From assembly GCA_949317995.1 (NCBI GenBank), contig OX439037.1, positions 53,354,080 through 53,418,079 of the forward strand: a stretch of 64,000 nucleotides of DNA, written 5' to 3'. Positions within the stretch are counted from its first letter, which is position 1; the number at the start of each line of letters is the position of its first letter. The position numbers were made by a program, and so were the translations under genes. This document shows positions 1-64,000 of the stretch, one piece after another. The stretch is from Acholoe squamosa (lineage: Eukaryota > Annelida > Polychaeta > Phyllodocida > Polynoidae). The notes beneath the pieces were generated by a model. That model did no database searches, was not told the origin of the DNA, and saw only the letters and a program-made list of their open reading frames with translations.

Positions 1-254
1 TGGGGCGGAATTTCCAGATTTTTTTTCCATAATTTCATAAGGCTGCGGGGATTTGAGTCTATTTTTTTGTTAAATAATGAAAAAAAAGGGCCATGCTGCC
101 ATTTTCAAAGGATGCGGGCGGTGTCTGCAAAGCTGATAATCGATTTTAAGTGACCTTAAGAGAAATTTCTTTTCAATGTTTCATATTTTGGTCCTCTTAA
201 AAGTATCAGTGGGCAAAATCGTACATAGATGAAAATTCATATCCTGGTAGATTA

Positions 255-397
255 CAGGGATGAATGTCTTCAGGGAATTCCCTGATTTCAGGGATTTTGA
301 AGTTCCACGGCCCTATACATTCATATAGAAACCCTGGTTTTTGGGGCGAATATTGGACCATTTCAGGGATTTTCATGCTCTGTGACTTTCATCCCTG
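255..397. mobile_element. hAT-like MITE, CAGGGATGAAAGT family, copy 1
   Basis: A 143-bp element with inverted ends CAGGGATGAA.. and ..CTTTCATCCCTG. The duplicated target TAGATTA sits at 248-254 and 398-404. A second copy of exactly the same length lies at 7,439-7,581, and the repeat at 12,731-12,949 supplies an unfilled site. CAGGG ends with a 6-8 bp duplication suggest the hAT superfamily; it is non-autonomous and has no coding capacity. Confidence 0.8.
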
Positions 398-498
398 TAG
401 ATTATTATGCCCTAAAGCTGTGTCTGGTGTTTTTTTTTGGTGTCTCCATTGGTTAATGTATTTTTCAAAGCTTCAATATCACCTTCATATTCAAGTTA

Positions 499-730
499 CC
501 GTAATCTCCCACGTAGAAGACGCGTTGCGCGTATAAGACGCACCCCAAACCCAGCAAAGGCATTTTGGCATATAAGACGCACATTTTAAGGCTGAAATTT
601 GTAAGATTAGTACATTTCTATAGTAAAATTACCCCTCATATAAGACGCACACCCAACCTGAGAGAAAGCTATAAGACCCCCAGCATTTTGTTTGGCGTAG
701 AGGACGCGTCTTATACGCGGGAGATTACGG
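499..730. mobile_element. TA-flanked MITE, CCGTAATCTCCC family, copy 1
   Basis: Inverted ends CCGTAATCTCCC and GGGAGATTACGG are flanked by TA on both sides (497-498, 731-732). The interior contains several copies of the word TATAAGACGCAC in both orientations. The unfilled site is visible in the related repeat near 12,917. A TA duplication fits a Tc1/mariner-type MITE, but the family is inferred. A second, inverted copy is at 9,537-10,657. Confidence 0.75.
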
Positions 731-889
731 TACTGTAAAATAATAATTATTAATTGGAATTTTTTCCTTAACATGATACAGTGTTTGGCCAAAAAATGCT
801 CTAAGTCTAAGAATGAAGGGTGGACTATTGTTTGTAAAATAGACTCGGTAAAATCTCCCTGGGGTTGGGCCTAACAAGTATAAGGGTTG

Positions 890-1129
890 TCAGGGGCCCA
901 GCTGTACACCCCGGTCAACGAAAATTTGAGTGCCTCCTTTTCAGACCCCTCTTGGTGGTAGGGGGAAACAAATTTCACCTTTTCTTAGTGAAATAGCCCA
1001 TGAATTGCTATAGAACAAAGGGGGAGGGGCGAAAAATTTCTGATCCCTCCGAGGGCTAGGGCCAAAGAAAATTTGATGTGCCCACCTGAAAATCCACCAC
1101 CCCTCCCCTGTTAAAAAATGACCACTCCC
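890..1129. mobile_element. Harbinger-like MITE remnant (right end)
   Basis: Only the right end is clear: CCCCTGTTAAAAAATGACCACTCCC followed by TTA, split here as CCCCTGTTAAAAAATG plus ACCACTCCC. The body (AGTGAAATAGCC..GAATTGCTATAG) matches the element at 20,045-20,200. The left border is not recognisable. Confidence 0.55.
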
Positions 1130-2052
1130 TTATTTCCTCTGAAGCATATAAAACACATCACATGAACTCGTAGTTCATATTTTTTACATTGAACGAAAGT
1201 AATTAAAATAGTGAATTAGACACTTAAATATACAACCTCATGTTGTAAAGGAAGGCTAAGAATAACCAAAGGGATACTAAAACATCTCCATTTGGGCTGA
1301 AATTATATCCAATATTGGGTAAAATTCTAATACCCCCAATCCCCTCATGAATGGAAATTTATTTTCTCAGCAGATTTGCACAGATCTCAGGAATGGTTCT
1401 GGAGAGCATCAACACCTCTGAATTCATAGTTTCCTCTGAGATTTCACACCCCTGAGGTCACTGAATAGGGGAGAGAAATTCTGGTATGCCAACTAATTAC
1501 AGAGTGGTTGCATCCAGTTGACCGGAGAATATTTTTAAAATGTGAATAAAGTCCCCTGAACTGGACTTAGGCCGAATTTTCAGTTCTGCCCTAGCAAGCG
1601 GTCGAACTAGATTTTAGGCGGATATAGCTCTTTTTTTTTTTTTTTTAACAAATACACAGGTCCCCTGATGTCCTTCTTGTTATAAACGCCATTATTAACT
1701 TTTCCATTCATAAATTCAGACATGTCCACTTCTCCTGCGGGTGTTCTGTTGTATGGGCCGTCACCATGTACTCAGTGAATACAGCCGAGGCAACACACCA
1801 GCTAATGAGCTGCAGATATACACATGGTGGGTGCTCTTCGAAGTGATGTAGTAGCATATTATTTTCCCAAAATCATTTTTCTGGCATTCCTAACTGAAAT
1901 ATTTTTTGAGAAAAATTAATTTTCATCACTTATCAATATTGGCATTGTATATTTTTACGCATTAGCGGCTAACCATCAGTTTTGATTAAGGTATATTTGG
2001 TGGTATAGGCTATTTCCCTCAGCAATATTATATCATTTTTACAATCCTGCAG

Positions 2053-2365
2053 GATGGATGCCACGCTTAAAGAGCTTACAAGTCTCGTCAAAGAAGTGAA
2101 CGTTGATGCAAGAAAGAAGGGCACCTTCTTCGACTTTGCCATTGTGTATCCAGACCTGCGGACCCCTGTGTGCAGAGTTCGGGAGATTGGATCTACATGC
2201 TCTGGTCGGAAAGGTGCAGATGACAATGTCACACTTGCCAGTAAGCGGTTCGAAATAGGAGACTACATAGACATTGCTATCCAGCCGCCCCGGTCAGGAC
2301 CACCTGCTGGAGGTGGTGGTCGTGGTCCACCAAATCGAGGTGGTAACAGGCCTCGCCCATATTGA
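2053..2365 (+). CDS. SAP18: SAP18, Sin3A-associated protein 18, last coding exon
   Basis: SAP18 is a small ubiquitin-fold protein of the Sin3-HDAC corepressor and of the ASAP/PSAP complexes on the exon junction complex. This exon encodes the C-terminal 103-104 residues. By eye it matches vertebrate SAP18 over MDATLKELTSLVKEV, ARKKGT.F.FAIV, R..EIGST.SGRKG.DD and GDYIDIAI.PP. The exon follows the acceptor CCTGCAG; its first base G completes the tryptophan codon of the conserved TWMDAT, so the intron is phase 2. The stop is TGA at 2,363-2,365. The tail is a Gly/Pro/Arg-rich run ending RPRPY, longer than the vertebrate SGRMRPY end but of the same type. The upstream exons are outside the window. 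Confidence 0.95.
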
Positions 2366-2660
2366 TGCTAGAAGTGACGTCACCTGTGTGAAGTACATCC
2401 ATATGGCAGCAATGTAGGACATGAGCTAAACATTAAGTTGTATTTTAATCATTGCCAGAATGACAGGAGATACAAAAGATGCAAATGTATTACTGTGTGT
2501 TTGACTAAAAGTGTGACTGTTTACTAAAATGTCATCATGAAAAAATTAGGTCAATCTACTTCACTGTAGAAGGTAATTGATTTGTTCAAGACATTTTATT
2601 CGACAAAGTGCGTAAGTTTTTATTTGGAAATTTGAATAAAGAGGTTTTATACTTTAATTG
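2366..2660 (+). other. SAP18: SAP18 3' UTR
   Basis: AT-rich sequence from the stop to shortly after the poly(A) signal. No repeat or second reading frame is evident. The convergent SLC16 transcript probably ends about 350 bases further right. Confidence 0.6.
2635..2640 (+). terminator. SAP18: Polyadenylation signal AATAAA (SAP18)
   Basis: AATAAA lies 270 bases after the SAP18 stop. Cleavage would be expected about 10-30 bases downstream, near 2,655. Confidence 0.65.
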
Positions 2661-3030
2661 CCGCCCCTGTTTTTGTGTACTACAGTAGGGTAGGTTAACC
2701 TAAATACGTCCTCATACCTTGAGGCGTCCACCCCATAAAATGATTAGAAAAAAAAATTGCTTCCCGAATCAACATTGTTAAATATTTTATGAGCATTGAA
2801 TCAAACAGCTGGTAATATTCATCCAACGTGGCAATTTTCATGGGTGTTCCTTTAAATAACTTATTTTAAGCTTTGACCTATTGAAGCTGTTACACTTATT
2901 TCCATACAAAAAAGTTTCTGCTGTCCACATGTTTTCCTCTGACTATTTAAAATTTATTACCTCATGACGATATATGCTTTCTCACAATAACATAGTGAAC
3001 AAAGTGGATTTCTACCGTAAATTTCAACCT

Positions 3031-3036
3031 TTTATT
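3031..3036 (-). terminator. Polyadenylation signal AATAAA (SLC16 gene)
   Basis: TTTATT on + reads AATAAA on the - strand, about 197 bases beyond the SLC16 stop codon. It gives a compact 3' UTR of roughly 210-230 bases and leaves about 350 bases between the two convergent genes. Confidence 0.5.
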
Positions 3037-3232
3037 CATGATATAGCATACACACAATGTACAGTGTTACCTATTTTGGGACAATGTGGTAGGGTAGTAT
3101 GTGTTGTACTCTCGATATAAGTTACGTGGTATCACGAGGTATACATTTATATAAATATAAAACCGTATTCAAAACAAACTATACACGGGGAGGCATGTAT
3201 GACTCCGTATTGGTAAACCAAATTGTTAGGAA

Positions 3233-4033
3233 CTAGAGATCTTGGTAATTTTCACCTTGGGGCTGTTCTTCATTAGTGCTCCCCTCACTTTCATCTAGTG
3301 GGAATATTGTCTGTGTGTCCGGCATTGGGGTAGATTCTGAAAATGATGCCTGAAGAGAGGCTGTTCCCTGTGATACACCTGTTGCTGATCCAACTTGTTC
3401 AGTCAGTCCCAGATGATGTGGTTGAAAGATCTGCTGAGCAGTAGAGTCTACAGTAAAGTTACCCTGGCCTTGTAGTGGTGAGGAGGACTCACCAGAGTCT
3501 TTCTGAAAACCAGGGTCCTGAAGCTGCTGGTTCTCGGGTATGGGGAGAAGATGGGATGACCAGTGGGGACTACTCTGTTCTAGTACCTCCGGAACAATGT
3601 TTAAACTGTTCTCGTTCGGTGGACTTTGAAGCTTGGTGGGAGAAATACAGAACTTGACATCATTGTGAGGCGGGCTACCTACAACGGGGCTACACTGTTC
3701 AGTCTCCACGTCCTGTAGTGTGGCATTGTTAGAGGTGGAGCTCTGACTTATGGGGATGGGTGTGGAAGTCCTGGAGTTAGAAGGGGATGCGATGGACACC
3801 GGCCCACCTGACACGGCCGACCTGTTACTGTTACTCGGATGGGTGGCAGTCTCCCTAAAGATACTGATGAAGTTGTCACACACCTCCACTACATGGTTAT
3901 TGGAGTAGGGGGTGTCTTGAGACATCATACAGAATGTCGGGTTCTCTGGGTCACTCTGCACTGATTGTGGAGGGAATGAAGGCCTTGGACTCCGGGCAGA
4001 GTCCACTTGGTCAAACCAGTGAATACTTCGGTC
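3233..4033 (-). CDS. SLC16 (MCT10/MCT8-like) coding exon 8, C-terminal tail
   Basis: Last coding exon, about residues 604-869. It starts after the acceptor TTTTGCAG in phase 0 and stops at TAG (3,233-3,235). The sequence is rich in Ser, Pro, Gln, Thr and Asn with no hydrophobic segment, so it is probably a disordered cytosolic tail. Human MCT10 and MCT8 are about 515-540 residues in total; this exon alone adds 266. The single open frame of 267 codons and the exact phase fit with exon 7 argue that it is coding. I see no known domain in it. Confidence 0.8.
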   Translation of the reverse strand, partial: DRSIHWFDQVDSARSPRPSFPPQSVQSDPENPTFCMMSQDTPYSNNHVVEVCDNFISIFRETATHPSNSNRSAVSGGPVSIASPSNSRTSTPIPISQSSTSNNATLQDVETEQCSPVVGSPPHNDVKFCISPTKLQSPPNENSLNIVPEVLEQSSPHWSSHLLPIPENQQLQDPGFQKDSGESSSPLQGQGNFTVDSTAQQIFQPHHLGLTEQVGSATGVSQGTASLQASFSESTPMPDTQTIFPLDESEGSTNEEQPQGENYQDL

Positions 4034-4264
4034 CTGCAAAATAATATTAAAGGATTAAGTGCCATATGGGTATTGATCTAAAAAGCTAACAAACGGGACG
4101 GGAAATGTTTGGTAGATCTTACAGTAGAGTGTCAGAACCCAAAGTCATACTTTCATATACATGTACATCTATCTGGTTCTGATTTGCTATTCCTCTCACT
4201 GGTTAAAAGGACATTTTTTTTGGGGGGGGGGGTAGTAAAAACAAAAGAAGAAAGTTATGCTTAC
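4034..4264 (-). other. SLC16 intron 7
   Basis: Short intron between the donor GAT|GTAAGC (4,264) and the acceptor TTTGCAG (4,034). It carries a G-run near 4,223. No other feature was seen. Confidence 0.7.
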
Positions 4265-4517
4265 ATCATGAGATTCACTGTAGCTGCGAAATCTTCGTCC
4301 CCTGGGTGCTATGTGTGCCTTCTGACACTCTTCCTCTAGTGATGTAGCACAGATAAGATCTGGAGTTCCCGCACCTGCCAAACGACTGCCCGGTAGTACG
4401 CTCTCACTACAATGGTGGTTTTTGGGATGGCGCGACTCTGGGACTGACAAATGTATATCCTGGATATCAATACTCTCTGATGGCGTTTTCCTCCGCCATG
4501 GCGCGGTTCCGCTGTCT
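4265..4517 (-). CDS. SLC16 (MCT10/MCT8-like) coding exon 7
   Basis: About residues 519-603 of the transporter, all in the cytosolic tail. The acceptor TTCCTTTACAG (ending 4,518) and the donor CATGAT|GTAAGC give phase 2 in and phase 0 out. The first base completes an Arg codon begun in exon 6. The peptide is Ser/Arg-rich (PWRRKTPSES..) with no membrane segment. Confidence 0.82.
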
Positions 4518-5633
4518 CTGTAAAGGAACATTTAGAATAGGCTTAACTACTGATTTTGCAAATTTCTTAAAAGAAGCATCTTGGTCCGAGATGGCTATGA
4601 GCCAGGGCGTAGTCAGTGACACAATATTATACCCTATACATATTTAACTCGAAGAGAGTTATAAGAGTCGGGTAAAAAATTGATGGATTCAGTGCCTCTT
4701 AACAGTGAGAAAAACTAAGACGCTTTTCCAGTCTATGTTAAATCCCATAAGAGGTGCGAATAGGTTCAACATTCCCGCGTTTTTGGTCCGGAGTGGTGCA
4801 AATAATTATGAATGTTGATGAATTTACCATCATTCGAAGGGCCTCCCTAGCCAACTTAAAAGGGTCAATTTCTCCTCTTTCCTATCCCCTCAGGATGTGT
4901 GTGGTGCACATATGCGCGGGCACTGACACATTCCTCTGTGAAATTGTGTAATGTAGTTCTCGCCATGAATATGACCTTAGCTGTCGAAATGGCGTTAAAC
5001 CTCTATTACTCACTCACTCACTCACCATCATTCGATCCGTCCGCGCGTCTCCAATGTCGTAATTTCGGCACAAACATGGCAGATATCGATTTTTTTGTAA
5101 ATTATAATATAGAAATATGATAAAGAATGGCAAAAGGATATGATTTGAATCAATATGTGATTAAAAATGTAAAAAATTACGTGTTCGCCCTGTCGTTAAT
5201 TCACATCACAAAGCCGTGGTCGTGCAAAGTGACCCAAATAACCATTAAATTGGGTCGGGCATGCGTAGATAGAACCAAAATCAAAAATGGCGGACAGCGA
5301 GACCATCGACTCACGGTGCCATGCAAACTGCAGGATTATAACAAAATGGAGGAGAATTACACTGTCTCATGCATTTTTATGGTTAATATGGATCATTTTT
5401 CAAGACTTGCTGGTATTGTGCAATGCTAAACTCGCCAGGAGAGGAGTTATTTGCCAATGAAACATATGGGCGATAATGGATGCATTCTCCATAGGCTTAA
5501 CCATTGACAGTGATAATGCTCGCAGAAAAAATGAGGTTAGTATCAGAAGGGGCCAAAAAGTAGAGATTAAGTGCCTGTTCGAGTTACTTGCATTGCAAAA
5601 TGCTGTACTATATTATAAAGATAGTTATAGTAG

Positions 5634-5880
5634 TGTAGGGGCCAGCTCTGGCTGTAAGTCCATGGTGGTAGGCCATCTGCCCCGTTCCGGTTGCACCAGC
5701 CCTCAGGGGCTGGTCAGCCAGTATAAGCTGCCCCCTTGTGTATTATACCGATCCAGATATAGGTGGAAGGTAAAGAATGTCAGACGGGGAAGTAGCTCAG
5801 CGGTAGAGCTTCCGCCTGCAGGTTGGAGGGTCCCGGGTTCGACTCCCAGTTTCTCCAGGACGTTTTCCGCTGACCTCTAC
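5634..5880 (+). repeat. tRNA-containing repeat unit, copy 1
   Basis: Shares its plan with 35,166-35,415: GTGTAGGGG at the left, ATACCGATCCAG, then GGAAGGT and AATGTCAG, then a tRNA-like segment, then a tail CTCCAG..GACGTTTTCCGCTGACC that matches AAGATGTTTTCACTGACC in the other copy. The shared sequence reaches about 150 bases upstream of the tRNA part, which is unusual for a tRNA-headed SINE. Confidence 0.6.
5786..5857 (+). pseudogene. tRNA-like sequence (degenerate)
   Basis: GGGGAAG.. pairs with ..TTTCTCC as an acceptor stem. The D arm (GCTC AGCGGTA GAGC) and T arm (GGGTTCGACTCCC) are present. The anticodon stem is imperfect; the anticodon position would read GCA, which would be Cys. It more likely descends from the same tRNA-Ala-like source as 35,323-35,393 than being a working gene. 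Confidence 0.6.
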
Positions 5881-5979
5881 AGTACTGTAAAAGCTTTATT
5901 AATTCAGGATGTGTTTTTATATATTTATCCTGCAACAGGAAGGAGGTGGGGGATATCTTATCACTGACGTGGCATTGGT

Positions 5980-6135
5980 CATACCTGCAAACTCCGGAGA
6001 AAAAAACTGAGTTCATCGAAATTTCCCACCCCCATCCCCCTTTTTAAATGCTGACATCTCATTGGATCTGGACGAATCACAAGATTGACCCAGATGGATC
6101 TTCAAGAAAAAGAAACTGAGGAGTTTGCAGGTATG
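5980..6135. mobile_element. Small MITE, CATACCTGCAAACTCC ends
   Basis: A 156-bp unit with inverted ends CATACCTGCAAACTCC and GGAGTTTGCAGGTATG. Possible target duplication ATTGGT/GTTGGT. It is non-coding and lies inside intron 6. Confidence 0.65.
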
Positions 6136-6223
6136 GTTGGTGGTTGGTCACTGACGGCCACCCACCCTTGCAATGTTGATATGCTTTCTCAAGAGATCTG
6201 ACCAAGGATGATATTGCTAGTAC

Positions 6224-6506
6224 CTTGTGTGAGAGACGGTAAAGCTCCGCAGACTGCTCCTCTGACTACCACGGTAGTTGCGGGGAGGAGGGGCTGCCCA
6301 GGCACTCATTATTGATCCATCATCACAACTACTGAGATTGTCCCGTACTGAGTCCACGTCACCCACCAGTGATAAGGCATCGTTCACCGTCTCTGCTGTA
6401 CGTTGTGCCCAGGGGATGAAGAGCAGGATAACCGGACCAAGCAGGATAGGTATAGCAGCAATGTGAAACGCCATGTTGTACGATCCTGTGGCATCGTATA
6501 TCCAAC
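6224..6506 (-). CDS. SLC16 (MCT10/MCT8-like) coding exon 6, TM12
   Basis: About residues 425-518. The acceptor CCCCTAG (phase 1 in) and the donor ACAAG|GTACTA (phase 2 out) both fit their neighbours. It encodes the cytosolic turn W-I-Y-D-A-T-G before TM12 and TM12 itself (MAFHIAAIPILLGPVILLFI, then PW), followed by the start of the tail. An in-frame TAG lies five bases past the exon end, so retention of intron 6 would give a short protein of about 520 residues ending HTRY. Confidence 0.92.
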
Positions 6507-7103
6507 CTAGGGGTATTGTAAGGAAGAAAGATTGAGACTGACCCTGTTTAGGAGTGATCATTTTTTTAACAACAGGGGGGGGCTGGTGGGTTTGAGGGGG
6601 GTTCAGAATTTTTTCAACCCCTTGACCGGGGGGGTCAGAATTTTTTCAATACCTCTGATGGGGGGGGGGGGTCAAAATAATTTCACCTGTTTTCAGTGGA
6701 AAAGCCCGTGTGTTACTATAGGCTAAAAGGGGATGTTCGCGCACGATTTTTGTCCCTTATGGGGTGGGGGTCGAAAAAAATTTTACCCCCTTGAGAGGGG
6801 GGGGTCGAAATTTTTTTCGAGCGTCCGCGCGCAAACCCACCAGCCCCCCCCTGTTGTTAAAAAATGATCACTCCCTTAAATGTGAGTCGGGTCTCCTATT
6901 GTGTAATGCGTCATGTAAAAAGCACTTCTGCCAAAGATGAAGCCCCGGGGATGAAGCCCTAGCTTCTTTTAAAGGTGGGGTAGTGGCCTAAACACGAGGT
7001 GCGTCACTGACAGTATAATAATTGTTCAAGCTTGTTTCAAAACTTTTTTTCTTTTTTTTTCTTTTTGAGGGGGGGGGGGGGGGTCTGTGTAGTCATCACC
7101 TAC
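6507..7103 (-). other. SLC16 intron 5
   Basis: Mostly filled by a Harbinger-like MITE (6,551-6,875). A long T/G-rich tract (about 7,036-7,083) lies near the left end of the preceding exon; no further feature was recognised. Confidence 0.65.
6551..6875. mobile_element. Harbinger-like MITE, TTA duplication
   Basis: Ends GGAGTGATCATTTTTTTAAC and GTTAAAAAATGATCACTCCC, flanked by TTA at 6,548-6,550 and 6,876-6,878. The interior is a G-rich left half and a C-rich right half around AAAAGCCCGTGTGTTACTATAG. Three-base TWA duplications and G-starting ends are the hallmark of PIF/Harbinger (Tourist-like) MITEs. Confidence 0.8.
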
Positions 7104-7376
7104 CTGCTACGGGTGGTCCCAGCATGAAAGTGATGGAACTAACACCTACAAGATAACCCCAGGCGGTCACTTTGTTCTCCACTCCGGCCAGTGTTAACGT
7201 CAATAGCGGCATCATGACGACAAAGCACCCATCTACCAGGCCCACACAGATGACGTACGTCATGAGGCCAGCGAACGTCTTAATAAGGGGCACCATCATA
7301 CACGCCACACCCGTGATCACCATGGACAACATGTGCATGTGGAGGCGGTCTAAGATGCCAAATGTGATGATCTTAC
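7104..7376 (-). CDS. SLC16 (MCT10/MCT8-like) coding exon 5, TM9-TM11
   Basis: About residues 334-424, phase 1 in and out (acceptor TTAAATCAG, donor GTAGCAG|GTAGGT). It encodes TM9 (LSMVITGVACMMVPLI), TM10 (YVICVGLVDGCFVVMMPLL) and TM11 (WGYLVGVSSITFMLGPPVAG). The Asp in VGLVDG (about residue 382) matches human MCT8 Asp498. The GPPVAG end is typical of the MCT8/MCT10 pair. Confidence 0.95.
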
Positions 7377-7796
7377 CTGATTTAAGGGGAAAAAAACATA
7401 GGAATTGTGATTTTGAAAAATAAATGAGGAAAAAAATGCAGGGATGAAAGTCTTCAGGGAATTCCCTGATTTCAGGGATTTTGAATTTCAAGGGCCCTAT
7501 ACATTCATATAGAAACCCAGGTTTTTGGGGTGAATATTCAACCATTTCAGGGATTTTCGTATTCTGTAACTTTCATCCCTGAAAATGATCACAAAGCAGA
7601 GGTCCTATTGAATAGAGTCGCCTGAAATACAGTGCATGTTACAAATTATGCTCTTACAAGTAATTGAAAAGGAGTTTTAACAAAAAACAAAAAAAAACAA
7701 AAAAAAAACAGTACGAAATGCATGTATTCATTTTGTTTTGCTTTCGTGGCCGAAAAAGATTTAAACATAGTGCCTCTTTGGTTAAAACCATCTTAC
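7377..7796 (-). other. SLC16 intron 4
   Basis: Contains hAT-like MITE copy 2 (7,439-7,581) and an A-rich stretch near 7,680-7,710. No other feature was seen. Confidence 0.65.
7439..7581. mobile_element. hAT-like MITE, CAGGGATGAAAGT family, copy 2
   Basis: 143 bp, the same length and nearly the same sequence as 255-397, with ends CAGGGATGAAAGT and ACTTTCATCCCTG. The flanking AAAATG on both sides is the likely target duplication. It sits in intron 4. Confidence 0.8.
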
Positions 7797-7893
7797 CAAA
7801 CAATATGCGTCCTGTGGCAGTACTGGCCCCCAAGGTTAGCATAAGGATGGAACCTTTACTGGCGGGAATACCCAGAGTGAGAGCGTGCGACAC
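7797..7893 (-). CDS. SLC16 (MCT10/MCT8-like) coding exon 4, TM8
   Basis: Short exon, about residues 302-333. The acceptor TTGCCGCCAG (phase 0) and donor TTTG|GTAAGA (phase 1) both fit. It encodes the end of the TM7 loop and TM8 (SILMLTLGASTATGRILFG). The Arg in ATGR (about residue 330) matches human MCT8 Arg445, and the distance to the exon-5 Asp is 52 residues here against 53 in human MCT8. Confidence 0.92.
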
Positions 7894-8894
7894 CTGGCGG
7901 CAAATATCACAAGCAGGGGAATTCAATCATGGTCATCCAGTAGTATAATACAATTCTAACCTCATCTGACCGACAGGAATTCAAATGGAAAGCTCTAACT
8001 CTGTACAGACATTGCATTCCCCAAATTCCATCTACCATAAAATGAAAGAAAACATTACCCTCCCACCATCAAATGGATGAATGTTTACAAACACTGAAGG
8101 GCCCGGGGGGGGGGCACTCTCTATGTAAGGTATACACATATGTGCGGCTGGCAAGGGTACTTTTTCAAGGAAAAGTCCCTAGCATGCCTCCTGTTTCAGC
8201 CACAAATGTCCCTAGCAAGGGTCTACTTTTCAGCAAAATGTCCCTAGCAAGGGTCAACTTTCAGCAAAATACCTCGATTTACGCAGGAAATTTCGAAATT
8301 TTCTTGGACATAAGCACAGTTTTCATGAAAATAGCATGAACCAAATTCAATTTTCTCCCCAATCAGTGTAAATTTAAGACATTTTGAAACAAATCTAGGA
8401 TTATTGAGTCAAAAGTGCCCTAGCAAGGGTAGGCTTTCGAAGAAAAACCCCGCGAATGAGTGCCCTAGCAAGGGTCAGAGATGTCAGTTCGATATTTGGC
8501 GAAACTCTGAAAATTATTTTGGGGCACTTCAAAAAGGGGGTTATACCCTAATCAGAGTGACAAATACCTTCAAAATCAATCACTTGGGGTTGGGTGTATC
8601 TTTAAGAAATATCAGAATTATAAAATATTCATTTAAAAAAAAAATTCTTATTATTTCTGTAGTAAAATATCACCTTTGAACCTCTGAAATCAGAGAAAAT
8701 CTGAACCTCTGACATCTCTGAAGGGTAAGGGTTGTCGTGGGTTCAGCCACACACCTGTATAAAAAAAAATTGAAGTGCCCCCCCCCCCCGGGCTGAAGGG
8801 TGTTCATAGATATCCATTTGTAAAACAGACATTAGAGATTGTAGTCCCCACTCTACATATATGAGGACGCTGAATAAGGAAACTTCAATCTCAC
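7894..8894 (-). other. SLC16 intron 3
   Basis: Two thirds of this intron is one 691-bp transposon-like element (8,102-8,792). The remainder shows no feature. Confidence 0.65.
8102..8792. mobile_element. Element with CCCGGGGG..GCACT ends and 8-bp target duplication
   Basis: Inverted ends CCCGGGGGGGGGGCACT and AGTGCCCCCCCCCCCCGGG, flanked by exact CTGAAGGG at 8,094-8,101 and 8,793-8,800. The interior reiterates CCCTAGCAAGGGT at least five times. There is no coding capacity. Eight-base duplications are known for hAT and P superfamilies; the ends do not settle which. The right part (AAGGGTTGTC..) resembles 885-940. Confidence 0.8.
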
Positions 8895-9187
8895 CATGTG
8901 AACATAAGGTATGTAGTAGCCGAACATGACGCTGGTAATGCCCATCACCCACACTACGTACACCTTGTTCTTCCACAGGTGAAGATCAGCCACCAGGCGG
9001 CGCACTGGAGACTTCTTCACCCTCTCTGCTGAAGTCTCTGATTTGGCGGCTTTGGGTTTGAAGGTGAATCCACAGATGAAGCCAATTCCACTACAGATAC
9101 TGAGTATCCGCATTGCTTTACGCCATCCGTATGCATCTATCAGTGCCTGTCCAATAGGGGACAAGGTCAACGTGCCCATGCTGCTAC
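8895..9187 (-). CDS. SLC16 (MCT10/MCT8-like) coding exon 3, TM5-TM7
   Basis: About residues 204-301, phase 1 in (acceptor ATTCCCCGCAG) and phase 0 out (donor CACATG|GTGAGA). It encodes TM5 around GSSMGTLTLSPIGQALI, TM6 (RILSICSGIGFICGFTF), a short basic cytosolic loop (about 30 residues) and TM7 (VVWVMGITSVMFGYYIPYVH). The GYY(I/V)P(Y/F)VH end of TM7 is shared with MCT8 and MCT10. Confidence 0.95.
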
Positions 9188-9387
9188 CTGCGGGGAATGT
9201 GAAGTTCAGGTAAATAAGAAAAGGACATATGTTATAAAATTAATGCAAACCACCATATTTAAGGGAATTGTGTTGGTGAACTATGGACGGGGTAGCTAGA
9301 CGGGGGGTGGATATATCTTTTTGGCACATACCCATTCACGCAACAATAGAAATACCCTTTATTTATTCACAATAAACATACCCACTT

Positions 9388-9482
9388 GGCATAAAAACGT
9401 TTTTTTAACGTAAAAAAAAACACGTTTTTAATGGTTTCCTTATTGAGTTATTGGTTGAAAAAAACGTTTAAAAACGTTTTTT
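9388..9482. repeat. Palindromic AACGTTTTT repeat
   Basis: Several AAACGTTTTT/AAAAACGTTT words in both orientations within 95 bases, able to fold on itself. Similar in style to the AAACACTTTT element at 14,385-14,625. Confidence 0.5.
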
Positions 9483-9626
9483 GTCAAGGGGGTATGGACC
9501 ATGGTGTATTGCTTTCTATATGTGCATTAGGTATTTCCGTAATCTTTCGCATATAAGATGCGTCTTCTATGCCAAACAAATGCCTGGTGCGTCTTATAGG
9601 AATTTCTCAAGTTGGGGTGCGTCTTA

Positions 9627-10183
9627 CTGTGGTCGTAGTTTATTTCGCGCTGTACATATTTTCGCGGATTTCGCGGAAATTAAAAATCCGCGAATTTATA
9701 TCTTTAGTGAAAATTTCTCCGTTAGAGAAAACTTCCCTCTGTTGGCATTCCAAGGATTACAAAAGGCTGTAAGACTGGGCAGGGGAGATTGGGGGGGGGG
9801 GGGTACTTGAAAGCATTTAGCACCTTAGGCTTGGTTTTAGTTGCTCTGTACCCTCCATGCCGGATTACAGTAAGTGTGAAAACTTTTGTAGACAATACAA
9901 AGTCTAATACTTCATTTCCCTTCACTATATACTTTAACTGTTCATAGGTTTGTTTAGTGTGGGTTTGTTGACAATGCCTGTCACTCTTCAACTACCAGTA
10001 GTCATCTAGCTCAAGAGATTCTTTTTGTCTCTTACTTCTGTGATTCCTCAGTGCACACCCACAGGCTACCCATAAATATTGATAGGTTTTATTTTGAAAA
10101 TCCGTGAATTTAAGTACAAGCGAAATAGCATTTTATACCATTTCCGCGAAAATTTATACCCACGAAAATATCTACAACCACAG
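9627..10183. mobile_element. TA-flanked element, CTGTGGTYGTAG ends
   Basis: Inverted ends CTGTGGTCGTAG and CTACAACCACAG, flanked by TA (9,625-9,626 and 10,184-10,185). It splits the family word GCGTCTTATACGCG of its host MITE at the TA. Subterminal sequences contain TTTCGCGGA and AAATCCGCGAATTTA in inverted positions. Non-coding; Tc1/mariner-type by its duplication. Confidence 0.8.
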
Positions 10184-10281
10184 TATACGCGAGTTTTTTT
10201 TTTATTATAGAAATGTACTAATCTTACAAAATTCAGCCTTAAGAGGTGCATCTTTTACGCGAAACAGCCATTGGCAAGTTA

Positions 10282-10606
10282 GGAAGGGTCATTATTTATC
10301 AACAGGGGGCGGGTGGTGGGTTTCCGCATGGATGCTTGAAAATTTTTTACGCCCCCCCCCCTTGACGACAGTCAAATTTTTTGCGCCCCCCCCCCCAAAC
10401 TGGAGGCACGGAGAATTTTCGCGCCCCTCTTTGAGCTATAGTAGCGCGCGGGCTTTTTTGCTAAAAAGAGGGTTAATTTTTTTAGACCCCCCCCCCCTCA
10501 AGAGGGGTCAAAATTTTGTTAGCCCCCCCTCGGGAGGGGTCTGAAATTTTTACGCCCCCCCTCAAACCCACCATCCCCCCCCTGTTGATAAATAATGACC
10601 ACTCCC
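10282..10606. mobile_element. Harbinger-like MITE, TTA duplication
   Basis: Right end GATAAATAATGACCACTCCC; the left end begins GGAAGGGTCATTATTTATCA. TTA at 10,279-10,281 and 10,607-10,609. Typical interior: G-run, C-runs, TTTGAGCTATAGTAGCGCGC and C-rich right half. Confidence 0.82.
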
Positions 10607-11270
10607 TTAGGGGTGCGTCTTATACGCGCACTGCGTCTTATACGTGGGAGATTATGGTAGGATGTTATTCAATGGTGGATAAAGGGCAGAATGAGGTCCT
10701 TTCCCCTTGAAGGCCAAGTGCTACAGGTGGCTCAAAAAATAATTTACGAGGAATTTCCTTTAAATTTTCTCTGCCAGTTCTTTATACCAGTTGTAATCAA
10801 AATATGAAATAAAAAAATGGGGTTCCAGCACTAGTTTTCCCAGGCCTGGCTTCACTATTAAAATGGTCATGTGAAATGATATGGTCCTAGAGCTACTTTC
10901 TTCTCTGGATGCACATGAATGCAGATGGGTTGGGGTCTTAAACATGAGGTCTATGGGCTGCATCTGGAGGGGGTAGAGGGGGGGGGAGCGGATCTCCTGT
11001 CTGTGGAAAAATGATTGAATACTTCAGGAAAAGAAAGAATTGTCTATTTAGGATTAATAACCTTTTAAATAGATAATGATTATAATTTGCCTAAAAATTG
11101 TCAGATTCCTCTTAACAAGATTTGAGCAAAAATGGCCACTAGGTGCATGTGGCACTTGGCCTGAACACGCAGATATATCCCAAAATATAAATGGCATCTA
11201 CACTACAGTAGTACAATATATGTATATCACGTTGTGTTTGTGGAGTTATTATCCAGCACATGTCACTCAC

Positions 11271-11552
11271 CCGATACTGTAAATCCTGTTGCAACAGACA
11301 GGTACTTGCTAAAATAATCATCGGCAATGGTCATGGTTGGCGTATATGCTAAACTTGTTCCAATACCATAGAAAACAGAGAAAGTCAAAAACATCCACTC
11401 CATGGAAGTAACGTAGGAGGAGGAAATCAACGACACCATGCACATCAAAGTCCCAGCCAGGACGGTGTGCCTTACTCCGATCTGATTTATTGCAGTACTG
11501 GCCACTGGTGCTAAGGCCATAGTGATACCGTAGGCAACAGATCCTACCCATG
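11271..11552 (-). CDS. SLC16 (MCT10/MCT8-like) coding exon 2, TM2-TM4
   Basis: About residues 110-203, phase 1 in (acceptor TTTCATTTCAG) and phase 1 out (donor ATCGG|GTGAGT). It begins AWVGSVAYGI, matching the AWVGSL start of TM2 in MCT10, then TM3 (VLAGTLMCMVSLISSSYV) and TM4 (MFLTFSVFYGIGTSLAYTPT). The words SSSYVTS, G.S.AY.P and YFSK.L..ATG..V.GSS align with MCT10 by eye. Confidence 0.95.
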
Positions 11553-12330
11553 CTGAAATGAAAAAAAAGAAAGAAAAAGAGTTAGCTACATGTGATAAGA
11601 TTTAAAAGAGGGGAAAAAAGAATCTATGCTAAAAAAATAAATGATTTTTTTTTTCAGCATACCGGGGTTATTACTTGGTACAGAAACACAATCCCTCAAA
11701 CAAGGAAAAAGCCGAAATAACGCCGGCTTTTTACGGTAACATTCATATGGACACAAATGTCTGAATTGAAGTATACATGATAATGATACACAACAGCCTG
11801 ATAGGACATAACATTGACACTTTATCTTAGAATCGATTTGTAAAAGAAATGTCGAAAAATTACCTTCTCATTAGCTTGATTCCAATGTAACCCATGATAA
11901 ACACACATTTTGTAACATACATGTACATACATCCCAGTCCGAAACAAACTGACTTACTCATTGCATCAAAGTGTCTGAACCTACCTTGGCTATAGGCCCA
12001 GCCTGGTTAGCACAGAATAAATGTTGATAAAATGAATGACTGATCAGCATTCATCAACTTGCTATCAAAATTAACTTGATATTCTCTACATGCAGAGACA
12101 GCAATATGCGGTAGGAATGACTCACTAATCCTATAACTGGGACCATGGGTTTATTAGGAAAATGTAGGCACTTCAACAAAAAAAAAATGAATACAGAAAG
12201 ATCCCTGTGCATTTGATTGAGGCCATTGAGATGTTTTTAAATCTTTTGGAATTTTGTTTACATCTTGTATAGAACCAGAGATACAGGGCAAATAGTACCA
12301 AATAGTATCTAGTTTTCTATGATATTTAGA

Positions 12331-12633
12331 ATCAACAGGGGGTGGGTGGTGGGTTTCTGCGCGGATGCGCGAAAATTTTTTTACGCCCCACCCCTCGACG
12401 ACAGTCAAAATTTTTTGCGCCCCCCCCAAACCGGAGGCGCGGAGAATTTTCGTGCCCCTCTTTGAGCTATAGTTGCACGCGGGCTTTTTTGCTCAAAAGA
12501 GGGTAAATTTTTTTAGCCCCCCCTCAAGAAGGGTCAAATTTTGTTAGCCCCCCCTCGGGAGGGGTCTGAAATTTTTTACGCCCCCCCCTCAAACCCACCA
12601 TCCCCCCCCTGTTGATAAATAATGACCACTCCC
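12331..12633. mobile_element. Harbinger-like MITE, left end lost
   Basis: The right end GATAAATAATGACCACTCCC plus TTA is intact. The left begins at ATCAACAGGGGG, lacking the terminal GGGAGTGGTCATTATTT. The body matches the 10,282 copy closely. Confidence 0.75.
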
Positions 12634-12730
12634 TTAGCTTTCAATTGATATCTTTCATCCATTTCCAAATTGATTCTAAGTAGGAGTAAAATGCTAATAA
12701 AATATCGTAACATAGCAGCTCTACACACAG

Positions 12731-12949
12731 CCATTTCTTTATTGTTTCATATTTTGGTCCTCTCAAAAGAATCACTGGGCAAAGTCATACATGCATGAAA
12801 TTTTACATGCTGCTAGTTTATTATGCACTTAAACTGTGTCTGATATAATTTTGTTGGTGTCTCCAGTGGTTAATATGTTTTTCAAAGCTTCAATATTACC
12901 TTCATATCAAAGTCAGTGTAAAACGCTTAATAATTGGAATTTTTCCTCC
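12731..12949. repeat. Old dispersed repeat, copy B (uninterrupted)
   Basis: Aligns with copy A (164-775) but lacks both MITEs of that copy, giving the pre-insertion sequence at each site (TAGTTTATTATGC and CAAAGTCAGTGTAAA). Confidence 0.75.
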
Positions 12950-14384
12950 CGGATTTCGCTGGTGGGTAGCTTGATATCTAAACTCCAAGGATAACTATTA
13001 AAACAGAAGAAAAACACCCTAATAAAACCCTAAATCGGTGATATCGGCAAGGTCACAAGTATCGGCCACACTCACACCTGGCAGAAAGTGTCAACCCAGT
13101 ATGCCAACTTTTCTCACCCACAGTGGCTTTATCAAAGTGCCTAGAAAATGAAAATATAGGGCAGCAATGTTCATTGCTCGTAACTCGAAATGAAATAAAA
13201 TTTAATTTTTTTTGGCAGATGTTATGTACCATAAATTCTTTGATTTGAGGTTCATATCATATTTGAATCGAATCAAGAGTATAGTTTATTGCAAGGTCAG
13301 CATGGCTCTCCACAGTATAAAAAAAGCACACAGGTCTATGGAGGCATGTGCGATGCAACATGCAGTGAGAGTCATAACACTGACAAACCTAGGGATTTTT
13401 GAGCGACTCCCCCAAGAATATTTTGGAAATCTAGGTGTTATTTGGTGCATTTTTAGGCATTCTGATTTAAAAATTTGGTATTAAATGAATGCTTTATCAT
13501 TTTCAACCCTGATTCCCCATGTGGATTCAATTTCAATAAGAATCTGAAACAATTATAGTGTACTCTGTATGAAATTTGGATTAACTTCTGTTCTAATAGG
13601 CCGATTTACAAAATTCAATTTTCAGTTAAATGACACGGGCGGTAGTTAAAAGTACACGGACGGCCCATATACTTCCTATGTGTGGAGAACCCTGGTCAGT
13701 AATGCAGGTAATGTTGCTTGTATCAGAGAATTTAAGGTAATTGCAGTTAGTTAGACTCTGCTGTCCCAAAGCTCTGGTCCCCTATACATACTTGATAGTC
13801 TTTTCCATTACATTGTTTCTCCATAATTAAAATCAATAGCCTTGAGCAAGTCTAGCTTGTGGTCTGACATCAGCACTCCCATTCACAGACAGGAACCAAC
13901 TCCGAGCATGTGTTAAGTAGTGTTGTAGTCCTATACCTTCACAAGACATCTGCTTGGAGGACCAAATGCTACTCACCCAGGTTATTCCACCACCAAGCCA
14001 CTTTTCGCATAACTCCTGCCAAAACTGCCCTATTCGCACCACACTTGCAAAAAGAGCGGGAAAAATTGATCCTGGATCAACATTCCTATACCTTCATCAT
14101 TGCAAGCAAAAAGTGTCTTATGGCAGCTGACCAACTGACTGTATACAATATAGAGAATTACTCAAAATTTACAAAACTTGTTACTGAAATGGCTTTTCCA
14201 GCAAGACCCCTACATCTCCTCCTGCAATACCACTACAAACTCCTGAACTAATTCTGCCTCTTATACGTAAAATTTCCATCTTCTTTTTACACTTAATCAC
14301 ACCACCCAAATGACTGAAAATTAGGGGCCATCCTCACCTCCTATAACTCTCTTTTCGAGTTAATAATAATAGCAAGGACCTTAA

Positions 14385-14625
14385 TTTGCCTAAAACTCAT
14401 TTTAACACTTTCTGAACCTAAACACTTCATTCTCAGAATCATTTAAACACTTTTTCAACTAAAACACATTTTAATCAAAACACTTTTGAACTTTTAAACA
14501 CTTTTTCAAAAAAGTGTTAAGTGTTTTGCCAAAAAGAAGTGTTTAACAAAGTGTTACAAGAAATTGTTTTAAATATGGGAAAAAGTGTTTAAAAACTAAA
14601 CACATTTTTTAGTGTGTAGTTTGCA
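14385..14625. repeat. Foldback-like repeat built on AAACACTTTT
   Basis: The left half reiterates AACACTTTTT-type words and the right half their complement AAAAAGTGTTT, so the block can fold into a hairpin centred near 14,515. No coding sequence. Confidence 0.6.
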
Positions 14626-15059
14626 TGCCATGATCACAGAACAAAGATTCTTTGCTCTGTGGATAGATAGATCTAAGCCTACCACCATGAGTTATAATGT
14701 GCCAAAATCTATGTGGTGCTAGCGTCAACCATAATAATTATTATCATATCCACCATTATGAATTTTTCAGACTTGGATAGTAGCATAGTCATAGCCCTAG
14801 ATACAAGAGTAAACAAAATGGAGAGAATAATTAATAGTAGTGCGCAGGCATTTTTTGCCAAAAGTTTTAAAAAGAGGATATACCCCCCCCCTCACGGCAG
14901 TCTTATTTGGATGTTGGTAAAACCCTGAAAAGTTTAAGGCCCTTTAACATTTCACAGGTGGAGGGATTTCTAAAATATGACACTGCACAAAAGTCTAATT
15001 TTGAGGGGACTCCAAACCTCTGAAAATAGATCATGAACCTCTGAGGGTCTGACATCTCT

Positions 15060-15177
15060 GCGCCCTGAAAACTGACAAAAGTTTTTGCGCCCCCCCCCCT
15101 CTACCTCCTCCCGGGCCCCCCTCAAAGGCTCAATACCCCCCTCCCCTCCCCCCTGTTGATGAATATTGACCACCCCC
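15060..15177. mobile_element. Harbinger-like MITE fragment
   Basis: C-rich half and right end CCTGTTGATGAATATTGACC..CCCC followed by TAA. The left end is missing. Confidence 0.55.
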
Positions 15178-15339
15178 TAATCAAGAAGAGTACAGTAGAC
15201 TATAATATTCTTGCCCTAATACCTAGATTGAGGATCATCTGTGTCACGGGTTTGCCGTTCACATAGTAGGGCTACCTTAGATACCTTTATACCCCCCCCC
15301 CTCCCCTACCTGCCAGTATTAACGCTTGGGTACCTAGGG

Positions 15340-16402
15340 GAGACCTGGGAGAACTGGGACAATATTTTTAAGTCACAATATTTTTTGTTCATCATTCCTA
15401 CAATAAGAACAACATCCAAAGTAATTTTCTCCCAGAAGAAGGATTGATGGTAGACCTACAATATGGACTATTCAGACATTTCCTATCTATCATCAATTCT
15501 TAGATAGAGCTTGATTTAATTTTGATTAAATCTGGTGAGAACTGGGACACCTCTAGGGAGAACTGGGATGCAACCTAATGAGAACTGGGGCGGACCAATA
15601 AAACATGTTGTAAAGTTATCACATATTAATCAAATTATTGAATTCCTGTAATTTCTATGATGTTTAAGACTGCTGACAAGATGCTAGAAATCATTTTGAT
15701 GTATAGTTACAAGATACTTTAATGATATCTTTATCAAGGTGTGCATTTTTATCAATGTAGAAATAGAGCAATTGTGGGAGAACTGGGACAACATCAAATA
15801 GCACATTAAATGAGATGAACATGTCATGGCTTGTTACCCAGTTTTTTAACCTTGTGATGCTGTAACTTCTTTTGGAGAACCTCCAGGTTCTTATTTTGAC
15901 TGATAGGCTTCCTGTCACATGTGTATTTGTACATCATTTGTCTGATTTTAGAAAAATCAGTTGTAGATTGGGGAGAACTGAGACGGGTGCGACCCAGTTC
16001 TCACAAGCTTGGCATTTTTAAGAAAAATATTCATATAGATCTAGTCTGAATAAGGCCAAACTAAGTAATTTTGGATAACTGATAATATCGAAAAGTTTTT
16101 AATACACATTTGGCACTATCAAAAATGGACTGTTGTGCTGTCATTTGGGAACCCTTTGAAAAAATAATCGCTAGACACTCCAAAAATATCTTTTTTTGGT
16201 AAAATAATATAGATTTTTTTTTGGTAAAATAATATAGATCTATTCTGTTATAATTCTTGATGTTTAAATAGCAGAAATCTTTTTCCCATAAAGTATAACT
16301 TCACTATCCAAAAAGTAGCATTGTTAGATTTTCACTAAACCTCTTGGTAGGTCTAGAACAGGGGGTGTCCCAGTTCTCCTTTGTCCCAGTTCTCCTTGTT
16401 GA
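15340..16402. repeat. Element reiterating GGGAGAACTGGGAC in both orientations
   Basis: The word GAGAACTGGGAC or a close variant occurs near 15,350, 15,540, 15,560, 15,580, 15,780 and 15,970. The complement GTCCCAGTTCTCC occurs near 16,370 and 16,385. The left edge GAGACCTGGGAGAACTGGG and the right edge CCCAGTTCTCCTTG are in inverted orientation. Exact borders and target duplication are unclear. Confidence 0.5.
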
Positions 16403-16756
16403 ACTTTCCAACTCATTATTCTACCTCAAACAACAAAGCATATGGAAACCATATATTTCAAGCACTGCGTCTAGTATGCCCACAGTCAGTGGCGTACAAA
16501 ATGTTGTACGCCACGCCCCTTGTATGCCACTCTAAAAGTGAATAGTGTCATTAGTGATGCATTTTCTGCTGTACAACCCCCTACGATTTCAGCCCTAAAA
16601 ATGTTAATTCTGTGTGGATTTTTGAAATTCAAAGAAACAAAATGATCCTAAGACAATAAGGAACATTATGCAACCATGATTGCTAAGATATATTAACTAT
16701 ATCACAATCAAAATGGCATTGAACAGCATCCGATAGGACAGAAATGTGTATTTCCC

Positions 16757-16860
16757 AGACCTCTCAACTCTCACGCATCTGGCGTGAGTCTCACGCATTT
16801 GGGGGAAATCTCACTCTCTCACGCAGAGGAGCCCCTTTCTCATGCATTTTAGACTAAAAA
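16757..16860. repeat. Short TCTCACGC-rich repeat
   Basis: Five or six CTCACGC-type words in about 100 bases. A related CTCACTCTTTGG stretch occurs at 17,277. The origin is unknown. Confidence 0.35.
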
Positions 16861-17000
16861 AAATCAGTATAGGCTTGTAGAGTGAACTTGACCCTTTCCA
16901 TAATGTTTGGTGTAGGAAAGTCAGCCAAATTGTCTTAATTTTTTCAAAATTTTCTTGGGGGCATGCCCTCCAAACCCCCCAGTTTTACCTAAATTGTGAC

Positions 17001-17775
17001 AATAGGGAGCCTAATTCTCGCGATAAACTATGTTGTAAAAAAAATTCTGATTTGGAACTAAAATGACCAATATTTGAATTGACCTGAAGGCCCACCATAT
17101 ATAAAATTTTAAGGCTCAACTCTCGTTCTTAAAAAAGTTATGCTAGGCCTAAAATATTCACCTATCCTTCAAGCCTGAGGGCGATAATATGCTGAGCTCA
17201 GAATCCGCCCGCACGTGACATGACTTCCCCTCCCTATTCCCCTAATGTTTGGCAATTTCTGAGCACCCCGGCAAAGTCTCACTCTTTGGCTTCATCAAAA
17301 CTTGAGAGCTCTGATTTCCTACACTTGGATCTCCATTTTTCTGAGCCCTCTCAGGGTAAAAAGTGGTGAAAATAGTTTGCTGTTGTTGCTTGAGGTAGAA
17401 TAAAACAAAAACACAACTCGTGGGGCACACAGGGGCTGTATTCCCATAGGGAGGGAAGTCACGTCACGTGCGGGCGGATTCTGAGCTCAGCATATTATTG
17501 CCCGCAAGCTTGAAGGATAGGGGAAAATTTTAGGCCTGGCATAACCTTTTTAAGAATGAGAGTTGAGCCTTAAAATTTCATATATGGTGGGCCTTCTAGT
17601 CAATTCAAATATTGGTTATTTTAGTTCCAAATCAGAAATTTTTTTACGACATAGTTTATCGCGAGACTTAGGCTCCCTATTCGTGGAGTGCCCCTGCTGC
17701 CCTGCGGGCACCCTGGGCAGCAGGGGCACTCCACTCATGGGCATACAGCCCCTGTATGTCCCACTCGTTGTGTTT
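17001..17775. repeat. Complex inverted repeat (two overlapping folds)
   Basis: Arm 17,001-17,231 is inverted at 17,447-17,682 (both contain CTATCCTTCAAGC-type and GCTGAGCTCAGAATCCGCCC-type words). The segment 17,404-17,445 (ACACAACTCGTGGGGC..) is inverted at 17,741-17,775 around the hairpin 17,683-17,734. Probably one inverted-repeat transposon beside an inverted copy of its own arm. Confidence 0.65.
17683..17734. repeat. Perfect 20-bp hairpin
   Basis: Stem GTGGAGTGCCCCTGCTGCCC (17,683-17,702) pairs without mismatch with 17,715-17,734 around a 12-base loop. It is GC-rich in an AT-rich surrounding and lies at the centre of the 17,404-17,775 fold. Confidence 0.85.
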
Positions 17776-17843
17776 TTGGTTAATATTCGCTACCTTAGGT
17801 ACTGATGGACGCGTATTGACAGCAATATCAAAGGATAGAGTTA

Positions 17844-18160
17844 GGGAGTGGTCATTATTTATCAACAGGGGGGGGGTGGTGGGTTTTCGCGTGGATGCGC
17901 AAAATTTTTTTACGCCCCCCCTCGACGGCAGTAAAAAAAATTTGCGCCCCCCCGCGCCGGAGGCGCGGAGAGTTTTCGCGCCCCCTCTTTGATCTATAGT
18001 AGCGCGTGGGCTTTTTTGCTAAAAAGAGGGTAAATTTTTTTAGCCCCCCCCCTCAAGAGGGGTCAAAATTATTTTAGCCCCCCCCTCGAGAGGGGTCAGA
18101 ATTTTTTATGCCCCCCCTCAAACCCACCACCCCCCCTGTTGATAATAAATGACCACTCCC
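17844..18160. mobile_element. Harbinger-like MITE, complete, TTA duplication
   Basis: 317 bp with ends GGGAGTGGTCATTATTTATC and AATGACCACTCCC; TTA at 17,841-17,843 and 18,161-18,163. The best-preserved single copy in the window. Confidence 0.88.
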
Positions 18161-19008
18161 TTAGGTATGTCACTAAAAATTTAAAAGCTGTCTGATTGCT
18201 TAGCTTTTAGCACAGCCTTTAGAGGCACATGTTAGTAATAATATGCTTTTGGAATTTTTCATTTAAAGTGAAAATTGATGAATTGATGGTGGTTTTCATG
18301 ATCGAAAGTAGGCATTTTTTTCGTCATCATGTTAAACTGTACAAAGAAGGAACAAGTGTGACCTTTCCATGATTTTAGTCTGATTTTTAAACTTGCTGTA
18401 TCATGGAAAAGCTTACATCCCCTGAAAGCCTGGAACTTTGCCATCACAATGCAGTTCATCCCAGGTCATTCTGACCAAAAGAAGTGGAAATATCAATTTT
18501 TAAAGATAAAAAGTTAGTAAAATCCCTTAATTTGGGCAGAAATTATCAATTACAAATTTCTGCTGATCCTATGTGCTCAACGATAGATTTTCTTCATATT
18601 TGGCAGAGATGATGCTAAGACCATATACTATATGTTTTTGAATGACTTCCTAAATTCCTTCATGTATTTGATCAGGGGGTATTGATTACATTGACCTAAT
18701 TAAGGTGACAATTAATTAACTAATTAGAGTTGTGAAAAAAATCAAACACTAAATTGAAAGAAATTTTGTATACTTGGGGTACAATTCTCAGGTAGTTAAA
18801 CCCTCCAATATTTCCCATGGTTATAAGCTAATCACTGAGACCTGTCCCTGCACAAACCTTCCAAGCCTGGCACAGTTTTCCATGACGCAGTCCAGGCTCA
18901 TATCAGCCCCAATGCTGACATACCTATTACAGTTACGATTGGAACTAAGTTCTTCCAGGTCTCCCCTACATTTAGCATCTTCTCACTGAATCTCACTTCT
19001 GTGCCTAC

Positions 19009-19336
19009 CTGCAGTTGCTTTACTTGTTTTGAACTCCTTTATAAATTCCACAAAGAATACACCAAAAATGTGTAACACTCCGACAATATTCAGCTGAATG
19101 AAGAAGGCAGCAAAACATTTTATCCATGCAAGCTTACTGTCCTTTTGCACGTCAGTCCCGTCATTTGCTTGTAAAATGTCCTCAGCATCACCAGTTATAC
19201 TTAGGGTGCCACTGTTATCAGTGTTAGCGTTGCTGAGACCATTCGTGAGATCGCTGAATTCGAGAACGTCTTTCGCGGTCTTATCTCGGGGCCTATCTTT
19301 TGTTTCATCATGCCCAACGCATGCTGTACATTCCAT
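19009..19336 (-). CDS. SLC16 (MCT10/MCT8-like) transporter, coding exon 1
   Basis: First coding exon, residues 1-109 of 869. MCT10 and MCT8 are plasma-membrane major-facilitator carriers for aromatic amino acids and thyroid hormones; substrate here is inferred only. The start ATG (19,336-19,334) has a favourable AATATGG context and begins MECTACVGHDETKD. The open frame extends upstream without another ATG. An acidic N-terminal cytosolic segment of about 68 residues precedes TM1 (about 70-98, FAAFFIQLNIVGVLHIFGVFF). The usual family motif [D/E]G[G/S]xGW before TM1 reads DSKLAW, so this key signature is not kept. The donor is GCAG|GTAGGC, phase 1, joined to exon 2 to restore TAGAWVGS. Together the eight exons give a 12-segment core (to about residue 460) and a tail of about 400 residues. 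Confidence 0.88.
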
Positions 19337-19480
19337 ATTGTACACTTCTGAAGATTCACACCGAATAACATAGCAGTGCGAATTCAGGCGAGCATAAACC
19401 AATGTTCTCCCCCTTTCTCCCTCTTAGTATGCACCATCACAATTCACCAGGAAACGTTCTTACGTCAAAAATAGTTTACT
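19337..19480 (-). other. Probable 5' UTR of the SLC16 gene
   Basis: Between the first ATG and the cluster of promoter-like motifs. The transcription start is not determined; an additional upstream non-coding exon cannot be excluded. Confidence 0.4.
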
Positions 19481-19486
19481 CGTTTT

Positions 19487-19500
19487 CCACAAGAGGGCGC
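19487..19500 (+). promoter_or_regulatory. CTCF-like motif
   Basis: CCACAAGAGGGCGC fits the core consensus CCASNAGRKGGCRS at every position. It lies about 150 bases upstream of the SLC16 start codon. Confidence 0.5.
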
Positions 19501-19505
19501 CCACT

Positions 19506-19554
19506 CCATCTTGGCGCCATCTACCATTGGCTTTTGGAAGCTAGTTTTCCCGCG
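19506..19554 (-). promoter_or_regulatory. Promoter-like cluster: YY1, CCAAT and E2F-like sites
   Basis: CCATCTTGG (19,506-19,514) reads CCAAGATGG on the gene's strand (YY1 core). ATTGGC (19,526-19,531) reads GCCAAT. TTTTCCCGCG (19,545-19,554) is E2F-like. The GC content here is higher than in the surroundings, fitting the start region of the SLC16 gene. Confidence 0.45.
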
Positions 19555-19727
19555 ACGCCCGGCTTTCAGGACATATGTTGAGTGACTGACACCTGTTAAG
19601 CAAAGACCGACGGATGAATATTGGGGTTAGTACCAGCGCCTTCGGCGCTGGGATAGTGTAAACGGCCCATGTGATGTTAGGAGGTAGGCCTAGTCTTTAT
19701 TCTGTGTTAGAGAGTGGTGTTTATTTA
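19555..19727. other. SLC16 upstream flank
   Basis: Contains CGCCTTCGGCG (a short palindrome at about 19,638-19,648) and no other feature I recognise. Confidence 0.4.
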
Positions 19728-20475
19728 GGGAGTGGTCATTTTTTATCAACAGGGGACACAAAAATGTCAGACCCCTTCAGAGGGGGGCTAAAAATTTTTG
19801 ACCCCTCCTGAGGGAGGAGGGGCTAAATAAGTTAACATCTTTTTAGCAAAAAAAAAAAAGCCTGCGCTTAAATTACTATAGATCAGAGCTATAAGACGGG
19901 GGGTGGGGTGCAGATAATTTTGGCTGCCATCAAGGGGGGCGTAAAAAATTTACCTCTTTTTTGATAAAAAAGAGGGTAAATTTTTTTTACGCCCACCCCC
20001 CTCAAGAAGAGTCAAAATTTTTTACGCCTCCCTCCCCCCGTTGATAAACATTTTTTTAACAACATGGGAGGGGTGGTGGTTTCAGACCCCTGTTGGGGTG
20101 GGGGAAACATTTTTCACCCTTTTTTAGTGAAATAGCCAATGCATTAATTGCTATAGCACAAAGGGGGAGGGGCGAAAAATTTCTGACATCTCCAAGGGGG
20201 AGGGCCAGGCATTTGTCTGTCTATGAAGCCACAGCACATGCACCCTCCCACCACCCTGCATATTATTCATACTGGTACTCCCTCTTCCCTCTGCGTATCA
20301 TGCGCACACCCTTCCCCCACACTGTGTATCATACGCACACCATCCCCCAACCTGCTTATCTTGTGCACTGCCCCCCACCCTGTTTATCTTAAGCACACCA
20401 TCCCCCAACCACCTTTTTTTTGGGGGGGGGGCTTTAAATATCCCCCACCCCCTGTTGATAAATAATAACCACTCT
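19728..20475. mobile_element. Composite Harbinger-like MITE block
   Basis: Left end GGGAGTGGTCATTTTTTATC after TTA (19,725-19,727). The right side reads CCCCTGTTGATAAATAATAA then CCACTCTC. About twice the normal length because a second related unit starts near 20,045 (TTTTTAACAACATGGGAGGG). A stretch of ATCATACGCACACC-like words (20,270-20,405) is extra material. Confidence 0.65.
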
Positions 20476-20519
20476 CTTCTTGACTTCAGCCTGCTCACTG
20501 ACACTGTCACTTAGCCTTA

Positions 20520-21001
20520 GGGAGTGGTCATTATTAATCAACAGAGGGGGGGTGGTGGGTTTTCACGCCCCCCCTCGACAGCAGTCAAAATTTTTTGCGC
20601 CCCCCCGCGCCAGAGGCGCGGAGAGTGTAAAGCGCCCCTCTTTGATCTATAGTAGCGCGCGGGCTTTTTTAGCCCCCCCCCTCAAGAGGGGTCAAAATTT
20701 TTTAAGCTCAACGGGGGGGGGGTTGGTGGGTTTTCGCACGGACGCGCGGAAATTTTTTACACCCCACCTTGACGGCAGTCAAAATTTTTTGCGCCCCCCG
20801 CACCGGAGGCGCGGAGAGTTTTCGCGCCCCTCTTTGATCTATAGTAGCGTGCGGGCTTTTTTGCTAAAAAGAGGGTGAATTTTTTTAGCCCCCCCTCAAG
20901 AGGGGTCAAATTTTTTTTAGCCCCCCTCAGGAGGGGTCTGAAAATTTTACGCCCCCCTCAAACCCACCACCCCCCCCTGTTGATAAATAATGACCACTCC
21001 C
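20520..21001. mobile_element. Two Harbinger-like MITEs fused head to tail
   Basis: Outer ends GGGAGTGGTCATTATTAATC and AATGACCACTCCC; flanks TTA on the left and TAA on the right do not match. A second left half begins near 20,709 (GGGGGGGGGGTTGGTGGGTT), so this is a left part of one copy joined to most of another. Confidence 0.72.
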
Positions 21002-21004
21002 TAA

Positions 21005-21082
21005 GGGGAGTGATTAATTTTTAACAATGAGGGGGGGGGTGGCCGGTGGGTTTGCGCACGGACATGTGAAAATAATTCTCCC
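21005..21082. mobile_element. Very short Harbinger-like derivative, TAA duplication
   Basis: 78 bp starting GGGGAGTGATTAATTTTTAA and ending ATTCTCCC, with TAA at 21,002-21,004 and 21,083-21,085. It abuts the previous copy and shares its flanking TAA. Confidence 0.55.
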
Positions 21083-21109
21083 TAAATTTCACCCTGCATG
21101 GCATTATAA

Positions 21110-21429
21110 GGGAGTGGTCATTATTTATCAACAGGGGGGGTGGTGGGTTTTCGCGCGGACACGCGGAAATTTTTTACGCCCCCCCCCTCGACGGTAGTCT
21201 AAATTTTTTGTGCCCCCCCCACACCGGAGTCGCGGAGAGTTTTCGTGCCCCTCTTTGATCTATATATAGCGCACAGGCTTTTTTGCTAAAAAGAGGGTGA
21301 ATTTTTTTAGCCCCCCCTCAAGAGGGTTCAAAATTTTTTTAGCCCCCCCCCTCAGGAGGGGTCTGAAAATTTTACCCCCCCCCCTCAAACCCACCATCCG
21401 CCCTCTGTTGATAAATAATGACCACTCCC
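21110..21429. mobile_element. Harbinger-like MITE, complete, TAA duplication
   Basis: 320 bp, ends GGGAGTGGTCATTATTTATC and AATGACCACTCCC, with TAA at 21,107-21,109 and 21,430-21,432. Shows that the target is TWA, not only TTA. Confidence 0.87.
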
Positions 21430-21432
21430 TAA

Positions 21433-21975
21433 CCAAGCAATCGTCACTGACAGTGTCAGTCTCACACTGCACAGTACTATTTCAATGAGAGGCACTAACA
21501 AAGCAGTCGTCTCTGACAGTGTCAGTCTCACACTTTGTCAATTTCAAAACACCAAGGGTAGAAAATAGATACTTTATTACTGGGACTAAAACAAACTTGG
21601 CCGAAAAACGTAAACAAACCCATCATGATGCCAGACTTATAGTTGTAAGAAACTGCTATGTTTGAATGGCCTGAGACTGAACAAACAGTCCCAGGTTGCA
21701 CAATTTAGCATGGCGCCACCGCACGGGAAAAGCATTTCCCTCCCCCTTCTGCCATGTACGACATTGCAGTTTGCCCTGCGTCACTTTCGCTGGTATTGTT
21801 AGGACTTGGACTTACAACCACTGCACGGCTACTGCAGGGACAAACACCGGAAGCCCACACCTCAGCCGCGCCGTTTTGGTTAAGTTGTGCAAAGACGGAG
21901 CAGTCTTACTGCCTCCCATAGGTTTAACGTTGTGACGGGGTTCTCGGCGCGCCAAGGTATCCAGTGTGCCGTGAG
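21433..21975. other. Intergenic stretch with a short tandem duplication
   Basis: GACAGTGTCAGTCTCACACT occurs twice, near 21,449 and 21,513. No gene or element was recognised in the remainder. Confidence 0.5.
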
Positions 21976-22645
21976 GGTGTAGCAGCGCGAGGCTCCCATA
22001 GAGCGCAATGTTAAACGACACCTTTTTAAAAGCTAATCAAAAATACTAATGATTGGAATATCGGACTATTTCAAAGACTGAATGAAAGGGCAGGACTCGT
22101 AGATGCTTATTCTTAGGATTAGATCAAATTTCTCTAAATCATCTTGTCGTGGGCACCTTGGATAGTCCATGAAACTTGACCATTTGGAGCATTTTCTACT
22201 GGAACATGCAAAAACAACCCATGTTCAGCTTGTCAAAATAATCTTTTTCCTCACTGCCCCAGCTTCCATATTCTAGTATATCACAAAGAAAGACCCACAT
22301 ATCAATTGTATGTACTTTGATTCTTGTTAAATTATCTAGTTTTGCCACATGGACAGTGGAAAGTGAAGTCACGAATCCGCGCACTTTGCTCATTGTGGGA
22401 GGAGAGGTGGCCGAGAGGTGGTGCATGGAGGGGCCAAACAGTCAAAACTTTCTGTCATTCAGGGAATTCTCACAGTCACACATCTGATTTTTTATCAAAA
22501 TGAAGTACATAATGGGCTATTTCAAGTTAATATCTGCCCCTACATATTTTGTTCGTCCTAGAATTCCAAGGATTATTATTCCAAAATCGCTTGTAAATTT
22601 GGGTTGTTTAACACTGCGCTCTATGGGAGCCGTCGCGAGTACACC
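21975..22645. repeat. Inverted-repeat element with ~100-bp arms
   Basis: The left arm (about 21,975-22,060; GGCTCCCATAGAGCGCAATG) is inverted in the right arm (about 22,555-22,645; CACTGCGCTCTATGGGAGCC). Both arms continue through a diverged AATATCG/ATTCCAA region. The centre (22,080-22,550) has no coding capacity I recognise. Confidence 0.6.
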
Positions 22646-22894
22646 CTGGTGCAAGCTGACCCCTCTCCTACCAATAACGCGCTTCAGAGACTCAATCTCT
22701 CGTCACCCAATATGGCGGAGTGGGATCTCTTATACTGGATTCTACCTCTTTGTGTTAAGTGGATGGCGCGCATGCCATTGGCTAAAAGTAGGTTGGTAAC
22801 TAAATTTTCACAAGACTCTTTCATTGATGCAAAGGGGAAATAAAGGGGTCCCAGGTGATTTTGTAAGATATTCATTCATGAAGCTACCGTCTAT

Positions 22895-23400
22895 GCATGG
22901 AAAGCCGTTTGGGTAAACTTTTGAAAAACACAGTTTTTCTCAGAAAAACCGTGTTTTAGGCCCTTATTAAGGCTTATAGTAATATCTGATGTTTATTGAT
23001 CGAAAGGCATGGTTCTTTGTTAAACATGTTTTTTTTCTGTGAAAAACATGGTTTTTGAGGACCGTTTGGTATGTTTTCTTATCTTTCTATGTACTTCTAT
23101 GCCTTTCCTGCGAAAAACATGGGTTTTCCCAGATAAACACGGTTTTTCCCACATATACACATTTTTTTCTCAGATAAACACTTTTTTTTTTAAAGAAAAA
23201 AACACATAGTGCAGGATGCTGTGTTCAAAAAAGGGCCCCCGTAGGAATATCCTGTGCAAATTGATTTTTTTTTTGCAGATTTGGAAGGGAAATAGACATA
23301 ACTAACATAATTTTAGGGTCCAATTTTTTCGGGTATCTTAAAGCTTGAACCACCACGAATTGGTCAATAATTCGAAGGTTCGACCTCTAGTGTATTTCAC
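22895..23400. repeat. Dispersed repeat rich in AAAAACACGGTTTT words, copy 1
   Basis: Contains GCCGTTTGGGTAA, AAAAACCGTGTTTT, many GTTTTTCTC/AAACAC words, then CGTAGGAAT, TGCAAATTGATTTT and TTTTAGGGTCC. The same words appear in reverse complement at 37,155-37,500, so it is one repeat family in opposite orientations. The family is unknown. Confidence 0.65.
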
Positions 23401-23899
23401 AGTGGTGTGTTTTTCTTTGTTGCAAATTGTTTTACTGTACGTGGTGTTTCCCATCAACTTGTGACAGAATTTTCTCGTTTGCGTTTACATCACCACATCT
23501 TCGCGCCGTGGTTACTTCATCTGCGAAATCGGCGAAGGGTTGTCTAGGAGAGTATTCTATGAACATCTGCACTTCGGTGACTATTAAACCATGATCCAAA
23601 TACCACTTAAGAAGAGGTGTTCCCAAGAGAATCTTTTTTCTGTGGTAACTACCTATCAAGGATCTCTGAGGAGCGTTCATCAGGTTTTCATTGTTCACAA
23701 AGTCTGACATGTGAGTTCCTATGTCGGATTTCAAAATGATCACGTTCTTGAAAACAGCAGTCATTTCTTCAAAGTATTCACATAGGTGAGAAGGAGTAGT
23801 AATGTCCACCTGAATGAAACCGAACATTTTCCCATCTTTCACAGAGGATATGATGTCACTCTCTGTCATGGGATTTCGAACCGCTTTCAAGTCGTCGAC

Positions 23900-24066
23900 T
23901 GTAATGTTCTGTGGGCTATGACCTGAATAATCCATGAATTTAACTCCTGGAGATACACACACAACACTGAAGCAAAATGGCTGCTGGACTCAAACTAATT
24001 ATTTATTCACAAGAGGTCACATGACCTGAATACTGGTCTGTGATTGGCTGATGGCTCAACACTACA
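23900..24066 (-). repeat. 3' LTR of the gypsy element
   Basis: 167 bp, bounded by TG..CA, adjoining the polypurine tract on its inner side and TCGAC outside. Confidence 0.92.
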
Positions 24067-27000
24067 TCTCTCCCCTTTTAGAATAAACTTTGGGTTATTC
24101 GTAATGTTGAAACACATATTTAGGATAAAGACACTATGAAAGTACTATTCAAATGTTCAGAATATGTACTGTCAGTTAAGAATGTTTATGGTAAACTATG
24201 TCAGCATCTTCTCGTATATATCAGATATATCAGTCACTGTCCTTTTGCATATTGAATGCGGTTACTAGTTTTCAAATAAATGAAACTTATTGAATGTTCT
24301 TGTCAATAACTTTAAACTTAGAGGTGTTCCTGGTGATGTGTTTGTCACCTCTATTAGCAGTGACCATTGACCCTTTACGCTCCGTAACAATATAGGGTTT
24401 GGAGTCATACGGTGTTGTTGTCTTGTTCCGTCGAGGTTGCTCTACCAGGACAACATCTCCTTGTCTGATGTCACTGGGATCAGCACGTCTCCGTTCATCT
24501 GCATAAGACTTCATTTTAGCCTTTGCTTGCTCATCTTGGCGACACATCACACTATCATTCCTTTCCTCCCCTAAAAATGAAGGAAGTTTCACCTCAAATG
24601 GATGTCCAAACATGGCAACAGCAGGCGACTCACCAGTTGTACAGTGAGGTGTAGCGTGGTAGTTACGAAGAAACTTGTTTATTTCCTGTTTCCAAGGTTT
24701 TCTCTCAGTGCGTGCACCTTTCACAACCTTGCCTAGATTCCTCATGAATCTCTCACACTCGCCATTCGCCTGAGGCCATAATGGTGTGATCCTTCGATGA
24801 TGGAAACCAGAGTATTTGGCAAAGTCCGCAAACTCTGCTCCTTGAAATGGAGGTCCATTGTCAGTCTTGAGTTCAACTGGTTTTCCAAGCGTTGAGAATA
24901 AGTCATCTAGGACTGGTACGACAGCCCTAGCACTTGTAGAAAACACCGTCAACACTATTGGAAATCTTGAGTAATCATCAATGATGACCAGCAGATATTC
25001 TCCTGTCGGTAAGGGTCCATAGAAATCTGCGCTCAACATCTTCCACGGTCCATCTGCAAGTGGAGTCATCATAAGTGGTGTCTGTGTTTGTTTCTTAACC
25101 ACAGCTTGACAAGGCAGACACTGATCGATTCTCCTCTTCAACTTAGCATCAATACCCGGAAACCAAACTTTGGTGCGGATCAGTTTCTTTGACTTCACAA
25201 GACCCTGGTGACCCTCGTGTGCTAAGTCAATAGCTCTGTCTTGTAGACTTAGAGGCATTACCAGTCTTGTACCCCGAAGAATGTATAAGTTGTCATGAGC
25301 TACAGTAAGCTCATCCTTTACCCTGTGATAGGCCTCATATGTTCCTCGATCCGGACCTGGTCTCAGTAATTTGTGCCACTTGTTCTCTTTGATAGCAGTA
25401 GCAACTTTCCGAAGAGTATCATCTGCCAGCGTTTTCTCACATACCTCTCCAAAAGTGATTGCGACTGGTACTAAAGACATAGCCACGGAGTTGACATACT
25501 CCTCACTCATCTAACTCAGCCCTGTACGCCTTGGCCTTCCGATTGGGATGCCGTGATAGATAGTCAGCCGGGTTGTCTTTTTCTGGTCTGTAGACAACTA
25601 TCATGTCATACCTCTGGAGTCTTAAAGTCCATCTCTCAATCCGTGCAGGTGGATTTGCATGAGGATTGTTATAAATGGAAGTCAGTGGCTTATGGTCGGT
25701 GACTATAGTGAAAGGACTGCCCAGTACATACAGATGATACCGCTCACAACCGAAGACAACTCCAAATGCTTCTCTCTCTGTCTGTGAGTATCTCTGTTCC
25801 ACTGGAGACAGTGCTCTACTTGCAAAACTAACCACGACATTCTCTCCATTGATCTTCTGTGTCAGTATCGCTCCCAGACCAACCAGACTCGCATCGACAA
25901 TGATCTCAGTCGGTTTGTCTGGATCATAGTAGCGGGTTACTGTATCCTCACGTAAGGATTTCTTCAACTCCTTGAAAGCATCTTCCTGACGTCTACCCCA
26001 GTTCCACTCAACGTCCTTCTTAGTAAACTCTCTCAGAGGCTCAGTAATTGTCACATAGTTCGGGATGAACCTAGCACAGTAATTGGCCATACCAATCAGA
26101 GAACGTACTTCTGTTGGAGTCTGGGGAGCATCAGCTTCGTTAAGTGTGGCAACCTTATCTGGGTCTGGTGACATACCTTCCTTGAAAAAGACATATCCTA
26201 GATACTTAAGATTGTCCTTGTTCAGAATACACTTTGCCTTATTCAAAGTTAGGCCCTTCTCACAGAGTCTCTGTAGCACCCTCTGTAGACTGTCATCATG
26301 GCTCTCTTGGGTCTTGCCATAGATCAGAATATCATCACTGACATTCAACACACCAGGAATACCTTCTAGTGACTCACGGATAGCATTCTGGAATATCTCG
26401 GATGCACAGCACATCCCAAAGTTCAGCCTTTTATATCTCCACAGTCAGATATGAGTGGTGAAGGTAGTGATGTACGTTGACTCCTTGTCCAAGAGTAACT
26501 GATGATACCCCTGGTTCAAGTCCAATTTAGAGAACTTGACTGACCCGTTCAGATCACTCACTATTTCTTCAATAGTAGGCATTATGTGTCTGACCCTTAA
26601 AATAGCCTTGTTTGCACTCTTTATATCCACACACATTCTGATGTCTGTAGGATCACTGGACTTGGGTAGAAAGACAGGGTGTGAGACCCAGGGTGTTGGT
26701 CCCTCCACACGTTTAATGATGTCGTCTTTCTCCAATTGTCTGAGTTTCTCTTCAACCTTACTTCTCAGATTGATGGGGATCTTTCTGTGTGGTTTTGCCA
26801 CAGGTGGAATACTCTCATCTATATGCAGCTTGACAGTAAAGTCTTTCAACAGTCCCACCTCTTTGAACAGTGGATCTGAGTCATCAAAGCATATAGCAAG
26901 GAGGCGTTCCATGTTTGCTTGTATGAGACCTAATGCCTCTCCAGTCTCATAAGTCAGCAAGCTTCCTTCATTTTCTTCTGTGACAAAGAATAATGCATCT

Positions 27001-28432
27001 GTCTTCATGTCATGAACCTGAATACAAGCTCTAAATCTACCTCGGATGTTGATTGGTACTTTAGATGTATAAGCTTTCACAACAATATCTGGGGGTTGCA
27101 GCGTCGGCTCTTGAATGCAGCATTGTCAATGATGTTGATACCTGCTCCTGTGTCAAGAATGAATGGGATCCTGGTACCATCAACCTCTGCCATCACCTTC
27201 AGCCTGTTGCTGTTCTTAGAAGTTGTGGGCTTCAGTGTGTAGATGTACTTTTCACCAGTATTATCATTTGTATCCTCCCTGACCTTGTTCACACATGCCT
27301 GTTTCTTCTTTTTCTTCTTCACTTCTGCCTTCGGCTTAGGCTTTTCTTCTTTAGAAGGTGAAGTACAGCATCGTGCAAAATGATCAAGGTTACCACACTT
27401 CCTACAAGTCTTCCCTTTGGCAGGACACCATCGTTGATCATGCCGGAAATTGCAAGAACTACAGCGTGCCAGTTCTCCTTTGTCTGCAGGTTTAGGCTTC
27501 TGAGACTCTTGTTGATATGACTTCTGTTGCTGTTTAAACTTGTGCCTATGTACAGATATCTCACCTCGCTCAATAGTACTAGATTGTTGCTCAGACATCT
27601 CCATAGATCTACCTATGTCTAAGATCTGGTCAAGTGTCCAGTTCTTGTTCTCCAGAGCGTCTTTCCTCAACTTGGATGATCTACAGTGTTGAATCACCTG
27701 AGACTTCAGTTCACGCTTTAAATCAGTGAATTCACAGTACTTGGCAAGCTTCCTCAATTCAGTGACATACATATCCAGAGTTTCACCTGGTTCCTGCTCT
27801 CTCATGCGGAACTCATAGATGCCAAACTCAGGATTCACTTGAGGTATGAAATAGTCATTGAGAGCATCACACACTACTGTATAAGCATCCTGATTATTTG
27901 CAGCCACAGGATCTGGGATAGTCAGTGTATCACAAATGTCATCAACCTCCTCACCTGCATAGTGTAGCATCAGAGACTTCTTCCTTGCAGCATCTGTTAT
28001 TGTCAGACCAACCATCAGCTGTTCAAAGCGTCGTACCTACTTTTTCCACCTGACCCCGACTGTGTCTCTGTCTGACAGATCAAAAGGTGGAAAGTGTGGC
28101 AGAGCGTCAGCCATGATTGCCTTCAAGCACAGATGCTCAGGGTTACTTACAGGATCAACAGTTAATGTCAGTAAAGTCACTCACCCTGTCTTGGAAGTCT
28201 TAATCAGTCCTACCTCAATACAGTGGTGGTGGTAGTAGCACACTGTTGGCCTGTCCCTGGATCTTAGCGCACCTCAGCAGTGGCAGGTGTACACACAGAG
28301 CAGCAACAGGTAAGCAGGGAGGGGAGCTCCAATCCAGCTATTTCTCCAAAATTCTCCTTATTCGGCCAATAACTCGTGTAAATTCCTATCTCTCCTGGAT
28401 CACCGAGTTACCATCCCATCCTCGTCGCCAAA

Positions 28433-28599
28433 TGTAATGTTCTATGGGCTATGACCTGAATAATCCATGAATTTAACTCCTGGAGATACACACACAACAC
28501 TGAACCAAAATGGCTGCTGGACTCAAACTAATTATTTATTCACAAGAGGTCACATGACCTGAATACTGGTCTGTGATTGGCCGATGGCTCAACACTACA
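28433..28599 (-). repeat. 5' LTR of the gypsy element
   Basis: 167 bp, the same length as the 3' LTR with about three differences. The primer-binding-like tract follows on its inner side. Confidence 0.92.
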
Positions 28600-31285
28600 T
28601 CGACCTTCCAGTGTTGTTCGGATGCCATAACCTGCTGATCCTGGTGTTTCATCTTTCTCCATTCACACTCCCATACGACGATCAACTTGTGACCTAGAGC
28701 TTTTAAGTAAGCGGTTACTCTAGCTGCTGTGTCACGTTTCTCGTCCCTGTCTGAAGCACACGGATATCTGCACAGCGGTATGCACTTGTGAGCGTGGAAC
28801 CAACACCCGTGAATTTGGAAAACGGTATTAGAGGACGGGTGAAAACAGTCTACGCGAATTTTTCGGCAACCTAGAGATACCTCCCCTCCGTTGAAAGCGT
28901 GGAGAAGTTTCACGCTGTGGGCATGCTCCACGTAGCATAACCACTCTAACGCGGACTTAGAGTGTCTTTGCCTAATTTTCGGTTTGAACTCAGTCTTGGG
29001 TCGTCTCACCAGGTAATAACCTGTGCAGTGTGCTTTGCTCATGCAGCGCAAGTACAGAGAGTTAGCGTCTACACCGAGGATGTGCTCGCATGTTCTCGCT
29101 TCTTCGCCGTACTTGTGTTTCCTTATCAGGGTGGCACCCTTCTCGTGAAATCTATGGAAGATTATGGAAGGACCCCCGACCAGATTTTTTTTATCAGAGA
29201 GTAGAGGTGGGAGTCGAACTGGTGAAAGGTCACGAACGGTGTCTGTGTGGTTTGAAAAAGGAACCGTAAAGTCAAACCCAGAAGGGAGTTTCCGTCTTTG
29301 AACATGTCAATGTTGTGGTCCCTGAAAAATTTAGCGTGATTATTCAGTGCCTCTATGAAGGGTTTCACCTCTTTATTGTTGTAGTAGATCAAGTAATCTC
29401 TGAAAGTTTGCATGTTCTGTTCGGACCAAACCTTTTCACATTCGGCGTAGTCAGATTCAAACATCTTGGTGCCAGTCAGTTTGCTGTTAAATGCAAATCT
29501 TGGTGGTAGTGTTCTGTTTTCCAGTTTCCTGGTAGATGTCATCCATTCGTAAGGAAAGTGACCTTTGTGTTGATTTCTGGTGAAAGCTAGTAGATAATTT
29601 GCGTAATTATAACCAGGTGCCAAATAGTTTACTACGTCCAAGAAAACAGTGTGCTGAGTGTAAATCGCCAAGCATTGGTTACTTCTCTTTATGACGCTGA
29701 ATTCCTCGTTCTCTCGGTCTTTGGAGGAGAAGAACGAGTGAAGCTGTACTTTGATCAGATTTAAGTCATAACGCCCCGAGTTGAAACCTACGACCGGAAC
29801 TTGGCAGAGATATTTCAAAAGTCTCTTCTTCAGTTCAACTAAAGGGTGTCTTAACCGAGTTTCATTGAAGTCGATGTCGGGAGGACTGAATGCCTCCTCT
29901 AGGTGGAGAGCTTCAGCTATCCTCTCATCTAACTTCGCTAACGTCGGCTGGTAAAGTTCTAGCACTGCTTCCCTGATGACCTTGGCGGTGTCGTTTATGT
30001 AATTCAAAACCCTATCCAACAAGGGGTCTGAATCTGTGTCGGATTGTCTCACGAAGCAGACCGGACCTTCGTGTCCTGGAAAGTCGGATGCGACGCTAGC
30101 CAACAGAGGGATGTGTTCCCACAGGACTGACACATGTTCGGACGACGGTTCTTTGGACGGTCTGAAGAAAGCTTCGAAATCGAAGGTAATTTTGTAAGGG
30201 TACATTTTTGAATTTCCGTCGGGAGGAAAAATGGAAAAATCTGCTAGTGCTTCGAAAACCGTTTTCGAATTTTGGTAGATTTCACCTACGTATTTCAAGG
30301 CGACTTGTATGCAAGGTGAAAGTTGGTTCCTGTGTCTTTTCAGTAAGAACTTAGTTGTGAATGCCGACTTACACTCGGGACATTCGTAGATGCCAGCGTA
30401 TTCATTGAAATCTGTAATGAGGGACATGTGCAAACCATGTGTCGCGGACAGGTGTAGGTTGACTTTACCTCGGGTGGCCGATGGTTTTGGAAGGTGGACT
30501 GATCAGGCTAACTCGGTTTTTCAGGTTCTGAACTCTCACTTTACGGGTGGTGTAAACTGCTATTTGTATATCAAACAAGTTCTCTAACGTGGGTAAGTCC
30601 CTGATGATCAAACCTGGAAAGGTTTCAGGTTTAGCAGTGGAATCAAACTGACACAACAATTTTTAAGCATGTTTGTCGGTCTTGTATAAGTGAAAGGATA
30701 TGCAGCGAAAGACACATAACTTGTCCCTGTTGGGAAAATCTAACACACCTCCTCTCTTTTTAAGTCGACCCGAATGGGTAACCCTGCCCCCTATGGGGAA
30801 TTCTCTGGGTCCCATGTAAACGCAAACGTTCAAATTGGTTGGAAAAAAGAACTTTCCAGTTGGTGTCAGAGTCTCAAAGTTTCTGTACTTCTTCGGAAGT
30901 GACAGTGTTTTCCATGAGGGAGAGAAGCTCTTCCAAAGTTTCTGAATTAGTTATGGTGGGGAGGGGTTGTAAAAGAGTCGCGTTGTTTTGGGAGGCGTGA
31001 AAGTAGCATAGTTTGTTTCTGTTTTCTCTGTGTTGTAAAATTAACCCTACTGACAAACCCACTTTGTATCTGAATCTTTGCGTGATGGGAATCTGACGCA
31101 TAGTATCTACAGCGTCACTCAATTCACCGGTTGGTAGTCTTATGTTTGTTACACTCACGCGACTCCCGTGTGTCCTGACTCCTGTTTGTATTGCGGGCCA
31201 ATTCCTGGTGAATATTTCCCTACATTTTTTCCACGTGTCTGTGGTAATTATACACCCTTTTAAATGATGATCCATTTTCACTGAG

Positions 31286-31339
<54 letters not shown>

Positions 31340-31341
31340 AT
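31286..31341. repeat. (TATC)n microsatellite
   Basis: About 14 tandem TATC units with one variant near the end, between two parts of the PolB fossil. Confidence 0.95.
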
Positions 31342-31617
31342 CAACTATTTATCTGTACACCTATATACACAACATACCTACACAAAGTATATACACTGAT
31401 TGAGATGTGTGTGACATACGTCAACACTATCTCACACACATCTCAATCAATTTTTATCAAGAAATTCAAGGATAATCTCTTTTTTGTCACCAAGTTCTTT
31501 CAGCGCCTTGGTCGAAAGCGTCACAGCGTCCTGTGTCAGAGTTTTCTGGGGTCCTTCGTACCTGCGCATGTGGATGACGTTCTTACCCTTGTAGTAGCTG
31601 ACAGCAACATACAGCGC

Positions 31618-31817
31618 NNNNNNNNNNNNNNNNNNNNNNNNNNNNNNNNNNNNNNNNNNNNNNNNNNNNNNNNNNNNNNNNNNNNNNNNNNNNNNNNNNN
31701 NNNNNNNNNNNNNNNNNNNNNNNNNNNNNNNNNNNNNNNNNNNNNNNNNNNNNNNNNNNNNNNNNNNNNNNNNNNNNNNNNNNNNNNNNNNNNNNNNNNN
31801 NNNNNNNNNNNNNNNNN
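31618..31817. other. Assembly gap (200 N)
   Basis: Exactly 200 unknown bases; the round number suggests a gap of estimated or default size. The content changes from the PolB fossil (left) to a DIRS-like retroelement (right), so the join may hide a boundary or a misjoin. Confidence 0.98.
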
Positions 31818-34536
31818 GCTCTTCCACATAAATCTTGAAATAGAATCAGTCAAGTGATTTAAAACGTAAGGGGCAGCTCTGGTACCAAATGATAGAAAAT
31901 TGTCCACCAAATACTGGTCCTTTTCATCAATTGACCAACGCAACCCCTGAAACTGCCTGTCCTCCGGCCTAACCAAAACTGAACGGTACGCTGCCGAGAT
32001 GTATGTCACCGCCAGAAACATGCCCGGGCATAACTGATCACACACATCATCAATCTTGGTGAACTAAAAATGTTGAAAAGTTTGTTTCATGTAAGAATTA
32101 ATTGATCTGTCTATCGGGCGACTTGCATCGGTGATAGGTCGAAAGCCCCCTGACGCTTTAGGGACCGCCCCCAAGGCATGAACACATAAGGGTTTGTCCG
32201 ATACAATGTCTAATTTATCCCTTGTATACTCGTCATGTACCAAGTTGTCAATAAACGAGTGAACCTGGAAAGTAGCGATTATAGTTGGGAGTTTTATAAT
32301 CATCCACTTTTGCATGGGGATCTACTATTTTGAACCCGTTCATGACCCCACCCAGGATGAAGTGACTATCAATATCAGAGTCCGTACCAAATAATAACAT
32401 GTCTCTCCACTTGCCTGCTTGAGTTGGGAATGGACGTCTGCCACCACATGAACATAGTTACAGTCCCACAAAGGCACATAATTATCATACAAAGCTAATA
32501 AGGCATTCAAACTGTGAGAACATAGCAATTCCTCACAATTATGCACATGGATAAAATCAAAGGAGCAAAAATTCACATCCGCTAGCCTAACTCAGGCTTG
32601 TCTCTGAGAACCTGGGGAGGCCTGGTAACCAAGCTGCTGGTAATTTTGCTGTTGACCAAATAATGCGTCTGGTTTCCTACTGTGCCCTGATACTGGTTGG
32701 TGGACTGGTTTTGGGGTTTTGGTAGCAATATTTTGCCGGGTGTGAGCATCCCCACAAACTGTGCATGAGTGCTGCTTGGCACAGTGAAATTAAATTTTTT
32801 GCACAAATGATCTGGGCAGGGGATCATGAATTTTGACTGTGAGCGACCTTGACCATGGCGGGACTGATTGGCAAATTTTAACTGTTGTGGCAGCTTCATG
32901 GCTTTTTCTAATTCTCGTTGAATTTTTATATATGCCAATTTTTTCTCAATACCAAGATTCTCTGCCATAGACCGATGCTCTGCTGCTACAAAACCCGGTA
33001 TTTCCTTTTTCAGAACTTTATCAGTCACATCATATTCATACTGGCACATGGCTTTCATGGAATATGTGGGTTTAATCTCCCTGAGAGCGAGGAATTTCAT
33101 ATGCTGCAGGTAGGACATGGCGGTTAACTGGGGGTTATTGGCGAGCAATAAACTCTGAAGCACATTAAGCATACCATATGCTAGTTCCCTGTAACTCATC
33201 TTGTCGTAGGGTTTATCTGTAGCAATGTGGTAATCAGGGCGTTACCATATCTTAGACCTTTTCCTCTTAGTTGCTACACTAGCTGCATGTAAGGTGGTTA
33301 AAAGGTCATCCTCTCCCTGAAGTTTACCTGTCGTAGTGTTGAACAGACTGTCCACATCCCCGTTCGGAATGCCAATGTTACCTAGACCTAGACCAGCAAA
33401 AGCTAGTCCTGTTTGCAGGGTGGGTAGAGATTGCTGCTGTTGAGACCCAACCTGAACATTGGTATTGACAGGCATCTGTTGTCTAAGTAGATCTAGTAGC
33501 TGCTGCTGTAGACCACCCTGGGCAGTGGTGTTGACTGGTACATGTTGATTACCAACCTGGATATTTTGCTGACTGGTCCCTGTTGCTGTTGCAGCTGTTG
33601 CTGTCTCCAGGCCTATAACTGCTGATATTCCTCCAAGGTAACCTGGGAGTAGGTGGATTGTGGTGTCCATGGCCCTGGAGGTGCACCTACATTAATGTCA
33701 TTACCACTGGACATGGCTGCTGGACCCACAAAACCACCACCAGCACTCACAATGATAGTGCGCGCCGACTGGTTTGTACCGGGTACCTCACGGCCACTAG
33801 CGGGTACCGCGTGGGTGCCAGGAAGAGGGTTATTGCCCACATTTTGCAAATTAACATTGTTCATACCTGTTATGAGCTGCTGGAGGCCTGTAGGGGCCTG
33901 TGGATGGCCAATATCTCCTGAATTCATCGATACAGAGGCTGTAGTATTGCCAACCGGAAGGCCCGGTCCGCCATTTTGAATGTTATGATGTCCCGGCGCA
34001 TTCGGGTCCCCTCTGTGGTCCTTTACCAAAAGTTTTTGCAATGGTTCCCCAGTTAGCAGTGGATATTTGTGTGGTATTGTACTGGGATCTGAATAATCAA
34101 ATGCTGCCATGAGGCCACTCCATGCTCGCTCACCTTGGGCAATATCCTACAAAATATGTGTGTTTTGAGCGCGAATAGATGCCAATTCCAACTCCAATTC
34201 CTTCTGCTTACCCAATTGTTGTATCTGCTTCTCTGTGGCTTTCTCTGCCTCGATTTGTGCTTGCAAATCCTGTACCTTCGCATCAAAGGCATCATCCGTG
34301 GCCCCGGCGTCCTGCCCGGGTGCCCCGGCGTCCTGCGTGGCCCCGGGGTGGCCATGGCTGGATGACTCCATTGTAGCCGGTGGTCCCCCATGGCCTGCTT
34401 GCTCTTTTAGGGCCCCTAACTGCTGCTGTAGGTCCCATTTGGGGTTAGGGTGCTTACATGCAGGACACAGTCTGGAGTTCCCGTGGTATTGCTCCTCGCA
34501 GGAGTCACAAATGACTCCCATAATGAAAAAAAACAA
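31818..34536 (-). mobile_element. DIRS-like retroelement, fossil
   Basis: Fossil retroelement on the - strand, cut at its downstream side by the N gap. Parts, right to left: a gag-like region beginning with a zinc ribbon (CDSC..CPAC) and a Glu/Lys/Gln coiled-coil stretch (about 34.15-34.5 kb), Gln/Gly/Pro-rich low-complexity sequence (33.2-34.1 kb), a second gag-like alpha-helical region (32.6-33.2 kb), then reverse transcriptase text (31.83-32.3 kb) with GAVPKASGGFRPITDASRP and a SAYRSVLVRPED / FGTRAAPYVLN region. This RT style is typical of tyrosine-recombinase (DIRS/Ngaro) elements; the recombinase itself is not in view. Broken, with about three or more interruptions. Confidence 0.6.
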
Positions 34537-35150
34537 ACAAAGTTCTTGTCCTGCACTGCCTGTCTGCCATGTGTGGCTGCTGCTTGCTGAACTGCTGTCA
34601 CCCCCAATGTGGCGGGAGAGTGTGAAGGGGTAACTGTTCTAAACTACACCAGGTGGAGGTGGTGCAGCATCTAAAGTCAATAGGCCAATAGATCACCCGA
34701 GGGTGATCTATTTGGATTATATAATCTAATAGAAGACCTTTGTGGAGTATCATTATCCTGTACTTTTATCATTATCAATATAACACGTTTTCAACAACTT
34801 TAATGTATATGCAATGGAGCACCTAATGCATTATGTCAACCGTGACGTCATCAGATGCATCAGATAAACCTGCTGCTCTCCTCAATAGTGACACATATTT
34901 CAATAATTGTACCAGCCCTCATCAAAATTGGACAGTGTATTTTTTGTTCAAGGTTTAGAACCTTGGAGAATTAGATATGCCATCTTCCTCCAGAATGGGA
35001 GATGAACTCCTGCATGAAGTAAAACCATTGGAAACATTTCTCTGCAAAATATATGCACCACATTGTTAGACAACACCCTATGGTCTCTGATGAGAGATCA
35101 AGTTGAAATGATGGTTCCAGCTGGCACAATTCTGATGCCTCATGCTTTTT
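34537..35150. other. Intergenic stretch
   Basis: Contains a perfect palindrome TAGATCACCC-GA-GGGTGATCTA at 34,689-34,710. Nothing else was recognised. Confidence 0.5.
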
Positions 35151-35165
35151 GTAATACAGGGATGT

Positions 35166-35415
35166 AAGTGTAGGGGTTCGTTCCCCCGTCGGGTGTGCAG
35201 AGCCTTCAGAGGGACTGTTCACTTGGTTGTGTCACTCCCCCTATGTATACCATACCGATCCAGGGTAGTTGGAAGGTGGAAATGTCAGTGGGGCCGTGTT
35301 GGTGACAGGGTATGTCAGGCCAGGGGATGTAGCTCAGCGGTAGAGCACTCGACTTGCAAGCGAGAGACCCGGGTTCGAATCCCGGTGTCTCCAGAAGATG
35401 TTTTCACTGACCACT
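35166..35415 (+). repeat. tRNA-containing repeat unit, copy 2
   Basis: Same plan as 5,634-5,880: GTGTAGGGG, ATACCGATCCAG, TTGGAAGGT, AATGTCAG, tRNA-like segment, GTTTTCACTGACC. This copy has about 30 extra bases before the tRNA part. Confidence 0.6.
35323..35393 (+). tRNA. tRNA-Ala (TGC)-like gene or recent tRNA-derived copy
   Basis: 71 bases that fold as a cloverleaf: acceptor GGGGATG with TGTCTCC, D arm GCTC-AGCGGTA-GAGC, anticodon stem CTCGA/GCGAG (last pair mismatched) with loop CTTGCAA giving anticodon TGC, variable loop AGACC, T arm CCGGG-TTCGAAT-CCCGG, discriminator A. Internal A and B boxes look functional. No T-run terminator follows closely, and it sits in a repeat, so it may be a repeat-borne copy. 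Confidence 0.6.
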
Positions 35416-35591
35416 ACATAAGTTTTCAGAATTTTGTCTGATTTCAGAATTTTTGGAATCAAACATGTCTGATAGATTTAACCAAATTTCCTTTCTGGAT
35501 CAAAATTTTGTTAATGTTTTACAATAAATGCAGAATTTCTAAATGTGTCCTCAGAATTTTTCAAACAGTCGGACTTACATCGCTGGTAATA

Positions 35592-36190
35592 ACTTCATGT
35601 GCATGAGACAAAGCCTCATCAGATCTGTGTTTGAGTCAACCCATCTGGTCACTATTCCCTGTTTCCAAATCAACCACATTGTTAAGGTGACCACATTAGA
35701 AAGAGGTTATCTTAAGGATATTGTATCCTCAGGCCCTTATCATTTATGTGTTGTTCTCTGGTTGTTTCTAATATATGTAATACACAAATCAGCCTCAAAT
35801 ATAACACATGTACAATTATCTGTTACTGATTTTGCATTGGCTGGTACCAATTATCATAACATATATGTAATATATATTGTAGTGCCTGAGTCTCAGAGGA
35901 GCTTGAAGGTTTAGTGAGTCACTCCTTCAGAGTGAGCTGGTCAAGGGGGGCACACTCTGTCGGAGTGGTGCCAAAGGCTACTCGGAGATCCCTCAGTCAG
36001 AACTTACTGTGAAGAATGACAGTTGTGAGTCCATATGGACGGACCATATGTTTTGTAGGGAGATATTATCTTGGAACCTGTAAAAAATGTTCTGGACTAC
36101 CCCTTACCCTCATAAAGGCATTTATTGTGACTCGTACATGGGGGTTTCCTCAACACCTGATCTGCATGTTATGTTAATCAAAATCAGCCC
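35592..36190. other. Intergenic stretch
   Basis: No gene, tandem repeat or inverted-repeat element was recognised. Confidence 0.4.
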
Positions 36191-36194
36191 ATTT

Positions 36195-36600
36195 CCTCCT
36201 AAAACATACATTTTATCACTGTTATGACCTTGACCTTGATCAAATGACCTTGTGGATGACCTTAATTTGATATGAAACCCCCATTTTCTGAATCAGCATC
36301 CTCAAAACCCCCCAGTTACATTTCAACTAATCATGAATAGCCTATTTCTCCTTTGAATAATGATATTCTATCACAGCTATGACCTTGACCTTGATTAAAT
36401 GACCTTGTAATTGACCCTGCATCGATTTGAAACCCTCATTTTCTGAATCAGCATCCTAAAAATCCTAGCTAGGTGTAAAGCTTATCAAAATGAACTCATT
36501 TCGTCATAAAATATGATATTTCATTGCAGTTATAACCTTGACCATGATCAAATGACCTTGTAAATGACCTTAAATTGATCTGAAACCATCATTTATGAAA
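36195..36600. repeat. Tandem ~165-bp repeat with TGACCTTGACC motifs
   Basis: Two and a half diverged units. Each has TATGACCTTGACC (or TATAACC), a TGATCAAATGACCTTG-like run, then TGAAACCCCCATTTTCTGAATC and ATCCTAAAA-like text. TGACCTTGA is the complement of TCAAGGTCA, the ERR/SF-1 type nuclear-receptor site. Confidence 0.7.
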
Positions 36601-36624
36601 TCAGCGTGCCCCCCCCCCCCTTTT

Positions 36625-37085
36625 TAAAATCCTGGATCCGACCCTGTTGGAGGTGAGCGGTAGTTGCTACCAACACAGTAACCAGGGAGGTAGGGATAGT
36701 AATACATCACCCTACAGGGGGCAGCACCTAGAAGGTGGCTGGGAGGATAGATTATACCGGTACCTCACTAATACTTATACAGGGGTAGACACTAACATTT
36801 CGGACCATTGGCCGCCCGGGCCAGCAGTCTAGTATATAGCAATGTATTTTCAAATATTCTACTGGCCAAATGGCCAATTTCAAAGGAATTTGAGAAAGAA
36901 TCACTGGCCCGCAGCCCAAACTACTGGCCATTGGCCACTGGGCCAGTGTTAATGTCTACCCCTGCTTATATAATACACTGTACCTCACTAATACTTATAT
37001 AAAACATTACATCTCACATAACATTCCCAGAATATCCTCATCAACCTTCTTCATAAGAAAATGAATTTTGATCATCTGGTCCCGG
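36625..37085. repeat. Local duplication, copy 1
   Basis: Matches 37,860-38,425 from ATCCTGGATCC..ACCCTG through GAGCGGTAGTTGCTACCAAC, CTACAGGGGGCAGCACCTAG and TTTTGATCATCTG. Interrupted at 36,780-36,966 by a CAGGGGTAGACA element absent from copy 2. Confidence 0.85.
36780..36966. mobile_element. hAT-like MITE, CAGGGGTAGACA ends
   Basis: Inverted ends CAGGGGTAGACACTAACA and TGTTAATGTCTACCCCTG, with CTTATA on both sides. The interior repeats ACTGGCC/GGCCAATGGCC words in inverted positions. The empty site is present in the sister duplication copy near 38,307. Related sequence near 43,022 (CAGGGGTGGATACTAAC). Confidence 0.78.
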
Positions 37086-37154
37086 CCATCATCAAAATCA
37101 TCCAATTTATACCCTGAAATATGAGCCAAAGTCTACCCAGTGGCGGCCATTTGG
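37086..37154. other. Spacer between repeats
   Basis: Short unique-looking stretch containing GGCGGCCATTTTGG-like text; no feature assigned. Confidence 0.3.
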
Positions 37155-37500
37155 AAAAGTGCCCAAAAATGGGTGTTATGGATCCCGAAAAAAAATGGAC
37201 CCTAAAATTTTCTGTTAATTATATCCATTACCTATCCAAATATGCAAAAAAAAATCAATTTGCATAGCAAATTCCTACGGAATTACACAGCGTCCTACAC
37301 TAATAGTTTTTCTCTTATTTACTGAGTTCGTTAGGCATAGTAGAGGCCGAAAAACACAGTTCTTCTGTGAAAAACCGTGTTTTTCGTTCGATTGGCACAG
37401 TTTGTGGTAGAATGGTATGGTTTTTGGTAGAATGGTATGGTTTCTTATGAGAAAACCCTTGTTTTTCAAAAGAATTCCCAAACGGCTTGCCATAACCATC
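37155..37500. repeat. Dispersed repeat rich in AAAAACACGGTTTT words, copy 2
   Basis: Inverted relative to 22,895-23,400: GGACCCTAAAATTTT, AAAAAATCAATTTGCA, ATTCCTACGG, AAACCGTGTTTTT and CCCAAACGGC in that order. The copy is shorter than the first. Confidence 0.65.
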
Positions 37501-37735
37501 GGCAGAGATTTAGTGTGATAGGCAGGGTAGGCCCTGTGCCATTAAAGAGTAGGACTAACTAAATTCTTCTATTAGAACGTGCCCTAAGTAATATATCAAT
37601 AGTATACATGATCCAACAAGGACAAGATATACATAGATTTGGCCAATAATGTTTAGTGGTTGGCTAAATGCCCTTTATTGAATAAACACTAAATTGAACA
37701 CCAGACTCCAGTGCATACTGTGTGGGTGAGGTGGA

Positions 37736-37885
37736 CAGTGGCGGATTTAGAGGGGGGGGGAGGCTGGGGAGCGCGTCCCCCCTTTCGCCCTGTACTTAAG
37801 AGTTTACCTAACTTTTTTTACCCTAATTAGGGGCTAAATGAGGGGCGTGCCCCCTTTTTCAAAATCCTGGATCCAACCCTGGTGG
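37736..37885. mobile_element. MITE-like element, CAGTGGCGGATTTAG start
   Basis: Left CAGTGGCGGATTTAGAGGGG and right CCTGGATCCAACCCTG are diverged inverted ends around a short C/G-rich interior. The right end also begins duplication copy 1 near 36,625. hAT-type ends are suspected. Confidence 0.45.
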
Positions 37886-38425
37886 AGGTGAGCGGTAGTT
37901 GCTACCAACACAGTCGGTACGTTCGACCCCTGGCTTTGTAACTTACGGAGATTCGCTCCAATTACCAACTGGGTTTACTTGAGTAAGGCCAGACCCGGAC
38001 ACATGTAACACAGGAAGTCATGTGACATCTGTTTGTAGCATAGGAATGGGGCACTGTGGGATACAAACAGAGGTCTGAGGCTCTGTATCTTACACAACAA
38101 CCTGCCCTGACCCATTTATGATGTCACAAACTGGTAGCCAATCCGATAACCTGGCAGGTTACTCAAGTAACTAAAGCAAGTCAGTTTGGCCAGGGGTCGA
38201 ACATACCGACCAACCAGGGAGGTAGGGATAGTAATACATACACCCTACAGGGGGCAGCACCTAGAAGGTGGCTGGGAGGATAGATTATACCGGTACCTCA
38301 CTTATACTTATATAATAAACTGTACCTCACTAATACTTATATAAAACATTACATCTCACAGAATATCCTCATTAACCTTCTTCATAAGAAAATGAATTTT
38401 GATCATCTGCTCCTGGCCATTTTTT
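37860..38425. repeat. Local duplication, copy 2
   Basis: Sister of 36,625-37,085. It lacks the CAGGGGTAGACA element of copy 1 but carries its own insertion (37,914-38,206). It diverges by small differences throughout. Confidence 0.85.
37914..38206. mobile_element. Element with CGGTAYGTTCGACCCCTGGC ends
   Basis: About 293 bp. The left end CGGTACGTTCGACCCCTGGC is inverted at the right (GCCAGGGGTCGAACATACCG). TTACTTGAGTAA / TTACTCAAGTAA lie inside each arm. Copy 1 of the duplication shows the uninterrupted ACACAGTAACCAGGG. Confidence 0.8.
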
Positions 38426-38625
38426 TAAAACTTTTTTTCCACTTTGAAATTAAAATCTTAGGAAAATGATATTAGGCCTACTCTAAGATGCATGTTAAAT
38501 ACTGCCCCAATACACAGAAGAAAGATATACTGTCTTTGCCTAGGCACAGACAGTCGACTCAGTGGCCTCATTGGTAGGACAGCTGAGTGTGTAACCCGGG
38601 TGTGTAAGCAGAAAGTGAAGAGTTT

Positions 38626-39192
38626 AGGTGAGGCTCCACTACGCGATTTTTGCTGAAAATCGGAGCTATTCTCACAAAAGCAGACACAAACACAGATTAT
38701 AGAGTGGTATTTGTTAATATTTCAAGGTATAAATAGAAGATTGAGAGAGGTTTCTGTTTATGTGGGGAAGGCTTTGTGTACAATCTCAGGCACATTTTTG
38801 TTGCCAAATGATGTTTTTGTTTACTAAATCAAGTTGACCTAATGTAAATATTGCAGACTTTCACACTGATGACTCTCTGCAACTCAATATCAGACAGGTT
38901 TGATTTTTACAGTACAAGACCCTGCGATCTGTGTGACTGCTGTGTTGTTATTTATATTTTGCTGTGTTGATGTTTATATATTGAACTCCCACCCAATCAC
39001 AGAGTCTATGCAGGTGCAGGTTAGTTGGTAAATATGGCACACAAGGAGAGAGATCACCCATAAAATAACCCCTGAAATCTCATGTTTACAATTTTGAATC
39101 TCATGTTTACAATATAGGAATATCAACACCTATACTATAGGGGTAAAATTAGGTGAGACTGTACCAAAAAATCGCGTAGTGGAGCCTCACCT
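38626..39192. mobile_element. MITE, AGGTGAGGCTCCACTACGCG ends, complete copy
   Basis: 567 bp with ends AGGTGAGGCTCCACTACGCG and its inverse CGCGTAGTGGAGCCTCACCT. Other copies: 43,310-43,735 (partial) and 47,641-49,103 (interrupted). Non-coding. The flanks do not give a clean target duplication (possibly a TWA type). Confidence 0.85.
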
Positions 39193-39378
39193 TTTCACGA
39201 GCATAGATAAGTACATTTCCACAGAAACATTCACAGAGAACGTCTTTGGCATGGGAGCCACCCACCTTGAGTATGTATAGGCCTATACGCAATCTTTTGA
39301 AAATTGACTCCCCCATGCTCCATTATGTTGGACGACCGTCGGGGAGACCCCCTCCCCTGGGAATTACACAACAGCTTA

Positions 39379-39485
39379 AGGGAGTGGTCACTTTTTTTTG
39401 GGGGGGGGGGCAAATAAAATGCAGACCCATCATTCATTCGAACAAAGGACCCCCCCCCCCAAAAAAAAAAAAAAAAAAAAGGCGT
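39379..39485. mobile_element. Harbinger-like MITE end with homopolymer runs
   Basis: TTAAGGGAGTGGTCAC starts a left end, followed by T8, G10 and later C11/A20 runs. The right end is lost. Confidence 0.45.
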
Positions 39486-39666
39486 CTCTGACAGAGTGGG
39501 GCGGTAAATGTTTGTCAAGCATGCAGAATTTTTGATTGCTGAGATATTGAGAGATTTTCAGAAGGGTGCGAATCATACTTGGCTGATGTATGCCAATATA
39601 TGGGGAGAATATGCTCAAATCTCTTGAAGTGTTACAAATGATTACCCTGCAGAAGGTGCTTCTAAT

Positions 39667-40524
39667 CAACATAGAGACACAATACTAGATTTAAAAAAAA
39701 AAAGTGTTTTCTAGGTCCAGTAATTCAATTGAACCATTTATAACATTGTAGGCCCAGCCGTTTTGAATTCATGATTAGCTCAGAGACTAAACCAAGCTCA
39801 AATCGGCACTGGATTTTGAGTTAAACTGTCGTATTTTCCCTTGCTAAAGAAATCTTGAGTCAGCCCTTGAATCACTGATGTCAGTAAATAAACTGATGTC
39901 ATTCCTTATATAGCAGTGGCTAGCCTTTTGAATTGTGAAGATATTTAGCAGTAAAAGAGACCGTAAGTGTTATCCAGTGGGATATCATGAATAAACCAAT
40001 TTTTATTCAAACAAAAAACAAGTTTCTAATCAACTTGAAGACATATGAACTGTAACTCCCCATTTCAGGACCTATAAATTCAATCATGCAAACTACATAT
40101 TCTATACAAATATTTAGTGGGTAGTCATTTTGAATCTCCAATGAGGTACCTCATGCATTAGGCCTGGAATATTGCCGCTTTATGAGATAATGATCCCAAC
40201 TTTGATATCCTGAAGGAGGGATATCGTCACCAATTGCAAGTTGTAATGACAATTTCTTGCCTGTCCTCATGCAATACTACTTCTATAAAACCCCATCTAA
40301 TCTATTTTTATTGGTTTTCATAGAGTTACAATGTGGTATACCTGACCAGTTTGTGTGTCCCATATTTCCTTCTTAGTTAGGTCAATCAGTATACTGTATT
40401 CTTCCAAAGACTGTTAAATGCTAGTACATGTAAATGAGACTAAGACATATTTCTGTTAAATAATACTAAAAAGAAATGGAGGTCAAAACCTAGTTCTTTA
40501 ATCCATTATTGTGTCTCTATGTTG
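39667..40524. mobile_element. Element with CAACATAGAGACACAATA ends
   Basis: A perfect 18-bp inverted pair (39,667-39,684 and 40,507-40,524), extending imperfectly inward. The 858-bp interior shows no coding frame. Target duplication not identified. Confidence 0.5.
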
Positions 40525-41186
40525 TTTAAAAGCAGAGCTATACTATTCTCCTAGTTATTCTATATTTCAGTATGCCAAAAAAAAAAAAATCAAAATGACC
40601 ACCATATCTTCCATGCGGATTTCCAGAAAGGTTGGCCAGGTAAAAACTAGTTTACGGGTGCAACTAAAAAACACCAACCTTTCACAGCAGACCTTGGACC
40701 TCTGGCCCCCAAAAAAGGCCTTTTGCTCTTTGGGTAAGAGGGGCATAGCTAGAATTTGATTCAATAGTAATTATTTCTAATTTTCGTTTTCTCATTTTCT
40801 TTCAATCCTCTCATAATAAGATCTACAGACTTGAGCAAGTCGAGGGGATGGCATTTATGTACAATGTATTTATTGCCTATTTGGGCCAACAACTGAAAGT
40901 CCTGTGGTAAAGTGACCGGGGTAGGGAAACAGCAACCAACGTAACTCACATATTGCACGGAACACTCCCTATCAGTATCAGGGACAAGCCATTTGCTATC
41001 AATTGGTTCGTATTGGGTATTCGAGCGGCAGCAATTTCTCTAGCATGATCTTGAACCCGCCCTCCCCTTCCCCACACGTGCCTAAAAGAGATTGGGCGAA
41101 ATCTTCTCCTCCCTCCCCCCTCCCCCCGAAAAATAAAACTGAGTGTGGAGACTTAATTATAGTATTACCCTCCCCCCTCCCCGTAG
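40525..41186. other. Intergenic stretch
   Basis: Pyrimidine-rich CCTCCCC tracts between 41,050 and 41,185. No gene or element was recognised. Confidence 0.4.
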
Positions 41187-42344
41187 TACGGAGCCTCTAA
41201 TAGGACATACCAAAAAATAATTGTTTTTCTAAAAAAATATTCTTGCGGGTACTGGGACATTCTTGCAGGTACTGGGATATTCTAGCGCGTACTGGGACAT
41301 TCTTGCAGGTACTGGGGCATTCTTGCAGGTACTGGGGTATTCTTGCGGGTACTGGGATATCCTTGCGGGTACTGGGACATTCTTGCGGGTACTGGGACAG
41401 TCTTGCGGGTACTGGGATATTCTTGCGGGTACTGGAATATTCTTGCAGGTACTGGGTCATTTTTGCGGCTACTGGGACATTCTTGCGGGTACTGGGGTAT
41501 TCTTGCGGCTACTGGGATATTCTTGCAGGTACTGAACAATACACAAGTTTCGAGTTCGCCGTGAACACCCCTAGAGCCGGGGATATCAACGGTTAGTGGC
41601 GCTGTAAATGACTGTGTGCATCATTAAAGTCCTTCTGTCTAATATATCCAACAAAATATGACTTATCCATTCAAGGTACAGGACCATACATGCATGGTGT
41701 ATACCTGTATAGATTCCCTATCAGATATTTGCATTAATGCCTTCAGCAGGAGGGTTTTAATTTCAGAGCTAGTACATCTCCTATATGGAAAATCTACTCC
41801 AACCCCTCTCTCCTGTGTACTCACAGGCTGGGTATCAGCGAAGTGAGCGCAGGAAAGCTATCTCGGAAGTCCTGTATTCTTGCGGATACTGAACAATTCT
41901 TGCGGGCACAGGAATAATCTAGTTTGGAAACATTCTTTTGGGTACAGAAACTATTCCTGGGGATACAGAAATAATTTTTGCAGGTACAGAAACAATTCTT
42001 GCAGATACAGAATCAATTCTGTAAGGTGTAGAAACCATTCTGCTGGGTGCAGAAATTATTCTTGCATTTCCGGGATCCAGAGAATTCTTGCAGGTAATTT
42101 TGTTAGTGACCATATAAGGACATCTCTTGAATATTCAGCAATACCTATGTGGGTAATTACTCAATTTTAAACCAGCAAAATTTAACAATGTTCCTGTACC
42201 TGCAAAGATTCTCTTGTACCCTCAGGAATGTTCCAGTATCCGCAGGAATGTTCCAATATCCGCAGAAATGTTCCAGTATCCACAGGAATGGTCTAGTATC
42301 CGCAAGAATATTTTTTGCATGAAAAAAATCTTTTTGGTATGTCC
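41187..42344. mobile_element. Foldback-like element A, 20-bp repeat arms
   Basis: The left end TACGGAGCCTCTAATAGGAC, continuing ATACCAAAAA, is followed by about 15 tandem 20-bp units of the type ATTCTTGCGGGTACTGGGAC (41,242-41,535). A non-repetitive middle (41,540-41,875) follows. The right part has diverged units (41,876-42,110) and inverted units (GTTCCAGTATCCGCAGGAAT, 42,185-42,310), ending TTTTTGGTATGTCC. The right tip GGCTCCGTA is not present. No transposase. Confidence 0.75.
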
Positions 42345-42441
42345 AATCTCAACCACAATAACCATATCCCCATAAACACTGTTTTTTACAGTGTATATGT
42401 ACATGTGTGTAAGACTTATCTCTAGTCTGGTGATCTCTGAT

Positions 42442-42448
42442 TATAAAG
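42442..42448 (+). promoter_or_regulatory. TATA-like box
   Basis: TATAAAG about 150 bases upstream of the 42,594 start codon and about 100 bases beyond foldback element A. It would place a start near 42,473. Position and sequence fit, but a chance match is possible. Confidence 0.35.
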
Positions 42449-42593
42449 AGGTCACACAGAGTTAGGTGCTATCACTGCAGCAGCACTCATACACGGGATA
42501 CCACACGATACACCCATATGTCAGTGTAAAATATTACACATAAGGCCCTACCATCTGTATTCACACCTGTAGAAGCTTGTACCATGTGCAAAC

Positions 42594-42771
42594 ATGTCTA
42601 AGGATGAGAGTACCCACCTCCTGTCCGCAGGAGACAGTACTGGGCACCTGGGGTATGACTCTTTGTTGGCACATCCCTCTCTGAACCGCCCTGAAGAACA
42701 CGAGGAGATCGGTCCTCCCAGGCCCTCCCACTATGATCCAGTCAGCCCTATCGATTACCTGCCAAATGAAG
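42594..42771 (+). CDS. Probable first coding exon of an unidentified gene
   Basis: ATG in acceptable context (AACATGT) opens a 178-base frame that ends at a strong donor, GAAG|GTACGT (phase 1). The 59-residue peptide begins MSKDESTHLLSAGDSTGH and is acidic and Pro/Ser-rich. It has no signal peptide or membrane segment, and ends SPIDYLPNEG. ESTHLL fits the acidic dileucine sorting motif [D/E]xxxL[L/I], so I infer the cytosolic N-terminus of a membrane protein sorted to endosomes or lysosomes. I do not recognise the family, and I found no convincing second exon within the window. Splice site, start context and the upstream TATA-like box together support a real exon. Confidence 0.6.
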
Positions 42772-43300
42772 GTACGTCTTGAGTTGTATACAACTATACA
42801 TGCTGCCTGTGAGTTAATGTTTACCAGGCTGTATGAGGTAAAATTGCATGGGAATTTCCCAGTATTCATATCCCGACTATCAGATATACTAACTTCTAGT
42901 TAGACAATATGGGCAATAATTGCATTTTTCTTTTGTGTGAAGCTGCACTATGTCGGTCAGCATACCACAGAAGCCAGATCCTTTGTGATTAAAGTTCATT
43001 CTATTTGATAAACTTCTTATCCAGGGGTGGATACTAACTTATTTAGGTACTAACCATCCATGCAGGCCTGGGACAAGCTTTTGGCCCTCAGCTAAAAGCC
43101 TTTGGCCCGGGATTGTAGCTGGAAACCCCTGTTTTATGTAAATAGACAAATCAATTATTAAAAAAAAAACACTTAACAAATTGAAAGTGTAATAATTATA
43201 AGCACTGTATCAGAAATATTAACCTACAAGTTGTGATTTTGTGTGTCCCCGGTACACATAAAATCTCATTAAAATTATCACAGTCCTAAAATTACTTCGG
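42772..43300 (+). other. Putative intron start with hAT-like fragment
   Basis: Near 43,022 a fragment CAGGGGTGGATACTAAC resembles the ends of the 36,780 element. No other feature was recognised. Confidence 0.4.
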
Positions 43301-43309
43301 TGACAAAAG

Positions 43310-43740
43310 TGGAAACTCCACTACGCGATTTTTGCAGAGAATCGCAGCTATTCTCACAAAAGCTGGTACATACACACATACTATAAAGGGATATTTGTTG
43401 TTATTGCAAGGTAGAAATCTAATGTATATGGAGCTTTTTGTTTATATGGGGATGCCGTTGTGTACAATGTCAGGCATGTTTTTGTTGTCAAAAGGTGTTT
43501 TTTACTAAATTTTTAATCAAGTAGATCTCATGTAAATATTGTAGACTTTCACACTGATGGGTCGCTGCAGTTCAATATCAGACAGGTTTGATTTTTACAA
43601 GACTCTGCGATTTACACCCTGTGCTGCAACAGAGTCTGTGTAGGTGGAATCTCATGTTTACAGTTTTGAATCTCATGTTCACCTTTTACATCCTATACTC
43701 TAGACACTGACTGGGTAAAATTTTGAGAAAGTGTCATAAT
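43310..43740. mobile_element. MITE, CTCCACTACGCG family, partial copy
   Basis: Starts at AACTCCACTACGCGATTTTTG and follows the 38,626 copy with internal shortening to about 43,735. The terminal CACCT end is replaced by the tandem array that begins at 43,745. Confidence 0.7.
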
Positions 43741-43744
43741 GATA

Positions 43745-45240
43745 TGGGTTAGTGTCATATAAGTGTCTGGCAAGGTGTCACAAGGGTCGGGGAGGTGTCA
43801 CAAGGATCTGACAAGGTGTCACAAGGGTCTGGGGAGGTGACATAAGGATCTGGCAAGGTGTCACAAGGGCATGTCAAGGTGTCACAAGGGTCTTGCAGGG
43901 TGTCACAAGGGTCTTGCAAGGTGCCACAAGGGTATGGTGCCCAGCCCTTTTTTAACATTTTAAAACGTTTTGCCATGTTAAAGAGCCATAGGGAAACATT
44001 CTGAAACATTTTGCAACGTTTTTCGTTGACTGGGTGAGGTGTCATAAGGTCTGGCCAAATGGTCTGGCAAGAAGTTACAAGGGTATGTTGAGATGTCATA
44101 AGGGTCTGGCAAGGTGTCACAAGGGTCTAGGGAGGTGCCATAAGGATCTGGCAAGATGTCACAAGGGTCCGGTAAGATGTAACAAGAGTCTTGCAAGGTG
44201 TCACAAGGGTGCGGTGAGGTATCATAAGGGTCTGGCAAGGTGTCAAAAGGGTCTGACAAGATGCCACAAGGGTATGGCCAAGTGACACAAAGATTTGGGG
44301 AGGTGTCACAAGGGTACGGGGAAGTATCACAAGGATGTAGAAAGGTATGGCAAGGATGTTAGAAGGTGTGACAGGGCATGGATACATGTTGTAAAGGTAT
44401 ACGCAAGTGTCACACAGGTGTGACAGGCCATCAGGATTGTATGGTGAGTTGTCAGAAGTATGAGGGAAGGTGGCAGAATAATATTGAAAGGTATGTAAAG
44501 AGTGACAGAAGGTGTCAGAAAGCTGTTTGAGACGTCAGAGTGACAGAGTAAGGTGTCAACTGTCATAATGATGTGGAATATCTTTATAAGGGTATGGCAA
44601 GCTGTCACAAAGGTATATAAATGTATCAAAAGGATGTGTTAAGGTGTCAATGTGGTATTGGATAGTGTCATACAGATGTGGTAAAGGTGTTGTAAAGTGT
44701 TATGGGGGTGTAGATACATGTCATAACTACTCAGTCAGCTATCACAGGGATAGGAGAAGGTGTCAGAAGGAAGTGGAGATGGAGGTATGGAGGGGACTGA
44801 TAAGGTGTCAGAGAGATGTCAGAAGGTAAAAATGATGTTGGAAGGTGTCATAAGGGAGGAAAAAGACTGCTTGGTGACATCAGAAGTGTAGGTAAAGGTG
44901 TATAACCATTAATGATGGTGTCAGAAGTGAATAGAAAGGGGTCATAGGAATTTTGCAAAGTGTCACAAGGGATGGCAAAGTGTTAGAATATTGTGTAAAG
45001 GTGTTAAAATGATACAAGAGTGTACTGAGGTGTCACAATGTGTGTGTAGGTGTCAGATCAATGTGAAAATGTATCAAAAAGGTAATACAAGATTTGAAAA
45101 GGATGTGGGAGGGTGTCAAAAAGATTTGACAAAGGGTCTGAATGATATGGGGAATTATCACAAAGGTATGTAAAGGCACTACAAAGGTGTCTAAAGGTGT
45201 CAAGTGGATAGGAAAGTCTTTGGAGGGTAAGGGGGAGGTG
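43745..45240. repeat. Degenerate 21-bp tandem array (GTGTCACAAGGGTCTGGCAAG)
   Basis: Units near AAGGTGTCACAAGGGTCTGG repeat in one orientation. They are regular to about 44,340 and increasingly diverged to 45,240. A short foreign piece (43,935-44,030, AACATTTTAAAACGTTTTGC) interrupts it. No translation is conserved. Confidence 0.8.
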
Positions 45241-46300
45241 CCAGAAGGTAAGAAAGTAAGTGAAGTAGAGTTGAATGGTGTGGAGTGAGTGGAGTTGAAT
45301 GAGGTGGAGTTGAAAGGAGTCAAATTGACCTGGGTTTGGTAAATTGGGTGAAATTAGGTCAAGATGGGTCAACTGGCCAGAGATTGGACCAAATTGAATT
45401 AGACTGACCCAGCCTAAGTGAACTGGGAAAACAGGTCATACTTGGTCAAAGTAGCTCAATTTGGCCCAAACAGGTCAAGTGGCCAGAGATTGGGCCAAAT
45501 TGAATAAGATGGGCCAAACATCAGTAGATTGGGTCAAATTAGGTAAAAATGTGTTAAGTTTGCACAAGATGGGTCAAATGGTCAAAGATTTGCCCAAATT
45601 GAGACATTTGTACCCAAGATGGTTAAATCAAGCAAAAGAGGTAAATATGGCGGATGAAATTGGCCAAAGGTGGATGAAATTGGCCCAACATGAGTGCATT
45701 GGTCCAAATAGAATCAGCCTGATCAAAGTTGGGTAAATTCGGTTAAAATTGATCAAAATTGGTCTGGCCAAAGATTGGGTGAAATTAGATAAGATGGACC
45801 CAAGATGAGTAAATTGGGTCAAAAGCAGTCAATATAGGTTCATTAGGCATAGGTCAAATTGGACCAAGATAGATATATTTGGGAAGAATAGAGTCAGATT
45901 GACTCTTTTTTAATCAATATTGGCCTGATTTGTCCCAATTTACCTAACTTGAGTCATTCTGACTGACCAATATACTTATTCTGGGCAAACTTTGGCCCTC
46001 TTTACCCATTTCAAACCATATATTGTCCCCTTTTGGCCTAATTTTCCCACCGTAGGTACATCTGACTCAATTTGGCCAAATCTCTGGCTATTTGATCCAT
46101 CTTGAGCTATTTTGACCCATATCAACCTGTTTTGACCCAATTTGCCATTTGGACCAATCTGATTGAGTTTGGCCCAGATGAACCATCTTGGATTGATTTG
46201 ACCTTTTTGACCCTTGTTGACCCGATTCTTCTCAATTTACGCAAATTGGGTCAATCTGACAGTCCACTCAACTCCACTCCATTCAAATCCACTCCCATAG
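45240..46300. repeat. Inverted tandem array (AATTGGGTCAAA words), palindromic
   Basis: 45,250-45,900 reiterates ATTGGGTCAAATT / AGATGGGTCAA words. From about 45,910 the same vocabulary appears in complement (TTGACCCAATTTG, CCATCTTG). The outer edges GAGTTGAATGAGGTGGAGTTG (45,290; split GAGTTGAATG/AGGTGGAGTTG) and ACTCAACTCCACTCC (46,264) are mutual inverses. The block therefore folds back on itself. Confidence 0.75.
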
Positions 46301-46439
46301 TGATGGACTTACTTACCTGTCCTTATCAATAAGCCTCACACATAATTTACCAAACATCTAGGCAGCTTATAAAGCAAAGTCAAGGACCACTATGGCTTAA
46401 GCCCGGCTGAAATCCCCACTAGAAGCCATAATTCTTTTG

Positions 46440-46745
46440 CATTATGTGGGACACATAGGGTGGAGAAAAACTAACTCAAATGATGAACTCAAAGTGTCAG
46501 GGCTTATTTTGAACTAAAGAGAAAACTTCAAACAAAACACCATTTTACTGTATCTCATCCCTCACTATACTCATACATCAATTGAAGTACTTTTGATACA
46601 TTTGGGATGCATTTGGGAGATATTAAATGAACATTTACAGTTTGAGGTAAGTGTTTTGTAAAACTCAAAATTAGGCTGTTTGAGTTCAAAAACTGCCTTG
46701 AGTTCACTACCCCAATATTGAACTCAAAACTTTCAGGAACTGCAG
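46440..46745. repeat. AACTCAAA / TTTGAGTT-rich inverted block
   Basis: AACTCAAA words at both edges and TTTGAGTTC near the right, with a diffuse inverted arrangement. Probably another short foldback-like repeat; the limits are uncertain. Confidence 0.4.
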
Positions 46746-46749
46746 GGCC

Positions 46750-47179
46750 TTCACAAATCATAGAAAGTGTGCATATGGGGCCTTACATGTCATTCGCCTA
46801 GACATGTGCCCAGAAAGAGAATTCTTATAAGTATGCTTCTTTTACAATAGCAAGGACATATCTGACATGAATGATAATGTGATTTTCTTAATCTACAGGT
46901 CAAAATAGTCTGGACCTGAGATTTTCATGGAGTTATGAAGATTGTTTCTGTAGGAATTTAAGCCCTCAACATGGCTTGTAACTCAAAGTCATTCTCCCAG
47001 ACACAATTTTGCCCAGACAATTTTGGTCATTTTTGGCACATTTTACCCCCTTGGAGCCCAAAATATGCATATGGGACCATCAAAACCCATATGTAACATG
47101 AAGATCTCATCCAGCCTGACACTTTGAGCCAAACAAATAGTGGGAGAAACTAAAATTCGAACCGTAGGGGCTGGAATAC
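46750..47179. other. Intergenic stretch
   Basis: Repeated GAGCCAAA/CCCAGACAATTTTG words only; nothing assigned. Confidence 0.3.
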
Positions 47180-47552
47180 TACCGAGCCTTGGAGAGGACA
47201 TCAGTTTTCTACACTTTTTTTTCATTTCCGTTTCCGCAACTTTTTATTTTCATTTTCGCAACATTTTATTTTGTTTTCGCAACTTTTATTTTCGTTTCTG
47301 CAACTTTTATTTTGGGTCTAGGGGGTCTATCTTTGCAGCAGTTGCCAAGACTCAAATTATAACTTGTGAAAATGAAAATAAATGTTGCAGAAATGAAATT
47401 AAAGTTGCGAAAATGAAAAATAAAAAGTTGCGGAAATGAAAATCAAATTTGCGGAAAAGAAAATTTAACTGGCGGAAACGAAAGTAAAATTTGCAGAAAC
47501 AAACTCTAGAAAAAAAGGTGTAGAAAACGGATGTCCTATAAGGGGCTCCGTA
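47180..47552. mobile_element. Foldback-like element B, AACTTTTATTTTCG arms
   Basis: 373 bp. The left end TACCGAGCCTTGGAGAGGAC and inverted right end (complement TACGGAGCCCCTTATAGGAC), each followed by ATCMGTTTTCTACAC, enclose arms made of about 18-20-bp units of the type CGCAACTTTTATTTTCGTTT and their complement. The centre is near 47,320. Flanks GGAATAC and GTAATAC are the likely target duplication. Confidence 0.8.
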
Positions 47553-47640
47553 GTAATACCTCCAAATTGGTCATATGCAAACCTTCTATGATTTTCGACC
47601 ACAGAGTGAAAATATTCTGGAACAGAAAAACGAACTCATT

Positions 47641-49103
47641 AGGTGAGGCTCCACTACGCGAATTTTGCCAAAAATCGGAGCTATTCTCACAAAGCTACGG
47701 AGCCCCTAAGAGGACATGCCAAAAATAATTATTTTCAGCAGAAAAAAAAAATTCTTGCGGATACTGAAGAATTCTTGCGGGTACTGAACAATTCTTGCGG
47801 GTACTGAACAATTCTTGCGGGTACTGAACAATTCTTGCTGGTGCTGAACAATTCTTGTGGGTACTGAACAATTCTTGCGGGTACAGAAACATTCATGTTG
47901 GGGCTTGAGGAGTTTATCATCATTCAGTTTCCACAAGAACAGTTTAGTATCCGCAAGAATTGTTCAGTATCCCAGGAATTGTTCAGTATCTGCAAGAATT
48001 GTTCAGTACCCGCAAGAATTGTTCAGTACCCGCAAGAATTCTTCAGTATCCGCAAGAATTGTTCAGTTTCCGCAAGAAATGCTCAGTTTCCGCTAGAATT
48101 GTTCAGTATCCACAAGAATTATTTCTGTACCCGCAAGAATTATTTCTGTACTCGCAAGAATTGTTCAGTACCCGCAAGAATTGTTCCTGTTCCCGCAGGA
48201 ATGTTCCTGTTTCCGCAGGAATGTCCCTGTTTCTGCAGGAAATGTTCCTGTACCCGCAGGAATATATTTTGCATGAAAAAATCTTTTTATAATGTTCCTG
48301 TTTCCGCAGGAATGTCCCTGTTTCCGCAAGAATGTTCCTGTTTCCGCAAGAATGTTCCTGTTTCCGCAGAAATGTCCCTGTTTCCACAGGAATGTTCCTG
48401 TACCCGCAGGAATATATTTTGCATGAAAAAAATCTTTTTATTATGTTCCTGTTTCCGCAAGAATGTTCCTGTTTCCGCAAGAATGTTCCTGTTTCCGCAA
48501 GAATGTCCCTGTTTCCGCAGGAATATATTTTGCATTAAAAAAAATATTTTTAGTATGTCCTATTAGGGGCTCCGTACAAAGCAGACACAAACACAGATTA
48601 TAGAGTGGTATTTGTTATTATTTCAAAGTGTAAATAGAAGAGTGAGAGAGCTTTTTGTTTAGGTGGGGAAGGCTTTGTGTACAATCTCAGGCACATTTTT
48701 GTTGCCAAAAGATGTTTTTGTTTACTAAATCAAGTTGACCTAATGTAAATATTGCAGACTTTCACACTGATGAATCTCTGCAACTCAATATCAGACAGGT
48801 TTGATTTTTACAGTATAAGACCCTGCGATCTGTGTGACTGCTGTGTTGTTATTTATATTTTGCTGTGTTGATGTTTACATATTGAACTCCCACCCAATCA
48901 CAGAGTCTGTGCAGGTGCAGGTTAGTTGGTAAATATGGCACACAAGGAGAGAGATCATCCATAAAATAACCCCTGAAATCTCATGTTTACAATTTTGAAT
49001 CTCATGTTAACAATATAGGAATGTCAACACCCTATACCTTAGGCACTATAGGGATAGAATTAGGTGAGACTATACCAAAAAATCGTGTAGTGGAGCCTCA
49101 CCT
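47641..49103. mobile_element. MITE, AGGTGAGGCTCCACTACGCG family, interrupted copy
   Basis: The same family as 38,626-39,192. Its 55-base left tip (47,641-47,695) and its body (48,577-49,103) are separated by foldback element C. Without that insert it is about 576 bp. A further end-like piece, TGTAGTGGACCCTCACCT, follows at 49,144-49,161. Confidence 0.85.
47696..48576. mobile_element. Foldback-like element C, 20-bp repeat arms
   Basis: 881 bp with terminal inverted repeats TACGGAGCCCCTAAGAGGAC (left) and complement TACGGAGCCCCTAATAGGAC (right). The left arm has about seven TTCTTGCGGGTACTGAACAA units. The right arm has about 28 inverted units in three sub-types (..GTTCAGTACCCGCAAGAATT, GTTCCTGTTTCCGCAGGAAT) with two GCATGAAAAAATCTTTTT spacers. 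The target duplication CAAAGC is at 47,690-47,695 and 48,577-48,582; the empty site is seen in the sister MITE. Confidence 0.9.
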
Positions 49104-49164
49104 AAATGCGAACTCAAACTTTGAGGAACGGCCTCCAGAAAATTGTGTAGTGGACCCTCACCTA

Positions 49165-49814
49165 AAATCAAATGTAGTTATAACAGGGTTTTCTACCGGA
49201 TACAGTAGACTTAACTGGGGGAAAGTCCACTGGCCACCCAGGCCAGATGAAAGGTTGTTTTTGGTTGAAAGAATCGGGCGGCCAGCGATCCTGCATTTTG
49301 AAGAAAAGTTGCATGATTCTGTGATTTTCTACAGCCAAACTCTGGAGTTGGCCAACCCTGATCTGATGAGGAGTGGGAATTTTAGGCAGAAAATGAGAGA
49401 ATTTTTTTTTATTAGAGTTGTGTCACCAAAATCAATGATGAACTCATATCTGTCATGGATCTCGTTGTATAGTGGAGTACTGTTGTTGTGAGCGATTAGA
49501 AAAAGAAAGGCCGTGGGTTGTCTAGTGTGCGCAACCATTTCTGAAGCTCTTTATAAAATAGAAATCCTTTCACATAAAAAAACTCTAAAATTCAACCAAA
49601 GTTCAGACGATCATTTTTTTCAGCTCCCCTGTATCAATTGCTCTGAAACAAAGTGCATATTTGTAGGTAACAATAACTTTTGTTAAATTTTGGGGGAAAT
49701 ATGCATATCATAATAACTCTCTTTCCTGTTACCATGACAATCAAAACTATGTGAAATCAATGTTTTTACCATGTCTGTTGCCATCGTCACCAGAATTTAG
49801 GCCGATGAAGCACC
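49165..49814. other. Intergenic stretch
   Basis: Contains a GGCCACCCAGGCCAG patch that recalls the interior of the 36,780 element. No gene was recognised. Confidence 0.35.
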
Positions 49815-50552
49815 AGGAGCTTAATTCAAAACATCCTGGGATCGCAACCCCAGCGATCTTACTGTAGGCACATATCATAAGACCTGGCCGGTCTACCCTA
49901 TCTAATGCAGTGGTTGCAGGCCTGTCAAGAATAGCAAGTCCTGGGATCAATTCACTATTCCTTTTCCAGCACTAAGATCACTGCGATCTTAGTGAAAGAA
50001 TTGCATAGTGGTTTAACCTGAGTACAAGAGCACTTATAGGGAACACTCCTGATCGAAAGAGTGAATAGCCTGCTGCATACATATAGAGGGGAGGGAGGAC
50101 GTTTGCTGAGTGTCCTTGAGGGCTCTTAGTGCTACTCATGCATTAAGTGACTGTAAGGTAATTCTTCCCTTCTCTCTCTTTGTCCTGGGGGGAGGGCTCA
50201 ATGCTTCTAAACTGCAAGCATAAATCATACATTCATGGGAATACTGTACGGGGGTCAACTGCACACTGTGCTCTTTTGTTAGCCCATATGGGGACGGGGA
50301 ACGATGGTATAAACACTGTTGTGAAAAAGAGTGGCTCCACAGCTATTCCTTTATTTTGTGACTCTTACCCCTGTGCCCAGTCAGTACTTCTTGGAATAGT
50401 GTAGGAGGGCTGAGGCTAAGATCGATGCGATCTTAGTAATGGCTAGGAAATGTGAACACAGTCTAATCTTAAGATCGCTTAATAGGATAAGATAGAATAA
50501 TTCCTAAGATCACTGAGGTTGCGATCCCAGGATGTTTTGAATTAACCTCCAG
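49815..50552. mobile_element. Inverted-repeat element reiterating AAGATCG
   Basis: Ends TTAATTCAAAACATCCTGGG and CCCAGGATGTTTTGAATTAA are perfect inverses, continuing ATCGCAAC. CGATCTTA/TAAGATCG words occur about eight times inside, in both orientations. Non-coding; target duplication not resolved. Confidence 0.8.
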
Positions 50553-53335
50553 ATCATAGTGAGAATTTTGACACCGTCATGTTTAGCTTGAAGTTCGTAA
50601 AGAATTGATCATGAATATTGTTTGACATCTACTCATGATTTTCTTTTAGCCCAAATATTGATCAAATCACGAGGAAACCTTTACACTGGAGTAGATTCCA
50701 TCCAATTTGGCTGCGTACCATATACTGGGTATTAGGGCTAGAGATTGTTGGTTAGGATTCTGTTAAACCCTAATCTTGAACAGTGAGTATGCAAAATATC
50801 TAAGAGGTTCAGTTATTTTTAAGAACGGTGCGCCCTACAGATGCACAATATTGGCTCAAACTACGCATTTAATTAGTCAGTAAATGGGGAAGTAATTAAA
50901 GAAGGTGGCTCGTTTGAAACTTTGAGTGCATTTCAGCTCTGATATATAGATGCAGCAGCTATTAGAGTACTCTTTATTTTAGATTATAAGTACACAAAGC
51001 AATGCCTATGCCAATCTTATGCTTGGGTCTTCAAGAGTCACGATCATCTTTAGTTCCCACATCCAGAATTATATTATTTTTTTAAATATAATATTGCCTC
51101 TACATATGCATTCCAAAAGCGAAAGAAAGCTCAATATGTGCAGTTTAGTTAGTCCATAGTAGAACTCTGATTATTGGGACATTGGAACAAATTATTGAAT
51201 TAACTCCTTATCAAGCAAGGCCCCTTTTCGATGATTACAAAAGCTGCTTTTAATGTTATACTGGTTTGATTGTGAAAGGGGACGTGTACACTTCGAAAGT
51301 GTAAACTTTAAATTAGTTGATAGTATAGGGGTTTGAGATTTTTTTATTATGCTTTGAATTTACCAAAACTACCTGCTATAATTACATTTTCATAATATGA
51401 GACACAATAAATCAAGATCCCACATCCAGATCATGATTATATTCCTATTTCACCAACATGAAGCCTATATACTTCCGTATAGTGTAAAAGAAGCATAATA
51501 TCAGTATTAGCAATTACAAAAGGGTGTTAGAGCATCTGCTAAAAATAAGGGGGGGGGGTAGACTCCAAGAAGTCAGCGTTTTTCTGAGAAAGAGAGGTGC
51601 ACCTTCACATGAAAATCTGGGTAAACGTCGTTTGATTTGTACGGGTAACCACAGAAGAATGTATAATAGTAGTGTCGCCTTGTGAGTGCAGTATCAGGGT
51701 GGGGACACGTCTAAACACCCAGCAGTCCTGACGCAATGATCCCGGTTCAATGATCATATGCAGAACACTGGAGCTCACCTCCGGTTCCTTTCACCTGCAG
51801 CCATCTATTCTACCTGCAATATACAACGGGCGATTAGCACTCCACCAGTCTCTGTTATGTAAGCACACAAAATGTGGTCACACTTAACCTACAGCCTCTT
51901 ACTTCAATAGATCGACTACAGCGCCATTATACCACTGAAAGTGGCTCTGGGGGTTGGGGGAGAGAGACTTTACTACTCATGTGTCCCTTCACTGGTTCAC
52001 AAGGCTTGCTCTCCTTACCAGCTATGCTTCCTTTAGTGAGATTCCAAATCTGCAAGTACCAGAAACCAACTGGGGGACAACATTACAGCTTACACAATAA
52101 GGCCAGTTATAGAATTTGATCCTATATAGCAACAACCAATGGCTGTACATTCATACACGAGCACTGCTGTATCTGACAAACCGTTGGAGGGACTAGCTGG
52201 TTTGAGCTGGCTGCCAAAAGACTCACCGACCACCAGCATAAACTGTACAGGATCATACAATGTAACACCTAACACAATCCAATGCAACTATAGTGTTGAT
52301 CCACCGAGCACCAATAGGGATTCATGTTGAAGCACTGCCCCAGCTGCAACCACCCTGGAGGTGGGAGATCAAGCGTCAATAAGTAAACTACCACTGGGAG
52401 GACCAGAGCCCAATCCGCCTCCACCCTCAGCAGTGTTCTGACCCTCAGCAGTGTTCTGTGCATCATGGTGGACACTTAAATCAGCAAACACGGCTGACTG
52501 GAGTAATATAGGGGATCAGGAGCCAGCACTGGCAACAATGCAAGCAGTGGGAGCAATTGGAAATTAGCTGTCTGCATATCATAAATGATATGATATACAG
52601 CAATGTAGGATATACTGCAGAGGAGGCAGTGACACTTGAGGAACGGAGCTATGAGCAGTATTGCGGGCCGTTTATTGTGGTGATCCAACTTTGATCAGGC
52701 TCAGAGTACGGAAGAGCCACTCTCTATATATGTGTTATCCAAGTCCCACTGGCCTACTGGGGACATCCGTGTCCTCGAAGGAACCGAATTAAAATCGAGT
52801 TCTGTTGAATTGGATCATTTGCCCAGCCAGCACAATAGGAATGCTATATCGAGAGAAAAACAATGCAAACTGGATTAAAAACCGAAACACAATTTTAGCC
52901 TTGGGCATGTGGATATCATCGCAGGTCGAGTAATAGTTTATCAAGGAGCTTTTGGAGAGGTATACTAGACATTAAGAAAGCAATGCTATGCATTGGTTAT
53001 CCTATCAAGCAGATAAATAAAAGTGTTCCATGATCATTAACTAAAGCGATCGATGAGAAAACCGAGGATATGAAAATACCAGGAAAATATTCAATACCAA
53101 AACAGCAACTATATAGGTCATATCAACTACAGTACGTACTCCATGTATCACTGTACACAAGGCCGGGTCATTGCAAATAGTTGTCAGATAACGTGGGAAC
53201 TGCTTAGATAGTTGACACCAAAGGTACATTGGTGTTATACATGAACAGGTGACTGATGCTTAGAAGCTGCTCACCTGTTGTACTTGTGCCTCGAGCTGAA
53301 CTGCTCTGAATTGCTCAGTGAGCTGTAGATACCAG
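50553..53335. other. Intergenic stretch, no gene recognised
   Basis: Mixed AT-rich sequence with a G-run at about 51,551. I found no exon with convincing splice borders, no tandem array and no clear inverted-repeat element. Confidence 0.4.
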
Positions 53336-53347
53336 CTGTCATCATGG

Positions 53348-53393
53348 CTGCCTTCGTGAATACCACAGCCTGTGCCCCTCCCACACCACGAAG
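53348..53393 (+). CDS. Weak candidate first exon
   Basis: ATG GCT context (ATCATGG) begins MAAFVNTTACAPPTPR and reaches a donor-like CGAA|GTAGGT within 46 bases. NTT is a possible glycosylation site. It is too short for identification and may be chance. Confidence 0.2.
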
Positions 53394-53596
53394 TAGGTGC
53401 TTTATGTCTTTTTATCACACACAGAGTTACTCTCATTCTTTTAACACAGTTGCAAATTTTGTTATTTTGGACAAGGCGAATGTCGTATTCTCAATTTTAG
53501 AATAATTTAGATGCAGCTACCCCTTGCTACCCCTAAATTTAGTCACATGTTGATTAAAAGAATGAAACACAAGAAATGAAAATAACAACTTAGTGC

Positions 53597-54498
53597 ACAG
53601 AAAAAAATAAGTTCCAAATGTTAGTCATATACGAGTCAAATTGTCTAACTTTCTAGCAATAGTTAGTCAAAATGCCGTCTTTAAACGTCCCTCTTTTTCT
53701 TAGTCGAATATGACTAACCATTAGACAAAGTGGCCAAATTGCCTTGGCTTGCCTGATTTTGACTAGGATTCCTTGGTTGTTTTGACTAAGTACACTTCTT
53801 GATATTTTTACTTCAATTCAACTGGTGATTGTGTTAAGCTCTATATAGGATTCACACCTGACAGATCAAAGTCTACTCATTGAGGAAGCATTTGAAATGC
53901 CTCACACCATATTCATTTAGAACCCCTGAGCCAAAGTACTCTGGGTTTCCAACAAAGAAACAAATTCAAATATGGATATTGTATTTATCTAGAATACCAC
54001 AGAATAGGTGTTCCTCTCAGACTACCTATTTCCTTTGACAAGGCATCAACCTATTTGGTACATTTTGCCAAGTGTAATGTTAGATTGAATTTTGAAAGCC
54101 TCAAATACATGTTGTTTCTGAAAAATCATCATAGTTTTGACATCCATGGAGCTATTCATTGTACCCACCCATCAGAAAAATCCTGTTTAAAACCACAGTG
54201 CCATCTGGTGTGTAAAGGTAACACCATGTGTCTATCCCTTAGTCAAATTCACTAACGGACCTTGGTCAAAATGACTAAGATCTCTTAGTGAAAGTGACTA
54301 AGATATGTTAGCTTGCCTGAAACTCCCAGCAGATACCCTGTTCAAGATAGTGCTGGGAGAGTGAAACTGATCTGGGTAGTCAATATGACTAAGAAAACTT
54401 AGACCTCCTTGGTCATTTGTTAGTCATAAGTACTAAGTAAGATTAATAAGTCACTTTGACTAAGTTTTCTTAGGTACGTTTTTTTGTGTGTGGGTTGC
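53597..54498. repeat. Inverted-repeat element reiterating TTAGTCA / TGACTAA
   Basis: TTAGTC or GACTAAG words occur more than fifteen times, crowded at both edges (53,620-53,790 and 54,230-54,470). The edges CACAGAAAAAAATAAG and CGTTTTTTTGTGTG are loosely inverted. The middle lacks the motif. No coding frame. Confidence 0.6.
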
Positions 54499-55300
54499 GC
54501 ATGCAAAATGGTTCCGAACTAATGCAAATCTTGCAATTGTTCTATGTGACGCTAGTCATATAAAGCTCATCGTTTAGGTCAGTGCATCAAGTCGTGTGAT
54601 GGTTTTCATGATGCACTGATATACATATGTAGTTCCAGTGAGTATTATGGCGTGTTGTCCATTATACTTAACTATGTAAGCTGCTTGACAAACACACCTG
54701 AGTGGTCCTCGGTAAAATACGACAAATGCCAGGGCCACCATGAGGATTGCTCAATGTGGCCTACAAGTAGAAGTTACAAGGATCAAACCCCTCCCTCCAT
54801 TGTTACCTGCACAAGCTGCTATTAGGTCCTACTGTTATAATGATCGATAGATTATCACACCAATCTATTAAGATAGGATTAAAATTATTCGGCCAATTAT
54901 TCTCATCGAGCCATCACCGGGGTGCTCAAAGATGAGTTTGAAAATATATATTGGCTAAACAATCAAAGTTACATACGTTGTTTGTGATGATGAAGGTAGG
55001 TCAAAAGAACCAAAATACAAATAAACACAAGAAGAAATACATAAGAGAAATAGTAAATATCGCTGCTCACAGTTTATATGACAATTCAAGTCCAGTCAGA
55101 ATGTGACATGACACGGTATTTATAAGAATAAAAGCTAGTAGGGCCTATAATACAACATGGTACTATTAAGTCTATGTGTAAATAATCATAGGCTACAGTG
55201 CTCCATTAGTTGATCTGTAAGTATACAGATCTTTAACTCAATTACCACTTGTAGACTATGTTGTCTCTCTCAAGTCCTCAAGAACTCATTTCGTGTTTCA
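54499..55300. other. Intergenic stretch
   Basis: Nothing recognised. Confidence 0.35.
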
Positions 55301-55339
55301 ACGTGCTGTATATTACTGAGAATCCGATCCAAAATATAG

Positions 55340-56300
55340 ATCCCCCTGGATATAAGGGCCAGTCTAGCACGCTGAGTCTTGAAAACAACCTTAATATTAC
55401 TTCTAAACACCCATGTGTTGGACTCACCATGTTAGGGTCCTTGGATAATTGGTGCATGAGGCACAGAGGGCTTCTTGACCTACGTTCATACAGCCACTTA
55501 CATCAGCCATTTTCATGTAGATCTACCCGTGACATATCGGCTGCCACTCTTACTCCGAGGCTAATTCTTAGACAATTGTTTTGTAGTGTCTGAAGGTATT
55601 TTCGCCATTTCTTTGATGCGCCATAAGGGTTAATATCCCCATAATCAAATGAAGGTAGTATCATCTGATCATACAGCACCAAGGAGATTTCAGTGGATAA
55701 ACTTCCTCATCTGCCTCAATTGGTATATTCTACCTTGCACATTCCTTTTAAGATTGCCACAGAATTTCTTAAAGGTAAGCGATCTGTTAATTTATATCTA
55801 CACCTAGGTAGCATAAACCAGAGACTACGTCGAGTTCAATACCATCTAGGCGTAGACCCTAGTTAACAAGCTCTGGGTCAACTCAGTTGCTATGACACCA
55901 CAACTCTTTTGTTTTATCCACGTTAATGGTTAGCCTGAATAGCACCATGCAAATACTCTATTAAGGTCTTTTTGAAACAGCTCACAGTCTGAACTTTTGA
56001 AGATTACTAGGTCATCTGCAAATAGTATGCATTTGCATTTTGTTATAAAACCACAGATCGAATTTATGTAAATTAAAAACAACAGTGGGCACAGAACTGA
56101 CCCTTGTGGGACTCCACATTGGATCAGTTCTGGCTCCAATAGACCGTCATTGGCCCTACAGTTATGTTTCCTACCAACCAGATAGGATTCAATCCAGAGC
56201 AAAGTAGATTCAGTACAGCCAATTCTACGTAGCTCTTTCAACAAGAGGAGTTAGTCAACTGAATCAAATGCCTTCCTCAGATCGATATCTAGGTGGGTCG
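55340..56300 (-). mobile_element. LINE fragment (RT domain and 3' region)
   Basis: On the - strand: KAFDSVD (RT motif A, about 56,255-56,275), then GVPQGSVLCPLLFLIYIN and FADDLVIF (catalytic motif, about 56,000-56,140), then TINVDKTKELW and YLGV further left, and finally LQNNCLRISLGV..SRVDLHEN near 55,550. The order matches a non-LTR RT plus its C-terminal region of the Jockey/CR1/L2 type. There is no endonuclease, several stops and frame changes (one TAA directly after SVD), and a 5' truncation typical of dead LINE copies. Confidence 0.82.
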
Positions 56301-57447
56301 GATTTCTTCAAAAAAACCTTTTTTTTTACTTTGTATACAAATATATATATACCAAGTTTAAGGTAAATATATGAAAATGATAAGAGAACTGTGGGAAAAA
56401 CGTGTTTAAGATATGTATATGATATGTAGGCTATTTGCTCGAGACCCAAAGAAAAGGGATGCCAATTCAAGAAAAGTACGAAAAAAAGAAGAAAATTCAT
56501 GAAAGATATGAAATAATTCTCAAAACATCTCAATTAAAACAAAACAAAAATGTGCAGGGTCGGCCCTCTTTTGCTAGGGTCGGTTAGGTGACAGCATGGA
56601 AACAAACCTTTTTGGCCTAAACATGATAGTGGTCAAGGTGTATATATTCTCAGAGGAAGAGTTTGATATGCATTTGTGATTACGATATATTCAATTGTAT
56701 GTACTAAAGCCTGGACTGCTGACAATACGAAGATTGTGCCCATGACATAATGAAGCCAGAATGGAAAACGAAGCATATAGGATATAAATTATGAATAAAA
56801 AATAAATGAGCTGTTGCCTTTCGAGGGAGAACCCACGACCAATCTTAAATTAGTTGTACTTAGTCCTACCAACATGCATGGCCAAATCTCATTTCCATGA
56901 AAGCAGTCATTCATCCATAAAGACAGTGCATTCGATGGCTAGGATCTTTAAATGAAAAGAAGGATTACACATAATGCACATAATGCATGATTTCACATAG
57001 TATGTGACAAAGCTCTGATGTCATTACAACATAGGACTAGCTCATAATTGCCCAGTTGACCACGGCGTCGATATGTGATCGATAGTTTCGACGTGGGGAT
57101 CTTAAAACTGACCCTAGATCCCTGATTTGTGAAGGTATTCCCCCTATAGACATGCCTAGAAATCATAGCTCCACATTAACACGTTGGAGAAGCATTGACT
57201 ATGAAATAGTCGACGTTGAAACTAATCCTAAAATATGATGACTCATAATGTATCGGAAATGAGCAACCAAATCAGACCTGAAATTTTGGATAAAAATAGA
57301 TTATGAAGAGTTTTGAATGAGTCTGCTACGAAAATAATTTACATGTAAGGGTAAAGTAATTATGCAGGTATGTTGGCCTATTAACCCCGGTAGACTCATA
57401 TGATATCCATACACATGAATTTGTTTATGTTATGGCAATCAGGCATT
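56301..57447. other. Intergenic stretch
   Basis: Two GGGTCGG..AAACCTTTTT-like words (56,293 and 56,575) hint at another diverged repeat. Nothing else was assigned. Confidence 0.3.
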
Positions 57448-57806
57448 TAAGGTTGAATCCAACATGGCGAAATATGGTCCAAATATCTCTGCAAGTTTCA
57501 ATCTATTGCGATTTTGGTACCTATCCCAAATTCACAAGAGATTTTATTACAGTAGGGTGTATAGAACACATGGACACTGTTGCATTTATTCATGCACCCT
57601 TTGGGATATTTCGTCTTTGTTTATGTTTATAATTCTGTGCATTATATATTCTCTCGCCTAAAAAAAGCAAAAGAGTGCTTGTGTTTTATGCTCGCTGCTG
57701 TAGCTATATCCCTTGCAAATTTGGGGTACCTAAATCGCAACACATTCAAGATTGCAGAGATATTTGGGCTGTTTTTCGCCATGTGGGATTCGACCTTACA
57801 GTATAT
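57448..57806. mobile_element. MITE, AAGGTYGAATCC..ACATGGCGAAA ends
   Basis: About 359 bp with arms of roughly 130 bases in inverted orientation: TTAAGGTTGAATCCAACATG at the left and CATGTGGGATTCGACCTTAC at the right, then CCAAATATCTCTGCAA in both arms. Solo end-like copies occur near 58,660 and 61,731. Confidence 0.75.
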
Positions 57807-57984
57807 TGAATAGTGATCACTTAGCAGCGTGCATATGTTTATGGATTCCAAGGGCGTCTACATTATAATATCAAAAAACTTTCCCTGCAGCTGTGCAAAT
57901 GGAGGGGTCAATCCTAGCTGTTTGATCACAGAGAAGTGGATTGGAATGCATGTTGTACCGCTTCCCCTAGATTGCAACTGAAAA

Positions 57985-58016
57985 CTTTTTTTTTTTTTTG
58001 GTGGGGGGGGGGGGGT
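57985..58016. repeat. T-run and G-run
   Basis: T12 followed by GG and a run of G; prone to sequencing and assembly error. Confidence 0.8.
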
Positions 58017-58654
58017 AATGATGCACAGAGAAGAGAAATAGATCATGTATCATAAGATCAGGTTTAAATGCATGAACAGGTCATTGATCCTTTCTTTCCT
58101 CCTATCCATGTTAAAGGCAGCCTGACTAAGGTAGGTGGTGTAACGGACCTCATAGACTTGTTTTCCTGGGTCAGAACGACTTTCCACTCAGTTGAGATCC
58201 TTTGTGACGCTCATGTTTGTTTTCATGATCAAGACACTTATTGAGCAGAAGGGGATAAACCGTAACACAACCCCGCATAGTTTATAAACAGTCAACTAGG
58301 GGACATGGATCAGTTATGTTAGTCCCTGCTGATGTGCTTGGGCAAATTTAAAGCTTCTGATCAATAATAAGCATAAACAACATATAGATACCTATTTAGT
58401 CAAAATAGATGCAACTAAAATATTAGAATTATTATAATGATCCATGCTATGTAGAGTCAGGCACCGCATCTGTCGATATGAGAGTAGAATACAAAGCTAT
58501 ATATTGTTTCTTTAATTCATCCTTCCTTTATTTTGGGTAGGGGGGGGGTGGGGATATGGGCAAACATGTCAGGGCCAGGCAATGCAGTGGCTGGGGGAGA
58601 GTCCTGGCGATGCATTTAACTTTCACTTTCTTAACAAATGTATTGACTATACCA

Positions 58655-58690
58655 TCGGTAAAGGTCGAATCCCACATGGTGAAAAATGCT
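58655..58690. repeat. Solo end of the AAGGTCGAATCC MITE
   Basis: AAGGTCGAATCCCACATGGTGAAAAA-like text matches one end of 57,448-57,806. No partner end was found nearby. Confidence 0.5.
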
Positions 58691-59950
58691 ATCTAAGCAC
58701 GAGCATGATCACTGATGATGGGTTTGGGTAGCATATCTTCTTTTTTTCTTTTTTTTCTTTTTGCCTGATTTAATAGTGATTGGAATCTATCGAACGATCG
58801 AAAAGTTATCTGAAACAAAAAAAAGAGAAAAAGAAATGAAAAGACACATGGCAGAGACATAACATAACTCAAAAATTCCAGTGTATAGCACAAATGCCTA
58901 TTACCGCCACGTTGGCGCCAAACTGTCTGTATGATCCTGACAATTCACAACTCAATAACTCACATGCCTCACATCTCAACATAAGGGGCTAACAGTGCAA
59001 CAGGGCAAGCCCTCCCGTCTCCCCCCACAGGCCACCTCCAGCGGAAAATGCTGTACAATTGCTGACATGTGTGAGGTCTAATAAGAGTTGGGAAGGTCAG
59101 GTCACAAGGGCAGGCGACCCCAGAGGGATAAATAATGGACGGGGAATGTGGAGGCCAACTGACAGTAGGAGATTGATATAAAAGGGGACAGTGTGATGAG
59201 GGATGGGGGCAGCAGCCCTGTATAGACTGCCCATGCATATAGGTATTTGGGTGTAGCATCATGTCTCAAGGCTTAATGTTAATCCGTTTAAATGTTACAC
59301 TGATGTAGTGTTGTTTTTCAAACATTGAACCTTCAAATAGTTGGTATGACGTTAAAAAAACGTATTCAGGGACTGTACTGCACTAAAACGGTTAAAGGGG
59401 TGTCTGTATGTGTGGCAAACAATATTATGTTAGGGAGAATACTATTGGAGGACCACTGATTTGGATTTTTGCACACTGATTATGGGTTACAGACCACATG
59501 TGTTTGACGGTTGACTCACCTCAATCATTGTCTGTGTATTACGTTGTGATCATTACCATCTCGTGCCGTTACTCTCTCAGGTTAAAAAGAAAATAGAACT
59601 GCAGGACTTCTGCTTGCCTTGTTCCCAATGCCTCTAGTGTGTCTGGTTTCCGGCGTATCATGGTGCATTGCCATCACGGTGCTACACCCATGACAGAGTC
59701 GCATTCACCCCTATGGGAAGGGGGAAGGGTTACCTAACTTGACCAAACCATAGAATGATGGACATGACATTATTCAGAATACCAGGAAATGTCAAAATTT
59801 AGAACATGATATCATATTGTACCTGTTTTTAACGTGTCACAGGATAGGAATTTTACAATATAAAGGTGAAAAACTTATATTTTTCAGAGTAACAAAATCC
59901 AATCCCCAAAACGAATTGGACCATAATATATTTTACGTTAGAGCTGTTTT
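58691..59950. other. Intergenic stretch
   Basis: Pyrimidine-rich CTTTTTTTCTTTTT near 58,738. No gene was recognised. Confidence 0.35.
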
Positions 59951-59951
59951 C

Positions 59952-59954
<3 letters not shown>

Positions 59955-60022
<68 letters not shown>

Positions 60023-60047
60023 GAGAGGGGGGAGAGAGAGGAGGAGG
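59955..60047. repeat. (GA)n microsatellite
   Basis: Long GA tract, nearly pure to about 60,027, then G-rich imperfect repeats. Confidence 0.95.
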
Positions 60048-60807
60048 AAGGGGGGCGTATATAGAGAGCCGAATGAGAAGAGAGAGGGATCTAGGTTCAA
60101 GTTTGCAGTAACTGCCCTGCGTGCATTCTCCTTTATAACGGGATAGCTTTACCCTTTTCACATTTTTTCCCCAACCAAATGTTACACAAGTTTGTATCTG
60201 GATCACCATTGAACTCCTGTTTAAAATTGACAGAGCAGACACTTCCATTTGCATGTGCCTGGAAACTTGTCAATGCACTTAACCCCCCCCCCCCCATCCA
60301 CTGCCTTGAACAGTGCCACCCTAAGGACCGTTGTGTGCGTTAGATCATTGTGTGAACACCCATATTTCCCAACTAACTTTCTACTGTGTCAGGGGCTGTG
60401 TGCATAAAGCATGCAAAGCAAATCAGCAGCAGCAGCAGCGGGCAGTTCTGGTAGGATGACGTGCTTCCATCTGCATTCGTCGCTGTGAAAGGGTCAGCTG
60501 CAATATCAATAGTCTTGCTCACACCACGCTAAACGCGTTTTAATGCACATAGTCGAGTCCATATTAGTTGTGTGTATTTCTTTTCTATGTATCCTCGGGA
60601 ATTATTTCCTATTTATTAATGAAAAGACTCGAAATTTCATCGATTCAGTGTGATGAAAACGTTTGGCACTATATTGATAGAGGCTTGGATAAAGGATGGC
60701 AGATAGGGCGTATTTGAGATGATGAACATTCTGATAAATGCATGTAGATAGGTAGAAAAGATAGATTGATACTATTGGATAGATAGATAGATCGACAGAT
60801 AGAGACT

Positions 60808-60814
<7 letters not shown>

Positions 60815-60875
<61 letters not shown>
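60815..60875. repeat. (GA)n microsatellite
   Basis: About 30 pure GA units, preceded by GATA repeats at 60,779-60,803. Confidence 0.95.
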
Positions 60876-60879
<4 letters not shown>

Positions 60880-60936
60880 CCTAATCCTACCACATAAATA
60901 ATATACCTTAAGGACTATTGCACACCCACAGAGCAT

Positions 60937-60938
<2 letters not shown>

Positions 60939-60973
<35 letters not shown>

Positions 60974-60974
60974 A
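60939..60974. repeat. (CTG)n microsatellite
   Basis: About 11-12 pure CTG units. It reads CAG on the - strand, but no supported exon contains it. Confidence 0.95.
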
Positions 60975-61199
60975 ACTATTGAGCACTGCATCAGGCCATA
61001 CGCCTGCGCACAAAACAACGACAGTACACAAACTCAGCTCGTGCCAATTTCCGGCAGCATGAGGGTTAACGGGGAGACTCAAGGATTTCATGCATGGCGG
61101 ATATCATAAGGAATACGTCATGGGATGTGCACTTTGACGTACTGTGAGCAGATATTTGAGGCCAATCCTCCCTGCCTGTAATAAGGGGGGCAGGTGATG

Positions 61200-61837
61200 C
61201 TGCTGCGTCCATCTGAGAGCCTGAGTCTGTAGTGGTGCTGTCAGTGCTGAGTGGTGTGTGTAGAGTTCGGAGAGGCTGGAGCAGCAGGACGGCTCCATCT
61301 CAGGCCGCACAGCTTGAGAGAGCAGCCTGACTCAGAACTGTCATCGGTCATTATCGCTCAGCTTTGCCTCGGACCTATGCTACCTGTCTTCTGTGCAGTT
61401 GTCAACACAACCCTATGTTATATTTATGTAAATGACCTGGCTTCACATAGTCAACATACTGCTGCCAGCCGTGGATTGCATTTACTTCACCAGAAGACGC
61501 TCCTAGGTTTGCCTCTCGGAGTCTCCGAGAAAGGGCAATAGTCTCTGCGATAAGAAAGGCCAAGAGTGAAGTCTGCATCTGGTCTGTAGACGCTGTCTGA
61601 GAGGAGAGAGCCAAGGCCTAAAGGCTACTGCATGCCTCACTGTACACATCCCTAGAACCCGGGCGTTAACATTGATTGATTGACTGAGCTATCTTAGGGA
61701 GGCAGGAGGTGTGACATATAGGGCATTTAAGGTCCAATACGACAGCTGCCAGAGAAGTCCAACTTTCTTTCAGTGGTTCTACCACGGCTGAGAACTGGCC
61801 ACTTCAGTGGTCGCCTGTCATGCTACCCCCGGTCCAG
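61200..61837 (+). other. Candidate 5' non-coding exon
   Basis: A GC-richer block than its surroundings that ends at a good donor, GGTCCAG|GTAGGT (61,837/61,838). There is no long conserved frame. It may be the 5' UTR exon of a gene to the right. No promoter motif is decisive. Confidence 0.25.
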
Positions 61838-62519
61838 GTAGGTTTATATCATCATGCCTACTGCATCCAAAGGGCTTAGGAGGGAAAATCAATAAGAAAA
61901 AGACCAAAAAGAAATGCAATTTATATCTATATACCGGTATGTCAAAATGGGTGAGGAAATAGTTAAGTTTTCAACAAAAAAGAGGGAACTTATGCGGATT
62001 ATAAGGCTTCATTCAGCAAACACTAGGTCGACTGACGTAACCTTATGCTCGAATGCATATCCTGTAACTCTATTATTACAGCATTGGGTCAATACCTATA
62101 CACACTGAGAAAATTCTTCCTGACAAAGTGACATGTATACCCATGTCAACTTGATTTGACACAGAGAGCACAGGTCATTGGGACATGTGCACATATGTCA
62201 CCATGACAACTGTAGCACACAGTAATCCTCATATGATTTGACATGCCTTAAAATGCCATGTCATCTGTGAGTTGACCAGGGTCACGGCCATGTCGAAGGC
62301 ACTTGACATGTGATGGTTTGACATACATAATTGTTCTAGGATATTCCACTAGATGGAGCAAACAACCATTTTGGTACCAGGACTAATCACTACCAAGAAG
62401 TACTACCAACACTTGAGACATTTGATGTATCTGTGTCATTTTGTTTTCATGAAGAATAGATCACTAAGGTCTGTAAATACTATCAATAAATGGTAGTGAA
62501 TTCTATTTCGTTGTTAAAT

Positions 62520-63073
62520 CTGCATTTGTTATTGAATATCAAAATAGACACCCACCATCCTGAATACTCCAACTGGAGTGGTTAGACACCTTATGTGTGG
62601 GTCAGTGAAAATACCAAAGGACTGTATTCTAACCCACAATCTATAATCTCAGTATCTACAGTACAGGGAGACATATGGCATTGCCATGCACCTCCATGCC
62701 CTTGTCTTATGGACTGCATAGAGGTCCTCAGTCAAGTAGGAGTTCTGTAGATAGGAAAAAGTGCCTTAGTGTTGCAGGCCTGTGGGACTATGATATCCCC
62801 TGCCTTCTATTATAGGCCTCCCTTGATTGAACCATTGGTACATAGTTATTGACTGCTCTTGACCCTTACATAATTGTCTCACAGTATTACCTAGCACTCA
62901 GGTGATTGGATCAGAAATATGTGACGTGTCTTTATTACGCATGTCAAATGGAGTTGACAAACCAAATATGAGAGGGTCAACCTCATTTGACATGCCTTCA
63001 TACATGTCATCTGGGAGACAAATTGTGACCTGTGCAGTATGTGTCAAAGCGATCAGTGTTCTTTCCTCTGTGC
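62520..63073. repeat. 554-bp inverted repeat, left arm
   Basis: Collinear reverse complement of 63,447-64,000 with no length difference and no mismatch seen in the parts compared by eye. The spacer is 373 bases (63,074-63,446). Confidence 0.93.
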
Positions 63074-63446
63074 AATGTTGAGTGCAATATAGGCTATAGT
63101 TCCTGATTGAGGCTGCTATAGAGCTCATTTTGAGATATGTGGTTACATATGGCACGGGAGCATATCTGCTATTCTTCAAATAAATTATTAATATGTATTA
63201 GTCTAAGTTAGACAATCAAAAGTAAAAAGTTTTATTTCAGTATATTATCGATCATCGGCATGATTCCATTATACATTGTTTTGTCACTCATTAGGGAAAC
63301 GAAGATAGATTTATTACATTGAAACCCCCCACTTAACTACAGAAGAAGCGATCGATCTTAACCCGTCCGATAGATACTCAATCTCTCCATCGGAACTATA
63401 GGGTGAACTATTTTCTATCATGTAGATCGTTGTACATGCTGTATCA

Positions 63447-64000
63447 GCACAGAGGAAAGAACACTGATCGCTTTGACACATACTGCACAGGTCACAATTT
63501 GTCTCCCAGATGACATGTATGAAGGCATGTCAAATGAGGTTGACCCTCTCATATTTGGTTTGTCAACTCCATTTGACATGCGTAATAAAGACACGTCACA
63601 TATTTCTGATCCAATCACCTGAGTGCTAGGTAATACTGTGAGACAATTATGTAAGGGTCAAGAGCAGTCAATAACTATGTACCAATGGTTCAATCAAGGG
63701 AGGCCTATAATAGAAGGCAGGGGATATCATAGTCCCACAGGCCTGCAACACTAAGGCACTTTTTCCTATCTACAGAACTCCTACTTGACTGAGGACCTCT
63801 ATGCAGTCCATAAGACAAGGGCATGGAGGTGCATGGCAATGCCATATGTCTCCCTGTACTGTAGATACTGAGATTATAGATTGTGGGTTAGAATACAGTC
63901 CTTTGGTATTTTCACTGACCCACACATAAGGTGTCTAACCACTCCAGTTGGAGTATTCAGGATGGTGGGTGTCTATTTTGATATTCAATAACAAATGCAG
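63447..64000. repeat. 554-bp inverted repeat, right arm (continues beyond window)
   Basis: Reverse complement of 62,520-63,073. The match runs to the last base given, so the true arm is longer. Confidence 0.93.

Follow-up and report, generated by a model that had tools for sequence, protein, structure and literature searches.

Three foldback-shaped elements with a shared tip, differing repeat arms and probable IS3EU affinity in Acholoe squamosa

Foldback (FB) and sea-urchin TU elements carry inverted ends made of short subrepeats. An excerpt of PMC4079207 presents most foldbacks as presumed Mutator elements, with exceptions such as Galileo, and describes Tetris and DAIBAM of the Drosophila virilis group as two non-autonomous elements with common ends, probably served by one transposase. 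Across Drosophila species, conservation of Galileo elements is confined to about 40 bp at each end region (PMC3688188, excerpt). Galileo and Tetris/DAIBAM already show, in principle, constant ends combined with variable arms. IS3EU DNA transposons are marked by TA..TA termini and usually 6-bp duplications, and their families have been deposited in Repbase (PMC10045372, excerpt); in rust fungi they show TAYGG..CCRTA ends, 6-bp duplications and terminal inverted repeats (TIRs) longer than 30 bp (PMC12730594, excerpt). An oyster satellite survey contains table rows in which two satellites are labelled DNA/IS3EU (PMC8268682, excerpt). A foldback build on IS3EU-type tips looks unreported: no IS3EU foldback stood among the literature matches listed, in a search whose scope lay outside Repbase. 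In the excerpted text of PMC8268682 the word IS3EU occurs, and foldback appears solely in the title of a reference; PMC10294476 mentions neither.

We analyzed a window of 64,000 nucleotides from Acholoe squamosa (contig OX439037.1), with a G+C content of 41.6% and one 200-base gap (31618–31817); its genes are broken, dispersed repeats are numerous, and it contains a retroelement. Three elements in it, A, B and C, are in our view probably non-autonomous DNA transposons of IS3EU (IS3EU/GingerRoot) type with a foldback build, their transposase being encoded elsewhere (probability about 0.7). This assignment is drawn only from the TACGG..CCGTA ends and the 6-bp duplication length. The components of the elements are as follows.

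41187–42344, plus strand: element A, with left tip, left arm, middle and degenerate right arm
41187–41208, plus strand: left tip of A
41239–41534: left arm of A, about 15 units of 20 bp
about 42184–42312: right arm of A, degenerate, 71–75% complementary
47180–47552, plus strand: element B, with a tip at both ends and arms of about 21-bp units
47180–47201, plus strand: left tip of B
47220–47313 and 47370–47499: arms of B
47531–47552, minus strand: right tip of B
47696–48576, plus strand: element C, with a tip at both ends and two arms
47696–47717, plus strand: left tip of C
47750–47888: left arm of C
47923–48524: right arm of C
48172–48524, plus strand: outer right arm of C, a 151-bp higher-order duplication (2.3 copies, 93% matches)
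48555–48576, minus strand: right tip of C

Long inverted arms of short tandem units, the structural mark of foldbacks, are present, that on the right of A being degenerate. Single-strand folding showed that B and C fold more stably than their own shuffles (z −13.8, 0/100 and z −20.6, 0/20, respectively); for A the predicted fold of −183.3 kcal/mol stands without a shuffle control at that length. The earlier description of these elements as foldback-shaped is borne out by the inverted tandem arms and the folding of B and C. No transposase open reading frame (ORF) was found in A, B or C, where the only frames of at least 120 aa (stop-to-stop) are those running through the arms; the middle of A has no ORF of at least 120 aa. 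A Pfam search of ten window ORFs returned an integrase core only in the retroelement at 24.3–28.0 kb.

A pattern scan of the window identified five 22-bp tips, all at ends of A, B or C, with the shared sequence TACGGAGCCYCTWAKAGGACAT. Pairwise identity is 20–21/22 among four of them and falls to 16–17/22 when the left tip of B is compared with these; the same four carry TAYGG..CCRTA ends (4/5), and the left tip of B reads TACCG. Beyond the tip the resemblance between B and A/C ends at once: A and C continue with a CCAAAAA-like stretch, B with GTTTTCTACAC, so the likeness of A/C to B outside the tip is slight. The B tip region extends over about 35 bp if imperfect pairing is included, the tip proper being 22 bp. 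The earlier note had all three elements ending in the same motif, which holds for both ends of B and C and for the left end of A, and fails at the right end of A. There, just the inner nine tip bases, GGTATGTCC, are kept. Of the following 16 bases, 7 agree with the expected tip (permutation p 0.05). The hexamers on either side of A, CCGTAG and ACCATA, differ, which leaves its target duplication unreadable; a decayed right tip was not accepted on these values. AGGACAT also occurs inside A at about 42120 and could be a buried tip.

Selectivity of the terminal signature was assessed against shuffled windows. A strict scan required TAYGG..CCRTA, an inverted repeat matching at 12/16 or better and an exact 6-bp duplication; it matched element C alone, with 0 matches in each of 30 shuffles. 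A looser tip pattern gave 7 matches against a shuffle mean of 2.7 and maximum of 7 (200 mononucleotide shuffles); it is not selective, and by itself proves nothing. Besides C, three TAYGG..CCRTA pairs reached 13/16 or more in the inverted repeat (shuffle mean 0.57, maximum 5), one at 14574–16290 and two within a palindrome at the window end, and the window scan found a matching flanking hexamer for none of the three. The palindrome itself (62520–64000; 554-base arms, 100% complementary, 373 bases apart) reaches the window end and perhaps continues beyond it, and represents either a recent inverted duplication or an artefact of assembly. Scans of viral contigs with the tip (two scans) and the A/C arm unit (one scan) gave no match. 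A scan of genome contigs gave two tip matches, one in a bacterial MAG and one in an archaeal MAG, which were taken as chance; each showed one tip-like site, in 6.4 and 8.0 kb examined, without a preceding TAC.

Element C interrupts an older dispersed repeat, and its insertion site can be read against uninterrupted copies.

47639–49105: older dispersed repeat bounded by TIRs (TTAGGTGAGGCTCCACTAC...) and split by C
47690–47695: left copy of the target duplication of C, CAAAGC
48577–48582: right copy of the target duplication of C, CAAAGC
38624–39192: uninterrupted copy of the dispersed repeat, the empty site of C, with the junction at 38677–38678

The flanks of C (47639–47693 and 48578–49103) match the continuous repeat at 38624–39192 at 94.5% identity each, and also, over 43316–43611, a more distant uninterrupted copy that lies at 43316–43682. 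The uninterrupted copies carry CTCACAAAAGC once, where the C locus reads CTCACAAAGC, element, CAAAGCAG. An exact 6-bp duplication together with an empty site in two paralogous copies establishes C as a genuine insertion. With CAAAAGC, the uninterrupted copies have an additional A relative to the duplicated CAAAGC, so the exact letters of the original target of C are not visible. Given symmetrical tips (TACGG..CCGTA), the duplication measures 6 bp; 7 bp is formally possible with asymmetrical ends. The duplication is exact in one of the three elements, C; in B, the flanks GGAATAC (47173–47179) and GTAATAC (47553–47559) give an inexact duplication, either 6 bp (GAATAC) with a single base inserted or 7 bp in which one position differs, and A is unreadable. 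Within C, the 151-bp duplication includes an A-rich block, read by eye, that otherwise adjoins the tip, which indicates that tip-proximal segments of C have been duplicated. The TIRs of the dispersed repeat, TTAGGTGAGGCTCCACTACGCGATTTT, agree at 26/26 in the first copy (38624–39192), and an extra TIR copy lies at 49135–49166, after the copy that C interrupts.

The repeat finder returned tandem units of 20 bp in A and C and of 21 bp in B. The 20-bp unit agrees with the earlier note; the B unit, TTTTATTTTCGTTTCCGCAAC, is about 21 bp and not 17. The note had also called the B arms unrelated to those of A and C, which may be overstated: the B unit has the word GTTTCCGCAA in common with units in the outer part of the right arm of C, making the unrelatedness uncertain. 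All seven occurrences of this word in the window lie in these two elements, one in B and six in C. Only 2/2000 shuffles of the B unit share an equally long word with any of four A/C units, a result that is suggestive only, since one of the four was a hand-chosen variant. When the units are taken directly from the repeat finder, a single A/C unit out of six has a nine-base word in common with B, and for the remaining five the shared word is 5–7; two of 25 control arrays reach a shared word of eight. The controls were picked from 55 repeat-finder rows, excluding rows whose period was much shorter or longer and several that overlapped or were similar. For most A/C unit consensuses, the sharing with B does not exceed that of the control arrays. 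What these foldback-shaped elements have in common is essentially the tip, their arms differing, in line with the earlier note. The note's idea that mobility needs the tip alone is a conjecture; the arms may carry further transposase-binding sites, as those of Galileo do.

Other repeats lie in the same window. Between A and B (region 43740–46320), 21-bp tandem arrays occupy 43761–43937 and 44061–44334, and beside them a second foldback-like stretch (45264–46294) has halves that pair at about 66–70%; the tip pattern scan found no TACGGAGCC-type tip at 43740–46320. Short arrays of a similar 31–34-bp unit (AAGAGGGGTCAAAATTTTTTAGCCCCCCC type) start at 10491, 12492, 18024, 20883 and 21300, over 11 kb, perhaps as another repeat family carrying a minisatellite. 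An inverted repeat at 17001–17681 has 229-base arms, 93% complementary, with TAGGGAGCCTAA at both ends; its flanking hexamers, read by eye, do not match. The retroelement (24287–28036, minus strand) spans several frames; it has domains for reverse transcriptase, RNase H and integrase, plus weak matches to a protease and a zinc knuckle. A minus-strand run of ORFs of up to 446 aa (28536–34638) surrounds the 200-base gap and is perhaps another mobile element; of its four ORFs searched against Pfam, three had no match and one a weak C2H2 finger only.

Could the three elements be copies of one locus, duplicated and rearranged without separate insertions? The arm repeats common to A and C, and the crowding of all three into 7.4 kb, would fit such a history. 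Yet C interrupts a dispersed repeat and is flanked by a duplication, its empty site already disfavours a single locus, no repeat common to the flanks of A and C was found (E up to 0.01), and the arms of B differ. Because C is a true insertion and B has tips and arms of its own, we regard separate elements as established and give the one-locus history almost no credence. A place among Mutator-type foldbacks like Tetris is scarcely more credible: most foldbacks are presumed to be Mutator (PMC4079207, excerpt) and the build is alike, but the 6-bp duplication of C, not 8–10 bp, and its TACGG..CCGTA ends already disfavour this placement and leave Mutator kinship unsupported. Elements of another superfamily with duplications of about 6 bp (hAT6, a Polinton derivative), or of an undescribed one, are also unlikely, if less so. 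A, B and C contain no transposase that would fix the superfamily. hAT elements end in YARNG and Polintons in AG..CT, both different from the TACGG..CCGTA ends, which fit IS3EU. Duplications of 6 bp do occur in some hAT families (PMC12730594, excerpt) and are made by Polintons (PMC10045372, excerpt); Dada also duplicates about as many bases, but it lacks terminal inverted repeats (PMC3706591, excerpt).

Under the preferred IS3EU-type reading, a DDE transposase encoded elsewhere and presumably common to the elements would recognise the shared 22-bp tip, cut the element out and join it to target strands 6 bp apart, generating the 6-bp duplication. Between moves, arms of 20–21-bp units may grow or shrink by slippage or unequal exchange, and elements with one tip would thereby come to differ in arm sequence. 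A tentative alternative, which departs from this model only in what the arms do, casts them by analogy with Galileo as accessory transposase-binding arrays offering a candidate site every 20–21 bp. The putative common core would be GTTTCCGCAA in B and outer C and GTAYCCGCAA in A and inner C. The confinement of GTTTCCGCAA to B and C and the scarcity of B-unit shuffles with an equally long shared word speak for such arrays, as does the binding of Galileo transposase, through its THAP domain, to sites in the Galileo arms, seen by footprint and gel shift (PMC3688188, excerpt). Set against them are the single A/C unit of six that reaches nine shared bases, the two control arrays that reach eight, and the orientation of the core, which points inward from the tip in B but outward in A and C. 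Rather doubtful is the broader proposal that an IS3EU-type transposase moves modular foldbacks with a fixed 22-bp tip and replaceable arms of a predicted CCGCAA-containing binding core in either orientation, as a further independent foldback origin outside Mutator and P.

If foldbacks with IS3EU-type ends are real, the form would have arisen again on an unrelated transposase. One tip with different arms would also offer a natural comparison to find out if arms of repeats bind transposase or merely travel along, and the elements suggest a route by which short tandem repeats could spread.

Compared with known systems, the elements are alike in description, rather than by compared sequence, to FB and TU in having inverted ends of short subrepeats. 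Like Tetris and DAIBAM, they have ends in common with one another and tandem repeats in the arms; those elements differ in their 8–10 bp duplications, their units of about 220 bp and their assignment to Mutator (PMC4079207, excerpt). Galileo, of the P superfamily, likewise has a foldback build with tandem repeats in its arms (PMC3573991 and PMC3688188, excerpts), and differs in its 7-bp duplications (PMC3573991, excerpt), P-type THAP transposase and longer TIRs; C has 6 bp, and B would allow 7 with one mismatch. From IS3EU elements, A, B and C differ in having arms of tandem units and no transposase, and B in its TACCG left tip. Beside the fungal TIRs of more than 30 bp stand, here, a tip proper of 22 bp, about 35 bp in B with imperfect pairing, and inverted arms that are long but repetitive. 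The TA..TA termini and TAYGG..CCRTA ends of the elements and the 6-bp duplication of C match those of IS3EU.
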